64,000 nt of DNA, from contig WGMA01000067.1 in the NCBI GenBank assembly GCA_016125285.1, positions 1 through 64,000 on the forward strand, given 5' to 3'. The notes beneath the pieces are model-generated. The model made no database searches. It worked only from the letters and a program-made list of their open reading frames with translations, and had not been told where the DNA came from. The stretch is from Phycisphaera sp. (GTDB lineage Bacteria > Planctomycetota > Phycisphaerae > Phycisphaerales > Zrk34). The stretch's first letter is position 1. Every line of letters begins with the position of its first letter. Shown here one piece after another: positions 1 to 64,000 of this stretch. The position numbers and the translations under genes were made by a program.

Positions 1-104
1 TCGCGTCGATCACCGACTACATCGACAACTACTACAACCCCCAACGACGTCACTCGGCCCTGGGCTACCTCAGCCCCGTCGAGTATGAACAATCCGCCGC
101 CTAG
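1..104 (+). CDS. IS3-family transposase, C-terminal end (5' part outside window)
   Basis: The frame opening at base 3 gives about 33 residues before TAG at 102-104. They include YYNPQRRHSALGYLSPVEY, the typical end of the integrase catalytic (rve) domain of IS3/IS150-type transposases. The start and catalytic core lie off the left edge, so whether the element is intact cannot be judged. Its stop codon overlaps the stop of the convergent gene on the other strand: both use the same CTAG tetranucleotide at 101-104. A palindromic repeat begins about 40 bases further on, and no terminal inverted repeat could be fixed from one end only. Confidence 0.75.
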   Translation, partial: ASITDYIDNYYNPQRRHSALGYLSPVEYEQSAA

Positions 105-1105
105 CGATATACTCGCGCCCACCATTCGTGGGGAACCTCAAATGCACTGGCGGACAAGCCGCCAGTGGCACCCGGCGGCAGCTTCCGTATTTCGTCCGCC
201 AGGTCTCCGATACGCTTCCACCAGTTGGCACACGCCCCGACCAGTTCGGGAATGCCGCACCTCTCCAGCACACGCAGCGACTGACGCCGGGCGCGCGGCT
301 CGACCGTCAGCAGCCAGCCGGTCAGCTCGCGCAGCGCCGCCGGGAGCTTCGGCTCGACCGGCGTTCCCGTCAGCGGCTTGCGACGCTGCCGCTGCATCGC
401 CACGGCCTTGGCCAGTTGCTCGACGTACCTGCCGCCGCCTTTTGTCGACGCCGTGTACGTCTCGCGCAGGCTCAGCAGCTCGACCAGCGGCGCGACGCGC
501 TGCGGGCCGATGTCCACCGCGAGGTGCGCCAGCTGCAGCACCAGCGGCACGGCCTCCGCCTCGGGCGTCGCTTCGAGGATCCGCACGATCCGCTCGTCGT
601 TCGACTCGTACCAACTCAGATATTTCTGCTCGACGCCGATCCGCGCGCAGGCCACCCACGACGTCGCCGCGATCACGCGCGACAGCTCGGGCGCGCGCTC
701 GCGCAGGCGCGCCGCCCGGCGACGCACCGCGTCGCTGTACCGGCCGGGCGTTGCGAACAGGTCCGCCAGCAGCGGCTCGCCGTGATTGATGGGCGCCTTG
801 AGTCGGTCGAGCTGAAACCCGACGGCGTCGCGCCACGCGTCCGCGTCGCCCACGAGCCGGGGCAACGCCCGCGGGAACTCGCCGCACAGCTTGGTCGCCG
901 CGTAGGTCGCCTTGCGCAGGTGCGAGCGATCCAGCTCCAGTGGCTCGCTCCCGCGCGATCCGGCGTAGGGCACGACAAGCCACCGCACGCGATTTCCCGC
1001 TAGCTGCGGATACCCGGGAAGCCACCAGAGCTTCGCCTTCATCAACAGCTTTGCGCTCGCGAGCCCCGTCGCCTTCGACTTCACATTCGATTGATGCGGA
1101 CGCAA
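101..1105 (-). CDS. hypothetical protein with a C-terminus read through a REP repeat
   Basis: This ORF of 334 codons (TTG start at 1105; ATG at 1042 and GTG at 1084 are alternatives, none with a clear ribosome binding site) encodes an Arg- and Trp-rich soluble protein with no signal peptide or membrane segment. I do not recognise the family. Its residue mix, including helical segments such as RRRAARLRERAPELSRVIAA, looks like real protein rather than a shadow frame. The last 20 or so residues are translated from the palindromic repeat at 143-173 and from sequence next to the IS3 end, so the original C-terminus was probably altered by insertion or rearrangement. The function is unknown, and it could be a decaying gene. 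Confidence 0.5.
   Translation of the reverse strand: MRPHQSNVKSKATGLASAKLLMKAKLWWLPGYPQLAGNRVRWLVVPYAGSRGSEPLELDRSHLRKATYAATKLCGEFPRALPRLVGDADAWRDAVGFQLDRLKAPINHGEPLLADLFATPGRYSDAVRRRAARLRERAPELSRVIAATSWVACARIGVEQKYLSWYESNDERIVRILEATPEAEAVPLVLQLAHLAVDIGPQRVAPLVELLSLRETYTASTKGGGRYVEQLAKAVAMQRQRRKPLTGTPVEPKLPAALRELTGWLLTVEPRARRQSLRVLERCGIPELVGACANWWKRIGDLADEIRKLPPGATGGLSASAFEVPHEWWARVYR
143..173 (+). repeat. REP-like palindrome, family A, copy 1
   Basis: CACTGGCGG (145-153) and CCGCCAGTG (159-167) form a perfect 9-bp stem with a 5-base loop, followed by GCACCC. The same stem occurs twice more at 55754-55776 and 55794-55816. This copy lies inside the 3' end of the minus-strand ORF. Confidence 0.85.
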
Positions 1106-1218
1106 GTCGACTTCCCCAAATCAAATCACCGGACCGGCTCACCATTATCACCATCGCCGCGCCGATTCCAATCGACCCGAAGTCCATAGGCAGTATCGCT
1201 TGGACGGGCCCCACGCGT

Positions 1219-2145
1219 TCAGTCCAGAATCGCGTAGCTCTGCGCCGGGTCGAGCATCGCGGCGTGGTAGAGGTCGTAGAGCTTTTGGGTGATGGGGCCG
1301 ATGTCGCCGTTGGCGACGGGGTGATCGTCGAGGGTGGTCACGGCGATCGGGCCGGACATGGTGCCCATGATGAACAGCTCGTCGGCGGCGGCGACGTCGT
1401 CGCGGGTCAGGTCGGCTTCGGCGGCGGGGATGCCGTGGGCGGCGCAGAGTTCGAGGATCACCTTGCGGGTCACGCCCTCGGGGCAGCAGCGCACGTGCGG
1501 TGTCAGCAGCTTGCCGTTGCGGACGATCCCGGCGTGCGAGGCGAACGCCTCGGCGAGGTGGCCCTGGGCGTCGTACATCAGCGACGTGGTCACGCCGCGG
1601 TGTTTCGCTTCGTAGCAGGCGCGGGCGGAGGCGTTCTGGTTGTTGTCGTGGCTGCGCTGGTCGACCATCTCGGGTCCGGGGCGGAGGTAGCTCGACGTGA
1701 TGGCGCGGATGCCGCTGGGGTCGTACACGGCGGTGCGGTACTCGGGCGCGATGATCAGGCGCGGCTCGCTGGGCCGGCCTTGCTCGTCGATGACGTTGGC
1801 GATGTCCATGCCGGCGGTGATCTGGTTGCCGGCGGTGAGCAGGATGCGGATGTGCACGCCGTCGGTCATGTTGTTGCGGATGAGCGTGTCGCGGATCGCG
1901 TCGATGATCTGCTCGTCGGACGGGATGCGCGGCCAGAAGTTCAGCTGGGCGGAGTGGCGGATCTTGTAGAGGTGATCGTGCAGTCGAAAGACGCGGCGCT
2001 GGACGAGGCGCGGCGAGCTCCACACGAGCTTGCCGTGCATCAGGCCGGCGTCGTAGACGGGCACGGCGGGGGCGTAGCGGGCGACGAATGCGCCGTTCAC
2101 CCAGTTCACGACGTCATTGTTTCTCGGGTCAACGGTTGGAGCCAA
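1219..2145 (-). CDS. PLP-dependent class IV aminotransferase homologue lacking the usual lysine
   Basis: The 308-residue protein matches the class IV fold (branched-chain / D-amino acid aminotransferase and aminodeoxychorismate lyase superfamily). It has the N-terminal YDAGLMHGKLVW segment (compare the family DHGLxYGDGVFE), the glutamate that contacts the pyridine nitrogen in LAEAFASHAG (Glu199), and a late TMSGPIAVTTLDD segment. The family lysine that forms the Schiff base normally sits in a K-S-x-N context before a NxxA run. Here the aligned stretch is DQRSHDNNQNASA, with Arg164 in that place. Either the protein uses PLP differently, is not a transaminase, or the alignment by eye is shifted. 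It has no signal peptide and is cytosolic. The preceding minus-strand gene starts 99 bases away. Confidence 0.75.
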   Translation of the reverse strand: MAPTVDPRNNDVVNWVNGAFVARYAPAVPVYDAGLMHGKLVWSSPRLVQRRVFRLHDHLYKIRHSAQLNFWPRIPSDEQIIDAIRDTLIRNNMTDGVHIRILLTAGNQITAGMDIANVIDEQGRPSEPRLIIAPEYRTAVYDPSGIRAITSSYLRPGPEMVDQRSHDNNQNASARACYEAKHRGVTTSLMYDAQGHLAEAFASHAGIVRNGKLLTPHVRCCPEGVTRKVILELCAAHGIPAAEADLTRDDVAAADELFIMGTMSGPIAVTTLDDHPVANGDIGPITQKLYDLYHAAMLDPAQSYAILD

Positions 2146-2244
2146 TGCGGACCTCGCTGCCGGGGCGATCGACGGACCGTGCGCCTGCCGTCGTCGTCGG
2201 GCCGGGGGCGATTCTACAGGAGTGGGGGCCGTTTTTGGCGTCGG

Positions 2245-4617
2245 TCAGTTTTTGCGTGACCGGGCGGCGTAGCGGGCGATGTTGGACAGGAGGCGTCGGG
2301 CGGAGTCTGTGGCGTAGCCGTCGACGCCCCAGCGGCGTACGCCGAGGCACGCGAGCGACAGGTCGTCGAGGGAGACGATGACGCGCGGCTCGCCGTCGAT
2401 CTCGACGGTCATCAGGCGCGGCGCCTCGACGCCCGCGCCCTGTCGCAGGAGCGTGAAGCGGCGGTAGTGCACGTTCGTCACGTCGTAGCCGTTGAAGCCT
2501 TCGCCGGTGATCATCGGGATGCCGATCGAGATCGGGCGCAGGCGGTCGTCGCGGAACACCTGGGCGACGAGCATCATCGCGGCCTCGCCGAACCGCGACT
2601 GCCCGCCGCCGGCCTCGACCAGCAGGGTGCCGCCGCGCTTGACGTAGTCGCGCAAGGCGTTGGCCTGGTCATCGGTGGGCGTGATGCCGTCGGTGACGAT
2701 GAGGTGCGCCAGGGGCGCGTTGGCGCCGGCGAGCTTGTCGAGCTCGACGTCGGCGACGTTTGTGTCGACCTTGGCGTCGGTCTCGCCGAGCGTCTGCCAG
2801 ACGAGCGACTCGGCGTTGCGGTTGCCGTCGTAGAGCACGCGTGCGACGTCGACGGCGTCGCCGCGTTCGGCCTTGCCGCCGTCGGCGTGCGCCACGCCGC
2901 CGCGTACGGGCGCGCCCTCCGTCGCGACGTAGCTGAGGTTGGCGAAGAACTGCCAGAGCGGGAGGTGGCTCAGGTCGCGCGCGTGCAGGGGCCAGGACAC
3001 GTCGGCCGGGAGGTGGATGGCCAGCTGCCGCACGCCGTTGCTCAGGGCCTCGGCGCGGAAGGTGGGATCGATGTGGTAGATGGCCGAGTAGAGCGGGTCG
3101 TCCGGGGCGATCTTGGCGTAGGTCAGGGTGGGGAACAGCTCGGTCATGAGTTCCTTGACGCTGAGGTTGAAGGCGTTGGAGTTGGAGTCGGCGGAGGTGA
3201 CCAGCAGCCCGCCGCGCATCAGGTACTCCTTGAGCTTGGCCTTCTGCGTGGGGTTGAGGTCGAGCGGTTCGTGGCTGGCGAGGTACATGATGGGCGCGTC
3301 GAACCACGTGTCGACGGGCGTGGTGATCGGCACGCGTTGCCAGAGCATCGGCGTCTCCATCTCGTCGGAGACCCACTGCGTGAGGTGCTTGACGTCGAAG
3401 GGGCGGTTGTTCCACGCGTAGTCGGGGACCTCGAGCTTGTTGATGAGCACGGGCTGGCCGCCGCGGATGAGGAACATCAGCGCGAACGAGGCGCTGATGA
3501 TCTGGTTGCCGACGTTGGCGTCGGGGCCCTTGCTGTTGATGGCGCGGCCGGGGTCGAGGGCCTTGTCGTCGATCTGGTCGAGGATGACGCGTGCGCCGCT
3601 GTCGAACCAGGGCTTGTTGTTGAAGTACTTCACGCCGCTGGCCACGCCGGTGCGTTCCACGGCGTAGAGGTAGTAGAACACGTTGCTGTAGCCGCCCTTG
3701 GTCCCGCCGACCTCGGGCACGTGATCGGGCACGTAGTTGCGGTCGAACCAGGCGAGGCCCTTGTTGATCGGCTCCTCGATGGGCAGGTGCTTGCCGACCT
3801 GTCTGTATTCGGGGGCGTGGAGGTAGTCCTGGATGACGTGGAGGCTGACGAGGCCGGCGGCGGTCATCGAGCCGCGGGAGTGGTTCCACTGCTTGACGTT
3901 GTATCCCCAGCCGCCGTCGTCGAGCTGGGTCTTGGTGTAGTGCTCCTCGACGCCGGCCCACAGGTCGCCGGGCACGGGGTGGCCGCGCTTCGCGCCCTGC
4001 CAGAGTGCGAGCATGGCGAACTTGGTGCGTGAGTTGGAGTAGGCGCCGCCGCCGGTCTTGCCGCCGTCGCCCGGCTGGGTGTAGCTGAAGACGTATCCGC
4101 CTTCGGGGCCCGGGCGTCGGTCGTCGACGAGCCACTTGACGTCCTCGGCCAGCTGCGGTGCGAAGCGGTCGGGCATGACGGCCCACATCTGCGCGCGGAT
4201 GGACCGCGCGTAGGTGCCTTTCATGTCGACCTTCGAGAGAAAGTCGATCGCGCGCTCGAGGCGTGGGTCCTGGTACGACACGCCGGCCTCGAGCAGCGCG
4301 AGCGTCGCCAGCGCCGTCGTCCCGCCGAACTGCACGCCGTGGATCGAATCGTCTTTCGGGAACGCGTCGACCCACAGGCCGTCGGCGTTCTGCATCGAGA
4401 ACAGGCGATTGGTCAGCTTCTTGATGCCGGCGTGGATCTCGGCGTCGGTGACGGTCGGCGTGGCGGCCTTGTCGGCGGGGCGATCGGCCTTGTTGGCCTT
4501 CTTGTTGCCGGCCAGCATGCGCGTCGGTGCGACGCCGAGGGCGAGCAGCGTCGTCAGCAGCAGGGCGATGAGTTGGGCACGGTCAACGGTCGGGTGCGAT
4601 CGGTGGCACTTCTTCAC
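2245..4617 (-). CDS. exported DUF4159 protein with prenyltransferase-like alpha/alpha repeats
   Basis: The GTG at 4617 is preferred because GGAG lies just upstream and the first residues form a signal peptide (VKKC followed by ALLLTTLLALG). The longer frame would run into the FecR gene. The mature N-terminal half has terpenoid-cyclase-type repeats with QW-like motifs (SMQNADGLWVD, LDDGGWGYN). The second half carries the DUF4159 region (PIMYLASHEPLDL, LKEYLMRGGLL) and ends in a second alpha/beta segment (LRDYVKRGGTLLVEAGGG). DUF4159 proteins are common in Planctomycetota beside MoxR/DUF58 genes, but none is here. The gene follows a sigma/FecR pair on the same strand, 38 bases after FecR, so it is a likely target of that system. 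Its biochemical role is unknown. Confidence 0.8.
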   Translation of the reverse strand: MKKCHRSHPTVDRAQLIALLLTTLLALGVAPTRMLAGNKKANKADRPADKAATPTVTDAEIHAGIKKLTNRLFSMQNADGLWVDAFPKDDSIHGVQFGGTTALATLALLEAGVSYQDPRLERAIDFLSKVDMKGTYARSIRAQMWAVMPDRFAPQLAEDVKWLVDDRRPGPEGGYVFSYTQPGDGGKTGGGAYSNSRTKFAMLALWQGAKRGHPVPGDLWAGVEEHYTKTQLDDGGWGYNVKQWNHSRGSMTAAGLVSLHVIQDYLHAPEYRQVGKHLPIEEPINKGLAWFDRNYVPDHVPEVGGTKGGYSNVFYYLYAVERTGVASGVKYFNNKPWFDSGARVILDQIDDKALDPGRAINSKGPDANVGNQIISASFALMFLIRGGQPVLINKLEVPDYAWNNRPFDVKHLTQWVSDEMETPMLWQRVPITTPVDTWFDAPIMYLASHEPLDLNPTQKAKLKEYLMRGGLLVTSADSNSNAFNLSVKELMTELFPTLTYAKIAPDDPLYSAIYHIDPTFRAEALSNGVRQLAIHLPADVSWPLHARDLSHLPLWQFFANLSYVATEGAPVRGGVAHADGGKAERGDAVDVARVLYDGNRNAESLVWQTLGETDAKVDTNVADVELDKLAGANAPLAHLIVTDGITPTDDQANALRDYVKRGGTLLVEAGGGQSRFGEAAMMLVAQVFRDDRLRPISIGIPMITGEGFNGYDVTNVHYRRFTLLRQGAGVEAPRLMTVEIDGEPRVIVSLDDLSLACLGVRRWGVDGYATDSARRLLSNIARYAARSRKN

Positions 4618-4655
4618 GGGAGGATCTCCACGTTTCTGCGACGGCCTGTTGCGGG

Positions 4656-6149
4656 TCAGGGCGCGTCGGGGCGAGAGGGGTTCCTGCTCCTGACGCCGAC
4701 GACGGTGAACGCGAGCGCCGAGTCGTTGAGCCGTGCCTGCTCGTTGTGCGACCCGGTGGCGCGCCACGCGATGCGGATGCGATCGCCGGCGTCGAGCGCG
4801 AATCGTCGGCGATCCAATGGGATGGAGACCTGCTGGTCGTCGTCGCCGATGGAATCCAGCAGCACGGTCCAGCGCTTGGCCGAATCGTCAAAGATCGCCA
4901 CGACGATCTGGCTGCCGGGGGCTTCGTTCTCGGTGGGCGAGCCGATCTGCGAATCGAGCACGCCGTCGTTGGCCTTGAGCTCGAGTCCGTCCTGCGGGCA
5001 GACCCAGTCGGCGATGGCCCAGCGTCGCTCCTGGTATCTCAGCGGGCCGTTGATGCGGATCGCCGTGCGGTCGACGATGGGGTAGGTGACGGGGCGCGTG
5101 GAGTTCTCGAAGCGTTCGCGCTTGGCGCTCCACTCGAGCGGCGAGCCGAGCGAGCGCCACGCGTCCTGGGGGTCGGGGCCACCCTGGCGGCGGAACTCCC
5201 AGTTGGTGCTGGTCATCGTGCTGGCGCCGAGCCAGTCGGCGGCGCGCGAGATGACCGCGCCGGTGCGGAGCTTGCCGGCCTCGCGCGTGATGCGGATCGG
5301 GCTGTTGGGCACGACGCGCGCGATCGAGTCGGCGACGAGTTCGTAGGCTTCGCTGCGGTTGGGGCGCTCGACGCGGACCCGCCCGCGGAACACCTCGACG
5401 TCCGACGCGTCGCTGGGCAGGACGGACACGCGGAAGCGGGTGCCCAGGTCGACGACACGCACGCCGTCGGGCAGCTCGACGGCAAAGCCGTGCGCACGCT
5501 CGGGGACGTACACGTCGATCGATCCGGCGGACAGGCGACCGGCGTTGTCGCCGATCATGTCGAAGTCGCACGGGCCGCTGAGGCTCACCACGGCGCTGGA
5601 GTTGAACATCACCTGCGCCGTGCCGGACGTCAGCCGCAGCGGCCCGGCCGTCAGCGTGTCGCCGGACTGCGGCGCGGACGCGCGGTCGGCGAACTCGGCG
5701 TCGCCGGTGTTGAGCATCGCGGCGACCGTTCGCCCCGCGGGCGCGGCCGTGTCGGCGGGGTTCGTCGTGTCGCGCTGCATGAGCGTCACGACGACCGCCG
5801 CGGCAATAAGTAAAACGGCGGCCGCGGCGTAGCGAATCGCTTCGCTACGCACGCGACCTCCGTGGGCACGTATGGGATCACGCGGCCCGAGCTGCGCCAC
5901 GGGGATCGGCTCGGCCTCGATGATGTCGGACTCGTCGTCGGCCGCCGCGACGCCGTCGGGCGCGACCACCGCGGCGATGTAGCCGGCGTGGATCGTCATC
6001 GCGATGAACCGCGAGCGGAAGTCGGCGTCGTCGTGGAGCCGGGCCTCGAGCGCGGCGAATTCGTCGTCGGACAGCTGCCCGTCGAGGTAGCGGAGGATCA
6101 GCGCGGTGTCCGCGTCGCGGGGGTTGGTGTGGTCGTCGCGGTCAGACAT
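4656..6149 (-). CDS. FecR-domain membrane protein, probable anti-sigma factor
   Basis: The 497-residue protein has an acidic cytosolic N-terminus with ILRYLDGQLSDDEFAALE, the short helix expected of an anti-sigma domain. One membrane helix follows (residues about 107-124, YAAAAVLLIAAAVVVTL), then a FecR domain with LRLTSGTAQVMF, VVDLGTRFRVSV and VEVFRGRVRVE (about 140-290). The C-terminal extension of about 200 residues is unassigned. The start overlaps the end of the sigma-factor gene by 8 bases, which implies translational coupling. The topology and pairing fit a transmembrane regulator that holds or modulates the adjacent ECF sigma factor in response to a periplasmic cue. Two paralogues occur at 7411 and 20952. 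Confidence 0.85.
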   Translation of the reverse strand: MSDRDDHTNPRDADTALILRYLDGQLSDDEFAALEARLHDDADFRSRFIAMTIHAGYIAAVVAPDGVAAADDESDIIEAEPIPVAQLGPRDPIRAHGGRVRSEAIRYAAAAVLLIAAAVVVTLMQRDTTNPADTAAPAGRTVAAMLNTGDAEFADRASAPQSGDTLTAGPLRLTSGTAQVMFNSSAVVSLSGPCDFDMIGDNAGRLSAGSIDVYVPERAHGFAVELPDGVRVVDLGTRFRVSVLPSDASDVEVFRGRVRVERPNRSEAYELVADSIARVVPNSPIRITREAGKLRTGAVISRAADWLGASTMTSTNWEFRRQGGPDPQDAWRSLGSPLEWSAKRERFENSTRPVTYPIVDRTAIRINGPLRYQERRWAIADWVCPQDGLELKANDGVLDSQIGSPTENEAPGSQIVVAIFDDSAKRWTVLLDSIGDDDQQVSIPLDRRRFALDAGDRIRIAWRATGSHNEQARLNDSALAFTVVGVRSRNPSRPDAP

Positions 6150-6669
6150 CGGCCACCTCCCCGGCGAGGCGGCGGCGGACGCAGTCGGCCAGCGCGTTGT
6201 GGATCCGCGACAGCTGCACGTACACGCTGGCGGTCTTGCGTTTTACCGCCTCGGCGAGCTGGTCGCCGACGTGTCCCTGCTTGTAGCGGGCGTCGAGGAT
6301 CGAGCGCGAGTAGGGCGACAGCCGCTCGACGCATTGCTCCAGCGCGTCCAGCGTGTCGTTCGACGCGGCGGTGTCGTGCGCGGCCCAGTCGGCCTCGATC
6401 AGGTCGAGCGTCTTGTCGCCGAACGCGCGCGGCTGACGCGACCGCTTCGCCAGCGCGTTCATCGCCTTGTAGCGAGCCGCCTGACGGACCCACGGTAGCA
6501 GGTGGTCCTCGCCGTCGATCGCGTCGGACTTCTGGATCGCCAGCGCCGACACGTCCTGGAGGATGTCCTCGGCGAGATGCACGTCGCTGACGATCGCCCG
6601 GATGAAGGCGAGCAGCTGGACGCGGTGCCGCATCAGCACGCGGACGATCTGGTCGTGGGGCAATGCCAT
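6142..6669 (-). CDS. ECF-type RNA polymerase sigma factor
   Basis: The protein has 175 residues, typical for a two-domain ECF sigma factor. Region 2 is visible as LLAFIRAIVSDVHLAEDILQDV and WVRQAARYKAMNAL (core binding and -10 recognition). Region 4 is ERLSPYSRSILDARYKQG followed by a helix-turn-helix, ASVYVQLSRIHNAL. An AAGG motif lies upstream of ATG 6669. It is the first gene of the minus-strand operon sigma / FecR / DUF4159 and is divergent from a second sigma/FecR operon starting at 6890. Promoter specificity cannot be deduced from sequence alone. Confidence 0.9.
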   Translation of the reverse strand: MALPHDQIVRVLMRHRVQLLAFIRAIVSDVHLAEDILQDVSALAIQKSDAIDGEDHLLPWVRQAARYKAMNALAKRSRQPRAFGDKTLDLIEADWAAHDTAASNDTLDALEQCVERLSPYSRSILDARYKQGHVGDQLAEAVKRKTASVYVQLSRIHNALADCVRRRLAGEVADV

Positions 6670-6889
6670 GGTCTACCTTAACTCTTGCGCCGGGGTGTGT
6701 GACTTAACATCGCCGCGAAAAAAAGTCGCGGGCGGGCGGATGGGCGACCCGTCCCTTTCGGGCGGCGATGCGCGTAACAGTCTGGCATCAAGCGGGTAAT
6801 CGATTTGGATCGGCCGGGGTCGTACGGAGAGTATCGGCGCGCGTTAACATCGGCGGCGGCGGTCTATTTCCTTGTGCCGGAGCCAACTC
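6670..6889. promoter_or_regulatory. divergent intergenic region between two sigma/FecR operons
   Basis: These 220 bases separate two divergently transcribed ECF sigma genes. The motif TTAACATCGSCG occurs twice in direct orientation, at 6704-6715 and 6844-6855, about 35-40 bases from each start codon. It may be a shared promoter or operator element. No classical -35/-10 pair stood out. Confidence 0.35.
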
Positions 6890-7414
6890 ATGAACGAAGC
6901 GGACACCCGACAGCTCGTGCTGGACCTCACGCAGATGCAGACGCGGCTGCGGGCGTTCGTCATGTCGCTGCTCGGCAGCGTCGACGCGACGGAGGAGGTC
7001 GTGCAGGAGACGAACGTGGTGATCTGGTCGAAGCGTGAGGAGTTCAAGGCGGGGACGAACTTCAACGCGTGGGCGTTTCAGATCGCGCGGTTTCAGGTCA
7101 TGGCGTACCGCAAGCGGCGGGCGCGGGACCGTCACGAGTTCAGCGACGCGCTGGTCGAGCGGCTGGGCGACAAGGCGACGCGTCGCGCGGGCGCGGTCGA
7201 CGAACGCCGCGAGGCGCTGCGCCGCTGCATGGACAAGCTGCCGGTGCCGCAGCGTCAGCTGATCGACAGCGCGTACGCCGGGCACGAGTCGGTCGTCGAC
7301 ATCGCCGAGCGCACGGGGCGCGCCAAGACATCGCTGTACCAGATGCTGTACCGCATCCGGCGGACGCTGATGACGTGCGTCGAGCAGACGCTCGGCGCGG
7401 AGGGCACGCCGTGA
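6890..7414 (+). CDS. ECF-type RNA polymerase sigma factor
   Basis: The ATG at 6890 is chosen over an upstream TTG because GGAG sits at 6879-6882. The 174-residue protein has region 2 (LRAFVMSLLGSVDATEEVVQET and AWAFQIARFQVMAYRKRRARD) and region 4 (KLPVPQRQLIDSAYAG, then the helix-turn-helix KTSLYQMLYRIRRTLMTCV). This pattern resembles planctomycete sigma factors of the Rhodopirellula/Verrucomicrobium subgroup. The stop codon overlaps the GTG start of the FecR gene in a GTGA arrangement. It heads a plus-strand run of sigma, FecR, two pseudopilins and perhaps a transglutaminase-like protein. Confidence 0.9.
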   Translation: MNEADTRQLVLDLTQMQTRLRAFVMSLLGSVDATEEVVQETNVVIWSKREEFKAGTNFNAWAFQIARFQVMAYRKRRARDRHEFSDALVERLGDKATRRAGAVDERREALRRCMDKLPVPQRQLIDSAYAGHESVVDIAERTGRAKTSLYQMLYRIRRTLMTCVEQTLGAEGTP

Positions 7415-8898
7415 GCGATCACGATCCCCAGGTCGAGTTCGAGCGGCTGATGCTCGGCATGTGCGAGGGCGACATCACGCCCGAGCAGCTGGCTGAGCTG
7501 GGCGCGCTGCTCGAGGCCCACCCCGAGCTGGACGACGCGTACCTCGATTACGTCGCGACGCACGGCCTGCTCCGCGAGATGCTCGAGACGCGGTCGACGC
7601 CGATCGCGCTGGACGTGCCGGAGGTGCTCTACGACGACGAGCGGGACGCGCCGGACGACGCGCCGCACGCACCGGTCGGGCGTGTGGGGTTCGCGTGGAA
7701 GCGTTACGCGGCTGCGGCGGTGTTTGTGATCGTCGCGGGGGTGGCGGCGGCGGTGTACTGGTCGGCGGCGCACGGTCCGACGTACACGCCCGCGGCCCGG
7801 GTCGGGTCGGTCGCGACGCTGACGGACACGAATCGCGCGACGTGGACGGACGACGGCGGCATGCTGCAGCCCGGCGTCGAGCTGGGCGTCGAGACGCTGC
7901 GGCTGGAGTCCGGCACGGCGCAGGTCGCGATGCGCAGCGGCGCGGTGGTCGACGTGGTCGGCCCCGCGGAGTTCGATCTGCGTGACGGCAACAGCCTCGG
8001 CCTGCGGCGCGGCCAGCTGATCGCGCACGTGCCGCACGCCGCGGCGGGCTTCCGCGTGTTCGGCACGGGCTACACCGTCACGGACCTCGGCACGCGTTTC
8101 CTGCTGATCGCACACGCCGATCGCTCGGCCGACCTGCTGGTGCTGGAGGGCAAGGTCGAGCTGGCCGCGGGCACAACGGACGCGGTTGCGCTCGTCGCGG
8201 GTGAGAGTCGACGGATCGGCCCGGACGGCGCGGTGACCCCCGCGCAACTCGCGCTGGGGACGGTCGACGTGGACTTCGACGTCAGCAACGGGCCGATGCC
8301 CGGCAAGGGCGCCGAGGCGCTCGGGGCGGACAAAGACCGGTGGAACAGCGTCGCCGTACAGAGCGGACGCATCGACGCACAGGCGCTGGACAAGACGATG
8401 GTCGACGCGGCGGGGCGGCCCTCGCCGGTGCGGCTGATCGTGGAGTCGAACGGCCGTCTCAACGCGTATGCGGAGCGCGGGGCGTCGAAGCCCGTGCGGC
8501 GTGACGTGGTGTTCGTTACGCGCGGCGACGTTCAAAAGCGGAAGGACCCGATCGCCTGGCGGATCGAGGGCCTGCTGCCGAACACGCCTTACGAGCTGGC
8601 GCTGCTGGGGCAGTGGGAAGACAAGCGCGGCGGCGCGGTCAACCCCGCGGTGTTCACGGTGCAGGGCGTCACGGCGGAGCTCGACGCGAACAACGACGCG
8701 GTGTTCACCGGCGACTCGCCCAACGGGCACGTGGTCTCCGATGCGCACGGCGTCATCCACGGCACGCTCGGCCTGCGCGACGGCGAGCAGTTCGCCGGGT
8801 GGTCCGGCCTGCAGGTCCGCGGCCCGATCGACTACGCACCCATCCCGACAAGCAACGATGCCGCGCCCAGCGCCGCGCCCGACGGAGGCCCGCGATGA
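7411..8898 (+). CDS. FecR-domain membrane protein, probable anti-sigma factor
   Basis: The GTG start at 7411 overlaps the sigma-factor stop by four bases. The frame stays open upstream, but that part only shadows the sigma gene. The 495-residue protein has a cytosolic N-terminal helix pair (LMLGMCEGDITPEQLAELGALLEAHPELDDAY), one membrane helix at about 99-117 (YAAAAVFVIVAGVAAAV) and a periplasmic FecR domain with LRLESGTAQVAM, VTDLGTRFLLIA and LLVLEGKVEL. A long C-terminal domain follows, with IAWRIEGLLPNTPYELALLG, perhaps a beta-sandwich. Its ATGA stop overlaps the next start, so the operon appears tightly coupled. It is a paralogue of the FecR proteins at 4656 and 20952 and shares their membrane helix almost exactly. 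Confidence 0.85.
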   Translation: MSDHDPQVEFERLMLGMCEGDITPEQLAELGALLEAHPELDDAYLDYVATHGLLREMLETRSTPIALDVPEVLYDDERDAPDDAPHAPVGRVGFAWKRYAAAAVFVIVAGVAAAVYWSAAHGPTYTPAARVGSVATLTDTNRATWTDDGGMLQPGVELGVETLRLESGTAQVAMRSGAVVDVVGPAEFDLRDGNSLGLRRGQLIAHVPHAAAGFRVFGTGYTVTDLGTRFLLIAHADRSADLLVLEGKVELAAGTTDAVALVAGESRRIGPDGAVTPAQLALGTVDVDFDVSNGPMPGKGAEALGADKDRWNSVAVQSGRIDAQALDKTMVDAAGRPSPVRLIVESNGRLNAYAERGASKPVRRDVVFVTRGDVQKRKDPIAWRIEGLLPNTPYELALLGQWEDKRGGAVNPAVFTVQGVTAELDANNDAVFTGDSPNGHVVSDAHGVIHGTLGLRDGEQFAGWSGLQVRGPIDYAPIPTSNDAAPSAAPDGGPR

Positions 8899-9644
8899 AA
8901 CGGTATGCCCGTGGTTTTACGGTCGTCGAGCTGCTCGTGGTCGTCTCGATCATCATCCTGCTGATCAGCGTGCTGATGCCGAGCTTCGAGCGGGCGCAGT
9001 ACGACACGAAGAAGGTGGTGTGCAGCTCGAACTATCACCAGTGGGGCGTGGCGACGCTGAACTACGCGAACGATTTCGAACGCGCCCTGCCGCGCTTCGA
9101 CTACGGCAGCAGCGGCCTCAACACGTGGGACGTGGGCAACGGGTTCACGCAGAGCATGATGGACTACGGCGTGCACTGGAAGCAGTTCTTCTGCCCGTTG
9201 AGCTGGCAGGACGGCTGGCACCGCACGAACTGGTGGGGCGTTGGTCACGTCGCGCCAAAGAACGACGCCGAGACGCTGCAGTTCTTCCACAAGCTCACGC
9301 CGAACTTCGAGCTGATCCGCTACGACTGGTGGGTGCCGCGGCACGCCAGCGGCAAGATGTTCCCGTTCGTCGCGCCGTACTACACCGACGCGATGGCCGC
9401 GTCCGACGGGTTCCCCGTTTCGGTCGCCGACCGCCGCGCGGCGTTCCGGCCGATCCTCACCGACCAGATCGGCTCGCGCGGGCCGGCCAGCACGGACCCC
9501 ACGAGCTCGACCGTCACCGGCGGACATCAGTGGAAGGGCAGGCTCGAGTCCACCAACCTGCTCTACGTCGACGGCCACGTCGATCAGCACCAGCTCGATC
9601 AGATCGAGCACCGGTACAGCGGCAACTGGGGCAACTTCTATTGA
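8895..9644 (+). CDS. type II pseudopilin-like protein (N-methylation motif, H-x-DG type C-terminus)
   Basis: The 249-residue protein starts with a class III (prepilin) leader: a short basic stretch, then RGFTVVELLVVVSIIILLIS, with the expected Glu at position 5 after the cleavage glycine. The body is Trp/Tyr-rich, and near the end comes LLYVDGHVDQHQL, resembling the H-X9-DG segment of planctomycete DUF1559-like pseudopilins. Such proteins should be cut by a prepilin peptidase and stay in the inner membrane or in a pseudopilus. The ATG at 8895 lies inside the FecR stop (ATGA), so translation is coupled to FecR. It is a likely output of the sigma/FecR pair. Confidence 0.85.
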   Translation: MKRYARGFTVVELLVVVSIIILLISVLMPSFERAQYDTKKVVCSSNYHQWGVATLNYANDFERALPRFDYGSSGLNTWDVGNGFTQSMMDYGVHWKQFFCPLSWQDGWHRTNWWGVGHVAPKNDAETLQFFHKLTPNFELIRYDWWVPRHASGKMFPFVAPYYTDAMAASDGFPVSVADRRAAFRPILTDQIGSRGPASTDPTSSTVTGGHQWKGRLESTNLLYVDGHVDQHQLDQIEHRYSGNWGNFY

Positions 9645-9667
9645 GTCGACGTTAGCGGAGAGGGCAC

Positions 9668-10525
9668 ATGGCACGGCACGTACACCGCACACATCGTCGC
9701 GCGTTCTCGCTGATCGAGATCCTGATCACGATGGCGATCATCGTCGCTCTGGCCGGCGTGCTGCTCGCGGCGCTGTCCAAGGCGAAGCAGACAGCGAAGA
9801 ACCTCGTCGGTGATGTGCACGTGCCCACCGAGCACCTCGTGCTGTTCACGGCGATGCAGGGCGAGGAGATCCAGGCCAACCGCGGCTGGGGCACGGCGCG
9901 GTACGTGAACGACGAAGAGCTCGACCGCCCCGTGATGGAGTTCGACGGCAGCTTCATCCTCGGCCTGACGATGCCCGAGTTGCAGGACCGCGTGACGATC
10001 ATGTTCTGGGCGAAGGGCGACGCGATCCTGCCGCAGGCCACGAGCCTGTTCTACGCGTACAACAGCGGTGGCGGGCGCGTGCTGAACCTGCACTTCTGGT
10101 CCGACCGGCGTGCGTACTTCGACGCCGGGGCGAACTACGACCGCGTCAACACCAGCCCGCTGGCCGACGATCTGCTCAAGGGCAAGTGGGTGCTGTGGAC
10201 GCTGACGAAGGACGCGGTGAAGGGCGAGATGAAGGTCTACGCCAACGGCGAGCTGCTGGCCAGCGCGACGGGCAAGGTCAAGCCGATGGGCGGCGGAACG
10301 TGCCTGTGGGTCGGCGGTTATCCCACGTTCGACGCCGACGGGCGTTGGACCGGCCAGTGGCCCTGGCGCGGTCGGCTGCACAGCTTCGCGGTGTATGACA
10401 CGGTGCTTGACGACGAGCTGATCGCGCAGTTCAAGGACGCGAACTTCGGCAAGGTGCAGACCTACACCAACAGCGTTGTCGACCGCGTCAACGCCGTGGA
10501 CCGCGACACCGATCCGTTCCGGTGA
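9668..10525 (+). CDS. pseudopilin N-terminus fused to a LamG/concanavalin-like domain
   Basis: The protein has 285 residues. The basic leader and RRAFSLIEILITMAIIVALA form a prepilin-type signal, with Ala rather than Gly before the Phe, which prepilin peptidases can tolerate. From about residue 60 onward the sequence reads like a LamG / ConA-like lectin fold: VMEFDGSFI, VTIMFWAKG, GKWVLWTLTKD, MKVYANGELLASATG, LHSFAVYDTVLDDELIAQF. The last motif is the standard end of such domains. It follows the other pseudopilin by 23 bases. A membrane-tethered or pilus-borne sugar- or polymer-binding module is a reasonable inference, but the ligand is unknown. Confidence 0.8.
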   Translation: MARHVHRTHRRAFSLIEILITMAIIVALAGVLLAALSKAKQTAKNLVGDVHVPTEHLVLFTAMQGEEIQANRGWGTARYVNDEELDRPVMEFDGSFILGLTMPELQDRVTIMFWAKGDAILPQATSLFYAYNSGGGRVLNLHFWSDRRAYFDAGANYDRVNTSPLADDLLKGKWVLWTLTKDAVKGEMKVYANGELLASATGKVKPMGGGTCLWVGGYPTFDADGRWTGQWPWRGRLHSFAVYDTVLDDELIAQFKDANFGKVQTYTNSVVDRVNAVDRDTDPFR

Positions 10526-10790
10526 TCGCCGTCACCCGTCCCGGGCGCGCCTCGCCGGTCCGCCTGAACCCGCATGAATTTTGCCCGGTATCGCCGGATT
10601 TCAGGGATTAGAATCCGTGCGTAGACCGCCGTTGCGCACCCGAGGTGTGTGATCTTCGTGGCGTCGACTCGGGCCTTGTCTGCGTGTTCCCCACACGCGT
10701 TTTTGGGCGCTGAATGATGGACGAGTCAGGCGGGCGGGATGTGTGGTGGATGGGTTCTTTGTTCTGTCGGTATGGAAAAGGAGTGCGGTC

Positions 10791-12944
10791 ATGACAATCA
10801 AGGCCATGCGGTATGTCTGCGCGGCGGCTTTCACGTTCATCGCGATCGGCTGGAGCGGCCCGTCGGCGCTCGCCGCAAAGGCCCCGCCGAAGCCGACGAC
10901 GATCCCGCTCAGCGACGCGGGGCAGAAGCTCGAGGCGCGGTACGCCGAGATGCTCAAGGCCCTGAAGGCGGAGATCACCGCCGCGCTGCCGGACGTGAAC
11001 GACCGGGCGAAGGCGGCTTACATCAAGGCGATCAAGGACGAGGACGCGGCGAAGAAGGCGCTGGACGAGGCGCAGAAGAAACTCGGCGCGGTCGGCGGCG
11101 CGAAGGGGCTGATCGGACACGCGAAGAACTACTGGATCCCCAAGGCCGACAAGGGCATCGCCGCGGCGAAGGCGAAGCTGAGCAAGGCGAAGACCGACGC
11201 CGAGCGCGACGCGGCCCAGAAGGAGCTGGACAAGTGGCAGCTGGATCGCGAGGCCGGCGTGAAGGCGCTGGCTGAGCGGACCGCGGCGTACGAGAAGGCG
11301 CAGCAGGACGAACCGAAGTTCAAGAAGGACGTCGAGCAGGCCAAGAAGGCGCTGGCCGACGCGAAGGCCGACATGGCCGCGGCCATGACCGCGCTGAACA
11401 TCGGCCCGCTGACTACGAGCGACAGGCTGGACGCGAAGCTGGCGCGGTTCGTGGTGCTCAACGAGGCGACGCCCAACGGCCTGGCGGCGTTCGCCGAGAA
11501 GGGCCCCGAGCAGCAGAAGCTGATCGACCGGATGCTGGCCGACGACGCGCTGCTGTTGCAGATGGTCGTGGCGGACGGCGCGGCCGATGGTCACTACGCC
11601 CGGGCGATGGAGATCTACGACCAGATCCAGCGGACCAGCGCCAAGGCGAAGGACGGCGTGCTGCAGCGGCTGGCGCTGGCGATCGCGCTCGAGCACGCCA
11701 CGCCCATCGCGCAGGAAAACCCCAAGGCCGCGACCGACGCGCCGAAGAACGTCGATCCGATCGAACGCTACAAGCACTACGAAGCGGCCTACGCCAACGG
11801 CGAGCTGGACCCGTACTTCAAGGACCAGACCGTGTGGAACCTGCGCTTCGTGGTGGACGGCAACGAGCCGAACGAAACGCTGGCGTGGGGCCGCGAGATG
11901 CTGCGGAACTACCGCCCCGACCACATCGTCACGAAGGACGACCGCTGGCGTTATGTCGCGTCGGTCCGCACGGAGATCCGCTACGGCTCGGAGGAGAACA
12001 AGTACGACAAGCCGGAGCTGCAGAGCTACCAGAACATCCTGATGAACGGCGGGGTCTGCGGCCGCCGCGCGTTCTTCGGCCGCTTCATCCTCCGCGCGTT
12101 CGGCGTGCCGACCATCGCCCATCCGCAGAAGGGCCACGCCGCGCTGTCGCACTGGACGCCGGACGGCTGGGTCATCTGCCTCGGCGCCAACTGGGGCAAC
12201 GGCTACACCAAGACCCTCTACAAGAACGACTTCGACTTCGTGGCCACCACCCAGGCCCGCGCGCTCGGCGATCGGTTCATGCAGGTCAAGCGCGCCCAGT
12301 GGATCGGCGACGTCGTCGGCGAGAAGCGTTGCTACGGATTCAACGAGAAGACTCCGCCCGCGTTCTGGAACGGCGTGGCGCTGAACATTCAACGGCAGCT
12401 CATCGAGCAGGCGGGTTCCAAGACGCTCGACGCCGTGGGCGAGGAGCTCGGCGAGGCCAACGAGGGCAAGATCGAATACCCGTTCGAGTCGCCGGAGGTC
12501 ACCGAGGCCGACCGCAAGATCAGCGTCGACGGCAAGGGCGTGATCACGATCCCCGCCGCGGCGACGAGCAACCCGACCAAGAGCACGCGTGACGTCCATT
12601 TCATCGACAGCGTCCTGGGCGGCAAGCAGTTGCTCGGCGGCGCCAACGCGGAGTTCGAGTACACCTTCGACGCCCCGGCCGACGGGTCTTACGCGCTGAC
12701 CATGAACGTCGTGACGCCCAGCTGGAAGCAGTGCATGAACCTCACCGTCAACGGCGACAAGCAGCCGACGCGCATCGAGCTGCCCCACACCGTCGGCCTG
12801 TGGCAGACCACCGAGCCGGTCACCGTCAAGCTCACCAAGGGCAAGAACGTCCTGAAATTCACCCGCAAGGGCGTCAAGCACGAGGTCGCCGTCAAGGGCT
12901 TCAGCATCAAGGAATTCACCCTGACCCCGAAGGCGGGGATCTGA
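10791..12944 (+). CDS. exported transglutaminase-like protein with long coiled coil
   Basis: ATG 10791 is chosen over an upstream GTG because AAGGAG sits about 9 bases before it and a clean signal peptide follows (CAAAFTFIAIGWSGPSALAAK). The 717-residue protein has an Ala/Lys-rich coiled coil (about 45-205) and then a helical region. Next comes a transglutaminase-like core with the likely nucleophile Cys423 in GGVCGRRAFFGRF and a His in GHAALSHWTPDGW (about 449-454). The C-terminal beta-rich module (about 580-717) resembles a carbohydrate-binding sandwich (EYTFDAPADGSYALTMNV, KLTKGKNVLKFTRKG). It could be a periplasmic cysteine peptidase or crosslinking enzyme. It lies 265 bases after the pseudopilins and may be transcribed separately. 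Confidence 0.75.
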   Translation: MTIKAMRYVCAAAFTFIAIGWSGPSALAAKAPPKPTTIPLSDAGQKLEARYAEMLKALKAEITAALPDVNDRAKAAYIKAIKDEDAAKKALDEAQKKLGAVGGAKGLIGHAKNYWIPKADKGIAAAKAKLSKAKTDAERDAAQKELDKWQLDREAGVKALAERTAAYEKAQQDEPKFKKDVEQAKKALADAKADMAAAMTALNIGPLTTSDRLDAKLARFVVLNEATPNGLAAFAEKGPEQQKLIDRMLADDALLLQMVVADGAADGHYARAMEIYDQIQRTSAKAKDGVLQRLALAIALEHATPIAQENPKAATDAPKNVDPIERYKHYEAAYANGELDPYFKDQTVWNLRFVVDGNEPNETLAWGREMLRNYRPDHIVTKDDRWRYVASVRTEIRYGSEENKYDKPELQSYQNILMNGGVCGRRAFFGRFILRAFGVPTIAHPQKGHAALSHWTPDGWVICLGANWGNGYTKTLYKNDFDFVATTQARALGDRFMQVKRAQWIGDVVGEKRCYGFNEKTPPAFWNGVALNIQRQLIEQAGSKTLDAVGEELGEANEGKIEYPFESPEVTEADRKISVDGKGVITIPAAATSNPTKSTRDVHFIDSVLGGKQLLGGANAEFEYTFDAPADGSYALTMNVVTPSWKQCMNLTVNGDKQPTRIELPHTVGLWQTTEPVTVKLTKGKNVLKFTRKGVKHEVAVKGFSIKEFTLTPKAGI

Positions 12945-13028
12945 GCGACGACCGACTGATCGGGCGCACGCGAGCGGCCCCCGCTGAATGTCATTCGGGC
13001 CGTCGCATCTTCACCTGACCGATCCAGC

Positions 13029-15206
13029 TCACTCGGCGTCGCGGCGCAGGGCGTCGGCGGGGACGCTCTGCCGGTCGATGCCGGGGCCGGACCACTCGAA
13101 TTGGAGGGTCGGCGTAGCGGTGTCGCCTGGCTTGCGAGCGTAGTACAGGCGGAACGGGTGGGCGCCCTTTTCGAGGTGGACGGCGCCCTCGGCGGTGCCG
13201 CCGGGCTTGTGGCCGAAGTCGCCGTCGACGACCTGGCAGTTGTGGATACGCAGGAAGCTGGCGCCGTCGCTGGTGACGTAGAAGTGGTACGTGCCGGTGG
13301 CCGGCGCGACGAGGTACCCGGTGAACATCGCGCCGTTGTGTTTGGCGGGGTTCACGTCGGCGAGGTCGGGGCGATCGGCTTTGCCGGTGTCGTCGGGCTT
13401 AACCATGTCGAACTTCGGCAGCCAGGGCCAGTCGCCGGTGAAGGCGCTGAACGTGACACCGGGCGCGGCGTGCTTGAGCGTGACGGCGGGGATGGGCGTG
13501 TCGTCGTAGGGCCGCTTGGCCGAGTCGTTGGAGATGCGTTGGCGGAGGGCTTCGGTCTGGAGTTTCGCCTGGAAGTCGGCGTAGTCCGGCTCGTCGGCGA
13601 GGTTGTGGGCCTGCTGCGGGTCCTCGGTGACGTTGTAGATCTCGAACGGGTCGTTGACGGACTTGATGTCGTACCGCACGCCGAGCAGGTCGCCGAACCG
13701 AAGGAGCTGCATCTGCCCGCGCATGCGGCCGCGGTGGGCGGGGACGAAGTCGGTGAAGCTCGGCGTCTTGCCGCGCTGGTCGTACTCGATGTAGACGGTC
13801 GAAGGGGTCTGTTTGCCGGTGTGCGTGAGGGCGGGCACGAGTGACACGCCGTCGCTGCGGGTGGGGCCGGGCAGACCGGCGAGGTCGGCGAAGGTCATCA
13901 GCCAATCCCAAGAGCCGCAGGGGGTGTGGTCGATGGCGCCGGCGGGGATGTGCCCGGGCCAGCGCGCCATCGTCGGCATGCGGACGCCGCCTTCCCAGCA
14001 GTCACGCTTTATGCCGTCGAACGGGCCGTACGAGTGGAAGAACTCCGGCGTGTAGCTGTTGGAGTAGCCGTTCTTGTCCTTGCCGCTGAGGTACGACTCG
14101 ATGGACGGCCCGTTGTCCGACGTGAACACGAGCACAGTGTTGTCGTCGATCTTCAGGTCCTTGAGCAGCTGCATCAGATCGCCCACGGCGTCGTCGATGC
14201 GCCGCACGTCGGTGGCGTAGCGCTTGTTGACGTCGGGCCAGGGGCGCGGCGGGGTGGCGGGGTTGTGGTCGTCGTCCCACGTGGCGTCGGCGTAGTCAGG
14301 GTACTCGTAGCTGTCCATCGCGCCGGTGGCGGTGTTGATCATGTGGCCGGGCTCGCCGATCCACTGCAGCCCGCCGTGCAGCCCGGCGCCGTCGGGGAAC
14401 GGGCAGGGCGGGTTCTGCAGCTTGGCGTGCGGGGTATCGAAGGCGAGGTAGATGAAGAAGGGCTGCTCGGCGTGGTCGTGGACGTGGTCGACGATCCACT
14501 TCTTGCACCGCGCCGCGAACAGGTCGCTGGTGTAGCAGAGCTTGAGCTTGTCGGCGACGTTGGTGTAGTTCTCCCAGACCTGGCGGCCGTCTTCTTGGGG
14601 GTAGTGGAAGTGGCCGTCGACGTGGCGGATGTAGCCGAAGTAGTAGTCGAAGCCGCGCTGCAGCGGGTGGCCCGGCCACTTGTGGGCGTCGGTCACCTCG
14701 AGATCCTTCTTCACGCCGCCGTCGACCTGGCCCTGCAGTCCCCACTTGCCGAACGCCGCCGTGGCGTAGCCCGCGCCCTTCATCGTCGAGCCGAGCGTGT
14801 AGTTGCGCGCGATCTCCTTGTCGAACTGGTTGTCACGCACCACCGCGTGGCCCTGCGTGACGCCGGTCAGCAGCGACGAACGCGACGGGGCGCACACCGG
14901 CGCCGCGGTGTAGTTGTCGCGCAGCTGCATGCCCTGCGCCGCGAACGCGTCGAGGTGCGGCGTGAAGTGCCACGGCTCCGCCGCCTCGTGCTTCTGACGA
15001 CGCAACTCCTGGAAAAACGCCCCCACGTCGCCGTAGCCCAGGTCGTCGGTCAGGATGAAGATGATGTTCGGCTTGGCGGCGCCCCCGGCCGCACGCACAT
15101 CGCCCACCGCCGGGCCCAGCGTCGTGACGACAACGACCGCGGCGGCCATTGCGAGATAAGCGATTACGCGGGTGACTGCGGCGTGGGGGTTCGTCGGTCT
15201 CGCCAT
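13029..15206 (-). CDS. sulfatase (formylglycine type) with C-terminal PA14-like domain
   Basis: The 725-residue protein begins with a signal sequence (YLAMAAAVVVVTTLG) and then the alkaline-phosphatase-fold sulfatase core: metal-binding FILTDDLGYGD (Asp54/Asp55), the formylglycine motif CAPSR at Cys105, AAFGKWGLQG, and a later metal site in VFTSDNGPSIES. Formylglycine maturation would need a maturase not present here. After about residue 570 a PA14/GLEYA-like beta module appears (GAMFTGYLVAPATGTYHFYVTSDG and LRIHN), likely binding a glycan. GAGG precedes the ATG. Probable role: release of sulfate from a sulfated polysaccharide in the periplasm or outside the cell. Long insertions (for example DYADATWDDDHNP) set it apart from its two neighbours. 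Confidence 0.9.
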   Translation of the reverse strand: MARPTNPHAAVTRVIAYLAMAAAVVVVTTLGPAVGDVRAAGGAAKPNIIFILTDDLGYGDVGAFFQELRRQKHEAAEPWHFTPHLDAFAAQGMQLRDNYTAAPVCAPSRSSLLTGVTQGHAVVRDNQFDKEIARNYTLGSTMKGAGYATAAFGKWGLQGQVDGGVKKDLEVTDAHKWPGHPLQRGFDYYFGYIRHVDGHFHYPQEDGRQVWENYTNVADKLKLCYTSDLFAARCKKWIVDHVHDHAEQPFFIYLAFDTPHAKLQNPPCPFPDGAGLHGGLQWIGEPGHMINTATGAMDSYEYPDYADATWDDDHNPATPPRPWPDVNKRYATDVRRIDDAVGDLMQLLKDLKIDDNTVLVFTSDNGPSIESYLSGKDKNGYSNSYTPEFFHSYGPFDGIKRDCWEGGVRMPTMARWPGHIPAGAIDHTPCGSWDWLMTFADLAGLPGPTRSDGVSLVPALTHTGKQTPSTVYIEYDQRGKTPSFTDFVPAHRGRMRGQMQLLRFGDLLGVRYDIKSVNDPFEIYNVTEDPQQAHNLADEPDYADFQAKLQTEALRQRISNDSAKRPYDDTPIPAVTLKHAAPGVTFSAFTGDWPWLPKFDMVKPDDTGKADRPDLADVNPAKHNGAMFTGYLVAPATGTYHFYVTSDGASFLRIHNCQVVDGDFGHKPGGTAEGAVHLEKGAHPFRLYYARKPGDTATPTLQFEWSGPGIDRQSVPADALRRDAE

Positions 15207-15380
15207 GCTCAGGACCTCGTCGGTTCGGGGTGCGGGGTTCGATTCAATGATGCGACACGGTGATGATACGGAGCGCCCGCCTTCGAGGCGACGTTCGCCG
15301 CAATCCTATTACGCCTCGTTGGTGGTCACACCCGACGCCGCGCCGCGGAGGGGACGCGGAGGGTTCTTTCGCCCGTTGAC

Positions 15381-16238
15381 CTATTGGCCTTCGATCGGCC
15401 CCGCCCCGATCAGGCGATCGATGACCGGGACCAGCGCGTCGGCCATGACCGTGTAGCCCTCGGTCGTCAGGTGCGTGCCGTCGGTGAACAGGCCCGGTTT
15501 CTGCTGGCCGTCGGCGTCCGCGAAACGATCCTGCAGATCGAGGAAGACGACTTCGTCCTTCGGGTACGCGTACCCGGCGAGGATGCGGTTGGTCTGCTGA
15601 CACTTCGCCCACTTGGCGCGCTGCTTGACCGGCAGGATGCCGATCAGGATCACGCGCGTGCCCGGCAGCTTTTTGCGGAACGCCTGCGCGACCGCGCGGA
15701 CGCCGTCGGCGACTTGCTCCGGCGGCGTGTCGATGCCCAGGGCCCACTTGACCTTGCCCGCGTCGCTCTGGGTGACGGTGTAGTTGTTCGTCCCGCAGAG
15801 CAACACCGCGACGCGCGGCGCCTGACCTTTCGGGAAGTCGAGGTTGCCGCGGTTGACGCGGTAGAGCATCACCGGCGTGATGTCGCCGGAGTTGCCCATG
15901 TTGATCGGGTTGTACTTGCCGAACCGCGCGTCCCACACCGGCTTGCCCTTCGCGGCCAGGTGCGTCCAGCCCAGCGTGATCGAGTCGCCGAAGAAAACGA
16001 CCCGGCAGTCTTTGGCTTTGGCGACCTCGTTGTTCACACGCACGAACTCGCCGTGCCAGTACCCGTCGTGGATCTCCTCGGGCATCGTGGTGCTCGACGA
16101 CTCGGCGATCGGCCCCATGAAATCCGGCCGCGGCGTGTCATTGGCCCCGCGCGATATCGATACGCAGGCCAGCACCATCAGCGCCAGCACGCACACGATC
16201 GATCGAGTCGAACGGCCTTTTGTGTGATCGCGATTCAA
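15381..16238 (-). CDS. SGNH/GDSL-type hydrolase, exported
   Basis: TTG at 16238 is favoured because GGGAGG lies 8 bases before it. An ATG at 16256 is the alternative and would start beside the upstream sulfatase stop. A signal peptide follows (IVCVLALMVLACVSISRG). The SGNH blocks are clear: block I VVFFGDSITLGW (Ser about 86), the Gly block MGNSGDIT, the Asn block LLCGTNNYT and the catalytic Asp/His block FTDGTHLTTEGY near residue 255. Families with this arrangement remove acyl groups from sugars or lipids (platelet-activating-factor acetylhydrolase-like). The gene follows a sulfatase on the same strand, suggesting joint action on a sulfated, acylated glycan. Confidence 0.88.
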   Translation of the reverse strand: MNRDHTKGRSTRSIVCVLALMVLACVSISRGANDTPRPDFMGPIAESSSTTMPEEIHDGYWHGEFVRVNNEVAKAKDCRVVFFGDSITLGWTHLAAKGKPVWDARFGKYNPINMGNSGDITPVMLYRVNRGNLDFPKGQAPRVAVLLCGTNNYTVTQSDAGKVKWALGIDTPPEQVADGVRAVAQAFRKKLPGTRVILIGILPVKQRAKWAKCQQTNRILAGYAYPKDEVVFLDLQDRFADADGQQKPGLFTDGTHLTTEGYTVMADALVPVIDRLIGAGPIEGQ

Positions 16239-16257
16239 ATTGTTTGCCTCCCGCATG

Positions 16258-17616
16258 TCACGGCGCGGCGTTCGCGTCCGAGTGTTGGGCCGTGACGTCG
16301 GAGCCCGTCTCCGCGTGCCACTTTTCGTACGCGGCTTTGAGGCGGGCGACGATGTCGGGGTGGGCGGCGGACAGGTCGTTGTCTTCGTGGATGTCCTTGC
16401 TCAGGTCGTACAGGCCGAGCGTCGGCTCGGGCTTGCCCTTGGGGGCGATCGCGTTGGCCAGCTTCCAGTTCCCGTCGCGGATGGCCCACTGCTGGCCGTT
16501 GGTCGGGCAGTACCAGTAGAGCATGCGGTCGGGCAGCGGGGCGTTGGCGGTCAGGTGGGGCATGAGGTCGACGCCGTCGATGGGCCACTTCGCATCGGGC
16601 TTCTCGCCGACGATGTTGAGGGCGGTGGCGACGAAGTCCATCTGGATGACGACGGTGTCGTCGGTGGCGCCGGGTTTGATGTGCCCGGGCCATTTCATGA
16701 TGAACGGCACGCGGATGCCGCCTTCCCAGGTCTCGCCCTTGCCGCCGCGGAGGGGCGTGTTGGTCGAGGCGTTGGGGGCGTTGTGCGTGATGGGGCCGCC
16801 GTTGTCGCTGATGAAGCAGACCAGCGTGTTCTGCTCGGCGCCGGTGTCGTGCAGGGCCGCCAGCACCTTGCCGATCATCACGTCCGTCGCGCTGAGCATC
16901 CCGGCGTAGGTGCGCCGCTTGCCGTCCCCGATCGAACTGAACCGGTCGATGTAATCCTTCGGCGCCTCCATCGGCTGGTGCACCGCGTTGAACGCCAGGT
17001 AGAGGAAGAACGGCTTGTCCTGCCCCTTGCGCCGCTCGATGAAACTCACCGCCTCGCGCCCGAACGCGAACGTCGTGTACTCCGTCTCGTCGATCGGCTC
17101 GCGCTGGCGGACGATCTGCTGGTACGGCTTGGTCTTTTCCTCGCTGCCCTTGATCCAGTACGTGCGCCCGCCGCCGAGGAATCCGAAGAACTCGTCGAAC
17201 CCGCGGTTCAGCGGGTTGCACTCCTCGGGCTCGCCGAGGTGCCACTTGCCGACGAGCATCGAGTGATACCCGGCCCGCTTGAGATAGTCGGCGATCGTCG
17301 GCACGCCGGGGTTCAACGCGTGACTCGCGCCGGGGCGGACCCAGTCGGTCACGCCGTCGCGCTGCTGGTAGCGCCCCGTCATCAACGCCGCACGCGACGG
17401 GCTGCACACCGACCCGCTGACGTACCCGTTGGTGAACCGCACACCCGCCGCCGCGATCGCGTCGATGTTCGGGGTCGGAATATCCTTACCCCCCTGCACG
17501 CCGGGGTCACCGTACCCCATGTCGTCCGCGACGATGAACACGATGTTGGGCTTGTCACCGGCGAAGGCGGGCGAGATGGCGAGGAGGCAGACGAGCAGGG
17601 CGATGGCGTGTTTCAT
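16258..17616 (-). CDS. sulfatase (formylglycine type), exported
   Basis: The 452-residue protein has a signal peptide (AIALLVCLLAISPAFAG) and the conserved sulfatase sites: FIVADDMGYGD (Asp31/Asp32), CSPSR with the formylglycine Cys71, MLVGKWHLGE, LAFNAVHQPMEAP and CFISDNGGP. The length is that of a compact arylsulfatase without accessory domains. It is the likely first gene of a two-gene unit with the SGNH hydrolase, which begins within about 20 bases of its stop. Substrate preference (N-acetylgalactosamine-, fucose- or other sulfate) cannot be told from these motifs alone. Confidence 0.9.
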   Translation of the reverse strand: MKHAIALLVCLLAISPAFAGDKPNIVFIVADDMGYGDPGVQGGKDIPTPNIDAIAAAGVRFTNGYVSGSVCSPSRAALMTGRYQQRDGVTDWVRPGASHALNPGVPTIADYLKRAGYHSMLVGKWHLGEPEECNPLNRGFDEFFGFLGGGRTYWIKGSEEKTKPYQQIVRQREPIDETEYTTFAFGREAVSFIERRKGQDKPFFLYLAFNAVHQPMEAPKDYIDRFSSIGDGKRRTYAGMLSATDVMIGKVLAALHDTGAEQNTLVCFISDNGGPITHNAPNASTNTPLRGGKGETWEGGIRVPFIMKWPGHIKPGATDDTVVIQMDFVATALNIVGEKPDAKWPIDGVDLMPHLTANAPLPDRMLYWYCPTNGQQWAIRDGNWKLANAIAPKGKPEPTLGLYDLSKDIHEDNDLSAAHPDIVARLKAAYEKWHAETGSDVTAQHSDANAAP

Positions 17617-17811
17617 GGTGTGTGTCTCGCGAGGTTGGGCTAAGCTCCGTCGGGTGCGTCACGGCGTGTCCCGCTTGCGGGCAAGCCGTGCATGGGGGCA
17701 TGATAGGCGGCAACTCGTTGACGTGTCTTGGCATCGGGCGATCAGCACGGTTTGCCCGATGCGCGGGGCAAGCCATGGTAACCGGCGTTCAATCCTTGTT
17801 GGAGAATGATA

Positions 17812-18918
17812 ATGACCAATGCTGTCTATGTGTTGTCGCCGATACTCGATGATCCACGATTCGACGGCTTTGGTTTCGTCGACAAGTCATCAATCTGTGG
17901 CTCTTACGACATCAATGACGATTTTGCCGCTTGGGACGGCGTTGCAAATCAGCTTATGCCTGTTTGGAAGCCTCGAACGCTCAGTGGAGTGGTGGGACCA
18001 CACAACGATTATCCCGCCGCAGGGAGCATTCCCATCTTCAGTGAGCGGGCAGTATCCGCACTGAAGGATCTACTTGATGCGAATGGCGAACTCTTGCGAT
18101 GCGACCACCCTTTGGACGCTGGATCCTACTGGGCCTACAACGTCACTACGGTGTGCGATACGCTCGATCTCGAGAAATCGACTATCGATCCTCGTGGCGC
18201 CCAGAACATCAGGCATCATGAATTCCACGCGGGCCGTCTCGCGGGGAATTCGATCTTCAAGATCCCTCAGAGCCCATTCGACGTTTATGTTGCACAGCCT
18301 TTCGTCAACAGAGTTGTCGCTCACAACCTTGAGGGCTTTTGGTTCAAGAAAGTCTGGCCGTTGTCACATGGGACGAACTGGCGACGACATGCGCGCGAGG
18401 AACTCAAGAAGCATTCCGCAGTCGAAACGTCGCGAGTTGCAGAACGGCCTCGCGGTACTCCGGTTAACAAGATCAGCTGCCGTCCACCCGCCGTCGGCGA
18501 AGAGCAGGGTTCGCTCAACGAGGCTTTGCGCGAGTACGAACGCAATCTAAGCCTAGATGTACAGGCGATGACTTCGAGTGACATTCAAACTCGTGTCGCC
18601 GATGAGTTGGACACCATCCGGCCATCGAGAATGGGGCGAGAACAAAAGGCAAGCCGCGCCTTCTGGTGCGCCGTGGCTTGGGGAGAGAGCATCAATCGAG
18701 AGCTAGGGTGGGAGTGGGCCATGTTGGTGAATGAAGGCGGGGGGAAGACTATGGGTGTCGTTAGCCCAAATCGCTCGTATGCGGTGGCGGTGTTTCAGTT
18801 CATCGAGACACTCGCTACAGATCAGCAAGTAGATAACACGTCGCTGTTGCTCTTCAACTTGATCAAAGAGCAATCTGTGCCACCATCCAGCCCCGGCGAA
18901 CTCCTGCTCCTGTCCTGA
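17812..18918 (+). CDS. immunity-like protein: Imm11 (DUF1629)-like N-half, DUF3806-like C-half
   Basis: ATG 17812 is preferred (GGAG 7 bases before it) over ATG 17806. The 368-residue protein has no signal peptide. Residues about 1-135 resemble the Imm11/DUF1629 immunity family: a YVLSP start, SIPIFSERAVSALKDLLDAN, then YWAYNVTTVCDTLDLEKST. Residues about 260-350 resemble DUF3806: AFWCAVAWGESINRELGWEW and MGVVSPNRSYAVAVFQFI. Base composition differs sharply from its neighbours (31 G+C of the 60 bases at 17821-17880), as does codon use. No toxin gene is adjacent. It may be an acquired orphan immunity gene; the assignment is by eye. Confidence 0.65.
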   Translation: MTNAVYVLSPILDDPRFDGFGFVDKSSICGSYDINDDFAAWDGVANQLMPVWKPRTLSGVVGPHNDYPAAGSIPIFSERAVSALKDLLDANGELLRCDHPLDAGSYWAYNVTTVCDTLDLEKSTIDPRGAQNIRHHEFHAGRLAGNSIFKIPQSPFDVYVAQPFVNRVVAHNLEGFWFKKVWPLSHGTNWRRHAREELKKHSAVETSRVAERPRGTPVNKISCRPPAVGEEQGSLNEALREYERNLSLDVQAMTSSDIQTRVADELDTIRPSRMGREQKASRAFWCAVAWGESINRELGWEWAMLVNEGGGKTMGVVSPNRSYAVAVFQFIETLATDQQVDNTSLLLFNLIKEQSVPPSSPGELLLLS

Positions 18919-18962
18919 GGAAGAGCCGCGCGGATAGCAGGCCGTGTGTTAATCGGCACCCA

Positions 18963-20198
18963 TCACTTCCCCTTATTGAACAACACATACGTCCCGCTCT
19001 TACCGGCTACCGCGATGTCGAGGTCGCCGTCGCCGTCGAGGTCGGCGGTGCGGATCTGCAGGCCTGTGCCGACGTGGCCCTCTTCGATGACGTGTTTGGT
19101 GAACGTCGTCGTCTTCTTGTCCCACGTGTAGTAGTAGATGCAGGGCTGCTCCTTGCCGCCGGGGTCGTTGCCGTTGTGGGCGTAGACGCGCTTGCCGGTG
19201 ATCAGTTCGTCGACGCCGTCGCCGTCGAGGTCGGCCATGTGCAGGCAGTGGGGCTGGGAGAACTTGTCGTCGATGAGGTGGACCTTCCACTGGAGCGTGC
19301 CGTCCGCGGCGGGGGCGAGTTGCTGCCACCAGTGCAGGCCGAAGCCGTGGCCCTGGCCGATGATCATGTCGCTGCGGCCGTCGCCGTCGAGGTCGCGGAT
19401 GATGCACGGGGCGCTGAAGTGGCAGCCGAGCTCGGGGATCGGGTGGAACGGCCAGTTGCCCTTCTCGGCGTCGGTGGCGGGGCGCTCGTACCAGCCGAGT
19501 CCGACGAGGATGTCGGCGCGGCCGTCGTTGTTGAGGTCGCCGATGGCGATGCCGTGGCCGTTCTTGTCGGCGCCGATCTGGATCTTGTTGAGCGTGGGGA
19601 CGGTGGCCTTTTCCTTGACGGCCTTGTTGCCGCGTTTGACCTCGACCTCGCGCTGCTCCGTGCCGAACTGCCAGACGATGGTCGGGTTGCCCTTGTTCCA
19701 CGAGTTGGCGATCCACTCGGGCTTGTCGCCGATGACGGGGGTGAGCAGTTGCCCCTCGTTCTGGCTGAGCTTGGTGTCGACGAGCAGGTTCTTCTGCCAG
19801 AGCTGGCCGAGTCGCAGGCCCTCGGCGCCGGGGTTGCGGTACCAGTAGACCTGCGTGGGGACGAACGACCCTGCGATGACGTCGACCCAGCCGTCGCCGT
19901 CGACGTCGTAGGCGAAGTCGCCGTTGGATTCGACGTAGCCGTTCCAGTCGTCGATGTTGCGGAGGGGTCGCGCGACGAAGTCCGGCCCGGCGTACCAGTT
20001 GCGACCGGCGACGATGTCCGGCTTGCCGTCCTTGTTGACGTCGGCGATGTCGATGCCCTCGTTGGCGTCGACGCACAGCGGCTTGACGGTCCACTTCAGC
20101 GACTGGGCGCGGGCGGGGGTCGCGCCAGCGAGCGCGGCGAGCGCGAGCACGGCGGGAACGACGAGACGTGTGACGGCGAAGGGTGCGGGACGATTCAT
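18963..20198 (-). CDS. exported FG-GAP/VCBS-repeat beta-propeller protein
   Basis: ATG 20198 is chosen because a signal peptide follows at once (VVPAVLALAALAGATPARAQS); the frame extends 21 codons further without need. The mature part holds repeated calcium-binding loops of the FG-GAP/VCBS type: DIADVNKDGKPDIV, AYDVDGDGWVDVIAG, AIGDLNNDGRADILVG, IRDLDGDGRSDMIIG, HMADLDGDGVDELITG and RTADLDGDGDLDIAVAG. Six to seven blades would make a beta-propeller. Such secreted proteins are abundant in Planctomycetota and are thought to bind ligands or glycans. No enzymatic site is visible. It lies in the sulfatase/hydrolase block. Confidence 0.88.
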   Translation of the reverse strand: MNRPAPFAVTRLVVPAVLALAALAGATPARAQSLKWTVKPLCVDANEGIDIADVNKDGKPDIVAGRNWYAGPDFVARPLRNIDDWNGYVESNGDFAYDVDGDGWVDVIAGSFVPTQVYWYRNPGAEGLRLGQLWQKNLLVDTKLSQNEGQLLTPVIGDKPEWIANSWNKGNPTIVWQFGTEQREVEVKRGNKAVKEKATVPTLNKIQIGADKNGHGIAIGDLNNDGRADILVGLGWYERPATDAEKGNWPFHPIPELGCHFSAPCIIRDLDGDGRSDMIIGQGHGFGLHWWQQLAPAADGTLQWKVHLIDDKFSQPHCLHMADLDGDGVDELITGKRVYAHNGNDPGGKEQPCIYYYTWDKKTTTFTKHVIEEGHVGTGLQIRTADLDGDGDLDIAVAGKSGTYVLFNKGK

Positions 20199-20431
20199 GG
20201 ATGTTGAACTCGTGGCGAGGTTGGGATGCGGGAGGGATCGCCGGTCGATCATGCCCGCCACACGGTAGCTGCCATGCGGCCGCGGGGCCAGTAGTGCGAA
20301 CGAAGGAAACCCACCGGGCGGAACCCGTGGGCTTGGTGGGGGTTGCGCGACGGGTCAGAACTATTTGATTGATTTTTCGGCGTGCGCGTCCGATCGTGGG
20401 CGATTCACCCGTATTGGAAGTGAGGCGGATC

Positions 20432-20959
20432 ATGGAAACGCGTGACATCGTTCAACAGCTGCTGGCCGAGCGGGGTCGGATCACGACCTACGCGATGGCG
20501 ATCCTGCCGCGTGGCAGCGAGGCGGACGACGTGTTTCAGGACGTGTGCCTGCGGGCGATCGGCGAGCCGGAGCGGTTCGCATCGCCCGAGCACCTGATGC
20601 ACTGGGCGATGCGCGTGGCGCGGCACCGGGCGATCGACACGCTGCGCAAGAGTGGGCGGTCGACACGCCAGCTCGACAACGCCGTGCTCGACGCGCTGGA
20701 GCGCGAGTTCGGCGCGGGGCGCGGTGTCGACCGTGACCTCGAAGAGGCGCTGGAGCACTGCACCGACAAGCTGCCCGACGATCACCGCGCGATGCTGGAC
20801 ATGCGTTACCGCGGCGAGATGCCCGGGGCGGACATCGCCGAGCAGACCGGCCGGTCGCGCGACGCGGTGTACAAGGTGCTCGCCCGCATCCACGCGGCCC
20901 TCTACGACTGCATCACCGGACGGCTCGGTGACAGCGGGGCGGAGGTGGCCCATGTCTGA
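20432..20959 (+). CDS. ECF-type RNA polymerase sigma factor
   Basis: The ATG at 20432 has a purine-rich GAGG-like site upstream and gives 175 residues. An upstream in-frame start would add only basic residues. Region 2 is ITTYAMAILPRGSEADDVFQDV with HWAMRVARHRAIDTLRKSGR. Region 4 is KLPDDHRAMLDMRYRGEMP and the helix-turn-helix DAVYKVLARIHAALYDC. The next gene, a FecR paralogue, starts 8 bases before this one ends, exactly as in the pair at 6142-6149. It is the third sigma/FecR pair in the window. Confidence 0.9.
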   Translation: METRDIVQQLLAERGRITTYAMAILPRGSEADDVFQDVCLRAIGEPERFASPEHLMHWAMRVARHRAIDTLRKSGRSTRQLDNAVLDALEREFGAGRGVDRDLEEALEHCTDKLPDDHRAMLDMRYRGEMPGADIAEQTGRSRDAVYKVLARIHAALYDCITGRLGDSGAEVAHV

Positions 20960-22427
20960 CCGCACCCCCGAAACCCCGGCGCGCGTCCCCGAAGAATTCG
21001 CCGAGCTGGTCGTGCGTTATCTCGATGACGCGCTGAGCGAGGCGGAGTCCGCGGACCTCAACCGCCAGCTGGCCGAGAGCGAACACCTGCGGCGTTACTT
21101 CTGGTTCGCGTGTCGCACGGCGCGTCAGCGTCACGACTTCGGTCGCGACAAGTCGACGCTGCCGTTCGCCACGGCGACGGAGATCCGTGACGACGTCGAC
21201 ACCGCTAGCGCCGGGCCGCGCGACGCCGACAACGCGTCGCCTTCCACGTATTCCATCCGTCGTGCCCGCGGCGGCCGCACGCGTGCTTTCCGCTACGCGG
21301 CGGCCGCCGTTTTTCTGATCGTCGCGGGTATCGCGGCGACGCAGATGTGGCGCGGCGGCACGACGCCCGACGGCGGGGCGACCGCGGTGCAGGCCGGCAA
21401 CGAAACGCTCGCGACCGTGACGGACGTGCGCGGCGCGACCTGGTCGGACGATCACGCGATGGCCGACCTCGGCGCGGCGCTGCCGCAGGGCCCGCTGCGA
21501 CTGACGTCCGGCTCGGCCGAACTGCTGATGCGGTCGACGGCGCAGGTCGCGCTGCTGGGCCCGGCCGACGTGGAGATCCTCGGACCCAACCGCTGCCGGC
21601 TGACACGCGGGCGGATCGTCGCGACCGTGCCGCAGATGGCGCACGGCTTCGCCGTTGAGACGCCGACGCACGAGGTGGTCGATCTCGGCACGCGGTTCGG
21701 CGTCGAGGTCGACGACATGGGCCTCACGCACGTGCACGTGTTCGAGGGGCGGGTCAGTGTCGTCGAACGCGGCGGTGCGGCGCTGCCGACGCTCGTCACG
21801 GCGGGACGCGCGGTGCTCGCCAGCGACGGCGCGATGCGCGAGGTCAAGGTCGACGAACGGCGCTTCACCGTGCCCGGCGCCGCCGAGACGCAGCTCGTCA
21901 CGATTGACGGTGCGACCACCGACGCGGCGACGCCGGCGTCGGTCGTGCCGGGGCGTCACGAGGGCCCGAAGGCCGTGCTGTTCCGCGAGCGGACGGTCAC
22001 GCTCGACAAGCCGCTGCGTGTGCTGCTGGCGGACATCACGCAGGTCCACGCGGGCGACCCCGCGGAGCTCGAGCCGACCGCGGCGGAACTGCCCGCCGGG
22101 ACAACCGTCGTCAGCTATCTGCTGCACTTCGATCCGCCGGGCGACGCCCCGCTCGCGCGCAACGTCGTGACGATCCGCTTCAACGAGCCGGTGCTCGGCG
22201 TGATCGCGGACCACGACACGCTGATCACCACGCACAAGCAGTTCGGGCTCGCCGCGGTGCAGTATCCCGTTCGCGGCTCGCGTATGCAGACCGGCCTCGA
22301 AGGCCCCGAGCACTCCGTCGCCGACACGCTGTCGCTCGACGCCGACCGCCGCACGCTGCACGCGGACCTCGTGGTCAAAGGCCCCAGCTGCGACACGGTC
22401 CGCATCCTCGTCGCCACACAACCCTGA
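20952..22427 (+). CDS. FecR-domain membrane protein, probable anti-sigma factor
   Basis: ATG 20952 lies 8 bases inside the sigma gene, just after GGAGG at 20941-20945. The 491-residue protein has an N-terminal anti-sigma-like helix (LVVRYLDDALSEAESADLNRQLAESE), a membrane helix at about 115-131 (YAAAAVFLIVAGIAATQ) and a FecR domain with LRLTSGSAELLM, VVDLGTRFGVEV and VHVFEGRVSVVE. A C-terminal sandwich-like domain of about 150 residues follows (VVSYLLHFDPPG, VLGVIADHDTLITT). The last domain differs from those of the other two FecR proteins, so each may sense something different. It is followed directly by a pseudopilin gene. Confidence 0.85.
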   Translation: MSDRTPETPARVPEEFAELVVRYLDDALSEAESADLNRQLAESEHLRRYFWFACRTARQRHDFGRDKSTLPFATATEIRDDVDTASAGPRDADNASPSTYSIRRARGGRTRAFRYAAAAVFLIVAGIAATQMWRGGTTPDGGATAVQAGNETLATVTDVRGATWSDDHAMADLGAALPQGPLRLTSGSAELLMRSTAQVALLGPADVEILGPNRCRLTRGRIVATVPQMAHGFAVETPTHEVVDLGTRFGVEVDDMGLTHVHVFEGRVSVVERGGAALPTLVTAGRAVLASDGAMREVKVDERRFTVPGAAETQLVTIDGATTDAATPASVVPGRHEGPKAVLFRERTVTLDKPLRVLLADITQVHAGDPAELEPTAAELPAGTTVVSYLLHFDPPGDAPLARNVVTIRFNEPVLGVIADHDTLITTHKQFGLAAVQYPVRGSRMQTGLEGPEHSVADTLSLDADRRTLHADLVVKGPSCDTVRILVATQP

Positions 22428-22439
22428 GAGACACACGCC

Positions 22440-23234
22440 ATGCACGCCTCACGCCGTACCGCCACGTTCGTCCGCCTCGCCGCCGCTCGCGGATTCACCA
22501 TCGTCGAGCTGTTGGTGGTGATGTCGATCCTCGTGCTGCTGGTGTCGATCCTGATGCCGGCCCTGAACAAGCACCGCGAGATCACGCGCCGCGTGGTGTG
22601 CGGGTCGAACCAGCGTCAGATCTTCGTCACAAGCATGGCCTATGCGGGCGACTTTGCGCGGTGGCTCCCGCCGGGCTCGCGGGCGTACGAGTCGGGCAAC
22701 CAGTCGAACCTGTTCCGCAACAACAACAACTGGGACCTGCGCAAGGAGGTCGGTGATTACGTGGGCAGCTGGGCGGTGTGGGTGTGCCCGGCGTCGGAGG
22801 CCGCGCCGCTCGACGACCCGCGCAACACACGCGGCCAGTGCTACTTCAACTACCGCTACTTTGTTGGTCGCCAGTGGCCGACGATGGACGGACAGCGTTC
22901 GCCCGAGCGCATCAGCCAGCCGCACGCCACCGCGAAGCGCACGATGCTCCAGGACCTGATGTGTGACTGGTTCAACGCCGACCGTGTCGAGTACTACCGC
23001 TTCAACTACAACCACGGCGATGGCATCGCCGGAGAGTGGTTCGACAACAGCGCCGACGTCAATCCCTCCAACTTCACCAAGACGTCGTACTCGAACGAGA
23101 ACGACAAGTACACGTTCGGCGCGAACCTGCTGTTCTACGACGGACACGTCGCGTGGCTGAACTACGGCGATGCTGACCTGCTCGGCTGGTCCAACAGCCT
23201 CAAGCGCGGACGTGACTTCGGGCAGATGCCGTGA
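22440..23234 (+). CDS. type II pseudopilin-like protein (N-methylation motif)
   Basis: The 264-residue protein starts with a basic leader and ARGFTIVELLVVMSILVLLV, a canonical prepilin cleavage/methylation site. The mature part is aromatic and Asn-rich and contains LLFYDGHVAWLNYGDAD near the end, matching the DG-H segment of DUF1559-like proteins. It begins 12 bases after the FecR stop and ends just before a strong terminator at 23281, so sigma, FecR and pseudopilin form a complete three-gene operon. Export would need a type II secretion or type IV pilus prepilin peptidase encoded elsewhere. Confidence 0.85.
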   Translation: MHASRRTATFVRLAAARGFTIVELLVVMSILVLLVSILMPALNKHREITRRVVCGSNQRQIFVTSMAYAGDFARWLPPGSRAYESGNQSNLFRNNNNWDLRKEVGDYVGSWAVWVCPASEAAPLDDPRNTRGQCYFNYRYFVGRQWPTMDGQRSPERISQPHATAKRTMLQDLMCDWFNADRVEYYRFNYNHGDGIAGEWFDNSADVNPSNFTKTSYSNENDKYTFGANLLFYDGHVAWLNYGDADLLGWSNSLKRGRDFGQMP

Positions 23235-23280
23235 GTCACCGGCTTCGGGCCGGGTAGCGCCACAACGCAATCGATATGCG

Positions 23281-23308
23281 CCGCCGGACCTCGGGTCCGG
23301 CGGCTTTT
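23281..23308 (+). terminator. rho-independent terminator after the third sigma/FecR/pseudopilin operon
   Basis: CCGCCGGACC (23281-23290) and GGTCCGGCGG (23294-23303) form a perfect 10-bp stem with a 3-base loop, followed by CTTTTCG. Confidence 0.85.
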
Positions 23309-23388
23309 CGTTGTCGCGGGCCCGTCGGGTTTGCGGCGCATATCCTATGGGGTATGTTTAACCGTGAGCTTTAGGGAGCCACTCGATT

Positions 23389-24915
23389 ATGAAGATCAAC
23401 ACGCGTGCGATCGTTGCGCTCGTCCTGGCGTTGGCGGGACTGGTGGCGGCCGCGGACAGGCGCCCGAACATCGTCTTGATCATGGCCGACGATCTCGGCT
23501 ACGGCGACCTCGGGTCGTACGGGCAGAAGATCATCCACACGCCGACGCTCGACCGCCTGGCGCGCGAGGGGATGCGGTTCACGCAGCACTACGCGGGCAG
23601 CCCGGTGTGCGCGCCGTCCCGCTGCGTGCTGCTGACCGGCAAGAACCCCGGCCACGCGTTCGTCCGCGGCAACAAGCAGGCCGGTGGGGATTGGTACGAC
23701 TTCAACGGGCAGGTCCCGATCCCGCAGACCGAGGTGACGATCGCCTCGGCGCTGAAGGCCGCGGGCTACACGACCGCCGCGTTCGGCAAGTGGGGCCTCG
23801 GCGGCGTCGGCTCGTCGGGTGATCCGCTGCGGCACGGCTTCGACCATTTCTTCGGCTTCAACTGCCAGGCCCACGCGCACAACTACTACCCGCAGTACCT
23901 CGTCGACGACGAAGGCAAGTTCGCCCTCACCGGCAACACCAACGTCTCGATCAAGGAGGGCCTGTCCATCCCGAAGGGCGCCGACCCGAACGATTCGGCC
24001 AGCTACGTCAACTTCATCGGCAAGCAGTACGCGCCCGACCTCTGCCGCGAGCGCGCGATCCAGTTCATCCGCGACAACAAGGACTCGCCGTTCTTCCTCT
24101 ACTACCCGACCACCGTGCCGCACCTCGCGTTGCAGGTGCCCGAAGACTCGCTCGCCGAGTACAAGGGCAAGCTCGACGACAAGCCCTACCCCGGCGGCAA
24201 CGGCTACCTGCCGCACCAGTACCCGCACGCCGCCTACGCCGCGATGGTCACGCGCATGGACCGCGACATCGACACGATGCTCAAACTCATCAAGGACCTC
24301 GGCCTCGAGGACAACACGATCGTGATCTTCACCTCCGACAACGGTGCGGTGTATCCGCTGTCGGGCTTCGACCCGACGTACTTCGAGTCGAACGGCAACC
24401 TGCGCAACTACAAGGGCGCGATCTACGAGGGCGGCATCCGCGAGCCGCTGATCGTGCGCTGGCCCGGGCACGTCCCGGCGGGCGTGACGTCGGACTACGT
24501 GTGCGGCTTCGAGGATTGGATGCCCACGCTGCTCGACCTCGTCGGCGCCAGCGAACAACTCCCCAGGTCGATCGACGGACTCAGCTTCGCGCCGACCCTG
24601 CTCGGCAAAACGCAGGCGCCGCGCCCGTTCCTCTACCGCGAGTTTCAGGGATACGGCGGCCAGCAGGCCGTGCGCGTCGGCGACTGGAAGCTGCTGCACC
24701 GCGGACTGCTGGCGAGCAAGAAGAAACCGGCGACCCCGACCACCGAGCTCTACAACCTCGCCACCGACCCGACCGAGAGCGAGAACGTCGCCGCGGCGCA
24801 TCCCGACATCGTGGACCGGCTTCAGAAGATCATGGACGGCCAGCACGAGGCGTCGACGGAGTTCCCTATCCCCGCGCTGGACAGGCCGAAGGCCAGCGCC
24901 TCAGCGAGCCGGTAA
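23389..24915 (+). CDS. sulfatase (formylglycine type), exported
   Basis: The 508-residue protein has a signal peptide (IVALVLALAGLVAAAD), the metal-binding LIMADDLGYGD (Asp34/Asp35), the formylglycine motif CAPSR with Cys74, AAFGKWGLGG, YPTTVPHLALQVPE, IFTSDNGAV, and WPGHVPAG near the C-terminal subdomain. It groups by motif with arylsulfatase A-like proteins. It stands alone after the terminator, and a sialate-O-acetylesterase-like gene follows 51 bases later. Together they suggest removal of sulfate and acyl decorations from a polysaccharide. The substrate is not known. Confidence 0.9.
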   Translation: MKINTRAIVALVLALAGLVAAADRRPNIVLIMADDLGYGDLGSYGQKIIHTPTLDRLAREGMRFTQHYAGSPVCAPSRCVLLTGKNPGHAFVRGNKQAGGDWYDFNGQVPIPQTEVTIASALKAAGYTTAAFGKWGLGGVGSSGDPLRHGFDHFFGFNCQAHAHNYYPQYLVDDEGKFALTGNTNVSIKEGLSIPKGADPNDSASYVNFIGKQYAPDLCRERAIQFIRDNKDSPFFLYYPTTVPHLALQVPEDSLAEYKGKLDDKPYPGGNGYLPHQYPHAAYAAMVTRMDRDIDTMLKLIKDLGLEDNTIVIFTSDNGAVYPLSGFDPTYFESNGNLRNYKGAIYEGGIREPLIVRWPGHVPAGVTSDYVCGFEDWMPTLLDLVGASEQLPRSIDGLSFAPTLLGKTQAPRPFLYREFQGYGGQQAVRVGDWKLLHRGLLASKKKPATPTTELYNLATDPTESENVAAAHPDIVDRLQKIMDGQHEASTEFPIPALDRPKASASASR

Positions 24916-24966
24916 TCGCTTGGCGCGGATCCGCGCCTTTGCCGTGCGCGCGGCTATCATCCGGGC

Positions 24967-26517
24967 ATGATCCGAATCACAATTGACGTGCGTGCGGTGT
25001 TGATCGCGGCGGTGGTGTTCCTGTGCGGCGCGAGCGGGGCGCTGGCGGAGGTGCGACCGGCGCGGATCTTCGCGAATCACATGGTGCTGCAGTGTGACCG
25101 GCCCGTGCCCGTTTGGGGACACGCTGACGCGGGCGCAGCGGTGACCGTGGCGTTCTCCGGGCAGACCGTCGAGACGAAGGCCGACGCAGCGGGGCGGTGG
25201 CGCGTGGACCTCAAGCCGCTGCGGGCCAGCGTCGTCAGGCAGCAGATGACCGTGCGGTCCGGCGACGACCGCGTGGTGTTCGACGACGTGCTGGTCGGTG
25301 AGGTGTGGCTCGCCGATGGCCAGTCGAATATGGAATACCGCGTGGCGCAGATGGCCAAGGCGTTGCCCGAGGGCCAGGCGATGGCGGACATGGCGGATCT
25401 GCCGGCGGTGCGCTACCGGAAGATCCACGACCGCGACGCGCCGCAGCCGGTCGACGACCTGAAGGACGCGCAGGACTGGGTCGTGTGCACGCCGCAGACC
25501 GTGGGCAACTGCTCGGCGGTGGCGTTCGTGTTCGCGCGGCGGGTGCACCTGACGCTGGGCGTGCCGGTCGGGATCATCGACTGCTCGTGGGGCGGCACGC
25601 CGATCGAGCCGCACATCCCGATCGAGGCGTTCACCGGTCACCCGACGCTCGAGAAGCTCGCGGCGCTGGCGAAGGCGAATGACATCGACGGCATCAAGGC
25701 GCTGCCGGGCGGCACGTACGTGCGCGGGTCGAACTGGCTGCCGGCGACGATCTACAACGGCCGCGTCGCGCCGGTCAAGCCTTACGCGATCCGCGGCGGG
25801 ATCTGGTACCAGGCCGAGTCGAACTGCGGCCACGGCGAGGACCCGCGCGACTACGAGCAGAAGATGCGGGCGCTGATCCGCGGATGGCGCAGCGTATTCG
25901 AGCAGCCCGACCTGCCGGTCTATTTCGTGCAGCTGCCGCAGTGGAACAGCTACGCCTGGACGTACGCGCGCGAGGAGCAGCGCCGCGCGATGGCCGTGCC
26001 GAACACCGGCATGGCCGTGACGATCGACCTCGACAACGCGAACAACATCCACCCGCCGAACAAGATCGACGTGGGCGAGCGGCTCGCGTGCTGGCCGCTG
26101 GCGCAGGTGTACGGCAAGACGATGGAGGTCAGCGGGCCGCTGTTTCGCAACGCGAAGGCGAAGGACGGGGCGATGGTGGTGACGTTCGATCACGTCACGC
26201 ACGGCCTGCTGATCGGCGGCATCGAAGGCGTCGGGAAGATCGTCGCGGCGACGGGCGACGACGCGGTGCTGCACGGCTTCGAGCTCGCCGGCGCCGACGG
26301 CGTGTGGCACGACGCGCAGGCGACCATCGAGGGCGAGGCTGTCGTCGTGCGGAGCGCCGAAGTGAAACAGCCCGCGGCGGTGCGCTACGCGTGCGCGCCG
26401 CAGGCCGCGAAGGACAAGCCTTGGAATCTGTACAACGGCGCGGGGATGCCCGCGTCGCCGTTCTGCTCCGACTGGTCGCTGATGCCGTACGACCCGGCAA
26501 AGAACCCGATGAAGTGA
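24967..26517 (+). CDS. sialate O-acetylesterase-like SGNH protein, exported
   Basis: The 516-residue protein has a signal peptide (VLIAAVVFLCGASGALAE) and a beta-sandwich N-terminal part beginning ARIFANHMVLQCDRPVPVWG, typical of the SIAE family. The SGNH domain follows with the nucleophile Ser120 in LADGQSNMEYRV, the oxyanion block IDCSWGGTPIEPH, GIWYQAESNC and the likely catalytic His in NANNIHPPNKIDVGERL. Family members remove acetyl esters from sialic acids or from xylan/pectin side chains; in planctomycetes the latter is more likely. A TATCAT box lies only 6 bases before the ATG, so the mRNA may have little or no leader. It converges with the next gene, and the two stops are 1 base apart. 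Confidence 0.85.
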   Translation: MIRITIDVRAVLIAAVVFLCGASGALAEVRPARIFANHMVLQCDRPVPVWGHADAGAAVTVAFSGQTVETKADAAGRWRVDLKPLRASVVRQQMTVRSGDDRVVFDDVLVGEVWLADGQSNMEYRVAQMAKALPEGQAMADMADLPAVRYRKIHDRDAPQPVDDLKDAQDWVVCTPQTVGNCSAVAFVFARRVHLTLGVPVGIIDCSWGGTPIEPHIPIEAFTGHPTLEKLAALAKANDIDGIKALPGGTYVRGSNWLPATIYNGRVAPVKPYAIRGGIWYQAESNCGHGEDPRDYEQKMRALIRGWRSVFEQPDLPVYFVQLPQWNSYAWTYAREEQRRAMAVPNTGMAVTIDLDNANNIHPPNKIDVGERLACWPLAQVYGKTMEVSGPLFRNAKAKDGAMVVTFDHVTHGLLIGGIEGVGKIVAATGDDAVLHGFELAGADGVWHDAQATIEGEAVVVRSAEVKQPAAVRYACAPQAAKDKPWNLYNGAGMPASPFCSDWSLMPYDPAKNPMK

Positions 26518-26518
26518 T

Positions 26519-29500
26519 TCACTCGACCGGCAGCGTGACGATCGTCTCGCCGCTGACCTTGTCGCCGCTGACGCGCTGCACGACGTAGCGCGCCTTGCGT
26601 GCGGGCGTGTTGGCGGGGACGTCGACGTGCAGTGACACGCGGTTGTCGCCGGCCTGTTCGAGCTTCGTGTGCCACAGCGCCGGGCCGACCGCGCGGAGCG
26701 ACGCGGCGGTCAGGCCGGGCGCTTCGAGCGTGATGACGAGCGGCGCGCCGGGGTGCGCGGCGGCGGGGGTGTCGACGGGGTGGATCGTCGCGGCGGGCAA
26801 CGCGTCGGGCAACTTGTCTGTCATGGCCGCGGGGCCGTCGTGCATCAGCACGATCGGTTCGTTGTCGACGGTCAGCGTCACCGCGCCGTCGCGCGGCGTC
26901 AGCGTCGCGCTCGACCCGTCGATCAGCAGTCGATTCACCGGCCCGGCGTTGTCACCGAGCGGCAGCTGCACGTCGAGCCGGCCCGCGTCGCGCCACAGCA
27001 CGGTCATGCGGTGCCCCTTGTCGTCGGCGAAGCGGTACGCCTGCACGCCCGTGTCGTACTGCTTCTCGGCGACGAACTTCTTGTCGAGGAAGCTGTTGAT
27101 CAGGTGGTACTCGGTGATCGCGTCGAGGCGGGGGTTGTAGCGGCTGTACTGGCAGTCGAACACGCAGTGCGCATTGCCGAACGTGCCGCGCGCCTTGCCC
27201 TCGCCGTCGGGGTACTGGATCGTGAACCAGCTGACGGTCGAGCCGCCCTCTGCGAAGAACACCGTCAGCTTCTTGACCATCTCGATCGACACCGCGCGAC
27301 GTGTCTGGCCGAGGCTGTTGAGGCCGAGCTCCGTGGAGTGGATCGGCTTGACCGCGTTGAACTCCTTCATCAACGCGCGGTACTCCTGCATCGTCTTGCG
27401 GACGTTGGTGTAATGCTCGTAGATGTGAAAGTCGTACGCGTCGAGGTAGTTGTAATACCCCGCCTCGAAGTACTCGCGGTTCGGCTCGACGCTCGTGCCC
27501 ATGACGAACACGTTGGGGTCGTACGCCTTGGCCGCTTCGTACACGGCCTTATAGGCTTTGACGTTGTCGAGCACCTTCTGCCCCGTGCCGTGCGGCTCGT
27601 TGCCGAGGCAGACGCCGATCATTCCGCGCTTGCCGTACGCCTTGAGAAAGTTCGTCATGCCTTCCCGCAGCGACTCCTCGGAGTACTTCTTGAAGCCGTG
27701 GTCCTCGATGTTCGACGCGGGGGTGCCCACGAGCCAGCCGGCCTCGAGCTTTTCGATCTCGTCGATGCCGTTGAGGTGCGCGTCGTACGGCGCCTTCTCC
27801 GACCAGCCGCCCCACAGGCCGATCTGACGGATGCCGAGTCGGTCGGCCATCGCGTAGTACGCCGGGATGCGTCCGTCCCAGTTGCGGATGGTGAACGGGA
27901 TCTCCGCGGGTTTGTACCGCTTCGACGCGGCGATGGGCAGGAGCGCCAGGCCGGTGAACTCCTCGGCGGGCTCGCCGGTCTGCGGCACGAGCGTGTGCAG
28001 CTGATAGAACCTGCCGACGGCGAGCCGGTCGGCGGGCAACGTGATGTCGGCGCGGTACGTGAATGCGCCGCCGGTGCGGATGAACTTGTCGGCGTCGTCG
28101 CCGGACTCGGTCAGCGTGATCTCGCCGGGCGCGATCGCCTCGGCGCCCTCGGCGTCGCGGAGGCTGTAGCGGACGACGCGCTCGGTGTCGGACAGCGGGC
28201 GCGACGCCTCGATTGTCGCGTGGATCACCACCGGCGCGCCCGGTACGAAGAGGTTGCCGACCGCGTCGGAGTCGAGCAGCGTACGGTTGACCTTGCGGTC
28301 GAGCACACCGAGGCGGACGGGCGACGCGGTCAGCTCGTCGAAGCAGAAGCTGCCGTACGTCTTGTTGAGCGCGATGCGGACCGACGCGGTCGCCGCGCCG
28401 GCGGGCAGCTCGACGGACTTCGCGATATCGGTCCAGCGTGTCTTGCCGTAGCCCAGCGCAAGCGGCAGCGTGTCGAGCTTCCTGCCGGCGGAGTCGAACA
28501 CGTCGAGCTCGACCGGGGCGTTGTACGAGTTGTCGGGCGAGTGCAGATCGGCGCGGACGCCGAACCCGATGCGCCACTGCCCGGGCGCGACGGCGAAGCG
28601 CGGGCCGGTGACGGCGGTCTTCGTCTCGACGTTGTCCAGCGTGCGCGTCAGCTCGAGCGAGCCGGGCGTGCGGCGGTGGCCTTCCTTGGCGACGTGCACG
28701 TCGCCCTCGCCGCGCCATCCATCGGGCAGGGCGTCGGGCGTGTCGACGTTGTCGAACGCCGCGGACACCGCGCTGGGCGCGACGCTCGCGACGACGCGCA
28801 CGTCGAGCGACATGTCGGCGAAGTCGAGCTCGGCCTTCTTGTCGGACTTGTCGGAGTAGTCGGTGACCATGAACTCGATGTGGCGGACCGGGTCGTGCCA
28901 GCGCCCGTTGTTGGCGCCGCCCCAGTGCTCGCCGCCGGCGATGTTGCGCGGCTCGAACGTCACCTCGTGCCACTGGCCGTCCGCGGTGATCTTCACGTTA
29001 CGCTGCTGATGCGTCTGGCCCGACCCGTCGACGAGCCGCACGGTGATCGTGTCGGCGTCGGTCGAGCGGAGCTTGAGGCGGATGGCGTCGAGGGCGGTGT
29101 TCGGCAGGTCGAAGGCCTTCTTGATGCCGACGTAGCGCCCGCCGCCGGTGAAGTCTCCCCACAGGTGCATCGCGTTCGTGCCGGGCTGCGGCTGATCGGG
29201 CAGCAGCGTCAGGTCGCCCTTGGCCCCTGCGTATTCGACGCCGAGGTTCAGCTGCCAGTCGGTGCGGCGGTGGGCGAGCAGCTCGTTGATCGGCAGGCTG
29301 GCGCGGACGACGCTGGTGCGCACGTCGTAGGGCTGCAGCTGCACGTCGCGGATGAGCAGGGCCTTGGGTTCCTTGCCCATGTCGCGCGTCGCGAGGATGG
29401 TCATCAGTCGGCCGGGCTGGTGCCAGCGTCCGTCGTTCGCGCCGCCCCAGTTCTGGTACTGCGTGGTGAGGTTGATCGCGTCGGGCGTGCCCATCGTGTC

Positions 29501-29938
29501 GAAGAACGCGCGGACGGGCAGCACGACGCGTTGCCACTCGCCGGTGGGCTGGATGCGGACCTTCAGCTGGTGCGCCTGACCGGTGCCGTCGACGAGGCGG
29601 ATGGGCAGGCCGTCGACGCCGGCGGGGGCCTTGAGGTGAAACGTGATGGTGTCGAGCGGGGTGCGCGGCAGGTCGACCCCGGCGTCGATGTACGCGCCGC
29701 CGCCGGTGAAGTCGCTGTCGAGCTTCAGGACGGGGCGGCCTTCGAACGGTTCGGCGGCGAGGTCGAGCGAACCCTTGGCGCCGGGGAACTCCTGGCCGAG
29801 GTTCAGCTTCCACCCGCCGCGGGGTTTCTTGGCGTCGATGAGGTCGATGGGGTCTGCGGCGTGCGCGCGCGGCGTGATCGCGGCGGCGTAGAGCAGGCCG
29901 AGCATCGCGGCGGCGCATAGCGGGAGATGTCGCTTCAA
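26519..29938 (-). CDS. large secreted glycosidase-like protein with two N-terminal sugar-binding modules
   Basis: The start is a TTG at 29938 preceded by AAAGGG at suitable spacing. The frame stays open far upstream, but that stretch only shadows the kinase gene. The 1139-residue protein has a signal peptide (AAMLGLLYAAAITPRAHA) and two similar modules, each starting W-K/Q-LNLG-x-E (near residues 40 and 233; GAKGSLDL and GAKGDLTL), probably carbohydrate-binding beta-sandwiches. A central sandwich region and a TIM-barrel glycosidase domain follow. The barrel shows CLGNEPHGTG (acid/base Glu about 779) and HSTELGLNS (nucleophile Glu about 868), as in clan GH-A families such as GH5 or GH39. The family cannot be fixed by eye. 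It presumably hydrolyses a polysaccharide outside the cytoplasm. Confidence 0.75.
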   Translation of the reverse strand: MKRHLPLCAAAMLGLLYAAAITPRAHAADPIDLIDAKKPRGGWKLNLGQEFPGAKGSLDLAAEPFEGRPVLKLDSDFTGGGAYIDAGVDLPRTPLDTITFHLKAPAGVDGLPIRLVDGTGQAHQLKVRIQPTGEWQRVVLPVRAFFDTMGTPDAINLTTQYQNWGGANDGRWHQPGRLMTILATRDMGKEPKALLIRDVQLQPYDVRTSVVRASLPINELLAHRRTDWQLNLGVEYAGAKGDLTLLPDQPQPGTNAMHLWGDFTGGGRYVGIKKAFDLPNTALDAIRLKLRSTDADTITVRLVDGSGQTHQQRNVKITADGQWHEVTFEPRNIAGGEHWGGANNGRWHDPVRHIEFMVTDYSDKSDKKAELDFADMSLDVRVVASVAPSAVSAAFDNVDTPDALPDGWRGEGDVHVAKEGHRRTPGSLELTRTLDNVETKTAVTGPRFAVAPGQWRIGFGVRADLHSPDNSYNAPVELDVFDSAGRKLDTLPLALGYGKTRWTDIAKSVELPAGAATASVRIALNKTYGSFCFDELTASPVRLGVLDRKVNRTLLDSDAVGNLFVPGAPVVIHATIEASRPLSDTERVVRYSLRDAEGAEAIAPGEITLTESGDDADKFIRTGGAFTYRADITLPADRLAVGRFYQLHTLVPQTGEPAEEFTGLALLPIAASKRYKPAEIPFTIRNWDGRIPAYYAMADRLGIRQIGLWGGWSEKAPYDAHLNGIDEIEKLEAGWLVGTPASNIEDHGFKKYSEESLREGMTNFLKAYGKRGMIGVCLGNEPHGTGQKVLDNVKAYKAVYEAAKAYDPNVFVMGTSVEPNREYFEAGYYNYLDAYDFHIYEHYTNVRKTMQEYRALMKEFNAVKPIHSTELGLNSLGQTRRAVSIEMVKKLTVFFAEGGSTVSWFTIQYPDGEGKARGTFGNAHCVFDCQYSRYNPRLDAITEYHLINSFLDKKFVAEKQYDTGVQAYRFADDKGHRMTVLWRDAGRLDVQLPLGDNAGPVNRLLIDGSSATLTPRDGAVTLTVDNEPIVLMHDGPAAMTDKLPDALPAATIHPVDTPAAAHPGAPLVITLEAPGLTAASLRAVGPALWHTKLEQAGDNRVSLHVDVPANTPARKARYVVQRVSGDKVSGETIVTLPVE

Positions 29939-30126
29939 CGTGTGCCCTTTCGTCGATGCGTGGATCGTCGATGAACGCACCGTCTCGCTGCGCGTCGCGT
30001 TCAACGACGCGAAAGAAGCGTACGGGTGCTCCCCTCCATTTGTCGGAACGCGGCGTGCGGTAACGGTCGGCGGCGTGGGAATCGGACAAATCGCAGATTG
30101 TGCACCGCGGGTACGGAGTCGCGACG

Positions 30127-31965
30127 TCAGCGTTGTTCGATGGAGACGCGGTCGAAGTGATAGGTGGTGTTGGGCATGGCGATCAGGCCGACGGCCTCGC
30201 GCCACGCGGGGTTGCTGCGGGCGCGGAAGTAGTCGGTGTCGAGCGTGTTGGCCGGGCCGGACCAGTCGACGATGGGTTCGTCGTCGATGGTGGCGGAGAT
30301 GTGGACGGCGCGGCTCTTGCGGTGTGTGTCGACGGTGATGACGAGCGTGTGGGCGGTGTTGTCGAGGGCGTAGTCGTGGCGGGTGGGGTTGTCGGCGTGG
30401 TTGGCGGGGAGCCGCTTGATGCGCGAGAGGCCGGCGATCTGGCCGGGGTATCCGCCGACAACCAGCGCGACGCCGCGGTCGCCGCCGAGCGGCAGGTAGA
30501 CGGCGATGCCGTCCTCGCCGGCGGATCGCTGGAACGTGACCGACACGTCGTAGTTGTCGCGGACGATCATGGGGACGACGAGCTCGGCCTGCAGCTTGTC
30601 GGGCGCCTCGGCGAACAGCCCGTCGCCTTCGTAGCCCCACTCGCCGGACTGCGCGTGCCGCCTGGGCTGGACGAGGTTGAGCAGGTTGATCGACGCGGGG
30701 TTGAGCCGCGTGGACAGCAGGGGCGCGGCGACACGGGGCACCCTCGGGTTGGTGGTCGTTTCGGGGGCGGGCGGGTCCGCGGCGACGACGACGGCGGCGG
30801 CTTCGCGGACCTCCGGGTCGAACCAGCCGGACGCGACGGCGAGGCTGAACATCGCGACGATGCTGGCGAAGACCGCGGCGACGATGGCGACCTTCATGAC
30901 GCGGATGAGGCCGAGGCGTTCGGCGAACCCGGTGGCGACGGTGGGCTTGCCGCTGAGGTAGCTGTGCAGGTCGCGGGCGAGGTCGCCGGCGGTGAGGTAG
31001 CGATGCTCGGGGGACTTGGCCAGGGCCTTGAGCGTGATGGCCTCGATGGTGGGCTCGATGTCGGGTCGCGGCTCGCGCCACTCGAAGCGTAGGAAGCTGT
31101 GCTTGCGCGACTTGTCGGGCCGCGACGCGTTCAGCGCTTCGTTCATCGGCGTGGGGATCGCCTCGGTGATGTTGCGGAGCACGTCGGGCATGTCGCCGTG
31201 CACGACGTAGGGGAACGCGCCGGTGAGCATGCGGTAGAGGACGATGCCGAGGGTGTAGACGTCGGAGCGGATGTCGACGGTGTTGGTGTTGCCGCGGACC
31301 TGCTCGGGGCTGGCCCACGGCATGGTGCCGACGAACTGGCCGGTCATGGTCATGTCGTCCTCGATCATGCCGTCGCCCGCGGCGCGCTGCTTGGCGTGTC
31401 GGGCGAGGCCGAAGTCGAGGATGTGCGGGTTGCCGCTGTCGTCGATGAGGATGTTGGACGGCTTGAGGTCGCGGTGCATGATGCCGCGTGCGTGGGCGAC
31501 CTCGACGGCGTCGGCGATGCGCTTCATCAGGCGGAGCTTGTAGTCGATGGTCAGCGGGCCGAGCGGGTTGTCGAGCGACGTGCCGAGGTAGTGGTCGAGC
31601 TGCTTGCCGGGGACGTAGTCCATCACGAGGAAGAACTGTCCCTGCGGGGTGCGGCCGGTCTCGATGACGCCGACGATCGCGGGGTGATCGAGCGAGGCGA
31701 GGATGTTGCTCTCGCGTCGGAATCGGGCGAGGTCGGCGCTGGAGAAGATCGGGCCGCTGCGCAGGACCTTGACGGCGACGCGCTTGTCGGTGGCCTGCTG
31801 GATGGCGAGAAAGACGATGGCCTGACCGCCGCGCCCGATGACCTCGCGCAGCTCGTAGCCGGGCACTTCGGGCGTGGCTTCGAAGTCGCTGTCGATGGGG
31901 ATCTGCGTCTTCTGGTTGGCCCACGAGTCGTCGGGCCGCGAGGTTTTGCTGGACTGTGTGGCCAT
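30127..31965 (-). CDS. membrane-anchored Hanks-type serine/threonine protein kinase
   Basis: The 612-residue protein has a complete kinase domain (about 37-340): glycine loop EVIGRGGQAIVFLA, ATP lysine VAVKVL (Lys66), the catalytic loop MHRDLKPSNIL (Asp166), DFGLARH (Asp184), the PWASPEQV activation-loop end and DIRSDVYTLGIVL. A membrane helix follows (VAIVAAVFASIVAMFSLAVA), then a proline-rich linker and an extracytoplasmic beta-rich domain of about 170 residues (VSVTFQRSAGEDGIAVYLPLGG), perhaps sugar- or polymer-binding. It should phosphorylate cytosolic targets in response to an outside signal. It is divergent from the electron-transfer operon starting at 32288, so it may act on that locus, but this is only positional. 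Confidence 0.9.
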   Translation of the reverse strand: MATQSSKTSRPDDSWANQKTQIPIDSDFEATPEVPGYELREVIGRGGQAIVFLAIQQATDKRVAVKVLRSGPIFSSADLARFRRESNILASLDHPAIVGVIETGRTPQGQFFLVMDYVPGKQLDHYLGTSLDNPLGPLTIDYKLRLMKRIADAVEVAHARGIMHRDLKPSNILIDDSGNPHILDFGLARHAKQRAAGDGMIEDDMTMTGQFVGTMPWASPEQVRGNTNTVDIRSDVYTLGIVLYRMLTGAFPYVVHGDMPDVLRNITEAIPTPMNEALNASRPDKSRKHSFLRFEWREPRPDIEPTIEAITLKALAKSPEHRYLTAGDLARDLHSYLSGKPTVATGFAERLGLIRVMKVAIVAAVFASIVAMFSLAVASGWFDPEVREAAAVVVAADPPAPETTTNPRVPRVAAPLLSTRLNPASINLLNLVQPRRHAQSGEWGYEGDGLFAEAPDKLQAELVVPMIVRDNYDVSVTFQRSAGEDGIAVYLPLGGDRGVALVVGGYPGQIAGLSRIKRLPANHADNPTRHDYALDNTAHTLVITVDTHRKSRAVHISATIDDEPIVDWSGPANTLDTDYFRARSNPAWREAVGLIAMPNTTYHFDRVSIEQR

Positions 31966-32287
31966 CGGACGAACTCAGATACGGCCCCGTTCGCACGGAC
32001 CGGGGCCTCATCACCACATCGATACCCGTCTGAGCCTCATCGACACAATGGGGTTCGAAAGGGTCTCCCACTCACGCGGCCCGATTATAGCCGGGCGGGG
32101 CCCCGGTGTAAGGGCCGCGTGGCCGGTCGGGTGATGCCCCGATGCATGCTGGGGGTCGCTCACGGATTACGCATCGCCAAGAGTTGCTAGAATGCGGGTG
32201 TTGACCGCATAATGTGCGGCGATTGGATTGGCGCGGGCTCGTCGCCTGGCCGATCAAGAGGGGGCGTAGCCATCAGGGAGATGTCCG
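31966..32287. other. intergenic region between kinase and electron-transfer operon
   Basis: This 322-base stretch has no convincing gene. GGCCCCG (31983-31989) and CGGGGCC (32001-32007) could form a hairpin in the kinase leader. A TAGAAT box lies near 32189, about 100 bases before the cytochrome start, but lacks a good -35. CAGGGAG just before 32281 serves as the ribosome binding site of the first cytochrome gene. Confidence 0.4.
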
Positions 32288-34276
32288 ATGTACGCAGATC
32301 GTGAGTTGCGGGTAGTTGCGGGTGTACGCGCCCATCGTGCCGTAGGGCTTTTGGCCCTGGTTTTGACGATGGTGCTGGGGATCCTTTCGGGCCCGGCGCG
32401 TGCGGCCGACGACGCGAAGGCCGCCGACACCGACGCCGCCGCCGACAAGAAGATGGCCGAGAACCCCGACGAAGCGCACCTTCAGGTGTTCCTCAAGGAC
32501 CGGTTCCCGTCGGCCACCGCGTGCGGCGATTGCCACCCCACGCAGTACCGTCAGTGGTCCGTCTCGCAGCACGCCTACGCCCAGATGAGCCCGGTCTTCA
32601 ACGCCATGCACGGCAAGATCCTCAAGCTCACCAACGGCACCAACGGCGACTTCTGCGTCCGCTGCCACACGCCGGTCGGCATGAACCTCGAAGAGCCGGA
32701 GTTCATGTCGAACATCGACCGCAGCCCCACCAGCCGCGAGGGTATCACGTGCATCGTCTGCCACCGCCTCAACCAGTCGTACGGCAAGCTGTCGGGTCGG
32801 CTGGCGATCGTGGAGGGCGACCTGACGCAGCCGATCTACGGGCCGAAGGGCAACCCGGCGGAGCTGAAGAAGACGATCGAGAAGGGCGGCCTGGTCACCG
32901 ACAAGGACAAGGCCGGCCGTCAGGTCCACGGCGACGTCAAGAAGTTCTTCCAGCTCAACACGTCCGGTTTCTGCGGCATCTGCCACGACGTGACGCTCGT
33001 CAACGGCTTCCGTCTGGAGGAGGCGTTCAGCGAGTTCAAGAACTCGCCGGCGGCGAAGGCGGGCATCAGCTGCCAGGACTGCCACATGGGCAAGGAGCCC
33101 GGCCGCATCGTCGCGGACATCAACGACCCGGACTTCGACTACAAGAACTACGCCCACGGCCCGGCCGCGAAGGTCGGCTCGCTGGAGACCAAGCCGCGCA
33201 AGCTCACGAACCACATGTTCGTCGGCCCGGACTACTCGGTGCTGCCGCCGTCGCTGTTCCCGCTGAACCTCGCGGCGATCCGCGAGGAGTCGGAGAAGGA
33301 CGACCCGGCCGCGCACGGCATGGCGACCATCCGCAACTGGCTGGACTTCAACTGGCGTGCGGGTTGGGGCACGGACAAGTTCGAGAACGAAGCGCCGAAG
33401 GACTACAAGTTCCCCGCGCGGTGGGAGTCGATCGACGACCGCTACGACGCGTACGAGATCGTCGTCCTGCCGAACCTCAAGCTGTTGCTGGAGATGAAGA
33501 AGCAGCGTCTGAAGCTGCTGCGTAACGGCTACAAGCTCGGCGAGATCGAGACGGTCAAGGCCGACGACGGCGGCATCAAGTTCAAGGTCGAGGTCCGCAA
33601 CGGGACCAACGGCCACAACGTGCCGACGGGCTTCGACGCCGAACGCCTCGTGTGGCTGCACACGACCGTGACCGACGCCGACGGCAACGTCGTGTTCGAG
33701 TCCGGCGACCTCGATCCCAACGGCGACCTGCGAGACCTGCACTCGTCGTACGTGCACAACCACGAGCTGCCGCTGGACGATCAGCTGTTCAGCCTCCAGA
33801 GCAAGTTCATCACGCGTAACATCCGCGGCGGCGAACGCGAGCAGGTGCTGGCGGTCAACTACAGCCCGAGCCCGCTGCCGTTCCTCCGTCCCGAGACGCG
33901 TCCGACGATCCTCTACGGACGTCCGGCCGGCGCCCGCAAGCACAAGATGGGCATCGAGCCCGACGGCACGCGCATCGCGTCGTACTCCGTCGACGGCAGC
34001 AAGCTGTCCGGCAAGGGGCCTTACAAGGCGGTCGTGCAGCTCAAGGCGGGCATGGTTCCCGTGAATCTGCTCAACGAGATCAAGGATGTGGGCTTCGACT
34101 ACAACATGTCGGCCCGCCTTGTCGCCGACAACCTGGTCAAGGGTTATGTCGATAAGGAAGGCAAGCCGATCATCTGGAACCCCGATTCCAAGGACCCCGA
34201 GGAGAACGTGGTCAACGGCCACCAGGTCGTGTGGGAGCGCGAGGTCCAGTTCAACGTACACGGCACGGCGGAGTGA
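32288..34276 (+). CDS. pentaheme c-type cytochrome, periplasmic
   Basis: ATG 32288 is preferred over ATG 32281 because GGGAG lies about 8 bases before it. A signal peptide (VGLLALVLTMVLGILSGPARA) precedes the mature protein. Five CXXCH heme sites are visible at residues 79-83 (CGDCH), 123-127 (CVRCH), 155-159 (CIVCH), 229-233 (CGICH) and 262-266 (CQDCH), all in the first 270 residues. The remaining about 390 residues have no heme motif and include a beta-rich stretch (FKVEVRNGTNGHNVPTGF). That layout occurs in multiheme cytochromes of the cytochrome c-554 / octaheme superfamily. It is the first gene of the seven-gene electron-transfer locus, with a 101-base gap to the next gene. Partners and redox role are inferred from context. 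Confidence 0.88.
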   Translation: MYADRELRVVAGVRAHRAVGLLALVLTMVLGILSGPARAADDAKAADTDAAADKKMAENPDEAHLQVFLKDRFPSATACGDCHPTQYRQWSVSQHAYAQMSPVFNAMHGKILKLTNGTNGDFCVRCHTPVGMNLEEPEFMSNIDRSPTSREGITCIVCHRLNQSYGKLSGRLAIVEGDLTQPIYGPKGNPAELKKTIEKGGLVTDKDKAGRQVHGDVKKFFQLNTSGFCGICHDVTLVNGFRLEEAFSEFKNSPAAKAGISCQDCHMGKEPGRIVADINDPDFDYKNYAHGPAAKVGSLETKPRKLTNHMFVGPDYSVLPPSLFPLNLAAIREESEKDDPAAHGMATIRNWLDFNWRAGWGTDKFENEAPKDYKFPARWESIDDRYDAYEIVVLPNLKLLLEMKKQRLKLLRNGYKLGEIETVKADDGGIKFKVEVRNGTNGHNVPTGFDAERLVWLHTTVTDADGNVVFESGDLDPNGDLRDLHSSYVHNHELPLDDQLFSLQSKFITRNIRGGEREQVLAVNYSPSPLPFLRPETRPTILYGRPAGARKHKMGIEPDGTRIASYSVDGSKLSGKGPYKAVVQLKAGMVPVNLLNEIKDVGFDYNMSARLVADNLVKGYVDKEGKPIIWNPDSKDPEENVVNGHQVVWEREVQFNVHGTAE

Positions 34277-34299
34277 GTTGCCAGCCGCATAAGCAACCG

Positions 34300-34334
34300 G
34301 CGCCCGCTGCGAGGGGAACGATCAGCGGCGGGCG
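34300..34334 (+). other. intercistronic hairpin between cytochrome and porin genes
   Basis: CGCCCGCTG starting near 34300 can pair with CAGCGGCGGGCG at about 34323-34334, with a small internal bulge. No T-run follows, so it is more likely an mRNA stability or partial-attenuation element than a full terminator. Confidence 0.4.
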
Positions 34335-34377
34335 TGCGGGCATTCACGAATAAAAGATCGATCGATAGGGTCAAGAC

Positions 34378-36006
34378 ATGTATAAGCATCAGGGGTGGTG
34401 GAACATCGTTTGGAACAAGCCCGGTCGCGTCGCGGCGCTGAGCACGGCGATGGTGCTGGCGCTGGGCGTGTGCGGTGGGGCGGTACACGGCGCCGACGAG
34501 AAGCCGGCCGACGACAAGCCCGCCGAGGCCGCCGAGGCCAAGCCCGCCGAAAACACCGACACGCCCAGCGAAGAGAAGGCGATGTACGAGGAGCACGCGA
34601 TGGACGGTGACCACGGTCACCCCATCGCCGGCCCGTTCGGCATCTTCCTGACGCCCGAGCAGCGCACCAGCCGCATCTCCGACGCCGCGGTGGTCGACGT
34701 TCAGGCCGACCCGCGCATGAAGCGGCCGAAGCCGATCATCGAGCTCGGCAACCCGTTCCTCGGCTCGGGCAACATCGGCCGCGGCATCGAGATGCCCGGC
34801 GGCTCCGTCTGGCAGCCCTCGCTGCTGGTCTTTGGTCAGTACCGCTCGGCGATCCAGGCGTTCAACGACGGCCGCGACACCTACGCCGAGTGGGCCAACA
34901 GCCTCGACATCTTCGGCAACATCCAGCTGACCGGCACCGAGCGCGTCGTCGTCGGCTTCAACCCGCTGGCCGAGGACGGCCGGTTCTCCGGCTACGAGTT
35001 CAGCCCCGACTTCAACAGCGACGACTGGAAGGACGCGACCAACGCCGGGCTGACCACGCTGTTCTTCGAGGGCGACCTCGGCGAGATCTTCAGCGACCTC
35101 GATCCCGCCGACCGCAAGAGCATCGACCTCGGCTTCTCCGTCGGTCGTCAGCCCATCGTCGTCCAGGACGGCATGCTGATCAACGACACGATGGACTCGA
35201 TCGGCATCATCCGCAACACGCTGCTGCCCCCCGGCGGCACCGACCTGCAGGTCACCTTCCTCTACGCCTGGGGCGACATCGACCGCAACGACAACCGTCA
35301 GCACGACGGCACGCACCTGCTGGGCATGTTCTGGGCCGCGGACTATCCGTTCAGCACGATCAACGCCGACTTCGTGTACGTGATCGACGCCGACGGCAAC
35401 GACGACGGATTCTTCAAGCTCCCCGGCGCCGACGAGGGCTCGGGCGACGGGTTCTTCTGGGGCCTCAGCGGCGTGCAGCGTATCGGTCAGTTCAACACCA
35501 CGCTCCGCGCACTCGGCTCGCACGCGATCAAGGGCGAGTCCGTCGAGGTGCACGACGGCTACCTGTTCTTCGGCGAGCTGTCGTGGACGCCCGCCTGGAC
35601 GCACGACAACGTCTACGTCAACGGCTTCGTCGGCATCGACGAGTTCTCCTCCGCGGCGCGCGGCCCGACCGCCGGCGGCCCGCTCGGTCGCACCGGCGTC
35701 CTGTTCGCCGCCCTCGGCCTCGGTCGATACGGCGCGCCGCTCGGCAACCGCGCCGACAACTCCTACGGCGGCGCGATCGGCTACCAGTGGTTCATCGACG
35801 AGCAGGCGCGCAAGCAGCTGCTCGTCGAGTTCGGCGGACGCAACGGCTACAGCGACGACCAGAACGACGGCCAGATCGCCCTCGGCGCCCGCTACCAGCA
35901 GGCCATCGGGCAGCATATGGTGTTACAGTTCGACACCTTTGGCTCGCTGAACGAGGGCCGCGACCCGGGCTACGGCGGGCGTGTCGAAATCCGCGTCGAC
36001 TTCTAA
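34378..36006 (+). CDS. outer-membrane beta-barrel (porin-like) protein
   Basis: The 542-residue protein has a long N-terminal signal (VAALSTAMVLALGVCGGAVHG), then a charged Lys/Glu/Ala/Pro segment (about 40-75) containing HAMDGDHGH. Alternating beta-strands follow (SLLVFGQYRSAIQAF, NIQLTGTERVVVGFNPL, TVYVNGF-like strands, LLVEFGGRNGYSDDQND). The last residues are RVEIRVDF, ending in Phe as the beta-barrel insertion signal requires. The length and loops suggest a barrel of 16 or more strands. Its place between multiheme cytochrome genes makes a porin-cytochrome conduit possible. It could also simply be a solute porin co-transcribed with the locus. Confidence 0.78.
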   Translation: MYKHQGWWNIVWNKPGRVAALSTAMVLALGVCGGAVHGADEKPADDKPAEAAEAKPAENTDTPSEEKAMYEEHAMDGDHGHPIAGPFGIFLTPEQRTSRISDAAVVDVQADPRMKRPKPIIELGNPFLGSGNIGRGIEMPGGSVWQPSLLVFGQYRSAIQAFNDGRDTYAEWANSLDIFGNIQLTGTERVVVGFNPLAEDGRFSGYEFSPDFNSDDWKDATNAGLTTLFFEGDLGEIFSDLDPADRKSIDLGFSVGRQPIVVQDGMLINDTMDSIGIIRNTLLPPGGTDLQVTFLYAWGDIDRNDNRQHDGTHLLGMFWAADYPFSTINADFVYVIDADGNDDGFFKLPGADEGSGDGFFWGLSGVQRIGQFNTTLRALGSHAIKGESVEVHDGYLFFGELSWTPAWTHDNVYVNGFVGIDEFSSAARGPTAGGPLGRTGVLFAALGLGRYGAPLGNRADNSYGGAIGYQWFIDEQARKQLLVEFGGRNGYSDDQNDGQIALGARYQQAIGQHMVLQFDTFGSLNEGRDPGYGGRVEIRVDF

Positions 36007-36030
36007 GCAACACGAGTTTCGGAGCAGTGC

Positions 36031-37299
36031 ATGCAGTCTCTTGCCGCCAACCTGTGGATCGTCGGCGCGATCGCCGTGGGCCTGGTCATGGTCTACGCGC
36101 TGGTGGCGCTGGTCGACGTCGTCGGTCGCGTCTACGGCGCCAAGGCCCAGCGCGAACGCGAGCTGGCGCTGCTCGAACAGCGTGTCGCCGCGGCGCGCAA
36201 GCAGCGTGACGCCCAGCAGCAGCAGTCGCTGTCGTGGACCGGCTGGCGCAAGTTTGAGGTCCGTCGCAAGTTCGTGGAGACCGGCGACAACCAGCTGTGC
36301 TCGTTCTACCTCTACCCGCACGACGGCAAGCCGATCCCCACGTTCGCGCCCGGCCAGTTCCTCACGTTCCAGCTCAACATCCCCGAGCAGTCCCGCCCGG
36401 TCGTGCGCTGCTACTCGCTGTCCGACGCGCCCCGCGCCGACCACTACCGCGTGACCATCAAACGCGTGCCCCCGCCGCGCAACAACCCCGACGCGCCGCC
36501 CGGCGTGGCGTCCAACTTCTTCCACGATCAGATCAACGAGGGCGACCTCGTCGACTGCAAGGCGCCCGGCGGGCAGTTCCACATCGACATGGCGTCCAAC
36601 ACGCCGGTCGTGCTCATCGGCGGCGGCGTCGGGCTGACCCCCGTGCTGAGCATGCTCAACGCCATCGACGAGGCCGGCACCGACCGCGAGGTGTGGTTCT
36701 TCTACGGCGTCCGCCACAAGCTCGAGCACGCCATGCGGACACACCTCCGTGAGATCGCGCAGCGTCGGCCCAACGTCCACCTGCACGTGTGCTACTCCAA
36801 CCCCGAGCGCGAGGACAAGCAGGGCAAGGACTACGAGCACGCCTGCCGCGTCAGCGTCGACCTGTTCAGGAAGGTCCTGCCGTCGAGCAACTACGAGTAC
36901 TACATGTGCGGCCCGCCGCCGATGATGGAGCAGCTCGTCAAGGACCTCGAAGAATGGGGCGTCCCGGCGAACAAGATCCACCTCGAGAAGTTCGGCCCGG
37001 CGTCCGGTCGGCAGGGCAAGAAAGAGATCAAGCCCACGTCCGGCGGCCCGCAGATCGTCTTCAAGAAGTCCGGCGTCACCGTGGGCTGGAGCGCCGAAGC
37101 GAACAACGTCTGGGAGTTCGCCGACGCCAACGGCGTGCGGATCGACTGCGGCTGCCTCGAGGGCAACTGCGGCACGTGCGCCACGGCGATCCTGAAGGGC
37201 GAGGTCGAGTACAACAAGAAGCCGGAATTCGAGGTTGAGGCCGGTTCCTGCCTGACCTGTTGCTGCAAACCGAAGGGCGACCTCGAACTCGACGCCTAG
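36031..37299 (+). CDS. membrane-anchored FAD/[2Fe-2S] NAD(P)H oxidoreductase
   Basis: The 422-residue protein starts with a membrane helix (residues 9-31) and a short coiled coil. It then has a ferredoxin-reductase FAD domain (PGQFLTFQL, RCYSLSD with Arg126) and an NAD(P)-binding domain (IGGGVGLTPVLSML at 197-210, YMCGPPPMM near 291-299). It ends in a plant-type ferredoxin domain with Cys375-X4-Cys380-X2-Cys383 and a distal Cys in GSCLTCC (407-411). The domains resemble those of NqrF, but the [2Fe-2S] domain is C-terminal as in PaaE-type reductases. It would accept hydride from NAD(P)H on the cytosolic side and pass single electrons to membrane partners. It lies 24 bases after the porin gene. 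Confidence 0.9.
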   Translation: MQSLAANLWIVGAIAVGLVMVYALVALVDVVGRVYGAKAQRERELALLEQRVAAARKQRDAQQQQSLSWTGWRKFEVRRKFVETGDNQLCSFYLYPHDGKPIPTFAPGQFLTFQLNIPEQSRPVVRCYSLSDAPRADHYRVTIKRVPPPRNNPDAPPGVASNFFHDQINEGDLVDCKAPGGQFHIDMASNTPVVLIGGGVGLTPVLSMLNAIDEAGTDREVWFFYGVRHKLEHAMRTHLREIAQRRPNVHLHVCYSNPEREDKQGKDYEHACRVSVDLFRKVLPSSNYEYYMCGPPPMMEQLVKDLEEWGVPANKIHLEKFGPASGRQGKKEIKPTSGGPQIVFKKSGVTVGWSAEANNVWEFADANGVRIDCGCLEGNCGTCATAILKGEVEYNKKPEFEVEAGSCLTCCCKPKGDLELDA

Positions 37300-37313
37300 C
37301 GCAAACGTTATAT

Positions 37314-37342
37314 TTGACACGGCCGCACAAGGGCCGATCATG
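37314..37342 (+). promoter_or_regulatory. possible internal promoter before the tetraheme cytochrome gene
   Basis: A perfect TTGACA box lies at 37314-37319. At 17 bases' spacing the -10 position reads ATCATG, a weak match. The gap to the next start (37400) is about 100 bases, unlike the tight spacing elsewhere in the locus. Confidence 0.25.
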
Positions 37343-37399
37343 GCTGAGTCACACCGATGGGCAATTGGCGAATTACGACACGATAAGGAAGGGATTACC

Positions 37400-38539
37400 A
37401 TGGAAACGGGTAAGCGGATGATGAGTGGTGGCTTGCTGGCGGGGATCCTCGGCGGAACGCTGCTCGCGGCGGGGCTGACGCTGTCGCCGGCCGCGCACGC
37501 CGACGAGAAGGTCGACGCGGCGCGTGCGGCGATCACGCTGTCGGCGACGCTGACGCCCGAGGAATACGAGAAGCGCGCCGAGGACGTGATCGGTCCCGAG
37601 AAGTTCGATAACAACTGCGCCTCGTGCCACGCGCTCGAGGCCGAGGCCTGGCAGCAGACCACGCACTACGCCACGTTCCAGACGCGTCACCGCACCGACG
37701 AGGCCGAGAAGATCCTCAAGGCGATGGGGCAGCGTTCGATGAAGCGTGCCGGCGAGTGCATGCACTGCCACTACACCTCGGTGCTGCAGCGCGGCAAGGC
37801 CACGCCGACCTGGGGCGTGTCGTGCGAGTCGTGCCACAGCCCGGCGAAGAACTGGGTCAACATCCACAACAAGGTCGGCGGCGTGGCCAGCGGCGAGACG
37901 CTCAAGTGGGGCAAGGGCAAGGACGAGGCCCCCGACGCCCGCGCCAAGCGCATCGGCGCCGCCGAGGCCGCGGGCATGATCCACGCGGGCATGATCTATG
38001 ACATCGCCCGCAACTGCTTCAGCTGCCACACGGTGCCCAACGAGGAGATCGTCAACAAGGGCGGCCACAAGGCCGGCAGCGACTTCGACCTCGTCGCCTG
38101 GTCGCAGGGTCAGGTCCGCCACAACTTCGTCACGTCGCCCGGCGCGCCGGACAACGCGACCAACGAGCCGGTCAGCACCGAGCGTCGCCGCCTGTACTAC
38201 GTGGTCGGCGCCCTGGTCGATTACGAGACGACGCTGCGGAACCTGTCGAACGTCAAGGAGAAGGGCGGGGCGTTCCACAAGGCGATGGTCGAGCGTGCGA
38301 ACAAGGTGCGCGACAGGCTCGACGCGATCGCCGGCAAGGTGGACCTCGGCGACCTGAAGGCCGCGATCGAAGCGGCGCCCAAGCCGATGACCGAGGACAC
38401 CGCCGTCTCCGCGGACCTGGCCGACAAGCTGGGCGCGGCGTCGAAGAAGTTCTCGCAGATGCACGACGGCTCGAAGCTCGCGGGCGTGGATCCGCTGATC
38501 CCGACCGAGGTCAAGGGCGACGTGTACAACAAGAAATGA
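37400..38539 (+). CDS. tetraheme c-type cytochrome, c-554-like, exported
   Basis: ATG 37400 follows AAGGAAGGG and begins a signal peptide (LLAGILGGTLLAAGLTLSPAAHA). The frame upstream is not needed. The 379-residue protein has four CXXCH sites at residues 73-77 (CASCH), 120-124 (CMHCH), 142-146 (CESCH) and 206-210 (CFSCH), with a His-rich middle (HAGMIYDIARNC). The spacing and number resemble the cytochrome c-554 family, which takes electrons from hydroxylamine oxidoreductase in nitrifiers, but no such enzyme is encoded here. The C-terminal 160 residues are helical (ERANKVRDRLDAIAGKVDLGDL). It is probably a soluble periplasmic electron shuttle of this locus. Confidence 0.87.
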   Translation: METGKRMMSGGLLAGILGGTLLAAGLTLSPAAHADEKVDAARAAITLSATLTPEEYEKRAEDVIGPEKFDNNCASCHALEAEAWQQTTHYATFQTRHRTDEAEKILKAMGQRSMKRAGECMHCHYTSVLQRGKATPTWGVSCESCHSPAKNWVNIHNKVGGVASGETLKWGKGKDEAPDARAKRIGAAEAAGMIHAGMIYDIARNCFSCHTVPNEEIVNKGGHKAGSDFDLVAWSQGQVRHNFVTSPGAPDNATNEPVSTERRRLYYVVGALVDYETTLRNLSNVKEKGGAFHKAMVERANKVRDRLDAIAGKVDLGDLKAAIEAAPKPMTEDTAVSADLADKLGAASKKFSQMHDGSKLAGVDPLIPTEVKGDVYNKK

Positions 38540-38557
38540 CGCGCCGTGTCGGCGCGT
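38539..38557 (+). other. small hairpin at the end of the tetraheme gene
   Basis: ACGCGCC and GGCGCGT pair around a 5-base loop directly at the stop codon. No T-run follows. The distance to the next start is 84 bases, so transcription probably continues. Confidence 0.35.
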
Positions 38558-38641
38558 TGTGAACAACCCAACAGCCACGGTCGAAGGCCGGACCGCACAC
38601 GCCGGCGCCGCGCCGAGCGGTGATCCGACGCAGGGGACTCG

Positions 38642-40453
38642 ATGCCCGGAGCTCAGACCTTCGAAAAACCCGAGCGGTGGGACCTGCCCTTCAGCCAGGA
38701 CCTGCCCAATCCCGACGAGCGTCGGGACATGACGGAACACGACATCGGTCGACTCATGTCGATCGAGCCGTTCTGTCACATGGACCCGGCCAACTTCCCC
38801 GACCGCCTGCCGCTGCGGGGCATCCTCGCCAACGACACGCGCATCCGCCGCTACAACAACGGCGACGTGATCGTGCGGCAGGGCGATTACGGCAACTCCG
38901 CGTTCCTCATCCTCAACGGCAAGGCGCGCGTCATCCTCGAGACGCTCGACCCGAAGCTGGTCGGCCGGCAGGTCACCAAGAAGCGCACCGCGTGGGAGTC
39001 GCTGGTCAGCGTGATCACGCGCCCGCGCATGCCCGAGGTCCGCGACACGAGCAAGTACCCGCAGGGCCACCGCGAGCGTGAGCAGACCCAGCAGCGCGGC
39101 GCCAACGAGGTCGCGTTCGTGCAGGACGTCAGCAACGTGCTGCGGGTCGACTCCGACCTGTTCAACAAGGCGCGCAGCGAGGTGATGCAGACCGGGCAGG
39201 TGTTCGGCGAACTGGCGGCGCTGGGGCGCATCCAGCGCTCGGCGACCGTCGTCGCCGACGGCGAGGCCGTGCTGCTGGAAATCCGCTGGCAGGGGCTCCG
39301 CGACCTGCGCAAGTTCGACGAGACGCTCCGCAAGCACATCGACGATCGCTTCCGCAAGCGGGGTCTGGCCGCGACGCTCCGCGCCGCGCCGCTGCTCAAT
39401 AAGCTCACCGAGGGCGCCGTCGCCAAGGTCGCCCAGGCCGCGATCTTTGAGACCTACGGCTCGTACGACTGGTACGGCTCGTACCAGCAGCTGCGCAAGC
39501 GCGACGAGGACCCGCTCAAGAACGAGCCGGTCATCGCCTCCGAGGGGCACTACCCCAACGGCCTGCTGATCATCCGTGCCGGGTTCGCCCGCCTGTCGCA
39601 CCGCCGCGGCAACGGCGAACAGACCTACAGCTACCTCGGCAAGGGGCAGGTGTACGGCCTGGCGGAGCTGGCGTACAACGCGAAGAACCCCCACAAGATG
39701 GTGCCGCTGAGCTCGACGCTCCGCGCGGTGGGCTACGTCGACGTCGTGCACATCCCCACGAAGCTCTTCGAGCAGATGATCCTGCCGCACATCCCCGCCG
39801 ACGAGATCCCGCCGCTGCCGGCCTGGTCGACGACAAGCGACACGCCGCCGGTCGCCGACAACGTGCCCCCGGCGCGCGGCGGATCGGCCGCGACGACGAG
39901 CAGCAAGCAGCTGAACCCCGGCCTGACCGAGTTCCTCGTCGAGAACCGCTTCATCAACGGCACCGCGACGATGGTGATCGACCTCGACCGCTGCACGCGC
40001 TGCGACGACTGCGTCCGGGCATGCGCCACCGGGCACACCAACAACCCGCGGTTCATCCGCCACGGCGTGGTGTTCGATCACTTCATGGTCGCCAACGCGT
40101 GCATGCACTGCGCCGACCCGGTGTGCATGATCGGCTGCCCCACGGGCGCGATCCACCGCACGGCCGAGGGCGGCGTCGTGGTGATCAACGACGTGACCTG
40201 CATCGGCTGCGGCACGTGCGCCGCCAGCTGCCCCTACGACAACATCCGCATGGTCGATATCCGCGACGAGGACAACCCCGACGCGCTGCTCGTCGATCCC
40301 CGCGCCGGCAAGCCCATCGCCAAGGCCACCAAGTGCGACCTGTGCAACGAGCACCACGGCGGACCGGCCTGCCAGCGGGCCTGCCCCCACGACGCGCTCA
40401 AACGCGTCGACATGCGTGAACTGGAGCCCCACCTGCCATGGCTGAACCGGTGA
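38642..40453 (+). CDS. fusion of two cyclic-nucleotide-binding domains with a four-cluster [4Fe-4S] ferredoxin
   Basis: The 603-residue protein has no signal peptide and should face the cytosol. CNB domain 1 (about 55-240) carries an insert of roughly 60 residues and keeps the phosphate-binding cassette VFGELAALGRIQRSATVVA (187-205). CNB domain 2 (about 250-385) has only a degenerate cassette (VYGLAELAY, then STLRAVGYVDVV). From residue 440 on there is a DmsB/HybA/NrfC-type electron-transfer domain with sixteen cysteines in four motifs (451-461, 487-499, 520-530, 565-581), enough for four [4Fe-4S] clusters. It could gate electron flow by cAMP or a similar ligand. The last 16 bases overlap the cytochrome-b-like gene, so translation is coupled. 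No molybdopterin catalytic subunit accompanies it. Confidence 0.88.
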   Translation: MPGAQTFEKPERWDLPFSQDLPNPDERRDMTEHDIGRLMSIEPFCHMDPANFPDRLPLRGILANDTRIRRYNNGDVIVRQGDYGNSAFLILNGKARVILETLDPKLVGRQVTKKRTAWESLVSVITRPRMPEVRDTSKYPQGHREREQTQQRGANEVAFVQDVSNVLRVDSDLFNKARSEVMQTGQVFGELAALGRIQRSATVVADGEAVLLEIRWQGLRDLRKFDETLRKHIDDRFRKRGLAATLRAAPLLNKLTEGAVAKVAQAAIFETYGSYDWYGSYQQLRKRDEDPLKNEPVIASEGHYPNGLLIIRAGFARLSHRRGNGEQTYSYLGKGQVYGLAELAYNAKNPHKMVPLSSTLRAVGYVDVVHIPTKLFEQMILPHIPADEIPPLPAWSTTSDTPPVADNVPPARGGSAATTSSKQLNPGLTEFLVENRFINGTATMVIDLDRCTRCDDCVRACATGHTNNPRFIRHGVVFDHFMVANACMHCADPVCMIGCPTGAIHRTAEGGVVVINDVTCIGCGTCAASCPYDNIRMVDIRDEDNPDALLVDPRAGKPIAKATKCDLCNEHHGGPACQRACPHDALKRVDMRELEPHLPWLNR

Positions 40454-41274
40454 TCGCCATCACGAAACGACGGGCCCTCGGCGGCTCGCTCGCACTCGTC
40501 GCGATCGTCGCGATCGGCGTGCTCATGCTGTCGCGCGGCCTGGCGCTGCGCGACACCGCGTTCTTCAGCGGCTGGCTACTGCTGCTGATGTGCCTGTTCC
40601 TCGCCCTCTACAACCTCCGCAAGAAGCTGACGTATCCGCCGCTGATGCGATCGGCGACGTGGCTGCAGCTGCACGTGTACGTCGGCCTCGTGTCGATCGC
40701 CGTGTTCGTCATGCACAGCGGGTTCAAGTGGCCCACCGGCGCCTTCGAGACGCTGCTGTGGCTGTTCTACACGGGCACCGCCGCCAGCGGCCTGCTCGGC
40801 CTGTACATCACCCGCACCTTCCCGCCGTTCCTCACCCGTCGCGACGAAGAGATCATCTTCGAGCGCATCCCGCGCCTGCGGCGTGAGGTCCGCGAGCAGG
40901 CCGAGGCGCTGATCGTCGAGTCGGTCAAGCAGGCGGACACCACGACGCTTTCGGACTTCTACGCCAAGAGCCTGGCCACGTACTTCGCCACGCCGCGCAA
41001 CTACTGGCACCACGTGTTCGAGTCACGCGTGCCGGTCAAGCGGATGTGCGCCGACCTCAAGCGGCTCGATCGCTACCTGTGCGACAAGGAGAAGGCGATC
41101 GCCGCGCAGCTCGACGAGCTGATCCGCGCGAAGGACAACCTCGACTATCACTGGGCGGTGCAGGGCACGCTCAAGGGCTGGCTGTTCATCCACATCCCGC
41201 TGACGTACGGGCTGCTGCTGTTCGCGGTGGTGCACGCCGTGCTGGTGCACGCTTTCGACGGGAGTGTGTCGTGA
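40438..41274 (+). CDS. five-helix membrane protein, probable di-heme cytochrome b
   Basis: The 278-residue protein has membrane helices at about 13-34, 41-60, 76-96, 103-126 and 248-272, with a charged cytosolic segment between helices 4 and 5. Helix 3 has His79 and His93, and helix 5 has His252 and His266 (plus His271). Both pairs are 14 apart, the spacing used by bis-histidine b hemes stacked across the membrane. No quinone-site signature is obvious. It overlaps the ferredoxin fusion gene by 16 bases and the decaheme gene by 4 (GTGA), so the three products are probably made as a complex linking cytosolic clusters to periplasmic hemes. Confidence 0.82.
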   Translation: MAEPVIAITKRRALGGSLALVAIVAIGVLMLSRGLALRDTAFFSGWLLLLMCLFLALYNLRKKLTYPPLMRSATWLQLHVYVGLVSIAVFVMHSGFKWPTGAFETLLWLFYTGTAASGLLGLYITRTFPPFLTRRDEEIIFERIPRLRREVREQAEALIVESVKQADTTTLSDFYAKSLATYFATPRNYWHHVFESRVPVKRMCADLKRLDRYLCDKEKAIAAQLDELIRAKDNLDYHWAVQGTLKGWLFIHIPLTYGLLLFAVVHAVLVHAFDGSVS

Positions 41275-43388
41275 GGCATCCGCTGCAACAGACCGGCTAC
41301 AAGGACAGCGCGTACGAGCGTCCGAACCAGAAGTACCAATGCGGCTGGGCGGAGGACGGCCGTCCGTGCCGCGCCGGCCCGACACGCAAGGGCGGGTGCA
41401 CCGCTGCGGCGCAGGCGTCCTGCACGCCGCGCAAGGAAGGCGACCGCTGGCACTGCGGCCGGCTCGAGGCGTTCGGCGGTGCGTGCGAGCACGGCCCGAT
41501 GCCCGACGGCGCCTGCTGTCACCCCGAGCCCGAGCACCAGGTCTGTCAGCCCCGGCTGTGCCACCGCGCGCGGCGCGGTCGGCTGACGCTGCTCAGCGCC
41601 GGCCTCGTGCTGGCGTTCCTGACGATGATGCTCGCCGGGCCCTGGTCGCTGGCGTTCGTCTCGCCGGGCAAGCTGACCGCGGCGCACTCGGCGATCGAGC
41701 CCGCGCCAGGCGACGCCAACAACTGCAGCGCGTGTCACAGCGCCGCAGACGGCTCCTCGGCGAACTTCCTCGCCGCGGCGTTCCGCGATCCGCCGGCGTC
41801 GCACGAGGGCATGGCCGGCGACAGCACCAAGTGCGTCGCGTGCCACTTCACCGCCGCCGGACGCGACCGCGCTCATCTCATGGCCGCCCACAGCATGGAC
41901 CCCGCGCAGCTCAAGCTGCTGGCCGAGTCGCACCCGGCCGCGAAGCTGCTCTCGGCCGCGCCGGCCACCGGCGACCAGGCGCTCGCGGCCTTCACCGGCG
42001 CGCCCGACCCCGCGGCCCTCGCCTGCTCGACGTGTCACCACGAGCACCGCGGACGCGACTTCGCGCTGACCGCCATGTCCGACACCTCGTGTCAGGTCTG
42101 CCACAGCGGTCGCTTCGCGTCGTTCAACGACGGCCACCCCGAGTTCGGCCTCGTGCCGCGCCACCGCTCGGGCATCGCCTTCAATCATCAGACCCACTAC
42201 GAAGCGAACTTCGGCGACACCAAGTTCGACTGCACCCGCTGCCACGTCGCCGACGCCAAGGGCTTCAGCATGCTGGTCAAGCCGTTCGAGCAGGCGTGCG
42301 CCGGCTGCCACAACCAGGGCCGCGACGACCATCACGGCGACGAGATCAAGAAGAACTCGATGATCGTGTTCCAGCTGCCCGAGATGGAGGTCGCCGAGGG
42401 CGTGTACTGGCCGAAGGACACGGCGGTCGGCGAGCGGATCAAGCCGCTGGTCCGCCTGCTGCTGGCCGGCGACGAGAAGGCCCGCCCGGCGTTCAAGGCG
42501 TTCACCGAAGACCTCGACGCGGCCGGTGTGCCGCTGGACTGGCTGCCGAAGGATCCGAAGCTCGCGACGCAGCTCGCCGCGGCGATGAAGCGGCTCGTGC
42601 TCGACCTGACCGACCCCTCCGAGGCGCCCACCCGCATCGCCGAGCGGCTGGCCATCGCGCTCGACACCAAGCCCGACGACCCCCGCGTCGTCAAGCTCGC
42701 CGAGCAGCTGGCCACCATGCAGTTCCCGCTGACCGCGTGGCAGACCACCTGGCTCAAGCAGGTCGCCGCCGACGCCGACGGCAAGAAGGTCGACCTCGAC
42801 GAGAAGCCCGAAGAGCCGAAGTGGGACCCGGCCGATCTGCCCGCCGGCTGGTACGTCGACCCCGCCGACGTGTCGGTGAACTACGGCCCGACCGCGCACG
42901 CCGACCCGCTGCTGCACAACCTGCTCGACCTGCTCGCCGCCCACGCCGATCCGACCTCGCTGCCCAGCGACCCCAAGGCCGAGATCCCGCCGTCGAAGAA
43001 CGACGCCGAGTTCCTCGCGCGCGTCCGCACGATCGCGTTCCAGGACCTGGCGTCGAAGGACTTCGGCGGGGCGCTCTACGCCTCGTGCGTCCGCTGCCAC
43101 ACGCTCGATAAGGTCGGCGCCGGCTACCGCATCAACTGGACCGTCGTCGGCCGCTACCCGCTGACCACCGGCTTCGGCAAGTTCAACCACTCGCCGCACA
43201 TGTCGATCCTCACCGAGCCGGACAACTGCCGGCACTGCCACGAGATCGCCGGCAAGGACGCGGCCCCCGCCAGCGTGCAGCACGGCTTCGTCGCTCACCG
43301 CAGCGAAACCTGCGCCGCGTGTCACGCCCCCGACAAGGCGCCCAACAACTGCGTCACCTGCCACTTCTACCACATGAACCGCCCGTGA
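41271..43388 (+). CDS. membrane-anchored decaheme c-type cytochrome with cysteine-rich cytosolic head
   Basis: The GTG at 41271 overlaps the preceding stop. The frame upstream of it is a shadow. The 705-residue protein has an unusual N-terminal region (1-100) with ten cysteines at 24, 33, 43, 51, 62, 72, 82, 83, 92 and 97, in CGW, CRAGP, CEHGPMPDGACC and similar settings. One membrane helix (about 104-131) follows and then a periplasmic part with ten CXXCH sites: residues 152, 188, 252, 274, 321 and 343, plus four in the last about 110 residues (CVRCH, CRHCH, CAACH, CVTCH). A helical insert without hemes (about 360-560) separates the two heme groups. The N-terminal cysteines could bind a metal or cluster and receive electrons in the cytosol. 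It is the last gene of the operon. Confidence 0.88.
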   Translation: MRHPLQQTGYKDSAYERPNQKYQCGWAEDGRPCRAGPTRKGGCTAAAQASCTPRKEGDRWHCGRLEAFGGACEHGPMPDGACCHPEPEHQVCQPRLCHRARRGRLTLLSAGLVLAFLTMMLAGPWSLAFVSPGKLTAAHSAIEPAPGDANNCSACHSAADGSSANFLAAAFRDPPASHEGMAGDSTKCVACHFTAAGRDRAHLMAAHSMDPAQLKLLAESHPAAKLLSAAPATGDQALAAFTGAPDPAALACSTCHHEHRGRDFALTAMSDTSCQVCHSGRFASFNDGHPEFGLVPRHRSGIAFNHQTHYEANFGDTKFDCTRCHVADAKGFSMLVKPFEQACAGCHNQGRDDHHGDEIKKNSMIVFQLPEMEVAEGVYWPKDTAVGERIKPLVRLLLAGDEKARPAFKAFTEDLDAAGVPLDWLPKDPKLATQLAAAMKRLVLDLTDPSEAPTRIAERLAIALDTKPDDPRVVKLAEQLATMQFPLTAWQTTWLKQVAADADGKKVDLDEKPEEPKWDPADLPAGWYVDPADVSVNYGPTAHADPLLHNLLDLLAAHADPTSLPSDPKAEIPPSKNDAEFLARVRTIAFQDLASKDFGGALYASCVRCHTLDKVGAGYRINWTVVGRYPLTTGFGKFNHSPHMSILTEPDNCRHCHEIAGKDAAPASVQHGFVAHRSETCAACHAPDKAPNNCVTCHFYHMNRP

Positions 43389-43543
43389 CGCCGTGACCGC
43401 GCGTCGCACCTGCTGACACCGCAGCGGTGATCCGGCACGTCGCGCCACGCGCTCGGCCCGCCGCGTCGATCGGTCGCGCGTCGCCCCGTGCTCCGCGAGA
43501 GCCGTGCCGCGTGCCGCCTTCACGCCGCTCACCACCGCGCAAG

Positions 43544-43578
43544 AAAAACGCCGGCCGACACGCGTGTCGACCGGCGTC
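43544..43578 (-). terminator. rho-independent terminator for the minus-strand lipoprotein gene
   Basis: On the minus strand ACGCCGGTCGACACG and CGTGTCGGCCGGCGT pair with one mismatch, followed by a run of five T (plus-strand A-tract at 43544-43548). It lies 32 bases beyond the lipoprotein stop. It may also stop read-through from the decaheme gene. Confidence 0.75.
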
Positions 43579-43609
43579 TTGTATTGGCGTGTTGTCGCGC
43601 CGCGTGCGC

Positions 43610-44287
43610 TTACTGGGTCGGGATCACGTTCAGGTCCGCCGGGGCGTCGGAGATCCAGCGGTAACCCTGCGCGGGCACGAGCTGGCCGCTGTCGGTGATC
43701 AGCACGTTCGGGATCGCCTCGACGCTCAGGTCGGTCGGGTCGGGCGACACCCAGCGGTAGCCGGGCGCCGGAGCGAGTGCGCCCTCGGCGTTGACGGTGT
43801 AACGCGGGTCGCGCTGGACGGTGTAGTCGCCCTCGCCGGCCGACTCGTCGGACGCCCACATGTAGCCGACCGCCGGACGCAGCTGACCGTCCGCCGTCGC
43901 CACGACGTTCGGGATCATCTCGACCTGCAGCGAACTCGGGTCGTCGGAGACCCAGCGGTAGCCCAGCGCCGGCACCCACTGGCCGTCTTCGGTCGACAGC
44001 ACGTTGGGGTTGTCGGGCAGCCGGTCACCCGGCACGGCCTGCACGCCGAGGTTCTCGTCGTTGGCGTCGACCCAGCGGTAGCCGGGCACGGGCACCCACT
44101 TGCCGTTGCCGTCGGCGACGACGTTCGGCGTGCCGGGATACGTCTCGGCGGTCGGCGCCGGGCCGGGCTTGGGCTGAATCGAGCTCAGCTTCATCGACTT
44201 CGACGCACAGCCGAATCCCAGCGTGCACATCAGCACGCACGCCAGCAGCAGGCTCCACTCGTTGCGATTCATCGGGAAGTAGCGCAT
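43610..44287 (-). CDS. lipoprotein made of five GYRW-type repeats
   Basis: ATG 44287 has AGGAG at the right distance; a longer upstream frame lacks this. The 225-residue protein has a lipoprotein signal ending in the lipobox LGFGC (Cys27). The mature part consists of five units of about 35-40 residues, each with a GYxW core: VPVPGYRWVDA (about 66-76), VPALGYRWVSD (106), RPAVGYMWASDE (138), APAPGYRWVSP (172) and VPAQGYRWISD (204). Each is preceded by an IPNV/NPNV...DGQ segment. I do not recognise the family. The repeats suggest a small beta-rich solenoid or binding array on the outer or inner membrane. A terminator follows. Confidence 0.75.
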   Translation of the reverse strand: MRYFPMNRNEWSLLLACVLMCTLGFGCASKSMKLSSIQPKPGPAPTAETYPGTPNVVADGNGKWVPVPGYRWVDANDENLGVQAVPGDRLPDNPNVLSTEDGQWVPALGYRWVSDDPSSLQVEMIPNVVATADGQLRPAVGYMWASDESAGEGDYTVQRDPRYTVNAEGALAPAPGYRWVSPDPTDLSVEAIPNVLITDSGQLVPAQGYRWISDAPADLNVIPTQ

Positions 44288-44370
44288 GGGTTCTCCTAGC
44301 AGAAGGTTAGCCTTGGAGATTCTACACAAAGGATTCTGGAAGTGCACTGCGACGGGCCACATTCGTCGCG

Positions 44371-46662
44371 TCAGCCGATCGTGTCGTCCGCCACCGGGGC
44401 GTGGCCGTGCACCTTCACCGGGTTGATCTCGCCCTCGATCTGCACCGATCCGTCCGCCTCGACCACGCACACCGGGATCTTGCCCGCGTCCCAGTCCGCC
44501 AGCGGCAGCAGCGGCCAACGCTGCGAGCCGTGCCGGTCCGGCTTGACCGCGAAGTACTCGCCGTCCAGCCGGTCGATCTGCAGCCGCGGCCCGGCCAGGT
44601 AGTACCCCAGCGCCGTCGCCCCCCGCGGGTAGAACGCCAGCTCGTTGCCGATATACGTGTCGATGTACCCGAAGCTGTTCGACCCCGTGTTCGCGTACAC
44701 CAGCAGGTCCCAGTAGTTCGGGTCCAGCACCATCAGCTCCACGTCGAGGTAGCGCCCGGTGAAGTCACGCCAGAGGTTCGACGAGATCCAGATGTTGGTC
44801 GAGTCGCCCGACGTGTGCCCGCAGCCGTAGGGGCACAACGCCTCGCGCTGGCTGTTGACCATGTCGACGGTCAGGCGGTTCTGGTCGAAGGCGATGGGCT
44901 GGGCGATCAGCTGCGGCAGCAGCAGCCCGTTCGAGGTGTAGATCGAGTAGTCGTCCCAGCCGACGAGTTCCTGTGTGGGCATCGCCTTGCCGGTCCACGA
45001 GTCGATCAGGCCGCGCGTATCGCGGTCGACGGACACGACGTAGTGATCCTCGATCCACGCCGCGTGCTCGATCAGCGGCACCGACTCCGCCGAGGCGTTG
45101 CGGCACAGGTCCGCGGTCTCGCGGTCGCCGGCGCGGCTCAGCAGGTCGGCCGCGGCGTCCAGCGCCGCGACGCGCTTGATCGCCAGGTACGTCTGCTTCC
45201 GCGCCAGCCTTACCGCGTCGGACCCGTCGAGCGTGTTCGACGTGCCGTGGTCGCTGAACCCGTCGCGGTCGCCGTCCGACCACAGCAGGTACATCGCCAG
45301 GCGGCGCAGGAACGCCGCGTGCTTCGTCAGCGGCTTCGTGTCGCCGGTCCAGTGCGCGTACGCCTGCATCAGCAGCAGGTAGTTGGCGTTCTCCTCGACG
45401 GGCATCGAGTAGTCGGGCTTGCGGCCGTTGATCCGCAGCCCGCGCCCCGTGTCGTGATTGAGGATCAGACCGCCCGACTCCTTGTGCTCCGTCGAGTGGC
45501 TCGCGTGCGCCCACTCGTCGAGCTCCACCGCGAGCAGGCGCGGCCAGAGCGTCAGGTAGAACAGCGACACGTTGTACTCGACGTCGACCGTCGAGTGGTA
45601 CATGCTCGAACCCTCGGCGACGCTGAACCACTCGCGCGGCTCACCGCCGGGCCCGCCGCCCACCTCGCACCAGAACGTGTTCGCCAAAAAGCTCTGGAAC
45701 GCCATCGTTAGCAGGTGCGCCTGCGACTTGCTCAGCGGCGCCTGCTGCAGGAGCTTCTCGAACCGACGCGACAACGCGAGGTATTCGTCGCGGTTGGCCT
45801 CGGCGTGCGCGAGCACCTCCTCGGCCGAGTCCCAGTGACGCGTGTAGCGGAACCGCGCCGGTGTGCCGCGCACGTCCATCACCGCGTCCGACGTGTGCGC
45901 CGCCCACACCAGACGCCACTTCACGCCGCTGCCCTCGTCCGTCACCGGCATCCGCAGCGTCAGCCCCGCGGCGCCGTCGGCGTCGGTGAACGGCTCGGCG
46001 CCCTCGTTGAGGCTGCGCAACCGCTCCGTCGCCCGCGCCGTGCCGATGCTCGGTTCGTCACGCACACCCGCCCCGGCGCCCGTCGCCGCGGCCTTCGCGC
46101 CCGTACGCGACTTCCTGGCGCTGACCGCGATCGTGCCGTTGTCGCTGCACGCCGGCTTGTACCGCGGGCACAGCTCCACGTCGTACCGCAGCGACAGCTC
46201 GTCCGGCCGGGCCTCGATCACCGTGTCCCCGCGCTTGAGGCGGATGAACAGGTCGACGAACTCCGGCGGGTTGGTGAAGCGGCGCAGACGCACGCGCGGG
46301 GCGGCGGTCACGCGCAGCTCGACGTACATCGCCGGCATCACGCAGAGCTTCTCGTTCTGCGGGTAGAACGGGCTGTGGATGTTCATCTCGAACCGCAGGC
46401 CGTGCTGCTCGCTGTAGCCGCGGAACGTCATGGAGTTGATGCGTTCGAACTGCTCGACGCCGTAGAGGTCGGTCATCGACGGGTCGGCGGTGAAGGGCAG
46501 CACGCGCCGCGTGCCGTCGGGCTCGACCAGTCCGACAGCCAGATCGAGCGGGGCGTCGAGAAAACGCCCGAGCGTCGAATGCATCACCCGCCGCTTGCCG
46601 GGCTCGAACAGCAGGCCGAACCGGCTGCCGAACCGCGCCATGGGCCATGTCATCATCAGCAT
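44371..46662 (-). CDS. clan GH-O glycosidase-like protein (GH52/GH116 type)
   Basis: The 763-residue protein has no signal peptide and a beta-sandwich-like N-terminal half, then an (alpha/alpha)6-like half. WFSVAEGSSMYHSTVDVEYN resembles the nucleophile region of GH52 beta-xylosidases, and TLDGSDAVRLARKQTYLAIK the acid/base region (SLDVSLGQ in GH52). FYPRGATALGYY matches a GH52 C-terminal motif. GH116 of the same clan is an alternative. The expected activity is an exo-glycosidase such as beta-xylosidase or beta-glucosidase. GGAG lies 10 bases before ATG 46662; ATGs at codons 3 and 4 are possible starts. The gene is isolated, 83 bases upstream of the lipoprotein gene on the same strand. Confidence 0.62.
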   Translation of the reverse strand: MLMMTWPMARFGSRFGLLFEPGKRRVMHSTLGRFLDAPLDLAVGLVEPDGTRRVLPFTADPSMTDLYGVEQFERINSMTFRGYSEQHGLRFEMNIHSPFYPQNEKLCVMPAMYVELRVTAAPRVRLRRFTNPPEFVDLFIRLKRGDTVIEARPDELSLRYDVELCPRYKPACSDNGTIAVSARKSRTGAKAAATGAGAGVRDEPSIGTARATERLRSLNEGAEPFTDADGAAGLTLRMPVTDEGSGVKWRLVWAAHTSDAVMDVRGTPARFRYTRHWDSAEEVLAHAEANRDEYLALSRRFEKLLQQAPLSKSQAHLLTMAFQSFLANTFWCEVGGGPGGEPREWFSVAEGSSMYHSTVDVEYNVSLFYLTLWPRLLAVELDEWAHASHSTEHKESGGLILNHDTGRGLRINGRKPDYSMPVEENANYLLLMQAYAHWTGDTKPLTKHAAFLRRLAMYLLWSDGDRDGFSDHGTSNTLDGSDAVRLARKQTYLAIKRVAALDAAADLLSRAGDRETADLCRNASAESVPLIEHAAWIEDHYVVSVDRDTRGLIDSWTGKAMPTQELVGWDDYSIYTSNGLLLPQLIAQPIAFDQNRLTVDMVNSQREALCPYGCGHTSGDSTNIWISSNLWRDFTGRYLDVELMVLDPNYWDLLVYANTGSNSFGYIDTYIGNELAFYPRGATALGYYLAGPRLQIDRLDGEYFAVKPDRHGSQRWPLLPLADWDAGKIPVCVVEADGSVQIEGEINPVKVHGHAPVADDTIG

Positions 46663-46819
46663 CGCACTACCACTCCGCCGTCACGCCCGAACCGCGTCGG
46701 CCGCGCTCATTCTGCGCCCCTGTCGCCCCGACGTCTATACCTGTCTCGACATCGGGTACTTAAACCCGCGACTCTTTATGCGGTGACCTTAACCGCGAAC
46801 GGGGGCGGTTCACAAGGCC

Positions 46820-46848
46820 TTGTGGGGCGAGCGGCCCGCCGGGTACAA
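46820..46848 (+). promoter_or_regulatory. sigma-70-like promoter for the 47015 gene
   Basis: TTGTGG (46820-46825) and TACAAT (46843-46848) are 17 bases apart. The expected start of transcription near 46855 leaves a leader of about 160 bases before ATG 47015. The rest of the gap 46663-47014 holds no convincing gene. Confidence 0.5.
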
Positions 46849-47014
46849 TCTCGGCGTCTTTGTGGTGGTGCGAGTGACACGGGAGAAAGTCGGCGGGTCT
46901 GTGCCGCCGAGCAGACGTTCGTGCTGGCCGACGTTCAGCGTATGACGACGGTGGGCACGGGTACCTCGTCCGCACGGATGAGTGGGGAATACCCAGCAAC
47001 AGAAAGAGGCGACG

Positions 47015-47986
47015 ATGAAACGGCACGTGTGTGTGGTGGTGTTGTTGTTGTGCGCACTGACAACCCTGGCGCCGCGGGCGCGGGCGCAGGATGCGCGCGA
47101 ATCGGCGATCGTGCAGTCCTACCGTGACGCGTTCGGACGCGACCCCAAACGCGATCCCAACGGCGGCGAGGTCGCCTACTGGAAGAGCCGGCAGGACTGG
47201 AAGACCGCGCAGGACCTGACCAACCTGCACATGATCGGACTCAAGACCAGCGCGGAACTGCAGCAGGAGGCGATCATCAACGCCTATAACCGCCTGCCGC
47301 GACGCGATCACCTGACCTACCCGCCCAGCCAGGCGCTGGTCGCCTATTGGAAGACGCAGCTGTCGCAGCGGGCGCGCCCCCAGGCGCAACTGATCAACGA
47401 CATCAATAGCTGGCACTTCACGCGCACCGGCTGGATCGTCGAGGCCTACACGAACGCCTTCGGCCGCGCCGCGACGACCGACGAGCTGAAGTACTGGCAG
47501 ACCCGCGCCGACTACGGCTCGGCCGAGGCGCTGACGAACCTGCATCGCCAGTACATCCGCGCCAACCCCTCGGTCGGCGACGCGGTCATCCGTCAGGCGT
47601 TCCTTTACGAGATGAAACGCGAGCCGCAGACCGACGAGTACGCGGCGCGCCGAAAGGAAACCGCCAACGGCACGACGTATCTCGAGATCGTCACCTCGCT
47701 GCGTGTCTGGAAGGTGCAGAACGCCGGCAAGCTCCTCGCCGCCGCGAAGGCGAAGGGCATCGCCTGGGACGACAAGGGACGCTTGCTGCAGGTCAACCCC
47801 GGTCAGGGCGGGCAGCTCGTCCGGGTGTCGGGCGGCAATATCGTCGCGGCGGGCGGCGGCAACATCGTCGCGGCCGGTGGCGGCAACGTCGTGGCGCACC
47901 CCGGTGCGTGGGTCGTCGCCAACGACGGCGCGGGAATCGTCGCGGCCGGTGGCGGCAACATCGTCGCGGCCGGCGGCGGCAACTGA
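47015..47986 (+). CDS. exported protein with DUF4214-like modules and GGN-repeat tail
   Basis: ATG 47015 follows AGAGG and starts a signal peptide (VVVLLLCALTTLAPRARAQD). The 323-residue protein has three related helical segments around YRDAFGRDPKRDP..EVAYWK, INAYNRLPRRDHL and EAYTNAFGRAATTDELKYW, similar to DUF4214-type modules seen in surface-layer and toxin-like secreted proteins. The tail (about 270-323) is Gly-rich, with the repeated unit GGNIVAAG encoded by 24-base DNA repeats. It is the first of three plus-strand genes for secreted proteins (47015, 48034, 49272). Its role is unknown; adhesion or envelope attachment is a guess. Confidence 0.65.
   Translation: MKRHVCVVVLLLCALTTLAPRARAQDARESAIVQSYRDAFGRDPKRDPNGGEVAYWKSRQDWKTAQDLTNLHMIGLKTSAELQQEAIINAYNRLPRRDHLTYPPSQALVAYWKTQLSQRARPQAQLINDINSWHFTRTGWIVEAYTNAFGRAATTDELKYWQTRADYGSAEALTNLHRQYIRANPSVGDAVIRQAFLYEMKREPQTDEYAARRKETANGTTYLEIVTSLRVWKVQNAGKLLAAAKAKGIAWDDKGRLLQVNPGQGGQLVRVSGGNIVAAGGGNIVAAGGGNVVAHPGAWVVANDGAGIVAAGGGNIVAAGGGN
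47831..47983 (+). repeat. 24-base tandem repeat coding for GGNIVAAG units
   Basis: Units at 47831-47854, 47855-47878 and 47951-47974 are nearly identical (GGCGGCAAYATCGTCGCGGC core). Degenerate units lie between them and a partial unit follows at 47975. Copy number could vary among strains. Confidence 0.8.
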
Positions 47987-48033
47987 CGCCGGCGGATCAA
48001 CCATCATCAGACTGCAAACACCGAGGAATCAAC

Positions 48034-49146
48034 ATGAAACCACTCCGTATCATCGCCGTGCTGCTCACCTGCGCGGCCGCGGCTTCCGTCGCCCACGCCC
48101 AGCAGGACCTGCACGGCAAGCACCTGAGCAACCGCGACCTGCGCACCGAGGACTACGAGGGCGCGAACCTCTCGGACGCCAACCTCGACAAGTCCGACCT
48201 GCGCGACGTGAACCTCAAGAACGCCAACCTGCGCGGCGCGTCGCTGCAGATCACCAACCTCACCGGCGCCGACCTCAGCGGCGCGGACCTGCGCGACACC
48301 CTACTCAACGTGTCGATCCAGACCGCCAACCTCTCGGGCGCGAACCTCGAGGGCCTCGACCTGAAGGGCACCAGCCTGCAGAAGGTCAACCTGCGCGGCG
48401 CGAACCTCCGCAAGGCGAAGGGCATCAGCGACCTGACCAACGCCGACCTGCGCGACGCCGACCTGCGCGGCGCTTACCTGCTCAACGCCAAGGACTACGC
48501 CGGCGACAGCATCCGCTGGACCGGCGCCAAGTACGACAAGAAGACGCGCTTCCCCAAGGGCTTCGACGCCGAGAAGGCCGGCGTCGTGCTCGTCGAAGAA
48601 GAAGCCCCCGCGCCCAACGCCGACGCACCCGCCCCGAACGGCGATGCGCCGGCGCCCAACGGTGACGCGCCGGCGGGCGGCGCGGCGCCCGCCGGCGGTG
48701 CGAACCTCGTCGACGCCCCCAAGGACGCGCCGAAGGACGCCCCCAAGGACGCGCCGAAAGACGCGCCGAAGGACAAGCCCGCCGACGCCCCGAAGGACGC
48801 GCCCGCGGCCAAAGGCAACGCCGGCCCCGACGAGGTCGTCGATCCGCACAAGGACGCCAACGCGCCGAAGATCGCCGACATCACCGCCGCGTTCGAGGCG
48901 TTCTGGGCGCAGACCGGCGTGAAGAACACGTTCCACTTCAAGAAGGTCCAGTACGGCGCGGCGCGCAAGGGCGAGTACCGCACCGACGGCGTCCCGGCGA
49001 ACACCGACACGATCGTCTACCCCGTGCTCGCCACCGCCGACCAGACCGTCGAGTTCTCCGACGGCGTGTCGCGCACCGAGGCCAAGACCGTCAAGTCGAT
49101 CTTCTTCCGCGACGAGTTCGGCGAGTGGACCTTCCGCGTGAAATGA
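48034..49146 (+). CDS. exported pentapeptide-repeat protein with Pro/Ala/Asp linker
   Basis: ATG 48034 is preceded by GAGGA and begins a signal peptide (IIAVLLTCAAAASVAHAQ). Residues about 30-160 are pentapeptide repeats of the A(D/N)LxX type (ANLSDANLDKSDLRDVNLKN, GADLSGADLRDTLL), which fold into a right-handed quadrilateral beta-helix. A low-complexity linker follows (about 190-275) with PNGDAPA and PKDA repeats. A C-terminal domain of about 90 residues (ITAAFEAFWAQTGVKNTFHF, FFRDEFGEWTFRVK) is unassigned. It begins 47 bases after the previous gene, so the two may be co-transcribed. The repeat domain commonly acts as a protein-binding scaffold; no specific role is evident. Confidence 0.82.
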   Translation: MKPLRIIAVLLTCAAAASVAHAQQDLHGKHLSNRDLRTEDYEGANLSDANLDKSDLRDVNLKNANLRGASLQITNLTGADLSGADLRDTLLNVSIQTANLSGANLEGLDLKGTSLQKVNLRGANLRKAKGISDLTNADLRDADLRGAYLLNAKDYAGDSIRWTGAKYDKKTRFPKGFDAEKAGVVLVEEEAPAPNADAPAPNGDAPAPNGDAPAGGAAPAGGANLVDAPKDAPKDAPKDAPKDAPKDKPADAPKDAPAAKGNAGPDEVVDPHKDANAPKIADITAAFEAFWAQTGVKNTFHFKKVQYGAARKGEYRTDGVPANTDTIVYPVLATADQTVEFSDGVSRTEAKTVKSIFFRDEFGEWTFRVK

Positions 49147-49202
49147 CGGCATTTCCACGCGCGTGCAGCATTTGCTCATCGGGCATGAGCGGGTGGTAAA
49201 AG

Positions 49203-49248
49203 ATGTCCGGCCTGGCGCAGACGAGGTGGTGCTGCGTCGGCCGGACAT
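49203..49248 (+). other. long leader hairpin before the 49272 gene
   Basis: ATGTCCGGCC (49203-49212) pairs perfectly with GGCCGGACAT (49239-49248). Inside the loop CGCAG (49216-49220) can pair with CTGCG (49232-49236). It lies 24-69 bases before the start codon and has no T-run, so a leader control element is as likely as a terminator. Confidence 0.55.
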
Positions 49249-49271
49249 TCCCGTTCATGAAAGGATGGCAG

Positions 49272-50270
49272 ATGCAACGAAAGATTCAGCAGGGTTGGCC
49301 CGCGGTGTTGTCGGGCGTGTTGGTGATGGTCGCGGCGGGGTCCGCGTGTTCCACGGCTTCGGCCGCGTCGGACGAGCGGATCGACCTGAACGCCGGCGTG
49401 CTCAGTGAACTCGTCGCGATGACCGAAGCCAACGCCAACGCCGGCGGATCGACCGGCGCCGAGGGCGACGACGGCACGCCGGGCGCCTCGCAGGCGACGT
49501 TCCCGGCCAAGACGTGGCAACTGCCCCCGACCGTCGTGCACGGCAGCGAGGCCGGTCCCGGTCAGCTCAAGCAGGAAGAGCGCATCGGCAGCTACGGCCA
49601 ACCGCGCTGGACCGCGCACCGCCGCTTCCCCACCACGCGCGTGTACGTCCGGCCCGAAGGTGAAGTCGAGGCCGAGTACTGGCTGCGACTCAAATCCGAC
49701 CGTGACGGCCACAAGAAGTTCGAGCACCGCCAGGAGCTCGAGCTCGGCCTCGGCCACCGTCTCCAGCTCGACGTCTACATGATCGAGAATCACGAGGACG
49801 GCGGCGACGAACTCTACTTCGATCAGTCCATCGAGCTGCGCTACGCGCTGGCCGACTGGGGCGAGCTGCCGGGCAACCCGACGTTCTACATCGAGTACAA
49901 GTTCCAGGAAGACCGCGCCGACGTGCTGGAGATGAAGGGCCTGTTCGGCGGCGAGATCGCGCCGCGCTGGCACTGGGGCGTGAACCTCGTCTGGGAGCAG
50001 GAACTCGCCGACGCCGAAGAGACCGTCTTCGAGCTGACCAACGGCATCAGCTACAGCCTCAGCGACGAGATCGCGATCGGCCTCGAGGGCAAGTTCGAGA
50101 TCGCCAACGAGAAAGACAATCGCAGTGACTGGGGCGAAAACCTGCGCCTCGGCCCGAGCTTCCAGTGGTCGCCCGTGCCGCAGATGCACATCGACGTCGC
50201 GCCGCTGTTCGGCCTGACGCACGACTCGTCGCTGATCGACATGTTCGTCGTGCTCGGCTGGGAGTTCTGA
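49272..50270 (+). CDS. outer-membrane beta-barrel-like protein of unknown function
   Basis: ATG 49272 has AAGGA 7 bases upstream; ATG 49257 is an alternative. The 332-residue protein has a signal peptide (AVLSGVLVMVAAGSACSTASAA), a Gly/Asp-rich linker (about 50-75) and then amphipathic strands such as VEAEYWLRLKSDRDGHKKFE, ELGLGHRLQLDVYMIE, TFYIEYKFQED and WGVNLVWEQEL. It ends in VVLGWEF with the terminal Phe of beta-barrel proteins. A size of about 250 mature barrel residues suggests 10-12 strands. No transport or enzyme motif was seen. A long hairpin lies in its leader and a bidirectional terminator follows. Confidence 0.7.
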   Translation: MQRKIQQGWPAVLSGVLVMVAAGSACSTASAASDERIDLNAGVLSELVAMTEANANAGGSTGAEGDDGTPGASQATFPAKTWQLPPTVVHGSEAGPGQLKQEERIGSYGQPRWTAHRRFPTTRVYVRPEGEVEAEYWLRLKSDRDGHKKFEHRQELELGLGHRLQLDVYMIENHEDGGDELYFDQSIELRYALADWGELPGNPTFYIEYKFQEDRADVLEMKGLFGGEIAPRWHWGVNLVWEQELADAEETVFELTNGISYSLSDEIAIGLEGKFEIANEKDNRSDWGENLRLGPSFQWSPVPQMHIDVAPLFGLTHDSSLIDMFVVLGWEF

Positions 50271-50324
50271 CCGACGCGTAACAACGACTGCATGTGGCCG
50301 TGTCGTGGCGGCTACTCCGAACGC

Positions 50325-50357
50325 AAAGACCCCGTCGCGCGGTGCGACGGGGTCTTT
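50325..50357. terminator. bidirectional rho-independent terminator between 49272 gene and fusA
   Basis: AAAGACCCCGTCGC (50325-50338) pairs perfectly with GCGACGGGGTCTTT (50344-50357). The flanking A and T tracts let it work for both convergent genes. Confidence 0.9.
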
Positions 50358-50396
50358 GTTATGGGTGAGGTTGTCGCCCGGTGGGGCGAGCGTGTG

Positions 50397-52553
50397 TTAC
50401 TTCGTGGCCTTGTTGCCGATGATCTGCTCGGCGACGTTGTTCGGCACCTGGCGGTAGGTCTCGGGCTCCATCGAATAGTTGGCCCGGCCCTGGCTCATGC
50501 CGCGCAGCTGCGTCGCGTAGCCGAACATCTCGCTCAGCGGGCACTCGGCCTCGATGATGATGGTGTTCGACCGCTTCTCCTGCGACACGACCATGCCGCG
50601 GCGGGAGTTGATGTCGCCGGTCACGTTGCCGAGGAACTCCTCGGGCGTGGTGACCACGACCTTCATGATCGGCTCGAGCAGCACGGGCTTGGCCTTCTTG
50701 ACCACTTCCTTGAAGCCGATCGAGCCGGCGGTCTCGAACGCCGCCTGCGACGAGTCGACCTCGTGGTACGAACCGTCGATCAGGCAGACCTTCACGCCGA
50801 CCATCGGATAACCGGCGAGCACGCCGCTCTTGGCCGTCTCGCGGACACCCTTCTCGACCGACGGGATGTACTCCTTCGGCACGGCGCCGCCGACGATCTT
50901 CGACTCGAAGGCGATCTGGTCGGTGAACTTCAGGCCGTCTTCCTTCGCCTGCTCCTCGGTGAACGGCTCGATGGTGAGCTTGACGTCACCGAACTGGCCG
51001 CGACCACCGGACTGCTTCTTGTGCACGCCGCGGGCCTCGGCGGTGCCGACGACCGTCTCGCGGTACGACACGCGGGGCTTGCCGACGTTCACGGGGACCT
51101 TCATGTCACGCGAGATCTTCGTCACGACGATGTCGAGGTGGAGCTCGCCCATGCCCGCGATGATGGTCTCGCCGGTTTCCTTGTCGACGTGGAAGTAGAA
51201 CGACGGGTCCTCACGGTTGATGACCATCAGGGCGTCGGACAGCTTGTCGGAGTCGCCGCCGGACTGCGGCTCGATCGACATCGAGATCACCGGGTCGGGG
51301 AACTCCATGCGCTCGAGCACGATCGGGGCGTCGGGGTCGCACAGCGTGTCGCCGGTCACCGAGCTCTTGAGGCCGATCAGCGCCACGATGTCGCCCGCCT
51401 GGGCCTTGTCCATCGCGATGCGGTTCTTGGCGTGCATCTGGTAGATGCGGCTGACGTTTTCCTTCTTGCCGTTGACGGGGTTGATCACGCGGCTGCCCTT
51501 GTCGAGCGTGCCGGAGTAGATGCGGGTGTAGGTCAGGTCGCCGTGCGAGTCGGACACGACCTTGAACACCAGGCCGGAGAACGGCGCGTTGGGGTCGTGC
51601 GGACGGGTGACCTTCTCTTCGGCGTCCTTGGGGTTGACGCCCTGCACCTCGGGCACCTCGGTCGGCGCCGGCAGGTAGTCGATCACGCCGTCCAGCAGAC
51701 GCTGCACGCCGATGTAACGCAACGCCGACCCGCAGAACACCGGGTGGCACTTGATGGCGATCGTGCCCTTACGCAGCGCCGCACGCAGCTCATCGGCGGA
51801 GATCTCCTCCTCCATGATGAACTTCTCGGTCAACGCCTCGTCGAGCTCCGCGGCCTTCTCGACCAGCTCGTGACGCCACATGTCGGCCTCGTCCTTCAGG
51901 TCGTCGGGGATCGGGATCTCCTCGACCTTCGAGCCCATCTCCGAGGCGTCGAACTTGTAGGCCTTCATCTCGATCAGGTCGACGATGCCCTCGAACGTGT
52001 TGGCCTGGCCGATCGGGATCTGCACCGCGATCGCGTTGGCGCCGAGGCGCTCGCCGATGGTCTTGAAGCTGAAGTTGAAGTCCGCGCCGAGCTTGTCCAT
52101 CTTGTTGATGAAGCAGATGCGGGGCACGTGGTACTTCTCGGCCTGACGCCAGACGGTCTCGGACTGCGCCTCGACGCCTTCCTTGCCGTCGAACACCGCG
52201 ACCGCGCCGTCGAGCACGCGCAGCGACCGCTCGACCTCGATCGTGAAGTCGACGTGCCCGGGCGTGTCGATCAGGTTCAGCGTGTACGGCTTCTCGTTGC
52301 GCTCCCAGAGGCACGTCGTCGCGGCGGACTGGATCGTGATGCCGCGGTTCTGCTCGTCCTCGAGGAAGTCCATCGTCGCCGTGCCGTGGTGCACCTCGCC
52401 CATCTTGTAGATCTTGCCCGTGTAGAACAGGATCCGCTCGGTGACGGTGGTCTTGCCGGCGTCGATGTGCGCGGCGATCCCGAAGTTGCGGGTGTGATGC
52501 AGACGTTCGTCGCGGTTGGTTTCAGGCGTCGGGGCTGTTTCGGCGGTGCTCAT
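50397..52553 (-). CDS. fusA: elongation factor G
   Basis: The 718-residue protein is full-length EF-G, the GTPase that moves tRNA and mRNA through the ribosome and takes part in recycling. GTP motifs are intact: [15 protein letters not shown] (P-loop), RGITIQSAA (switch I), DTPGHVDF, and [11 protein letters not shown]. Domain II ([19 protein letters not shown]), domain IV ([19 protein letters not shown]) and domain V (RRGMV) follow in order. It is not beside rpsL/rpsG or tuf as in the classical str operon, as is common in planctomycetes. It may be one of several EF-G paralogues, so essentiality cannot be assumed. A TATAAT on the minus strand at 52784-52789 may belong to its promoter. Confidence 0.93.
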
Positions 52554-53454
52554 GATGGCTACTCAACGGTATGGGTTGCACGAAAAACGATCCGTCCGGG
52601 TCTTACCGGTCCGGGTGGGGCGATGGAGCATTGCTGCGGGTTTGGCTTTGGTCGTGTCGACCTGCTCCGTCATCCCACGCCGACGGGCAGGCCGTTCGGG
52701 AGGGAATGCTTAATCAGGCAAGGCGGTGTTCAAGACGACACGCTCCTCCGGCAATCCGAGCTTCTCTCTCTCCTCGCTGCGGGATTATACGCGTCCGTTC
52801 GCCTTTATCGGCACGTCCGACGCGATGGCTTTGCCTTTTGCACCCGCGCGAAAAGGGTGAAGGCGATAAGGATAGTCCCCAACGCCCGCCAGTCAACCCT
52901 ATTTGCGAAAAATGATGGGGGTTCATACCCCGACCAGCCCCCCAATCGACCGCCAAGGCAGGCCGCCCCGATTCATCTTTCTCCGCTCCGCCCGGTCTTT
53001 CATACGGCCGCGCGACCGGGCCTGTTCGCGCCGGCTCGTGCGCTGGGGGGGAGGGGTGGTCATTTTCCGTTTTCCATTGGCCATTTTCCATTTTGGAGAC
53101 GGGGACAGTGCTCCGTGCGCAGGTCCGGTCCCTCGCAAGCCCGGTCCTGCGAGCGCCGCGAGCCGGGCGGGGATGCGGCCGCCGCCCACGCCGTGCGATT
53201 TTCGGGGGGGGGGGGGTAGGTCACCGATCGCCTGTCTGCCGATCGTTTCGCCCCGATTTGTGCTGCTCTTCCTCCCCAAAACCCACCTCCGCGCACTCAG
53301 ACAGCGGCCGCGACGCGCTGCGTGCGACCTCGACACCCCCGTGGAATACGGGCGGATTGTTACGCAGGTCATTGTATCCGATGGGCGGGCGGAAGTCCAA
53401 TCAAAAACCGAACATCAATGTCGGCGGCGGGGTGCGGGTTTCGGCGTGCGGGGC
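52554..53454. other. gene-poor region upstream of fusA
   Basis: No credible gene is seen in these 900 bases. A perfect minus-strand TATAAT box lies at 52784-52789 and could start fusA with a leader of about 220 bases, though its -35 is poor. A run of thirteen G lies at 53204-53216. Open frames here have unnatural composition. Confidence 0.5.
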
Positions 53455-53502
<48 letters not shown>

Positions 53503-53504
53503 GA

Positions 53505-53957
53505 TTTCGATCCGCAGGGGTTGCACCCCTGCGCGACCCCGCTTAGATCGTTGGCGCGAGGTTGGTCCGAGCCGCGGAGCGGCGGAAGAGAATAGCGAAG
53601 GGCGCAAGCCCTGGAATGGAGGTCGCGCCTGCGCCGCCCGCGCACACCGCCGCGCGCTCCGATCGTCGAGCCCCGGAAGGGCGGCAGAGGTGATCGCGTG
53701 GCGTGTAGGCGAGTCTCTCCGAGACGCGGTGCGAGTCTCGGAGAGACTCGCCTACGCGCGCGAGTCTGTCGCCCCTTCGGGGCTCCCGTTGATTACGCGT
53801 CACAACCCGGGGCTCGCGCCCGGGGCTATTGGCGGGCGCCCGCGTTGCGGGCTTGAGCTCGCGCACGCGATCGAACACGGCGGACGCTCCACGCCGCGCC
53901 CGATGCGCCAAGCCCGAGCGGGGTCGCGCAGGGGCGGCGAGCCCCTGCGGAGCGAAG
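53505..53957. repeat. concentric inverted-repeat array (about 450 bp)
   Basis: Several arm pairs are nested around a central hairpin. The outer arms are 53505-53550 and 53913-53957, and each is itself a CGCAGGGG/CCCCTGCG-type hairpin. The next pair is 53591-53614 and 53805-53832 (core GGGCGCRAGCCC). Then come 53668-53692 and 53764-53785 (core GAGCCCCG/AAGGG). The centre is 53702-53725 with 53735-53758, a 24-bp stem with one mismatch and a 9-base loop. The long open frames across it are by-products of this symmetry. The array may be a cluster of REP-type elements or a non-autonomous mobile element. Confidence 0.75.
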
Positions 53958-54020
53958 CAAGGTGCAAGGATCATATGAACGCATCCCGACGCACTCGACT
54001 CGAACAATCAAGCTACTACA

Positions 54021-54464
54021 ATGAGCCTGTTCTCGTCGCCTCCCAAACCTTCCGGCCACGTCACCCGGATGGCGGCGCAAGTGAATCAGAGGTATCCCGC
54101 TATGGGCGACCCGACAAAGAAACCGTTTAGTCTTCGTGCTGAGCAGATTCGCCCCCTCGCGACCGGGTACGGTGGATGCATCGCGACTGACATGATCACC
54201 TGCGACGGACGTAAGGTTGCGTTCATGTATCGTGAAGCAACGGATCGAGACGTCGATAGTGGCTGGCGTTTCATGTCTGGCTACGAGTCGGATGACTACA
54301 TGAATGATCCGGACAATCACGCGGTGTACGATGTGAACACGATCGCAAACTACGACTCCGAGATTATTCCCCTTCTCGACGCGCCTGTTGGCTCCGCGTT
54401 CGAACGCGAGAATGGAACCGGCCCTTTCGTGGAGGTCCACGATTTCGGTCCGCCAACCGAGTAG
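54021..54464 (+). CDS. DUF2185 / Imm33-like immunity protein
   Basis: The 147-residue protein has no signal peptide. ATGs at 54072 and 54102 are possible later starts. The core IATDMITCDGRKVAFMYREA, then DSGWRFMSGYESDDYM, VYDVNTIANYDSEIIPLLD and PVGSAFERENGTGPFVEV, matches the DUF2185 family, also classed as immunity protein Imm33 in polymorphic-toxin systems. Base composition is low for this genome (31 G+C of the 60 bases at 54181-54240). No toxin or secretion gene is adjacent. It is followed by a small CPCC-type gene in the same direction, and both have a related element downstream. An acquired orphan immunity gene is the best reading. Confidence 0.8.
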   Translation: MSLFSSPPKPSGHVTRMAAQVNQRYPAMGDPTKKPFSLRAEQIRPLATGYGGCIATDMITCDGRKVAFMYREATDRDVDSGWRFMSGYESDDYMNDPDNHAVYDVNTIANYDSEIIPLLDAPVGSAFERENGTGPFVEVHDFGPPTE

Positions 54465-54469
54465 CACGA

Positions 54470-54540
54470 TAACCAACGGCCGCAGCTGACCGGCGACGCT
54501 CGCGATGGAAAATGAAGCGGCCGCTTGAACGCCTGCTCCC
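54470..54540 (+). repeat. shared downstream element, copy 1 (after DUF2185 gene)
   Basis: The segment begins TAACCAACG, contains TGACCGGCGA (54487-54496), and ends around GCGGCCGCTTGAAC. A related segment follows the CPCC gene at 54923. Order and several blocks are conserved, with differences between them. It may be a degenerate recombination site. Confidence 0.4.
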
Positions 54541-54580
54541 GCGGGCGGACTGCAATTGAGCCAATTTATTTTAGGCGACT

Positions 54581-54925
54581 ATGCACCCTTGTCCTGCATG
54601 TGGATTTCTGGTCTTCGCACAACTGCCAGGCAGCTACGACCTTTGTCCGATCTGCAACTGGGAGGACGACGACGTGCAACTCCGCTTCCCCATGATGCGA
54701 GGCGGTGCTAATGGCGAGTCGCTATTTGAGTGGCAACAGCGCATCGTGAAGCAACTTCCACTTTCGCTCACCAAGCACGAGGCGTATATCCGTGACCAAG
54801 GTTGGCGTCTGCTCCGGTTGGATGAGTGCCAAGATCCCTCGGGCATGCCGCAAACCGGTCGTGAGTATTTCGATGCGATCGACGCGCAGCCAGTTCATTA
54901 CTATTGGCGTGAAGAACTCACTTAA
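54581..54925 (+). CDS. small cysteine-rich CPCC-family protein
   Basis: The 114-residue protein starts MHPCPACGFLVF and continues YDLCPICNWEDDDVQL, giving two CxxC pairs as in the CPCC (cysteine-rich) family, then GGANGESLFEWQQ and a helical C-terminus (REYFDAIDAQPVHYYW). The four cysteines probably bind one zinc ion. Family members often lie near polymorphic-toxin immunity genes, which fits the DUF2185 gene 117 bases upstream. Composition is again below the local average. The function is unproven, and an immunity or regulatory role is inferred from context. Confidence 0.75.
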   Translation: MHPCPACGFLVFAQLPGSYDLCPICNWEDDDVQLRFPMMRGGANGESLFEWQQRIVKQLPLSLTKHEAYIRDQGWRLLRLDECQDPSGMPQTGREYFDAIDAQPVHYYWREELT

Positions 54926-55005
54926 CCACCGTCAGCGGTTGACCGGCGATCGGGGCATTGGGGTAATGCGACGGCGGCGCTTGCATCTTCAGGCGGTTCG
55001 TCCCA
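54923..55005 (+). repeat. shared downstream element, copy 2 (after CPCC gene)
   Basis: It starts with the TAA stop of the CPCC gene (TAACCACCG), has TGACCGGCGA at 54940-54949, and continues GGCATTGGGGTAATG and GGCGGCGCTTG, parallel to the blocks of copy 1 at 54470. Confidence 0.4.
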
Positions 55006-55017
55006 CACTCCCTCGCT

Positions 55018-55746
55018 ATGGCAAAATCAAAAAAGCAGCGTAGTCGTCGTCCGGATCAGCTTCGCCCGTTGAGCATCGAGCGCGGGTTTCCTACGAACGC
55101 GGCGGGGTCGGTGATGATCGCGATGGGGGAGACGCGTGTGTTGTGCACGGCGTCGATCTCGAGCGACACGCCGAAGTGGCTGCTCGACAAGGAGACGGGG
55201 CAGCCGGCGCGGGGGTGGGTGACGGCGGAGTACAACATGATGCCGGGGTCGACGACGGACCGGAAGAAGCGGGGGCCGGACTCGCGCGGGACGGAGATCC
55301 AGCGGCTGATCGCGCGGTCGCTGCGGGCGGCGGTGGACCTGGACAAGATGCCGGGGCTGATGATCACGTGCGACTGCGACGTGATCAAGGCGGACGGCGG
55401 GACGCGCACGGCGGCGATCACCGGCGCGTTCGTCGCGCTGGCCGACGCGATCGCCCACGCCCGGGCGGGCGGGCTGATCAACACGAACCCGATCCACGGC
55501 CCGATCGCCGCGGTGTCGGTCGGCGTCATCGACGGCCAGGCGCACCTCGACCTCGACTACGCGCTCGACGTCCGCGCGGAGGTCGATATGAACGTGGTGA
55601 TGAACCACAAGGGCCAGTTCGTCGAGGTGCAGGGCACCGGCGAGGCGGGCACGTTCACACGCGGTGAGTTGGACACGCTGCTGGACCTGGCGGGTAAGGG
55701 GATCAAGAAGCTGATTGGGGCGCAGCGGAAGGCGTTGAAGAAGTGA
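55018..55746 (+). CDS. rph: ribonuclease PH
   Basis: The 242-residue protein is a complete RNase PH, the phosphate-dependent 3' to 5' exoribonuclease that trims tRNA 3' ends. Conserved stretches are RRPDQLRPLSIERGF, SVMIAMGETRVLCTAS, GWVTAEYNMMPGST, RGTEIQRLIARSLRA, ITCDCDVIKADGGTRTAAITG and DLDYALDVRAEVDMNVV, covering RNA and phosphate binding. The length is typical. The usual partner rdgB (inosine/xanthosine triphosphatase) is not beside it. It starts 92 bases after the CPCC gene and has no clear ribosome binding site. A REP pair follows its stop by only a few bases. Confidence 0.95.
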   Translation: MAKSKKQRSRRPDQLRPLSIERGFPTNAAGSVMIAMGETRVLCTASISSDTPKWLLDKETGQPARGWVTAEYNMMPGSTTDRKKRGPDSRGTEIQRLIARSLRAAVDLDKMPGLMITCDCDVIKADGGTRTAAITGAFVALADAIAHARAGGLINTNPIHGPIAAVSVGVIDGQAHLDLDYALDVRAEVDMNVVMNHKGQFVEVQGTGEAGTFTRGELDTLLDLAGKGIKKLIGAQRKALKK

Positions 55747-55750
55747 TGGG

Positions 55751-55822
55751 TGGCACTGGCGGCTTGTCCGCCAGTGAACTGCATGTGTCCATGCACTGGC
55801 GGGCGAGCCGCCAGTGGCACCC
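55751..55822. repeat. REP-like family A, head-to-head pair (copies 2 and 3)
   Basis: Two hairpins with the stem CACTGGCGG/CCGCCAGTG (55754-55776 and 55794-55816) are arranged as mirror images, each bounded on the outside by TGGCACCC-type sequence, giving a 72-bp compound palindrome. The same stem occurs at 145-167. Confidence 0.85.
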
Positions 55823-55862
55823 GCGCGGTTTGCCGTGTGACCGGCGTGATCCCTCACCCTAA

Positions 55863-55883
55863 CCCTCTCCCGGTGGGAGAGGG
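55863..55883. repeat. short perfect palindrome CCCTCTCCC/GGGAGAGGG
   Basis: Nine-base arms surround a GGT loop between rph and the DUF2203 gene. It is just beyond the minus-strand terminator and looks like another dispersed intergenic repeat. Confidence 0.6.
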
Positions 55884-55885
55884 GA

Positions 55886-55917
55886 AAGAAAAAACCGCGA
55901 CGATTGTCGCGGTTTTC
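55886..55917 (-). terminator. rho-independent terminator of the DUF2203 gene
   Basis: On the minus strand AAAACCGCGAC and GTCGCGGTTTT pair around a 4-base loop and run into a T-rich tract (plus-strand A-run at 55886-55894). It lies 25 bases beyond the DUF2203 stop. Confidence 0.85.
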
Positions 55918-55941
55918 GTGAGTCATTCATGTTCGCGGTGA

Positions 55942-56394
55942 TCAGCCGGTGGCCTGGGTCTGCTTCTTGAGCAGGGCGATGTCTTTTCGGCCGCCGAAGC
56001 CGGCGTCGGTTTCGTGCCAGTGGGCGATCTTGTCTTCGCCGGCCTTCCAGCAGAGGTAGACCTCGCGGCCGTCGTGCTGGGCGGGGAAATCGATCAGGCC
56101 CTGGTCGTAGTCCTTGAGCTCGACGCCGACGGCGGACAGCTCGTCGACGTAGGCGTTGAGGGTGCGGACGAGGGCGTCGTACTCGCGGCGGATGCGTTCC
56201 TCGGCGGCGAAGTCTTCCTCTTCGGCCTGCGTCGGTTTTTCCATCCGCTGCTGCTGCGCCATGGCTTTGCGGTAGGTGGCGACGATGTCTTGAACCACGC
56301 GGGAGACGTACGGCAGCGCGCGCTCGGCTTCGGCGAGCGTGAAGTACCTGCGGCCGGAATCCGCGACGCGTTGTGTCTTCACGGGTGTGGTCAT
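55942..56394 (-). CDS. DUF2203-family protein
   Basis: The 150-residue soluble protein begins with RYFTLAEAERALPYVSRVVQDIV, the characteristic start of DUF2203. A charged helical middle follows (MEKPTQAEEEDFAAEERIRREYDALVRTL), and the conserved end is GVELKDYDQGLIDFPAQHDG, VYLCWKAGEDKIAHWHE. The Trp/His-rich C-terminus is the most conserved part of the family. No enzymatic function is established. It has its own terminator and appears to be a single-gene unit with no functional link to rph or ychF. Confidence 0.85.
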   Translation of the reverse strand: MTTPVKTQRVADSGRRYFTLAEAERALPYVSRVVQDIVATYRKAMAQQQRMEKPTQAEEEDFAAEERIRREYDALVRTLNAYVDELSAVGVELKDYDQGLIDFPAQHDGREVYLCWKAGEDKIAHWHETDAGFGGRKDIALLKKQTQATG

Positions 56395-56548
56395 TTTCTA
56401 CGTACCTCCAGGACATGCTTCCGTGCGACCTGTGTGTTCATTATCCGTGACAATTGCGCGCAGTCAAACGCAAAGAGTTACACGCGACAGGTCGCCGCGA
56501 CGTTAATACGTCTTGACAACATCGGCGGTTCCCGTCGCCGCTTTAGAT

Positions 56549-57637
56549 TCACACGTTGAACAGGAAGTGACACACGTCTCCGTCGGCCATGACGTAGGTC
56601 TTGCCCTCGGATCGCATCTTCCCGGCGGACTTGATCGCGGCCTCGGTCTTGTACTGCTCGAGGTCGGCGACGTTGTAGACCTCGGCGCGGATGAAGCCGC
56701 GCTCGAAATCGGTGTGGATGACGCCGGCGGCCTGCGGGGCGGTGGCGCCGATGGGGATCGTCCAGGCCCGGATCTCTTTCGGGCCGGCGGTGAAGTAGCT
56801 CTGGAGGCCCAGCAGCTTGTAGACGCCTCGGGCGACGGTGGCGAGGGCGGGTTCGGTCATGCCGAGCGACTCGAGCATTTCGGCCTTGTCGGCGTCGTCG
56901 AGCTCGGCGAGCTCGGATTCGATCTTGGCGCAGACCTTGACGACCTCGCCGCCGTTTTCCTCGGCGTATTTGCGGACCGCGGCGACGTGGGCGTTGTCCT
57001 GGATCATCGCGTCCTCGTCGACGTTGGCGACGTAGAGGACGCGTTTGGCGGTGATGAAGCCGAGCGACTTGAGGGCCTTGGCCTCGTCGGGGTTGAACTC
57101 GAGGGATCGGATGGGCCTGCCGGCGGAGAGGACCTCGAGGCAGCGTTCGAGCAGGGCGACGCGGGCCTTGGCGTCCTTGTCGCCGGTGCGGGCGTTGCGG
57201 CGGGCCTTGTCGATAGCGGACTCGACGACCTGCAGATCGGCGAGCATGAGCTCGGTCTCGATGATGTCGATGTCGCGGAGGGGATCGACCGAGCCGTCGA
57301 CGTGGATCACGTCGCTGTCCTCAAAGCATCGGACGACGTGGGCGATGGCGTCGACCTGGCGGATGTGGGTCAGGAACTTGTTGCCGAGGCCTTCACCCTC
57401 ACTGGCGCCCTTGACGAGGCCGGCGATGTCGACGAGGCGGAGCACGGCGGGGAGGATCTGCTCGGTCTTGATGTGCTCGTTGATGGTCTGCAGCCGGCTG
57501 TCGGGGACGGTGACGACGCCGACGTTGGGCTCGATGGTGCAGAACGGGTAGTTCTTGGCCTCGATGCCCGCGGCGGTCAGCGCGTTGAACAGCGTGCTCT
57601 TGCCGACGTTCGGTAATCCGACGATTCCTGCTTCCAT
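56549..57637 (-). CDS. ychF: redox-regulated / ribosome-associated ATPase YchF
   Basis: ATG 57637 starts the usual sequence [20 protein letters not shown]; upstream in-frame codons are non-coding. The 362-residue protein is a full Obg-family YchF (OLA1 type). It has the P-loop GLPNVGKST, switch I ([13 protein letters not shown]), [17 protein letters not shown], the NVDED motif in place of NKxD (ATP preference), and the C-terminal TGS-like domain ([17 protein letters not shown]). YchF proteins bind ribosomes and modulate the oxidative-stress response. The candidate promoter ends 9 bases before the start codon, so the transcript may be nearly leaderless. Confidence 0.94.
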
Positions 57638-57646
57638 GGGGCGGGA

Positions 57647-57676
57647 ATCGTACCGCAGCGGCGAGCGGGATAGCAA
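57647..57676 (-). promoter_or_regulatory. candidate promoter of ychF
   Basis: On the minus strand TTGCTA (57676-57671) and TACGAT (57652-57647) are 18 bases apart. Only 9 bases separate the -10 box from the ATG at 57637. Confidence 0.4.
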
Positions 57677-57690
57677 ATCGGCGGGGAGGT

Positions 57691-57745
57691 TGAACCACAG
57701 GGGCACGGAGAAGCAGCCTCTGTGTCTCTGTGCCTCTGTGGTTCA
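57691..57745. repeat. palindromic repeat, ACCACAGAGGCACAGAG family, short form
   Basis: TGAACCACAGGGGCAC at the left pairs with GTGCCTCTGTGGTTCA at the right, with a GAGA/TCTC pair inside, forming a hairpin of about 55 bases between aat and ychF. A longer relative lies at 63181-63365. Confidence 0.8.
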
Positions 57746-57754
57746 GTTCGGGCT

Positions 57755-58387
57755 TCACCACGTCGCGTCGATCTGCAGGGCCTCTTCGAGTCGGCGGAGG
57801 TAATCCTTGCGGCGGATGTCGACGGTGCCGAACTGCGACATGTGGGGGCTGTTGATCTGGGCGTCGAGCAGCGTGAAGCCGCGGTCGTTGAGGTGGTCGA
57901 CGAGGTGGGCGAGGCAGACCTTCGAGGCGTCGGTGCCGCCGAGTTCGGGTCGGTGGAACATGGACTCGCCGAAGAACGCGCCGCCGAGGGCGATGCCGTA
58001 GAGCCCGCCGACGAGCTCGCCGTCCTTCCACGCCTCGACGGAGTGGGCGAGGCCGAGGTGGTGCAGCTGCGTAAAGGCCTCGACGATGTCGTCGTTGATC
58101 CACGTGTCGGGGTGGCCGGGCCGCGGGTGGGAACAGGCGGTGATCACGTCGCGGAAGGCGGTGTCGTGCTGGACGTTGAAGGCGCCGTTGCGCAGCTTCT
58201 TGCGGATGTTGGTCGAGCAGCGGAAGCCGTCGAGCGGCAGCACGGCGCGCGGGTCGGGGCTGAACCACTCGACGCCCCGGCTGTGCCGCGTCCGCGCCAT
58301 CGGGAACACGCCCTGGCAGTACGCGGCGACCAGCAGCTGCGGCGTCAGCTCGAGGTCCTCGGGTTTTTGTCGCTTTCGGCCGAGCAT
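57755..58387 (-). CDS. aat: leucyl/phenylalanyl-tRNA--protein transferase
   Basis: The 210-residue protein matches Aat, which adds Leu or Phe to N-terminal Arg/Lys of proteins and marks them for ClpAP. It shows LLVAAYCQGVFPMA, VEWFSPDPRAVLPLDGF, WINDDIVEAFTQLHHLGLAHSVEAW, LVGGLYGIALGGAFFGESMF and GFTLLDAQINSPHMSQFG, all in the expected order. The length is slightly short of the E. coli enzyme but complete. A TACAAT box ends 8 bases before the ATG on the minus strand, again suggesting a very short leader. The gene is separated from ychF by the palindromic repeat at 57691. Confidence 0.94.
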   Translation of the reverse strand: MLGRKRQKPEDLELTPQLLVAAYCQGVFPMARTRHSRGVEWFSPDPRAVLPLDGFRCSTNIRKKLRNGAFNVQHDTAFRDVITACSHPRPGHPDTWINDDIVEAFTQLHHLGLAHSVEAWKDGELVGGLYGIALGGAFFGESMFHRPELGGTDASKVCLAHLVDHLNDRGFTLLDAQINSPHMSQFGTVDIRRKDYLRRLEEALQIDATW

Positions 58388-58433
58388 GACACGTCATTGT
58401 ACGCCACGGCGGGCGGGGGTCGCGGCAAAACTA

Positions 58434-58462
58434 TTGAATCGCCGGGGCCCCGGAGCTAGCAT
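58434..58462 (+). promoter_or_regulatory. sigma-70-like promoter of the SpoIIE/STAS operon
   Basis: TTGAAT (58434-58439) and TAGCAT (58457-58462) are exactly 17 bases apart. Transcription would start near 58469, giving a leader of about 26 bases to ATG 58495. Confidence 0.55.
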
Positions 58463-58494
58463 GGATCAAAGGCTTTTCCTGGCGAGGTGGAGGC

Positions 58495-58773
58495 ATGTTT
58501 CAGGAAAGCGAAATCATCTGTCTTATTGTCGCGGTTCCCCTGAGCGTCGCCACGCTGGTGATGTGTCGGCGGACGGACGCGCCTTACGCGCGGGTTGTGC
58601 TGCTGGCGGTGGTGTTCGCGCTGGGCGCGGCGACGTTCACCGTGCTGGAGGACGTGATCTGGGGTCCGGTGTTCAATGCACTGGAGCACGTGTGCTACGC
58701 GCTGACGGGGCTGAGCCTCGCCTGGGGATGCTGGCTCGCTGTTGGGGTCGAGCCGCAGCAGGGGGACACGTGA
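58495..58773 (+). CDS. small three-helix membrane protein upstream of SpoIIE-type phosphatase
   Basis: The 92-residue protein has three predicted membrane helices (ICLIVAVPLSVATLVM, VVLLAVVFALGAATFTVL, ALTGLSLAWGCWLAV) and little else. Its stop overlaps the next start (TGATG), so it is translationally coupled to the phosphatase. The segment LEDVIWGPVFNALEHVCY resembles TANALEHLGVTAAFDPVED in the N-terminal membrane part of that neighbour, suggesting duplication of a sensing module. No family name is known to me. It probably forms a membrane complex with the phosphatase. Confidence 0.7.
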   Translation: MFQESEIICLIVAVPLSVATLVMCRRTDAPYARVVLLAVVFALGAATFTVLEDVIWGPVFNALEHVCYALTGLSLAWGCWLAVGVEPQQGDT

Positions 58774-60455
58774 TGCACGCCGACTGGGTCGCGGTGCTGG
58801 ACGTGTTCGCGGCGCTGGCGTCGATGGCGGCGATGGCGACGATCCCGTTCATCCCCGCCGAGCGGTTCGGCGTGTCGGCCCGACGGATCCTGGCCGTGGC
58901 GGTGACCCTCTACACGTTCGTCACCACGGCCAACGCGCTGGAGCACCTCGGCGTCACCGCGGCGTTCGATCCCGTCGAGGACGTCGCCGAGGTGATGTTC
59001 TTCCCGTTCGTGCTGTTCTTCTTCTACGCGGTGCGGCTGTGGTCCGAGACGCAGCAGCGGCTCGCCGCGGAGCGCCACCTGCGTGAGCTGAACGGTGTGC
59101 TGGAGTCGACCGAGCAGGTCAACCGTCTGCTGGCCGACCAGGCGGACCTGATCCAGGAGGACTTCTCGCGCGCCGCGGAGATTCATCGCACGCTGCTGCC
59201 GCGCGACGCGCCGGACATCGCCGGCGTGTCGGTCTGCGCGATCTACCGGCCGTCGCACCACGTCGGCGGCGACCTGTACGACATCGTCCGCCTCGACGAC
59301 CGCTACGTCGGCATCTACGTCGCCGACGCGACGGGTCACGGCGTGGCGGCGGCGATGCTCGCGATGATGTTCAAGAACCGCCTGCGCCTGTGGGACGCCG
59401 ACGCGGGCGTGCCGCTGCCGCCGGCGCGGGTGATGGCGGACGTCAACGTCTGGCTGGCCGAGCGGTGCCAGGGGCCGGGCATGTTCGTCACCGCGGCGTA
59501 CGGCGTGCTGGACACGCGGACGCACCGGCTGACGGTCGCCTCCGCGGGGCACCCGCCGGTGGTGCTGCACCGCCGATCGGGCGACGGCGAGGTGTTGGAG
59601 GTCCGCGCGACGGGTCCGGCGCTGGGGCTGTCGAGCGACGCGTGGTTCGGCGAGGTGCAGGTCGACCTGAAGCCGGACGATCGGCTGATGATGTACACCG
59701 ACGGGTTGAGCGGCGTGAACGATCGGCGCGGCGCGACGGCGGTGGAGCGGGTGACCGACGCGTTGAAGCGCCGGTCGCTCGACGGCATGGAGGTGCTGCA
59801 CGCCGTGCTGGGGTCGTGCAACGGCACGTCGGGCGACGACGTGACGCTGCTGCTGGTGGAGCTGCGGTCGGCGCCGTCGCGGATGGACAACGTCGAGCCG
59901 GTCGCGCCCGCCGAGCCGGTCGCGGCGAAGCAGGCGGACTCGGCGCGATGCCGCATCGCCACGGGGCGTTCGGAACGCGGGATCATGGTGCGGCTGGAGG
60001 GCGTGGGGCAGTGGACCTACGCCGCGCGGTTCCATGACGTCGGCATGACCGGCATCCGCGAGGCGCTGGACGACGACGTGAGGCTGATCTTCGAGTTCGC
60101 CGACTGCGTGCACCTCGACAGCACGTTCCTGGGCACGATCCACGAGCTGGCGGCGTCGGCCGAGACGTGCGGCGTCGAGGTCATGATGCAGGACGTCTCG
60201 CCGTGCCTGCGCGGGCTGTTCGAGGAGCTGGGCATGGACCGCGTGCTGCGACACGTCACCTCGACCCGCACGCCGATGCCGACCGAGATGACGTGGATCG
60301 AAGACGCCGCCGACATGCAGCGAGGCCAGCAGCGTGTGCTGTTCGCTCACGAAGCACTGGCGGCGCTGAACGAAGGCAACCGCGAGCAGTTCGGCAAGCT
60401 CGTCGAAGCGCTGCGTACCGAGATCCGCGGGCAGTCGGGCAAGCTGATGCACTGA
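58773..60455 (+). CDS. membrane SpoIIE-type PP2C phosphatase with C-terminal STAS domain
   Basis: The start is ATG 58773, inside the preceding TGA. The 560-residue protein has an N-terminal membrane part of three helices (about 8-95), a coiled-coil linker (LRELNGVLESTEQVNRLLAD), and a PP2C/SpoIIE phosphatase domain with VGGDLYDIVRLDD (about 165), VADATGHGVAAAML and TSGDDVTLLLVEL (about 350). A STAS domain follows (about 400-510) with the phosphorylatable Ser450 in CVHLDSTFLG. Having the phosphatase and an anti-sigma-antagonist-like domain in one chain suggests a self-contained partner-switching regulator. Its cognate kinase (RsbW-like) is not in the window. Confidence 0.88.
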   Translation: MHADWVAVLDVFAALASMAAMATIPFIPAERFGVSARRILAVAVTLYTFVTTANALEHLGVTAAFDPVEDVAEVMFFPFVLFFFYAVRLWSETQQRLAAERHLRELNGVLESTEQVNRLLADQADLIQEDFSRAAEIHRTLLPRDAPDIAGVSVCAIYRPSHHVGGDLYDIVRLDDRYVGIYVADATGHGVAAAMLAMMFKNRLRLWDADAGVPLPPARVMADVNVWLAERCQGPGMFVTAAYGVLDTRTHRLTVASAGHPPVVLHRRSGDGEVLEVRATGPALGLSSDAWFGEVQVDLKPDDRLMMYTDGLSGVNDRRGATAVERVTDALKRRSLDGMEVLHAVLGSCNGTSGDDVTLLLVELRSAPSRMDNVEPVAPAEPVAAKQADSARCRIATGRSERGIMVRLEGVGQWTYAARFHDVGMTGIREALDDDVRLIFEFADCVHLDSTFLGTIHELAASAETCGVEVMMQDVSPCLRGLFEELGMDRVLRHVTSTRTPMPTEMTWIEDAADMQRGQQRVLFAHEALAALNEGNREQFGKLVEALRTEIRGQSGKLMH

Positions 60456-60590
60456 ACTGATGCACTGACACGTCAGCTCCGCCGGGAGCGCCAAGGCGTA
60501 TGGATGAGGCAATCCGGAAGGCAGGAATCGAGCGATTCCTTTCCAAGCAAATGATGATTGAGCCCTTGGCGCTCCTGGCGGCGCTGGCGG

Positions 60591-61481
60591 TCAGGGGCCG
60601 GCGACGCGCTTGCGGTAGTCGAGCGGGCTCTCGCCGTGCTCGCCGGTGAACGCGCGGTAGAAGGTGGACAGATCGCCGTAGCCGCACTCGAAGGCGATGG
60701 ACGTGACGGTGCGATGGGTCTGCGCGAGCAGGCGACGCGCATGTCGCAGGCGCAGCGCCTTGACGTGGTTCAGCCAGGTCGCCCCCGCGTGACGCTTGAA
60801 CAGCTCGGTGAACCGCCGGCGGCTCATGCCCAGACGCTCGGCCTCGGCGTCGAGGCTCGTCGATTCGTAAAACCGGTGCTCGAGCTCGTCGATGTAACGG
60901 CGCATCGCGTCATCCGGATCGTTCTTCGGTGTTGGCGTGCCTGCTGTTGTTATTGCGTCGCGCGCGGCCCCGGTCGCTTGCCTCTTCGCCCCCCGCACGC
61001 CCAGTTGCTCGATCAGCGCCAGCGTCTGCAGCGCGAGTCCCGCGAGGTGCGCCCGCCGCCCCGGCGTGTCGGTCGACTGCACGTACAGCATCCGCCGCAG
61101 CAGGTCGCGCAGCCGGCCGCCCGCCGAGTCGCCCGGCGTCACCGTGCCGCACGGCATCCGCTCGCCCAGCGCCGCGTCCGCCGTCGCCCATACGCCCGGC
61201 CGAACGCACATCGCGTACAGCGACATCGCGGCGCGCGGCGCGTCCTCCACGCGGTTCGTCCGCCCGATCGGCACGATCACCACGTCGCCCGCCGCGCACG
61301 CGTGCGGCTCACCGTCGATCCACACACGCCCGCCACCGCTCAGCACGTACAACGCCTTGGCGAAGTCGTGCCGCCGGTCCGCCATGTGAAAGTCGTCGGC
61401 GTGATGGCTCTCGAACACGCTCACGCCCCAGTCCGGCACCCGCTCGTCCCGCGGCCCGCTCGTTCTCCGTAACTCACCCAT
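60591..61481 (-). CDS. AraC-family transcriptional regulator
   Basis: The 296-residue protein has an N-terminal cupin-like ligand domain (LYVLSGGGRVWIDGEPHACAAGDVVIVPIG). The C-terminal AraC double helix-turn-helix (about 195-290) shows LDAEAERLGMSRRRFTELFKRHAG and VTSIAFECGYGDLSTFYRAFTGEHGESPLDYR. It is divergent from the old-yellow-enzyme gene at 61678, with about 200 bases between, in which direct repeats of ACACRTCA lie. By analogy with other divergent AraC pairs it probably activates that gene in response to a small molecule. A 22-bp perfect palindrome lies 20 bases before its start. Confidence 0.88.
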   Translation of the reverse strand: MGELRRTSGPRDERVPDWGVSVFESHHADDFHMADRRHDFAKALYVLSGGGRVWIDGEPHACAAGDVVIVPIGRTNRVEDAPRAAMSLYAMCVRPGVWATADAALGERMPCGTVTPGDSAGGRLRDLLRRMLYVQSTDTPGRRAHLAGLALQTLALIEQLGVRGAKRQATGAARDAITTAGTPTPKNDPDDAMRRYIDELEHRFYESTSLDAEAERLGMSRRRFTELFKRHAGATWLNHVKALRLRHARRLLAQTHRTVTSIAFECGYGDLSTFYRAFTGEHGESPLDYRKRVAGP

Positions 61482-61500
61482 CCATCATGCCTTCCTAAAG

Positions 61501-61522
61501 CCCGGGGCAGGCCTGCCCCGGG
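61501..61522. repeat. 22-bp perfect palindrome upstream of the AraC gene
   Basis: CCCGGGGCAGG and its exact complement CCTGCCCCGGG meet without a loop. It lies 20-41 bases before the start codon of the AraC gene, so it could be a dispersed repeat or an autoregulatory site. Confidence 0.65.
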
Positions 61523-61610
61523 GGTTCCCGTCACCCGCGCCGCCCGATTCTCAACCCTCACCCGCCCGATTTTCAACCCAATCCTGCCCGATCCGCAAAG
61601 CCATCAATAC

Positions 61611-61656
61611 ACGTCATATCAATAATATACACATCACAAGCGTGAAACACGTCACT
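61611..61656 (+). promoter_or_regulatory. candidate AraC operator: three direct repeats of ACACRTCA
   Basis: ACACGTCA at 61611-61618, ACACATCA at 61631-61638 and ACACGTCA at 61649-61656 are spaced 20 and 18 bases, close to two helical turns. They sit in an AT-rich patch, 22-67 bases before ATG 61678. Confidence 0.5.
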
Positions 61657-61677
61657 CGTTTCACCAAGGAGCACACG

Positions 61678-63174
61678 ATGGCGTACAAGCGGATTGGACA
61701 CCTCAAGACCGTCGACGCGTTTCGGGACTACATGACCGAGCTCGGCCTCGATCTGCCGATGGATGACGCACCGCTGTCCGCCGCGGAGGGCTCGCCGCTC
61801 GCCCAGCCGATCGACATCGGCGGGTTCACCGTCGGCAACCGCTTCGCGATCCACCCGATGGAGGGCTGGGACGCGACCGACGACGGCCGACCCACCGACA
61901 ACCTCCGCCGCCGCTGGCGGCATTTCGGCCGCAGCGGCGCGAAACTCATCTGGGGCGGCGAGGCGTTCGCCGTGCGGCGTGACGGCCGGGCCAATCCCCA
62001 TCAGCTCTACTACACGCCCGGCTGCGAAGACGACATGCGCTCGCTGCTCAACGAACTGCTCGACGCCCACACCGAGAGCTTCGGGCCGGGCGCGACCGAC
62101 GACCTGCTCGTCGGCCTGCAGCTGACGCACTCGGGTCGGTTCTGTCGGCCGAACCGCAAGGACACGCTCGAGCCGCGCGTTGCGTATCACCACCCGCTGC
62201 TCGACGCGAAGTTCAACATCGCCCCGGACGATGACAGCGTGCTGTGGTCCGACGACGAGGTCCGCGAGCTGATCGACGCGTACATCACCTCCGCGAAGAT
62301 GGCGTGTGATGTTGGCTTCAAGTTCGTCGACATCAAGCACTGCCACGGCTACCTCGGCCACGAGTTTCTCTCGGCGTACGATCGGCCCGGCCCGTACGGA
62401 GGCGACTTCGCCGGGCGGACGCGCTTCCTGCGCGAGATCTGCGAAGGCGTCCGCGCCGCATGCCCCGACCTGCTGATCGGCGTGCGCCTCAGCGTGTTCG
62501 ATCGCCCACCGTACAAGCCCGACCCCGAGCAGACCGGCGACGGCAAACTCGGGCCGGGCATTCCGGAGGAGTACGACGGCAAGGCGTACCCCGGCTTCGG
62601 CCTCAACCGCGACAACCCGCTCGAGCTCGACCTGACCGAGCCGATCAAGCTGCTCGAGCTGATGCGCGACGAGTTGGGCGTGGCGGTGGTGAATCTCAGC
62701 GCGGGCTCGCCGTACTACAACCCGCACATCCAGCGGCCGGCGTACTTCCCGCCGAGCGATGGGTACCAGCCGCCGGAGGATCCGCTCGTCGGCTGCGTCC
62801 GCCAGATCAACGTCGTGCGCGACATCAAGTGCGCCGTGCCGGGTCTGCCGATCGTTGGCACCGCGTACACCTACTTCCAGGAATACGTGCCGCACCTTGC
62901 CCAGGCGATCGTCCGCAAGGACTGGTGCGACATCATCGGCCTCGGCCGGCTGGTGCTCAGCTACTGGGACCTGCCCGCCGACGTGCTCGCGGGCAACGAG
63001 CTGCAGGTCAAGAAGATCTGCCGGACGTTCAGCGACTGCACCACCGCGCCGCGCAACGGCATTGTCAGCGGCTGCTACCCGCTCGACGATCACTACAAGA
63101 AGTCGCCGGAGATGGGTGAGTTGAAGGACGCGAAGGCGGAGCTGCGGAAGCGGCTGACGGTGTTGAACGCTTGA
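61678..63174 (+). CDS. NADH:flavin oxidoreductase / old yellow enzyme family protein
   Basis: ATG 61678 has AAGGAG just upstream; an upstream ATG at 61642 lacks one. The 498-residue protein shows the FMN-binding TIM-barrel of the OYE family: IGGFTVGNRFAIHPMEGWD, SGAKLIWGGEAFAV, LLVGLQLTHSGRFCRPN, VDIKHCHGYLGHEFLS (the HxxH active-site type), LLIGVRLSVFD, and IGLGRLVLSYWDLP late in the barrel. It is longer than classical OYEs (about 360-400) and has inserted segments around 300-360, as in 2,4-dienoyl-CoA reductase relatives but without their C-terminal Fe-S/FAD domains. It probably reduces an alpha,beta-unsaturated compound. It is likely controlled by the divergent AraC gene. Confidence 0.86.
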   Translation: MAYKRIGHLKTVDAFRDYMTELGLDLPMDDAPLSAAEGSPLAQPIDIGGFTVGNRFAIHPMEGWDATDDGRPTDNLRRRWRHFGRSGAKLIWGGEAFAVRRDGRANPHQLYYTPGCEDDMRSLLNELLDAHTESFGPGATDDLLVGLQLTHSGRFCRPNRKDTLEPRVAYHHPLLDAKFNIAPDDDSVLWSDDEVRELIDAYITSAKMACDVGFKFVDIKHCHGYLGHEFLSAYDRPGPYGGDFAGRTRFLREICEGVRAACPDLLIGVRLSVFDRPPYKPDPEQTGDGKLGPGIPEEYDGKAYPGFGLNRDNPLELDLTEPIKLLELMRDELGVAVVNLSAGSPYYNPHIQRPAYFPPSDGYQPPEDPLVGCVRQINVVRDIKCAVPGLPIVGTAYTYFQEYVPHLAQAIVRKDWCDIIGLGRLVLSYWDLPADVLAGNELQVKKICRTFSDCTTAPRNGIVSGCYPLDDHYKKSPEMGELKDAKAELRKRLTVLNA

Positions 63175-63180
63175 GGATTG

Positions 63181-63365
63181 AACCACAGAGGCACAGAGAC
63201 TCAGAGGCCACATCAAGGCGTTTTTAACCACGGATGACACGGATGGCGCGGATTTGTGTGAGACGTGCCGTGGCGGCGCGCAACTATCCGTGACTTTCGT
63301 GTCATCCGTGGTCGAAAATACGAACGATCTTTGCGCGGCCTCTGTGTCTCGGCGCCTCTGTGGTT
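63181..63365. repeat. nested inverted repeat, ACCACAGAGGCACAGAG family, long form
   Basis: The outer arms AACCACAGAGGCACAGAGAC (63181-63200, running on to 63209) and its near complement at 63337-63365 enclose a second pair of arms based on ACCACGGATGACACGGAT (63227-63244) and ATCCGTG/GTGTCATCCGTGGT (63286-63312). The whole element is about 185 bp, starts 6 bases after the oxidoreductase stop and carries no gene. Confidence 0.8.
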
Positions 63366-63387
63366 AACTACGCTCACGTAGTTTTTT
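63366..63387 (+). terminator. rho-independent terminator beyond the oxidoreductase gene
   Basis: AACTACG (63366-63372) and CGTAGTT (63377-63383) pair around CTCA and are followed by TTTT. The terminator is separated from its gene (stop 63174) by the nested repeat. Confidence 0.7.
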
Positions 63388-63451
63388 CTTGCGATCCCGG
63401 AACCGGCGCACATCACGCTCGTCTAATCGACCTGACAGTGAAACACGGGGA

Positions 63452-63457
63452 TACAAT
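63452..63457 (+). promoter_or_regulatory. TACAAT -10 box before the DUF1598 gene
   Basis: TACAAT lies 25 bases before ATG 63483, with AAAGG between as ribosome binding site. No good -35 was found at 16-18 bases' spacing. Confidence 0.35.
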
Positions 63458-63482
63458 CACGCAGTCGAAAGGCGGGACGACG

Positions 63483-64000
63483 ATGATACGTTCGCAGATG
63501 ACGGGGCTGTTGGTGTGGGTCGGCATGGCGGCGATGCTGCTGGGCGCGGTGTCCACGGCGTCGGCGCAGCTCGGTCGCGCGGGGCGCGGCGGGGCGGTGG
63601 CGTTTGATCCACAGGGCGTGTTCATCGATGCGGGCGGCGTGCTGCGTGTGCGGACGGAGGGCAACGGCCCGCTGCACAAGCCGGTGCGTGCGACGTCGGC
63701 GGTGAAGCGTGACGGCGAACTGGTCTACGTGTCGCTGCCGCGTGTGTTCGCCGAGGCGCGCAAGGCCGCGGAGGCGGGTCAGCCGATCCCCGACGAGCTG
63801 TTTTACCTGGGCGGGATGACGAAGCTGCGATACGTGTTCGTGTACCCGGCGGCGGACGGCAAGCCGGGCGACGTGGTGATCGCCGGGCCGGGCGAGACGT
63901 TCGAGCCGAGCGAGAGTTTCCGCGTGACCGGCAAGACGACGGGCCGACCGGTGCTGCAGCTCGACGATCTCGTCACGGCGATGCGCACGACGGGCCCGGG
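63483..64000 (+). CDS. exported DUF1598-like protein (3' part outside window)
   Basis: The frame from ATG 63483 runs open to the right edge (about 172 residues). It starts with a signal peptide (LLVWVGMAAMLLGAVSTASAQ). The mature part contains GGAVAFDPQGVFIDAGGVLRV, DELFYLGGMTKLRYVFVYP, GDVVIAGPGETF and GRPVLQLDDLVTAMR, the pattern of DUF1598 proteins found almost only in Planctomycetota. Their function is unknown; the signal sequence places this one in the periplasm or beyond. Start choice rests on AAAGG about 10 bases before the ATG and a -10 box at 63452. Confidence 0.8.
   Translation, partial: MIRSQMTGLLVWVGMAAMLLGAVSTASAQLGRAGRGGAVAFDPQGVFIDAGGVLRVRTEGNGPLHKPVRATSAVKRDGELVYVSLPRVFAEARKAAEAGQPIPDELFYLGGMTKLRYVFVYPAADGKPGDVVIAGPGETFEPSESFRVTGKTTGRPVLQLDDLVTAMRTTGP

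Follow-up and report, generated by a model that had tools for sequence, protein, structure and literature searches.

Porin-cytochrome gene clusters of the PCC4 type were catalogued in 2017 without a tested function, a role in extracellular electron transfer being hypothesised (He et al., PMC5566968). Subgroup II of PCC4, whose hosts include Planctomycetes, combines a porin with multiheme cytochromes carrying 4, 5 and 10 hemes and with a membrane protein (IMP) of five helices that contains two WX3HX13H motifs and an SGXXG motif, and whose gene is directly preceded by a pfam13247 Fe-S gene (PMC5566968). PCC4 is known from Zetaproteobacterial Fe(II) oxidisers and from genomes of Fe/Mn-removing filters, and the electron-flow model of He et al. 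leads from an outside donor to quinone (PMC5566968).

In the current work, the window (the whole stretch of Phycisphaera sp. DNA that was analysed, 64,000 nucleotides) was found to contain, at positions 32288-43388 of the + strand, seven codirectional genes (designated g1 to g7), all of whose open reading frames are located where the original prediction had placed them. The features of this locus are:

32288..34276, + strand: g1, secreted pentaheme cytochrome c with a cytochrome c554-like heme domain (CXXCH count, PF13435)
34378..36006, + strand: g2, putative outer-membrane beta-barrel (porin; signal-like N terminus, C-terminal Phe)
36031..37299, + strand: g3, membrane-anchored NAD(P)H/FAD reductase with a C-terminal [2Fe-2S] domain (Pfam domains, N-terminal membrane helix)
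37340..38539, + strand: g4, periplasmic tetraheme cytochrome c, c554-like (CXXCH count, PF13435)
38642..40453, + strand: g5, cytosolic protein combining a pair of cyclic-nucleotide-binding domains with a HydN/DmsB-like part that contains four [4Fe-4S] sites (Pfam)
39203..39244, + strand: phosphate-binding cassette, FGELAALGRIQRSA (residues 188-201 of g5), in the first of the two cyclic-nucleotide-binding domains
39992..40384, + strand: four [4Fe-4S] motifs of g5, residues 451-581 (Cys invariant in 19 relatives)
40438..41274, + strand: g6, cytochrome b-like diheme membrane protein of five helices, corresponding to the IMP of PCC4 (motifs, AlphaFold)
41271..43388, + strand: g7, protein with a cytosolic, Cys-rich N terminus, a single membrane helix and a periplasmic decaheme domain (CXXCH, helix)

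The first genes are separated by 101 nt (g1/g2), 24 nt (g2/g3), 40 nt (g3/g4) and 102 nt (g4/g5), and the last three overlap as had been claimed, by 16 nt at g5/g6 and by 4 nt at g6/g7. The start of g7 was set at the GTG at 41271, the longer open reading frame from 41046 merely beginning at the first start codon after a stop. The nineteen c-heme sites that had been predicted were recovered as 5 (g1), 4 (g4) and 10 (g7) CXXCH motifs, and chance is ruled out as their source by the far smaller numbers expected from composition (0.005, 0.006 and 0.07, respectively). The tandem cyclic-nucleotide-binding domains of g5 and the Cys-rich domain ahead of the g7 membrane helix had been overlooked. In the latter, C24, C33, C43 and GP37 are near-invariant and precede the helix at residues 103-125.

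The original prediction had regarded the module as undescribed, a view that is ruled out by its feature-by-feature agreement with the PCC4 definition, the same set having been published in 2017 as Subgroup II with Planctomycetes among its hosts (PMC5566968); the locus is almost certainly a planctomycete member of this group. The porin is represented by g2, which had been proposed to be an outer-membrane barrel and displays a signal-like N terminus (hydrophobic segment at residues 18-37) and a C-terminal Phe that is invariant in 32 relatives. Such an invariant terminal Phe is usual in outer-membrane barrels. The three cytochromes retain their numbers of heme sites across relatives, with five CXXCH motifs in 38/38 g1 relatives scored, four in 35/35 g4 relatives scored and ten in 39/41 g7 relatives, the remaining two being cut off by contig ends. 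The IMP corresponds to g6, in which the motif residues are W75/H79/H93, SGLLG and W248/H252/H266; the double WX3HX13H and the [ST]GXXG recur in 36/36 relatives, and the AlphaFold model (pLDDT 78) displays five long hydrophobic helices and a helical domain at 141-240. The four invariant and suitably spaced His residues of g6 agree with the two probable b hemes that had been assigned to it. A fold search with this model was uninformative, its top matches being long helical bundles with no FRD/NOX or bc-type protein among the matches listed, and a sequence-profile search likewise gave no informative match to FRD/NOX or cytochrome b proteins of solved structure. The pfam13247 gene is represented by g5, directly upstream of g6 (PF13247, 1.3e-10). 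Its 16 invariant cluster Cys (C451/454/457/461, C487/490/495/499, C520/523/526/530 and C565/568/577/581; 19 relatives) fall into four CxxCxxC(x)nC groups, and therefore the predicted number of up to four [4Fe-4S] clusters fits. Subgroup II places a redox gene ahead of its tetraheme gene (PMC5566968); in the locus, g4 is immediately preceded by g3. Cyclic-nucleotide-binding domains, present in g5, have 0 occurrences in the main text of that paper.

Homologues of the module genes are co-conserved rather than scattered, so that the attempt to refute the module on this ground was unsuccessful. Among 392 Planctomycetota, g1 is present in 32 of the 34 genomes having a close g6 relative (Fisher p = 3e-32). 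The full seven-gene order is found in the window and at L052, L045-L047, L117, L118, L120-L123, L134 and L171, representing three or more families of planctomycetes and, in the case of L171, a genome of the class to which a Pseudomonadales-titled MAG belongs; this last complete cluster agrees with the published host range of PCC4. No known catalytic subunit was seen to be conserved within approximately 20 kb around related loci, nor was any further conserved protein family (neighbours partly scanned against family libraries), and the molybdoenzyme genes of the host sit elsewhere in its genome, none adjoining the module. Domain content and co-conservation support the claimed path, unbroken and lacking a recognised terminal enzyme, that starts at cytosolic NAD(P)H and ends in the periplasm or at the outer membrane, while the order of the carriers and the outward direction are what we infer.

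Several other systems share part of this arrangement. The IMP motifs of g6 are common to PCC3, and the g6 profile finds IMP-like genes next to 21-24-heme cytochromes (L173, L176 and L177), so that the IMP groups of PCC3 and PCC4 look distantly homologous; PCC3 differs in its very large extracellular and periplasmic cytochromes, with no Fe-S gene named as a component (PMC5566968). The Sphingobium plasmid AP027331 carries, in the same order, a protein with paired cyclic-nucleotide-binding domains and [4Fe-4S] sites, a two-motif IMP and a membrane-anchored 10-heme protein. It differs in that its g5 homologue carries a pyridine-nucleotide FAD oxidoreductase at the N terminus (a fusion also found at L172, likewise adjoining cytochrome b and decaheme genes), the N terminus of its decaheme protein is FHA-like, the pentaheme/porin pair was not seen nearby and a phosphodiesterase gene annotated as cpdA follows the trio. 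A tblastn search with g7 gave no match among plasmids despite this homologue, which is too diverged for tblastn, and no match was obtained among viral contigs. The general scheme, in which a cytochrome of the inner membrane is combined with multiheme carriers in the periplasm and with a barrel, is shared with MtrAB/MtoAB and the Geobacter porin-cytochrome complexes; compared to MtrAB/MtoAB/PioAB, g2 is without a Pfam or NCBIfam match at E up to 0.1, and the decaheme g7 is anchored in the inner membrane by the helix before its heme domain instead of being soluble or barrel-sheathed. Verrucomicrobial clusters, from a PVC phylum, place a porin beside multiheme cytochromes with a proposed role in extracellular electron transfer, but involve eight-heme periplasmic cytochromes and porins for which 20 or more transmembrane segments are predicted (PMC5615132).

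The reading that we prefer, to which we assign a probability of roughly one half, is that the module works as an electron wire, gated by a cyclic nucleotide and coupled to NAD(P)H, that leads to the periplasm and the outer membrane. NAD(P)H would be oxidised by g3, with electrons passing at the cytosolic face to the [4Fe-4S] chain of g5, which would be docked on g6, where stacked b hemes (H79/H252 and H93/H266) would provide the crossing of the inner membrane. From g6, electrons would pass to the decaheme g7, anchored in the membrane, and on through a periplasmic relay of g4 and then g1 to the putative barrel g2, at which an outside or periplasmic acceptor would be reduced. By binding cAMP or cGMP, the N-terminal domains of g5 would act as a post-translational gate on this flow.

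Coupling to NAD(P)H rather than to quinone is suggested by the domains of g3, which include FAD, NAD and [2Fe-2S] modules (PF00970 8e-6, PF00175 5e-21 and PF00111 3e-8) and bear out the predicted [2Fe-2S]/FAD reductase; the cytosolic coupling of g5 is indicated by the fusion of its homologues to an FAD oxidoreductase (AP027331, L172). Several loci that retain g4-g7 are without g3 (L039-L041, L124-L126), and therefore electrons need not enter from NAD(P)H at those loci. The flow could instead be inward, as proposed by He et al., with oxidation of a donor outside the cell, for example Fe(II) or Mn(II), and entry of the electrons into the quinone pool via g6, a reading favoured by the occurrence of PCC4 in Fe(II) oxidisers and Fe/Mn-removing filters and by the His pattern of g6, which fits quinone-reactive cytochromes b too. 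We consider it unlikely, since it leaves the FAD/[2Fe-2S] protein g3, the four [4Fe-4S] clusters and the NAD(P)H-oxidoreductase fusions without a role unless flow is reversed to NAD(P)+, and since the module is common among planctomycetes in general. Furthermore, RuBisCO is absent from the host genome (97% complete), in which two genes for haem-copper oxidases are present, and the host therefore resembles an aerobic heterotroph more than a CBB-cycle autotroph.

In the preferred reading, g4, g1 and g2 would carry the electrons outward. The g1 product matches PF13435 (E=2e-10) and, in a profile search, PDB 5ze8 'cytochrome c552' (E=2e-16), and has a heme-free C-terminal domain of approximately 390 residues; g4 matches PF13435 at 9e-12. 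Beyond the five CXXCH His of g1, H95, H214, H309 and H443 are invariant and H64 almost so, and therefore each of the five hemes is probably bis-His ligated, as judged from sequence, which would make g1 a carrier rather than an enzyme. This count tentatively argues against g1 as a hidden terminal enzyme; its match to MccA is distant (E=0.004) and those to NrfA-type models are weak. With regard to g2, structure prediction from two input sequences gave no usable barrel model (pLDDT 27), and a simple, uncalibrated amphipathicity scan gave 28-35 peaks by threshold, from which no strand number was derived. Minus its N-terminal extension, the putative barrel comprises approximately 430 residues, closer to 16-18-strand porins than to the MtrB sheath of approximately 700 residues. 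This size, the presence of only five hemes in g1 and the occurrence of g5-g7 without nearby g1-g2 in some genomes (e.g. L032, L033 and L044) speak for g2 being an ordinary solute porin, with g1 and g4 serving a soluble periplasmic reaction or acceptor. Such an arrangement is improbable in our view, because g2 directly follows g1 in nearly all relatives, even when the pair is far from g5-g7 (L137, L145 and L146), which suggests a joint function, and because g1 is apparently a carrier.

The architecture of g5 (PF00027, 5e-23), in which a sequence scan detected no membrane helix, suggests that the module may be switched on or off by a cyclic nucleotide, either cAMP or cGMP. Its first PF00027 domain contains the GE...R phosphate-binding cassette of the CRP/PKA fold, with G189, E190 and R199 invariant in 19 relatives and the cassette present in nearly all of 45 relatives (pattern match or by eye). 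In addition, PF00211 (class III) cyclase genes occur within 10 kb of g6 in 7/25 genomes as compared to 0.36 expected (p = 3e-8; p = 3e-4 minus the three discovery genomes), an enrichment that spans several unrelated lineages. In the window no cyclase gene lies beside the module, the six cyclase genes of the host being located on other contigs. The gating of g5 is proposed on the basis of this invariant cassette and of the cyclase enrichment. The domains could also be structural relics that neither bind nor respond to a nucleotide, in line with the second domain being without the cassette (it reads GLAELAYN...) and with the variants L130-L132, from which g3 and g5 are missing and g1, g2, g4, a short cytochrome b and g7 are retained; gating is therefore not universal. 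Relic status is nevertheless doubtful, considering that even very divergent relatives retain the Gly, Glu and Arg of the first cassette without exception and that cyclase genes are enriched in unrelated lineages. We tentatively extend the gated-wire reading to PCC4-type complexes as ligand-gated wires, in which a second messenger from a nearby cyclase would bind the Fe-S subunit and directly open or close the route of electrons from NAD(P)H towards the cell surface. Control by phosphorylation, via FHA domains or neighbouring kinases, was considered as well. FHA domains occur in g5 of L033 and L035 with kinase genes neighbouring, the planctomycete kinase background being high.

Clusters of the PCC4 type are common throughout the planctomycetes and also cross phyla. 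Relative to the main text of PMC5566968, the proposed NAD(P)H entry point, the proposed cyclic-nucleotide switch and the g5-g6-g7 inner-membrane trio, which occurs with or without the pentaheme/porin pair, are new, and the evidence presented here indicates that the PCC4 kit may be switched on and off by a cyclic nucleotide. If such a switch exists, second-messenger signalling would be coupled directly to envelope electron transfer, and, if PCC4-type complexes are indeed ligand-gated wires, trans-envelope electron transfer would be under post-translational cyclic-nucleotide control in several phyla.

The seven codirectional genes of the original prediction were confirmed, all on the forward strand, and are given here together with flanking genes and open reading frames (ORFs):

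32288-43388, forward strand: seven genes at the positions earlier described, namely g1 (pentaheme cytochrome c), g2 (putative outer-membrane barrel/porin), g3 (NAD(P)H/FAD reductase), g4 (tetraheme cytochrome c), g5 (cyclic-nucleotide-binding and 4Fe-4S protein), g6 (cytochrome b-like inner-membrane protein, IMP) and g7 (membrane-anchored decaheme protein)
30127-31965, reverse strand: serine/threonine kinase-like gene, divergent, just upstream of g1
43613-44518, reverse strand: putative lipoprotein-like ORF with several W(V)PxxGYRW-type repeats, directly downstream of the cluster
46982-49146, forward strand: two adjacent repeat-rich ORFs, the first with VAAGGGNI repeats at its end, the second with a KDAPKDAPK stretch after its pentapeptide-type repeats

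The predicted nineteen c-heme sites were recovered as CXXCH counts of 5, 4 and 10 in g1, g4 and g7 (composition-based expectation 0.005-0.07), as were the overlaps of the last three genes (g5/g6, 16 nt; g6/g7, 4 nt). Pfam assigned cytochrome c554-type heme domains to g1 and g4, FAD, NAD and [2Fe-2S] domains to g3, c7-like heme repeats to g7, and cyclic-nucleotide-binding and 4Fe-4S domains to g5; g2 and g6 had no Pfam match. The cyclic-nucleotide-binding domains, and a Cys-rich stretch preceding the membrane helix of g7, had been absent from the original prediction. Among relatives of g1, nine histidines are invariant and one nearly so, and because these suffice to give each of the five hemes bis-His ligation, g1 would more likely be an electron carrier than an enzyme.

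Porin-cytochrome clusters of type PCC4 comprise a porin, periplasmic cytochromes with 4, 5 and 10 hemes, and an IMP with five helices, two WX3HX13H motifs and SGXXG; their Subgroup II, which includes Planctomycetes, has a pfam13247 Fe-S gene upstream of the IMP gene (He et al. 2017, PMC5566968). The window shares these IMP features and this gene order: g6 contains W75/H79/H93, SGLLG and W248/H252/H266 (key residues invariant in 20 relatives, both WX3HX13H motifs in 36/36 closer ones), its AlphaFold model, of moderate confidence, has five long helices, and PF13247 matches g5, which directly precedes g6. On the basis of the published description, the locus is therefore filed under PCC4 Subgroup II. 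Contrary to the original prediction, the module is thus not undescribed but is a real, conserved gene cluster that had been catalogued in silico.

A search with g6 retrieved a relative in 40 of 199 Planctomycetota genomes. Among the first 25 neighbourhoods inspected, 23 (all except L050 and L051) had adjacent relatives of g5, g6 and g7; g5 was displaced or not seen in three later loci (L141, L142, L144), and every complete g7 relative scored had exactly 10 CXXCH. Across 392 genomes, close relatives of g6 occurred in 34, of g1 in 49 and of both in 32 (Fisher p = 3e-32); in 24 of these 32 the two lie on one contig within ~15 kb, coordinate lists being compared by eye. The complete order g1 to g7 recurs in L052, L045-L047, L117, L118, L120-L123, L134 and L171 (the last in a genome putatively assigned to the class that includes a MAG titled "Pseudomonadales"), and nearly so in L036 and L119. 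In planctomycete family f29 (L040-L042, L124-L126) g1-g2 are divergent beside g4-g7, and L130-L132, with a short cytochrome b and neither g3 nor g5, are reminiscent of Subgroup I of He et al. (PMC5566968), which lacks the Fe-S gene. Neither outcome that would have counted against the original prediction was thus obtained: the set is co-conserved, and the neighbourhoods of related loci shared no additional protein family.

In one genus-level group (L046, L047, L118) the pentaheme gene is tandemly duplicated upstream of the barrel gene. L053, a contig of 6.8 kb from a MAG with a Pseudomonadales title, carries a g7 relative, together with an incomplete g5, nearer to those of the window than are those of L032, from a genome of the window's own family; this may reflect contamination or horizontal transfer.

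A recurrent second pair was observed near the cytochrome b/decaheme genes, consisting of a ~1000-1280 aa protein with 10 CXXCH (LVIVD repeats in 4/4 scanned: L048, L055, L171, L172) and an adjacent 590-820 aa protein with no family match:

L048, 13214-18729: second pair
L171, 13625-19353: second pair
L172, 168-5746: second pair
L174, 14315-19899: second pair
L055, 2-5541: second pair

The same inner-membrane trio may have a further outer-membrane partner in this pair. The weak match of the g6 profile to IMP-like genes in L173, L176 and L177, located beside cytochromes with 21-24 CXXCH in a PCC3-like arrangement, suggests that PCC3 and PCC4 membrane proteins may be distantly homologous; their overall homology was not significant in the 2017 paper (PMC5566968).

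By positive-inside reasoning, the N terminus of g6 and its helical domain 141-240 would lie in the cytosol, which would put H79 and H252 close to the cytosolic face and H93 and H266 close to the periplasmic one. With its 16 invariant cluster cysteines and without a membrane helix, g5 is a plausible cytosolic entry of electrons onto g6; g7 is anchored by a single helix with its decaheme part outside. Sphingobium plasmid AP027331 encodes a g5 homologue as a fusion with a pyridine-nucleotide FAD oxidoreductase and, after it, an IMP carrying both motifs and a protein with 10 hemes; this fusion, found also in L172, and the presence of g3 in the window argue for NAD(P)H as the probable cytosolic partner, in place of quinone or in addition to it. 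In the host genome, which encodes two haem-copper oxidases, no RuBisCO was found; this combination weakly favours outward disposal of electrons over autotrophic metal oxidation.

In L033 and L035 a protein-kinase-type gene is divergent from the cluster and g5 has an FHA-like (phosphothreonine-binding) stretch at its start. The cluster could be controlled by phosphorylation, although planctomycetes have many kinases in general.

In g5, the first of the cyclic-nucleotide-binding domains retains FGELAALGRIQRSA; its cassette Gly, Glu and Arg show no variation among 19 relatives and occur in nearly all of the 45 inspected. Of 25 genomes, chosen non-randomly from the loci collected, 7 have a class III cyclase gene (PF00211) no more than 10 kb from g6, two of these 7 (G176, G245) being of one genus; the number expected, given how many cyclases the genomes have and how large they are, is 0.36 (p = 3e-8). 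Without the three genomes that prompted the idea the count is 4/22 (p = 3e-4). A gene annotated cpdA follows the Sphingobium locus. Given the retained cassette and the nearby cyclases, yet also the manner of sampling and the absence of a cyclase gene beside the cluster in the window, cyclic-nucleotide gating is put forward as a supported hypothesis, not a result. He et al. (PMC5566968) do not mention cyclic nucleotides in their main text, and full-text searches of open-licence papers turned up none that connects them with clusters of this type; what is added here is a testable idea about the control of a PCC4-type cluster.
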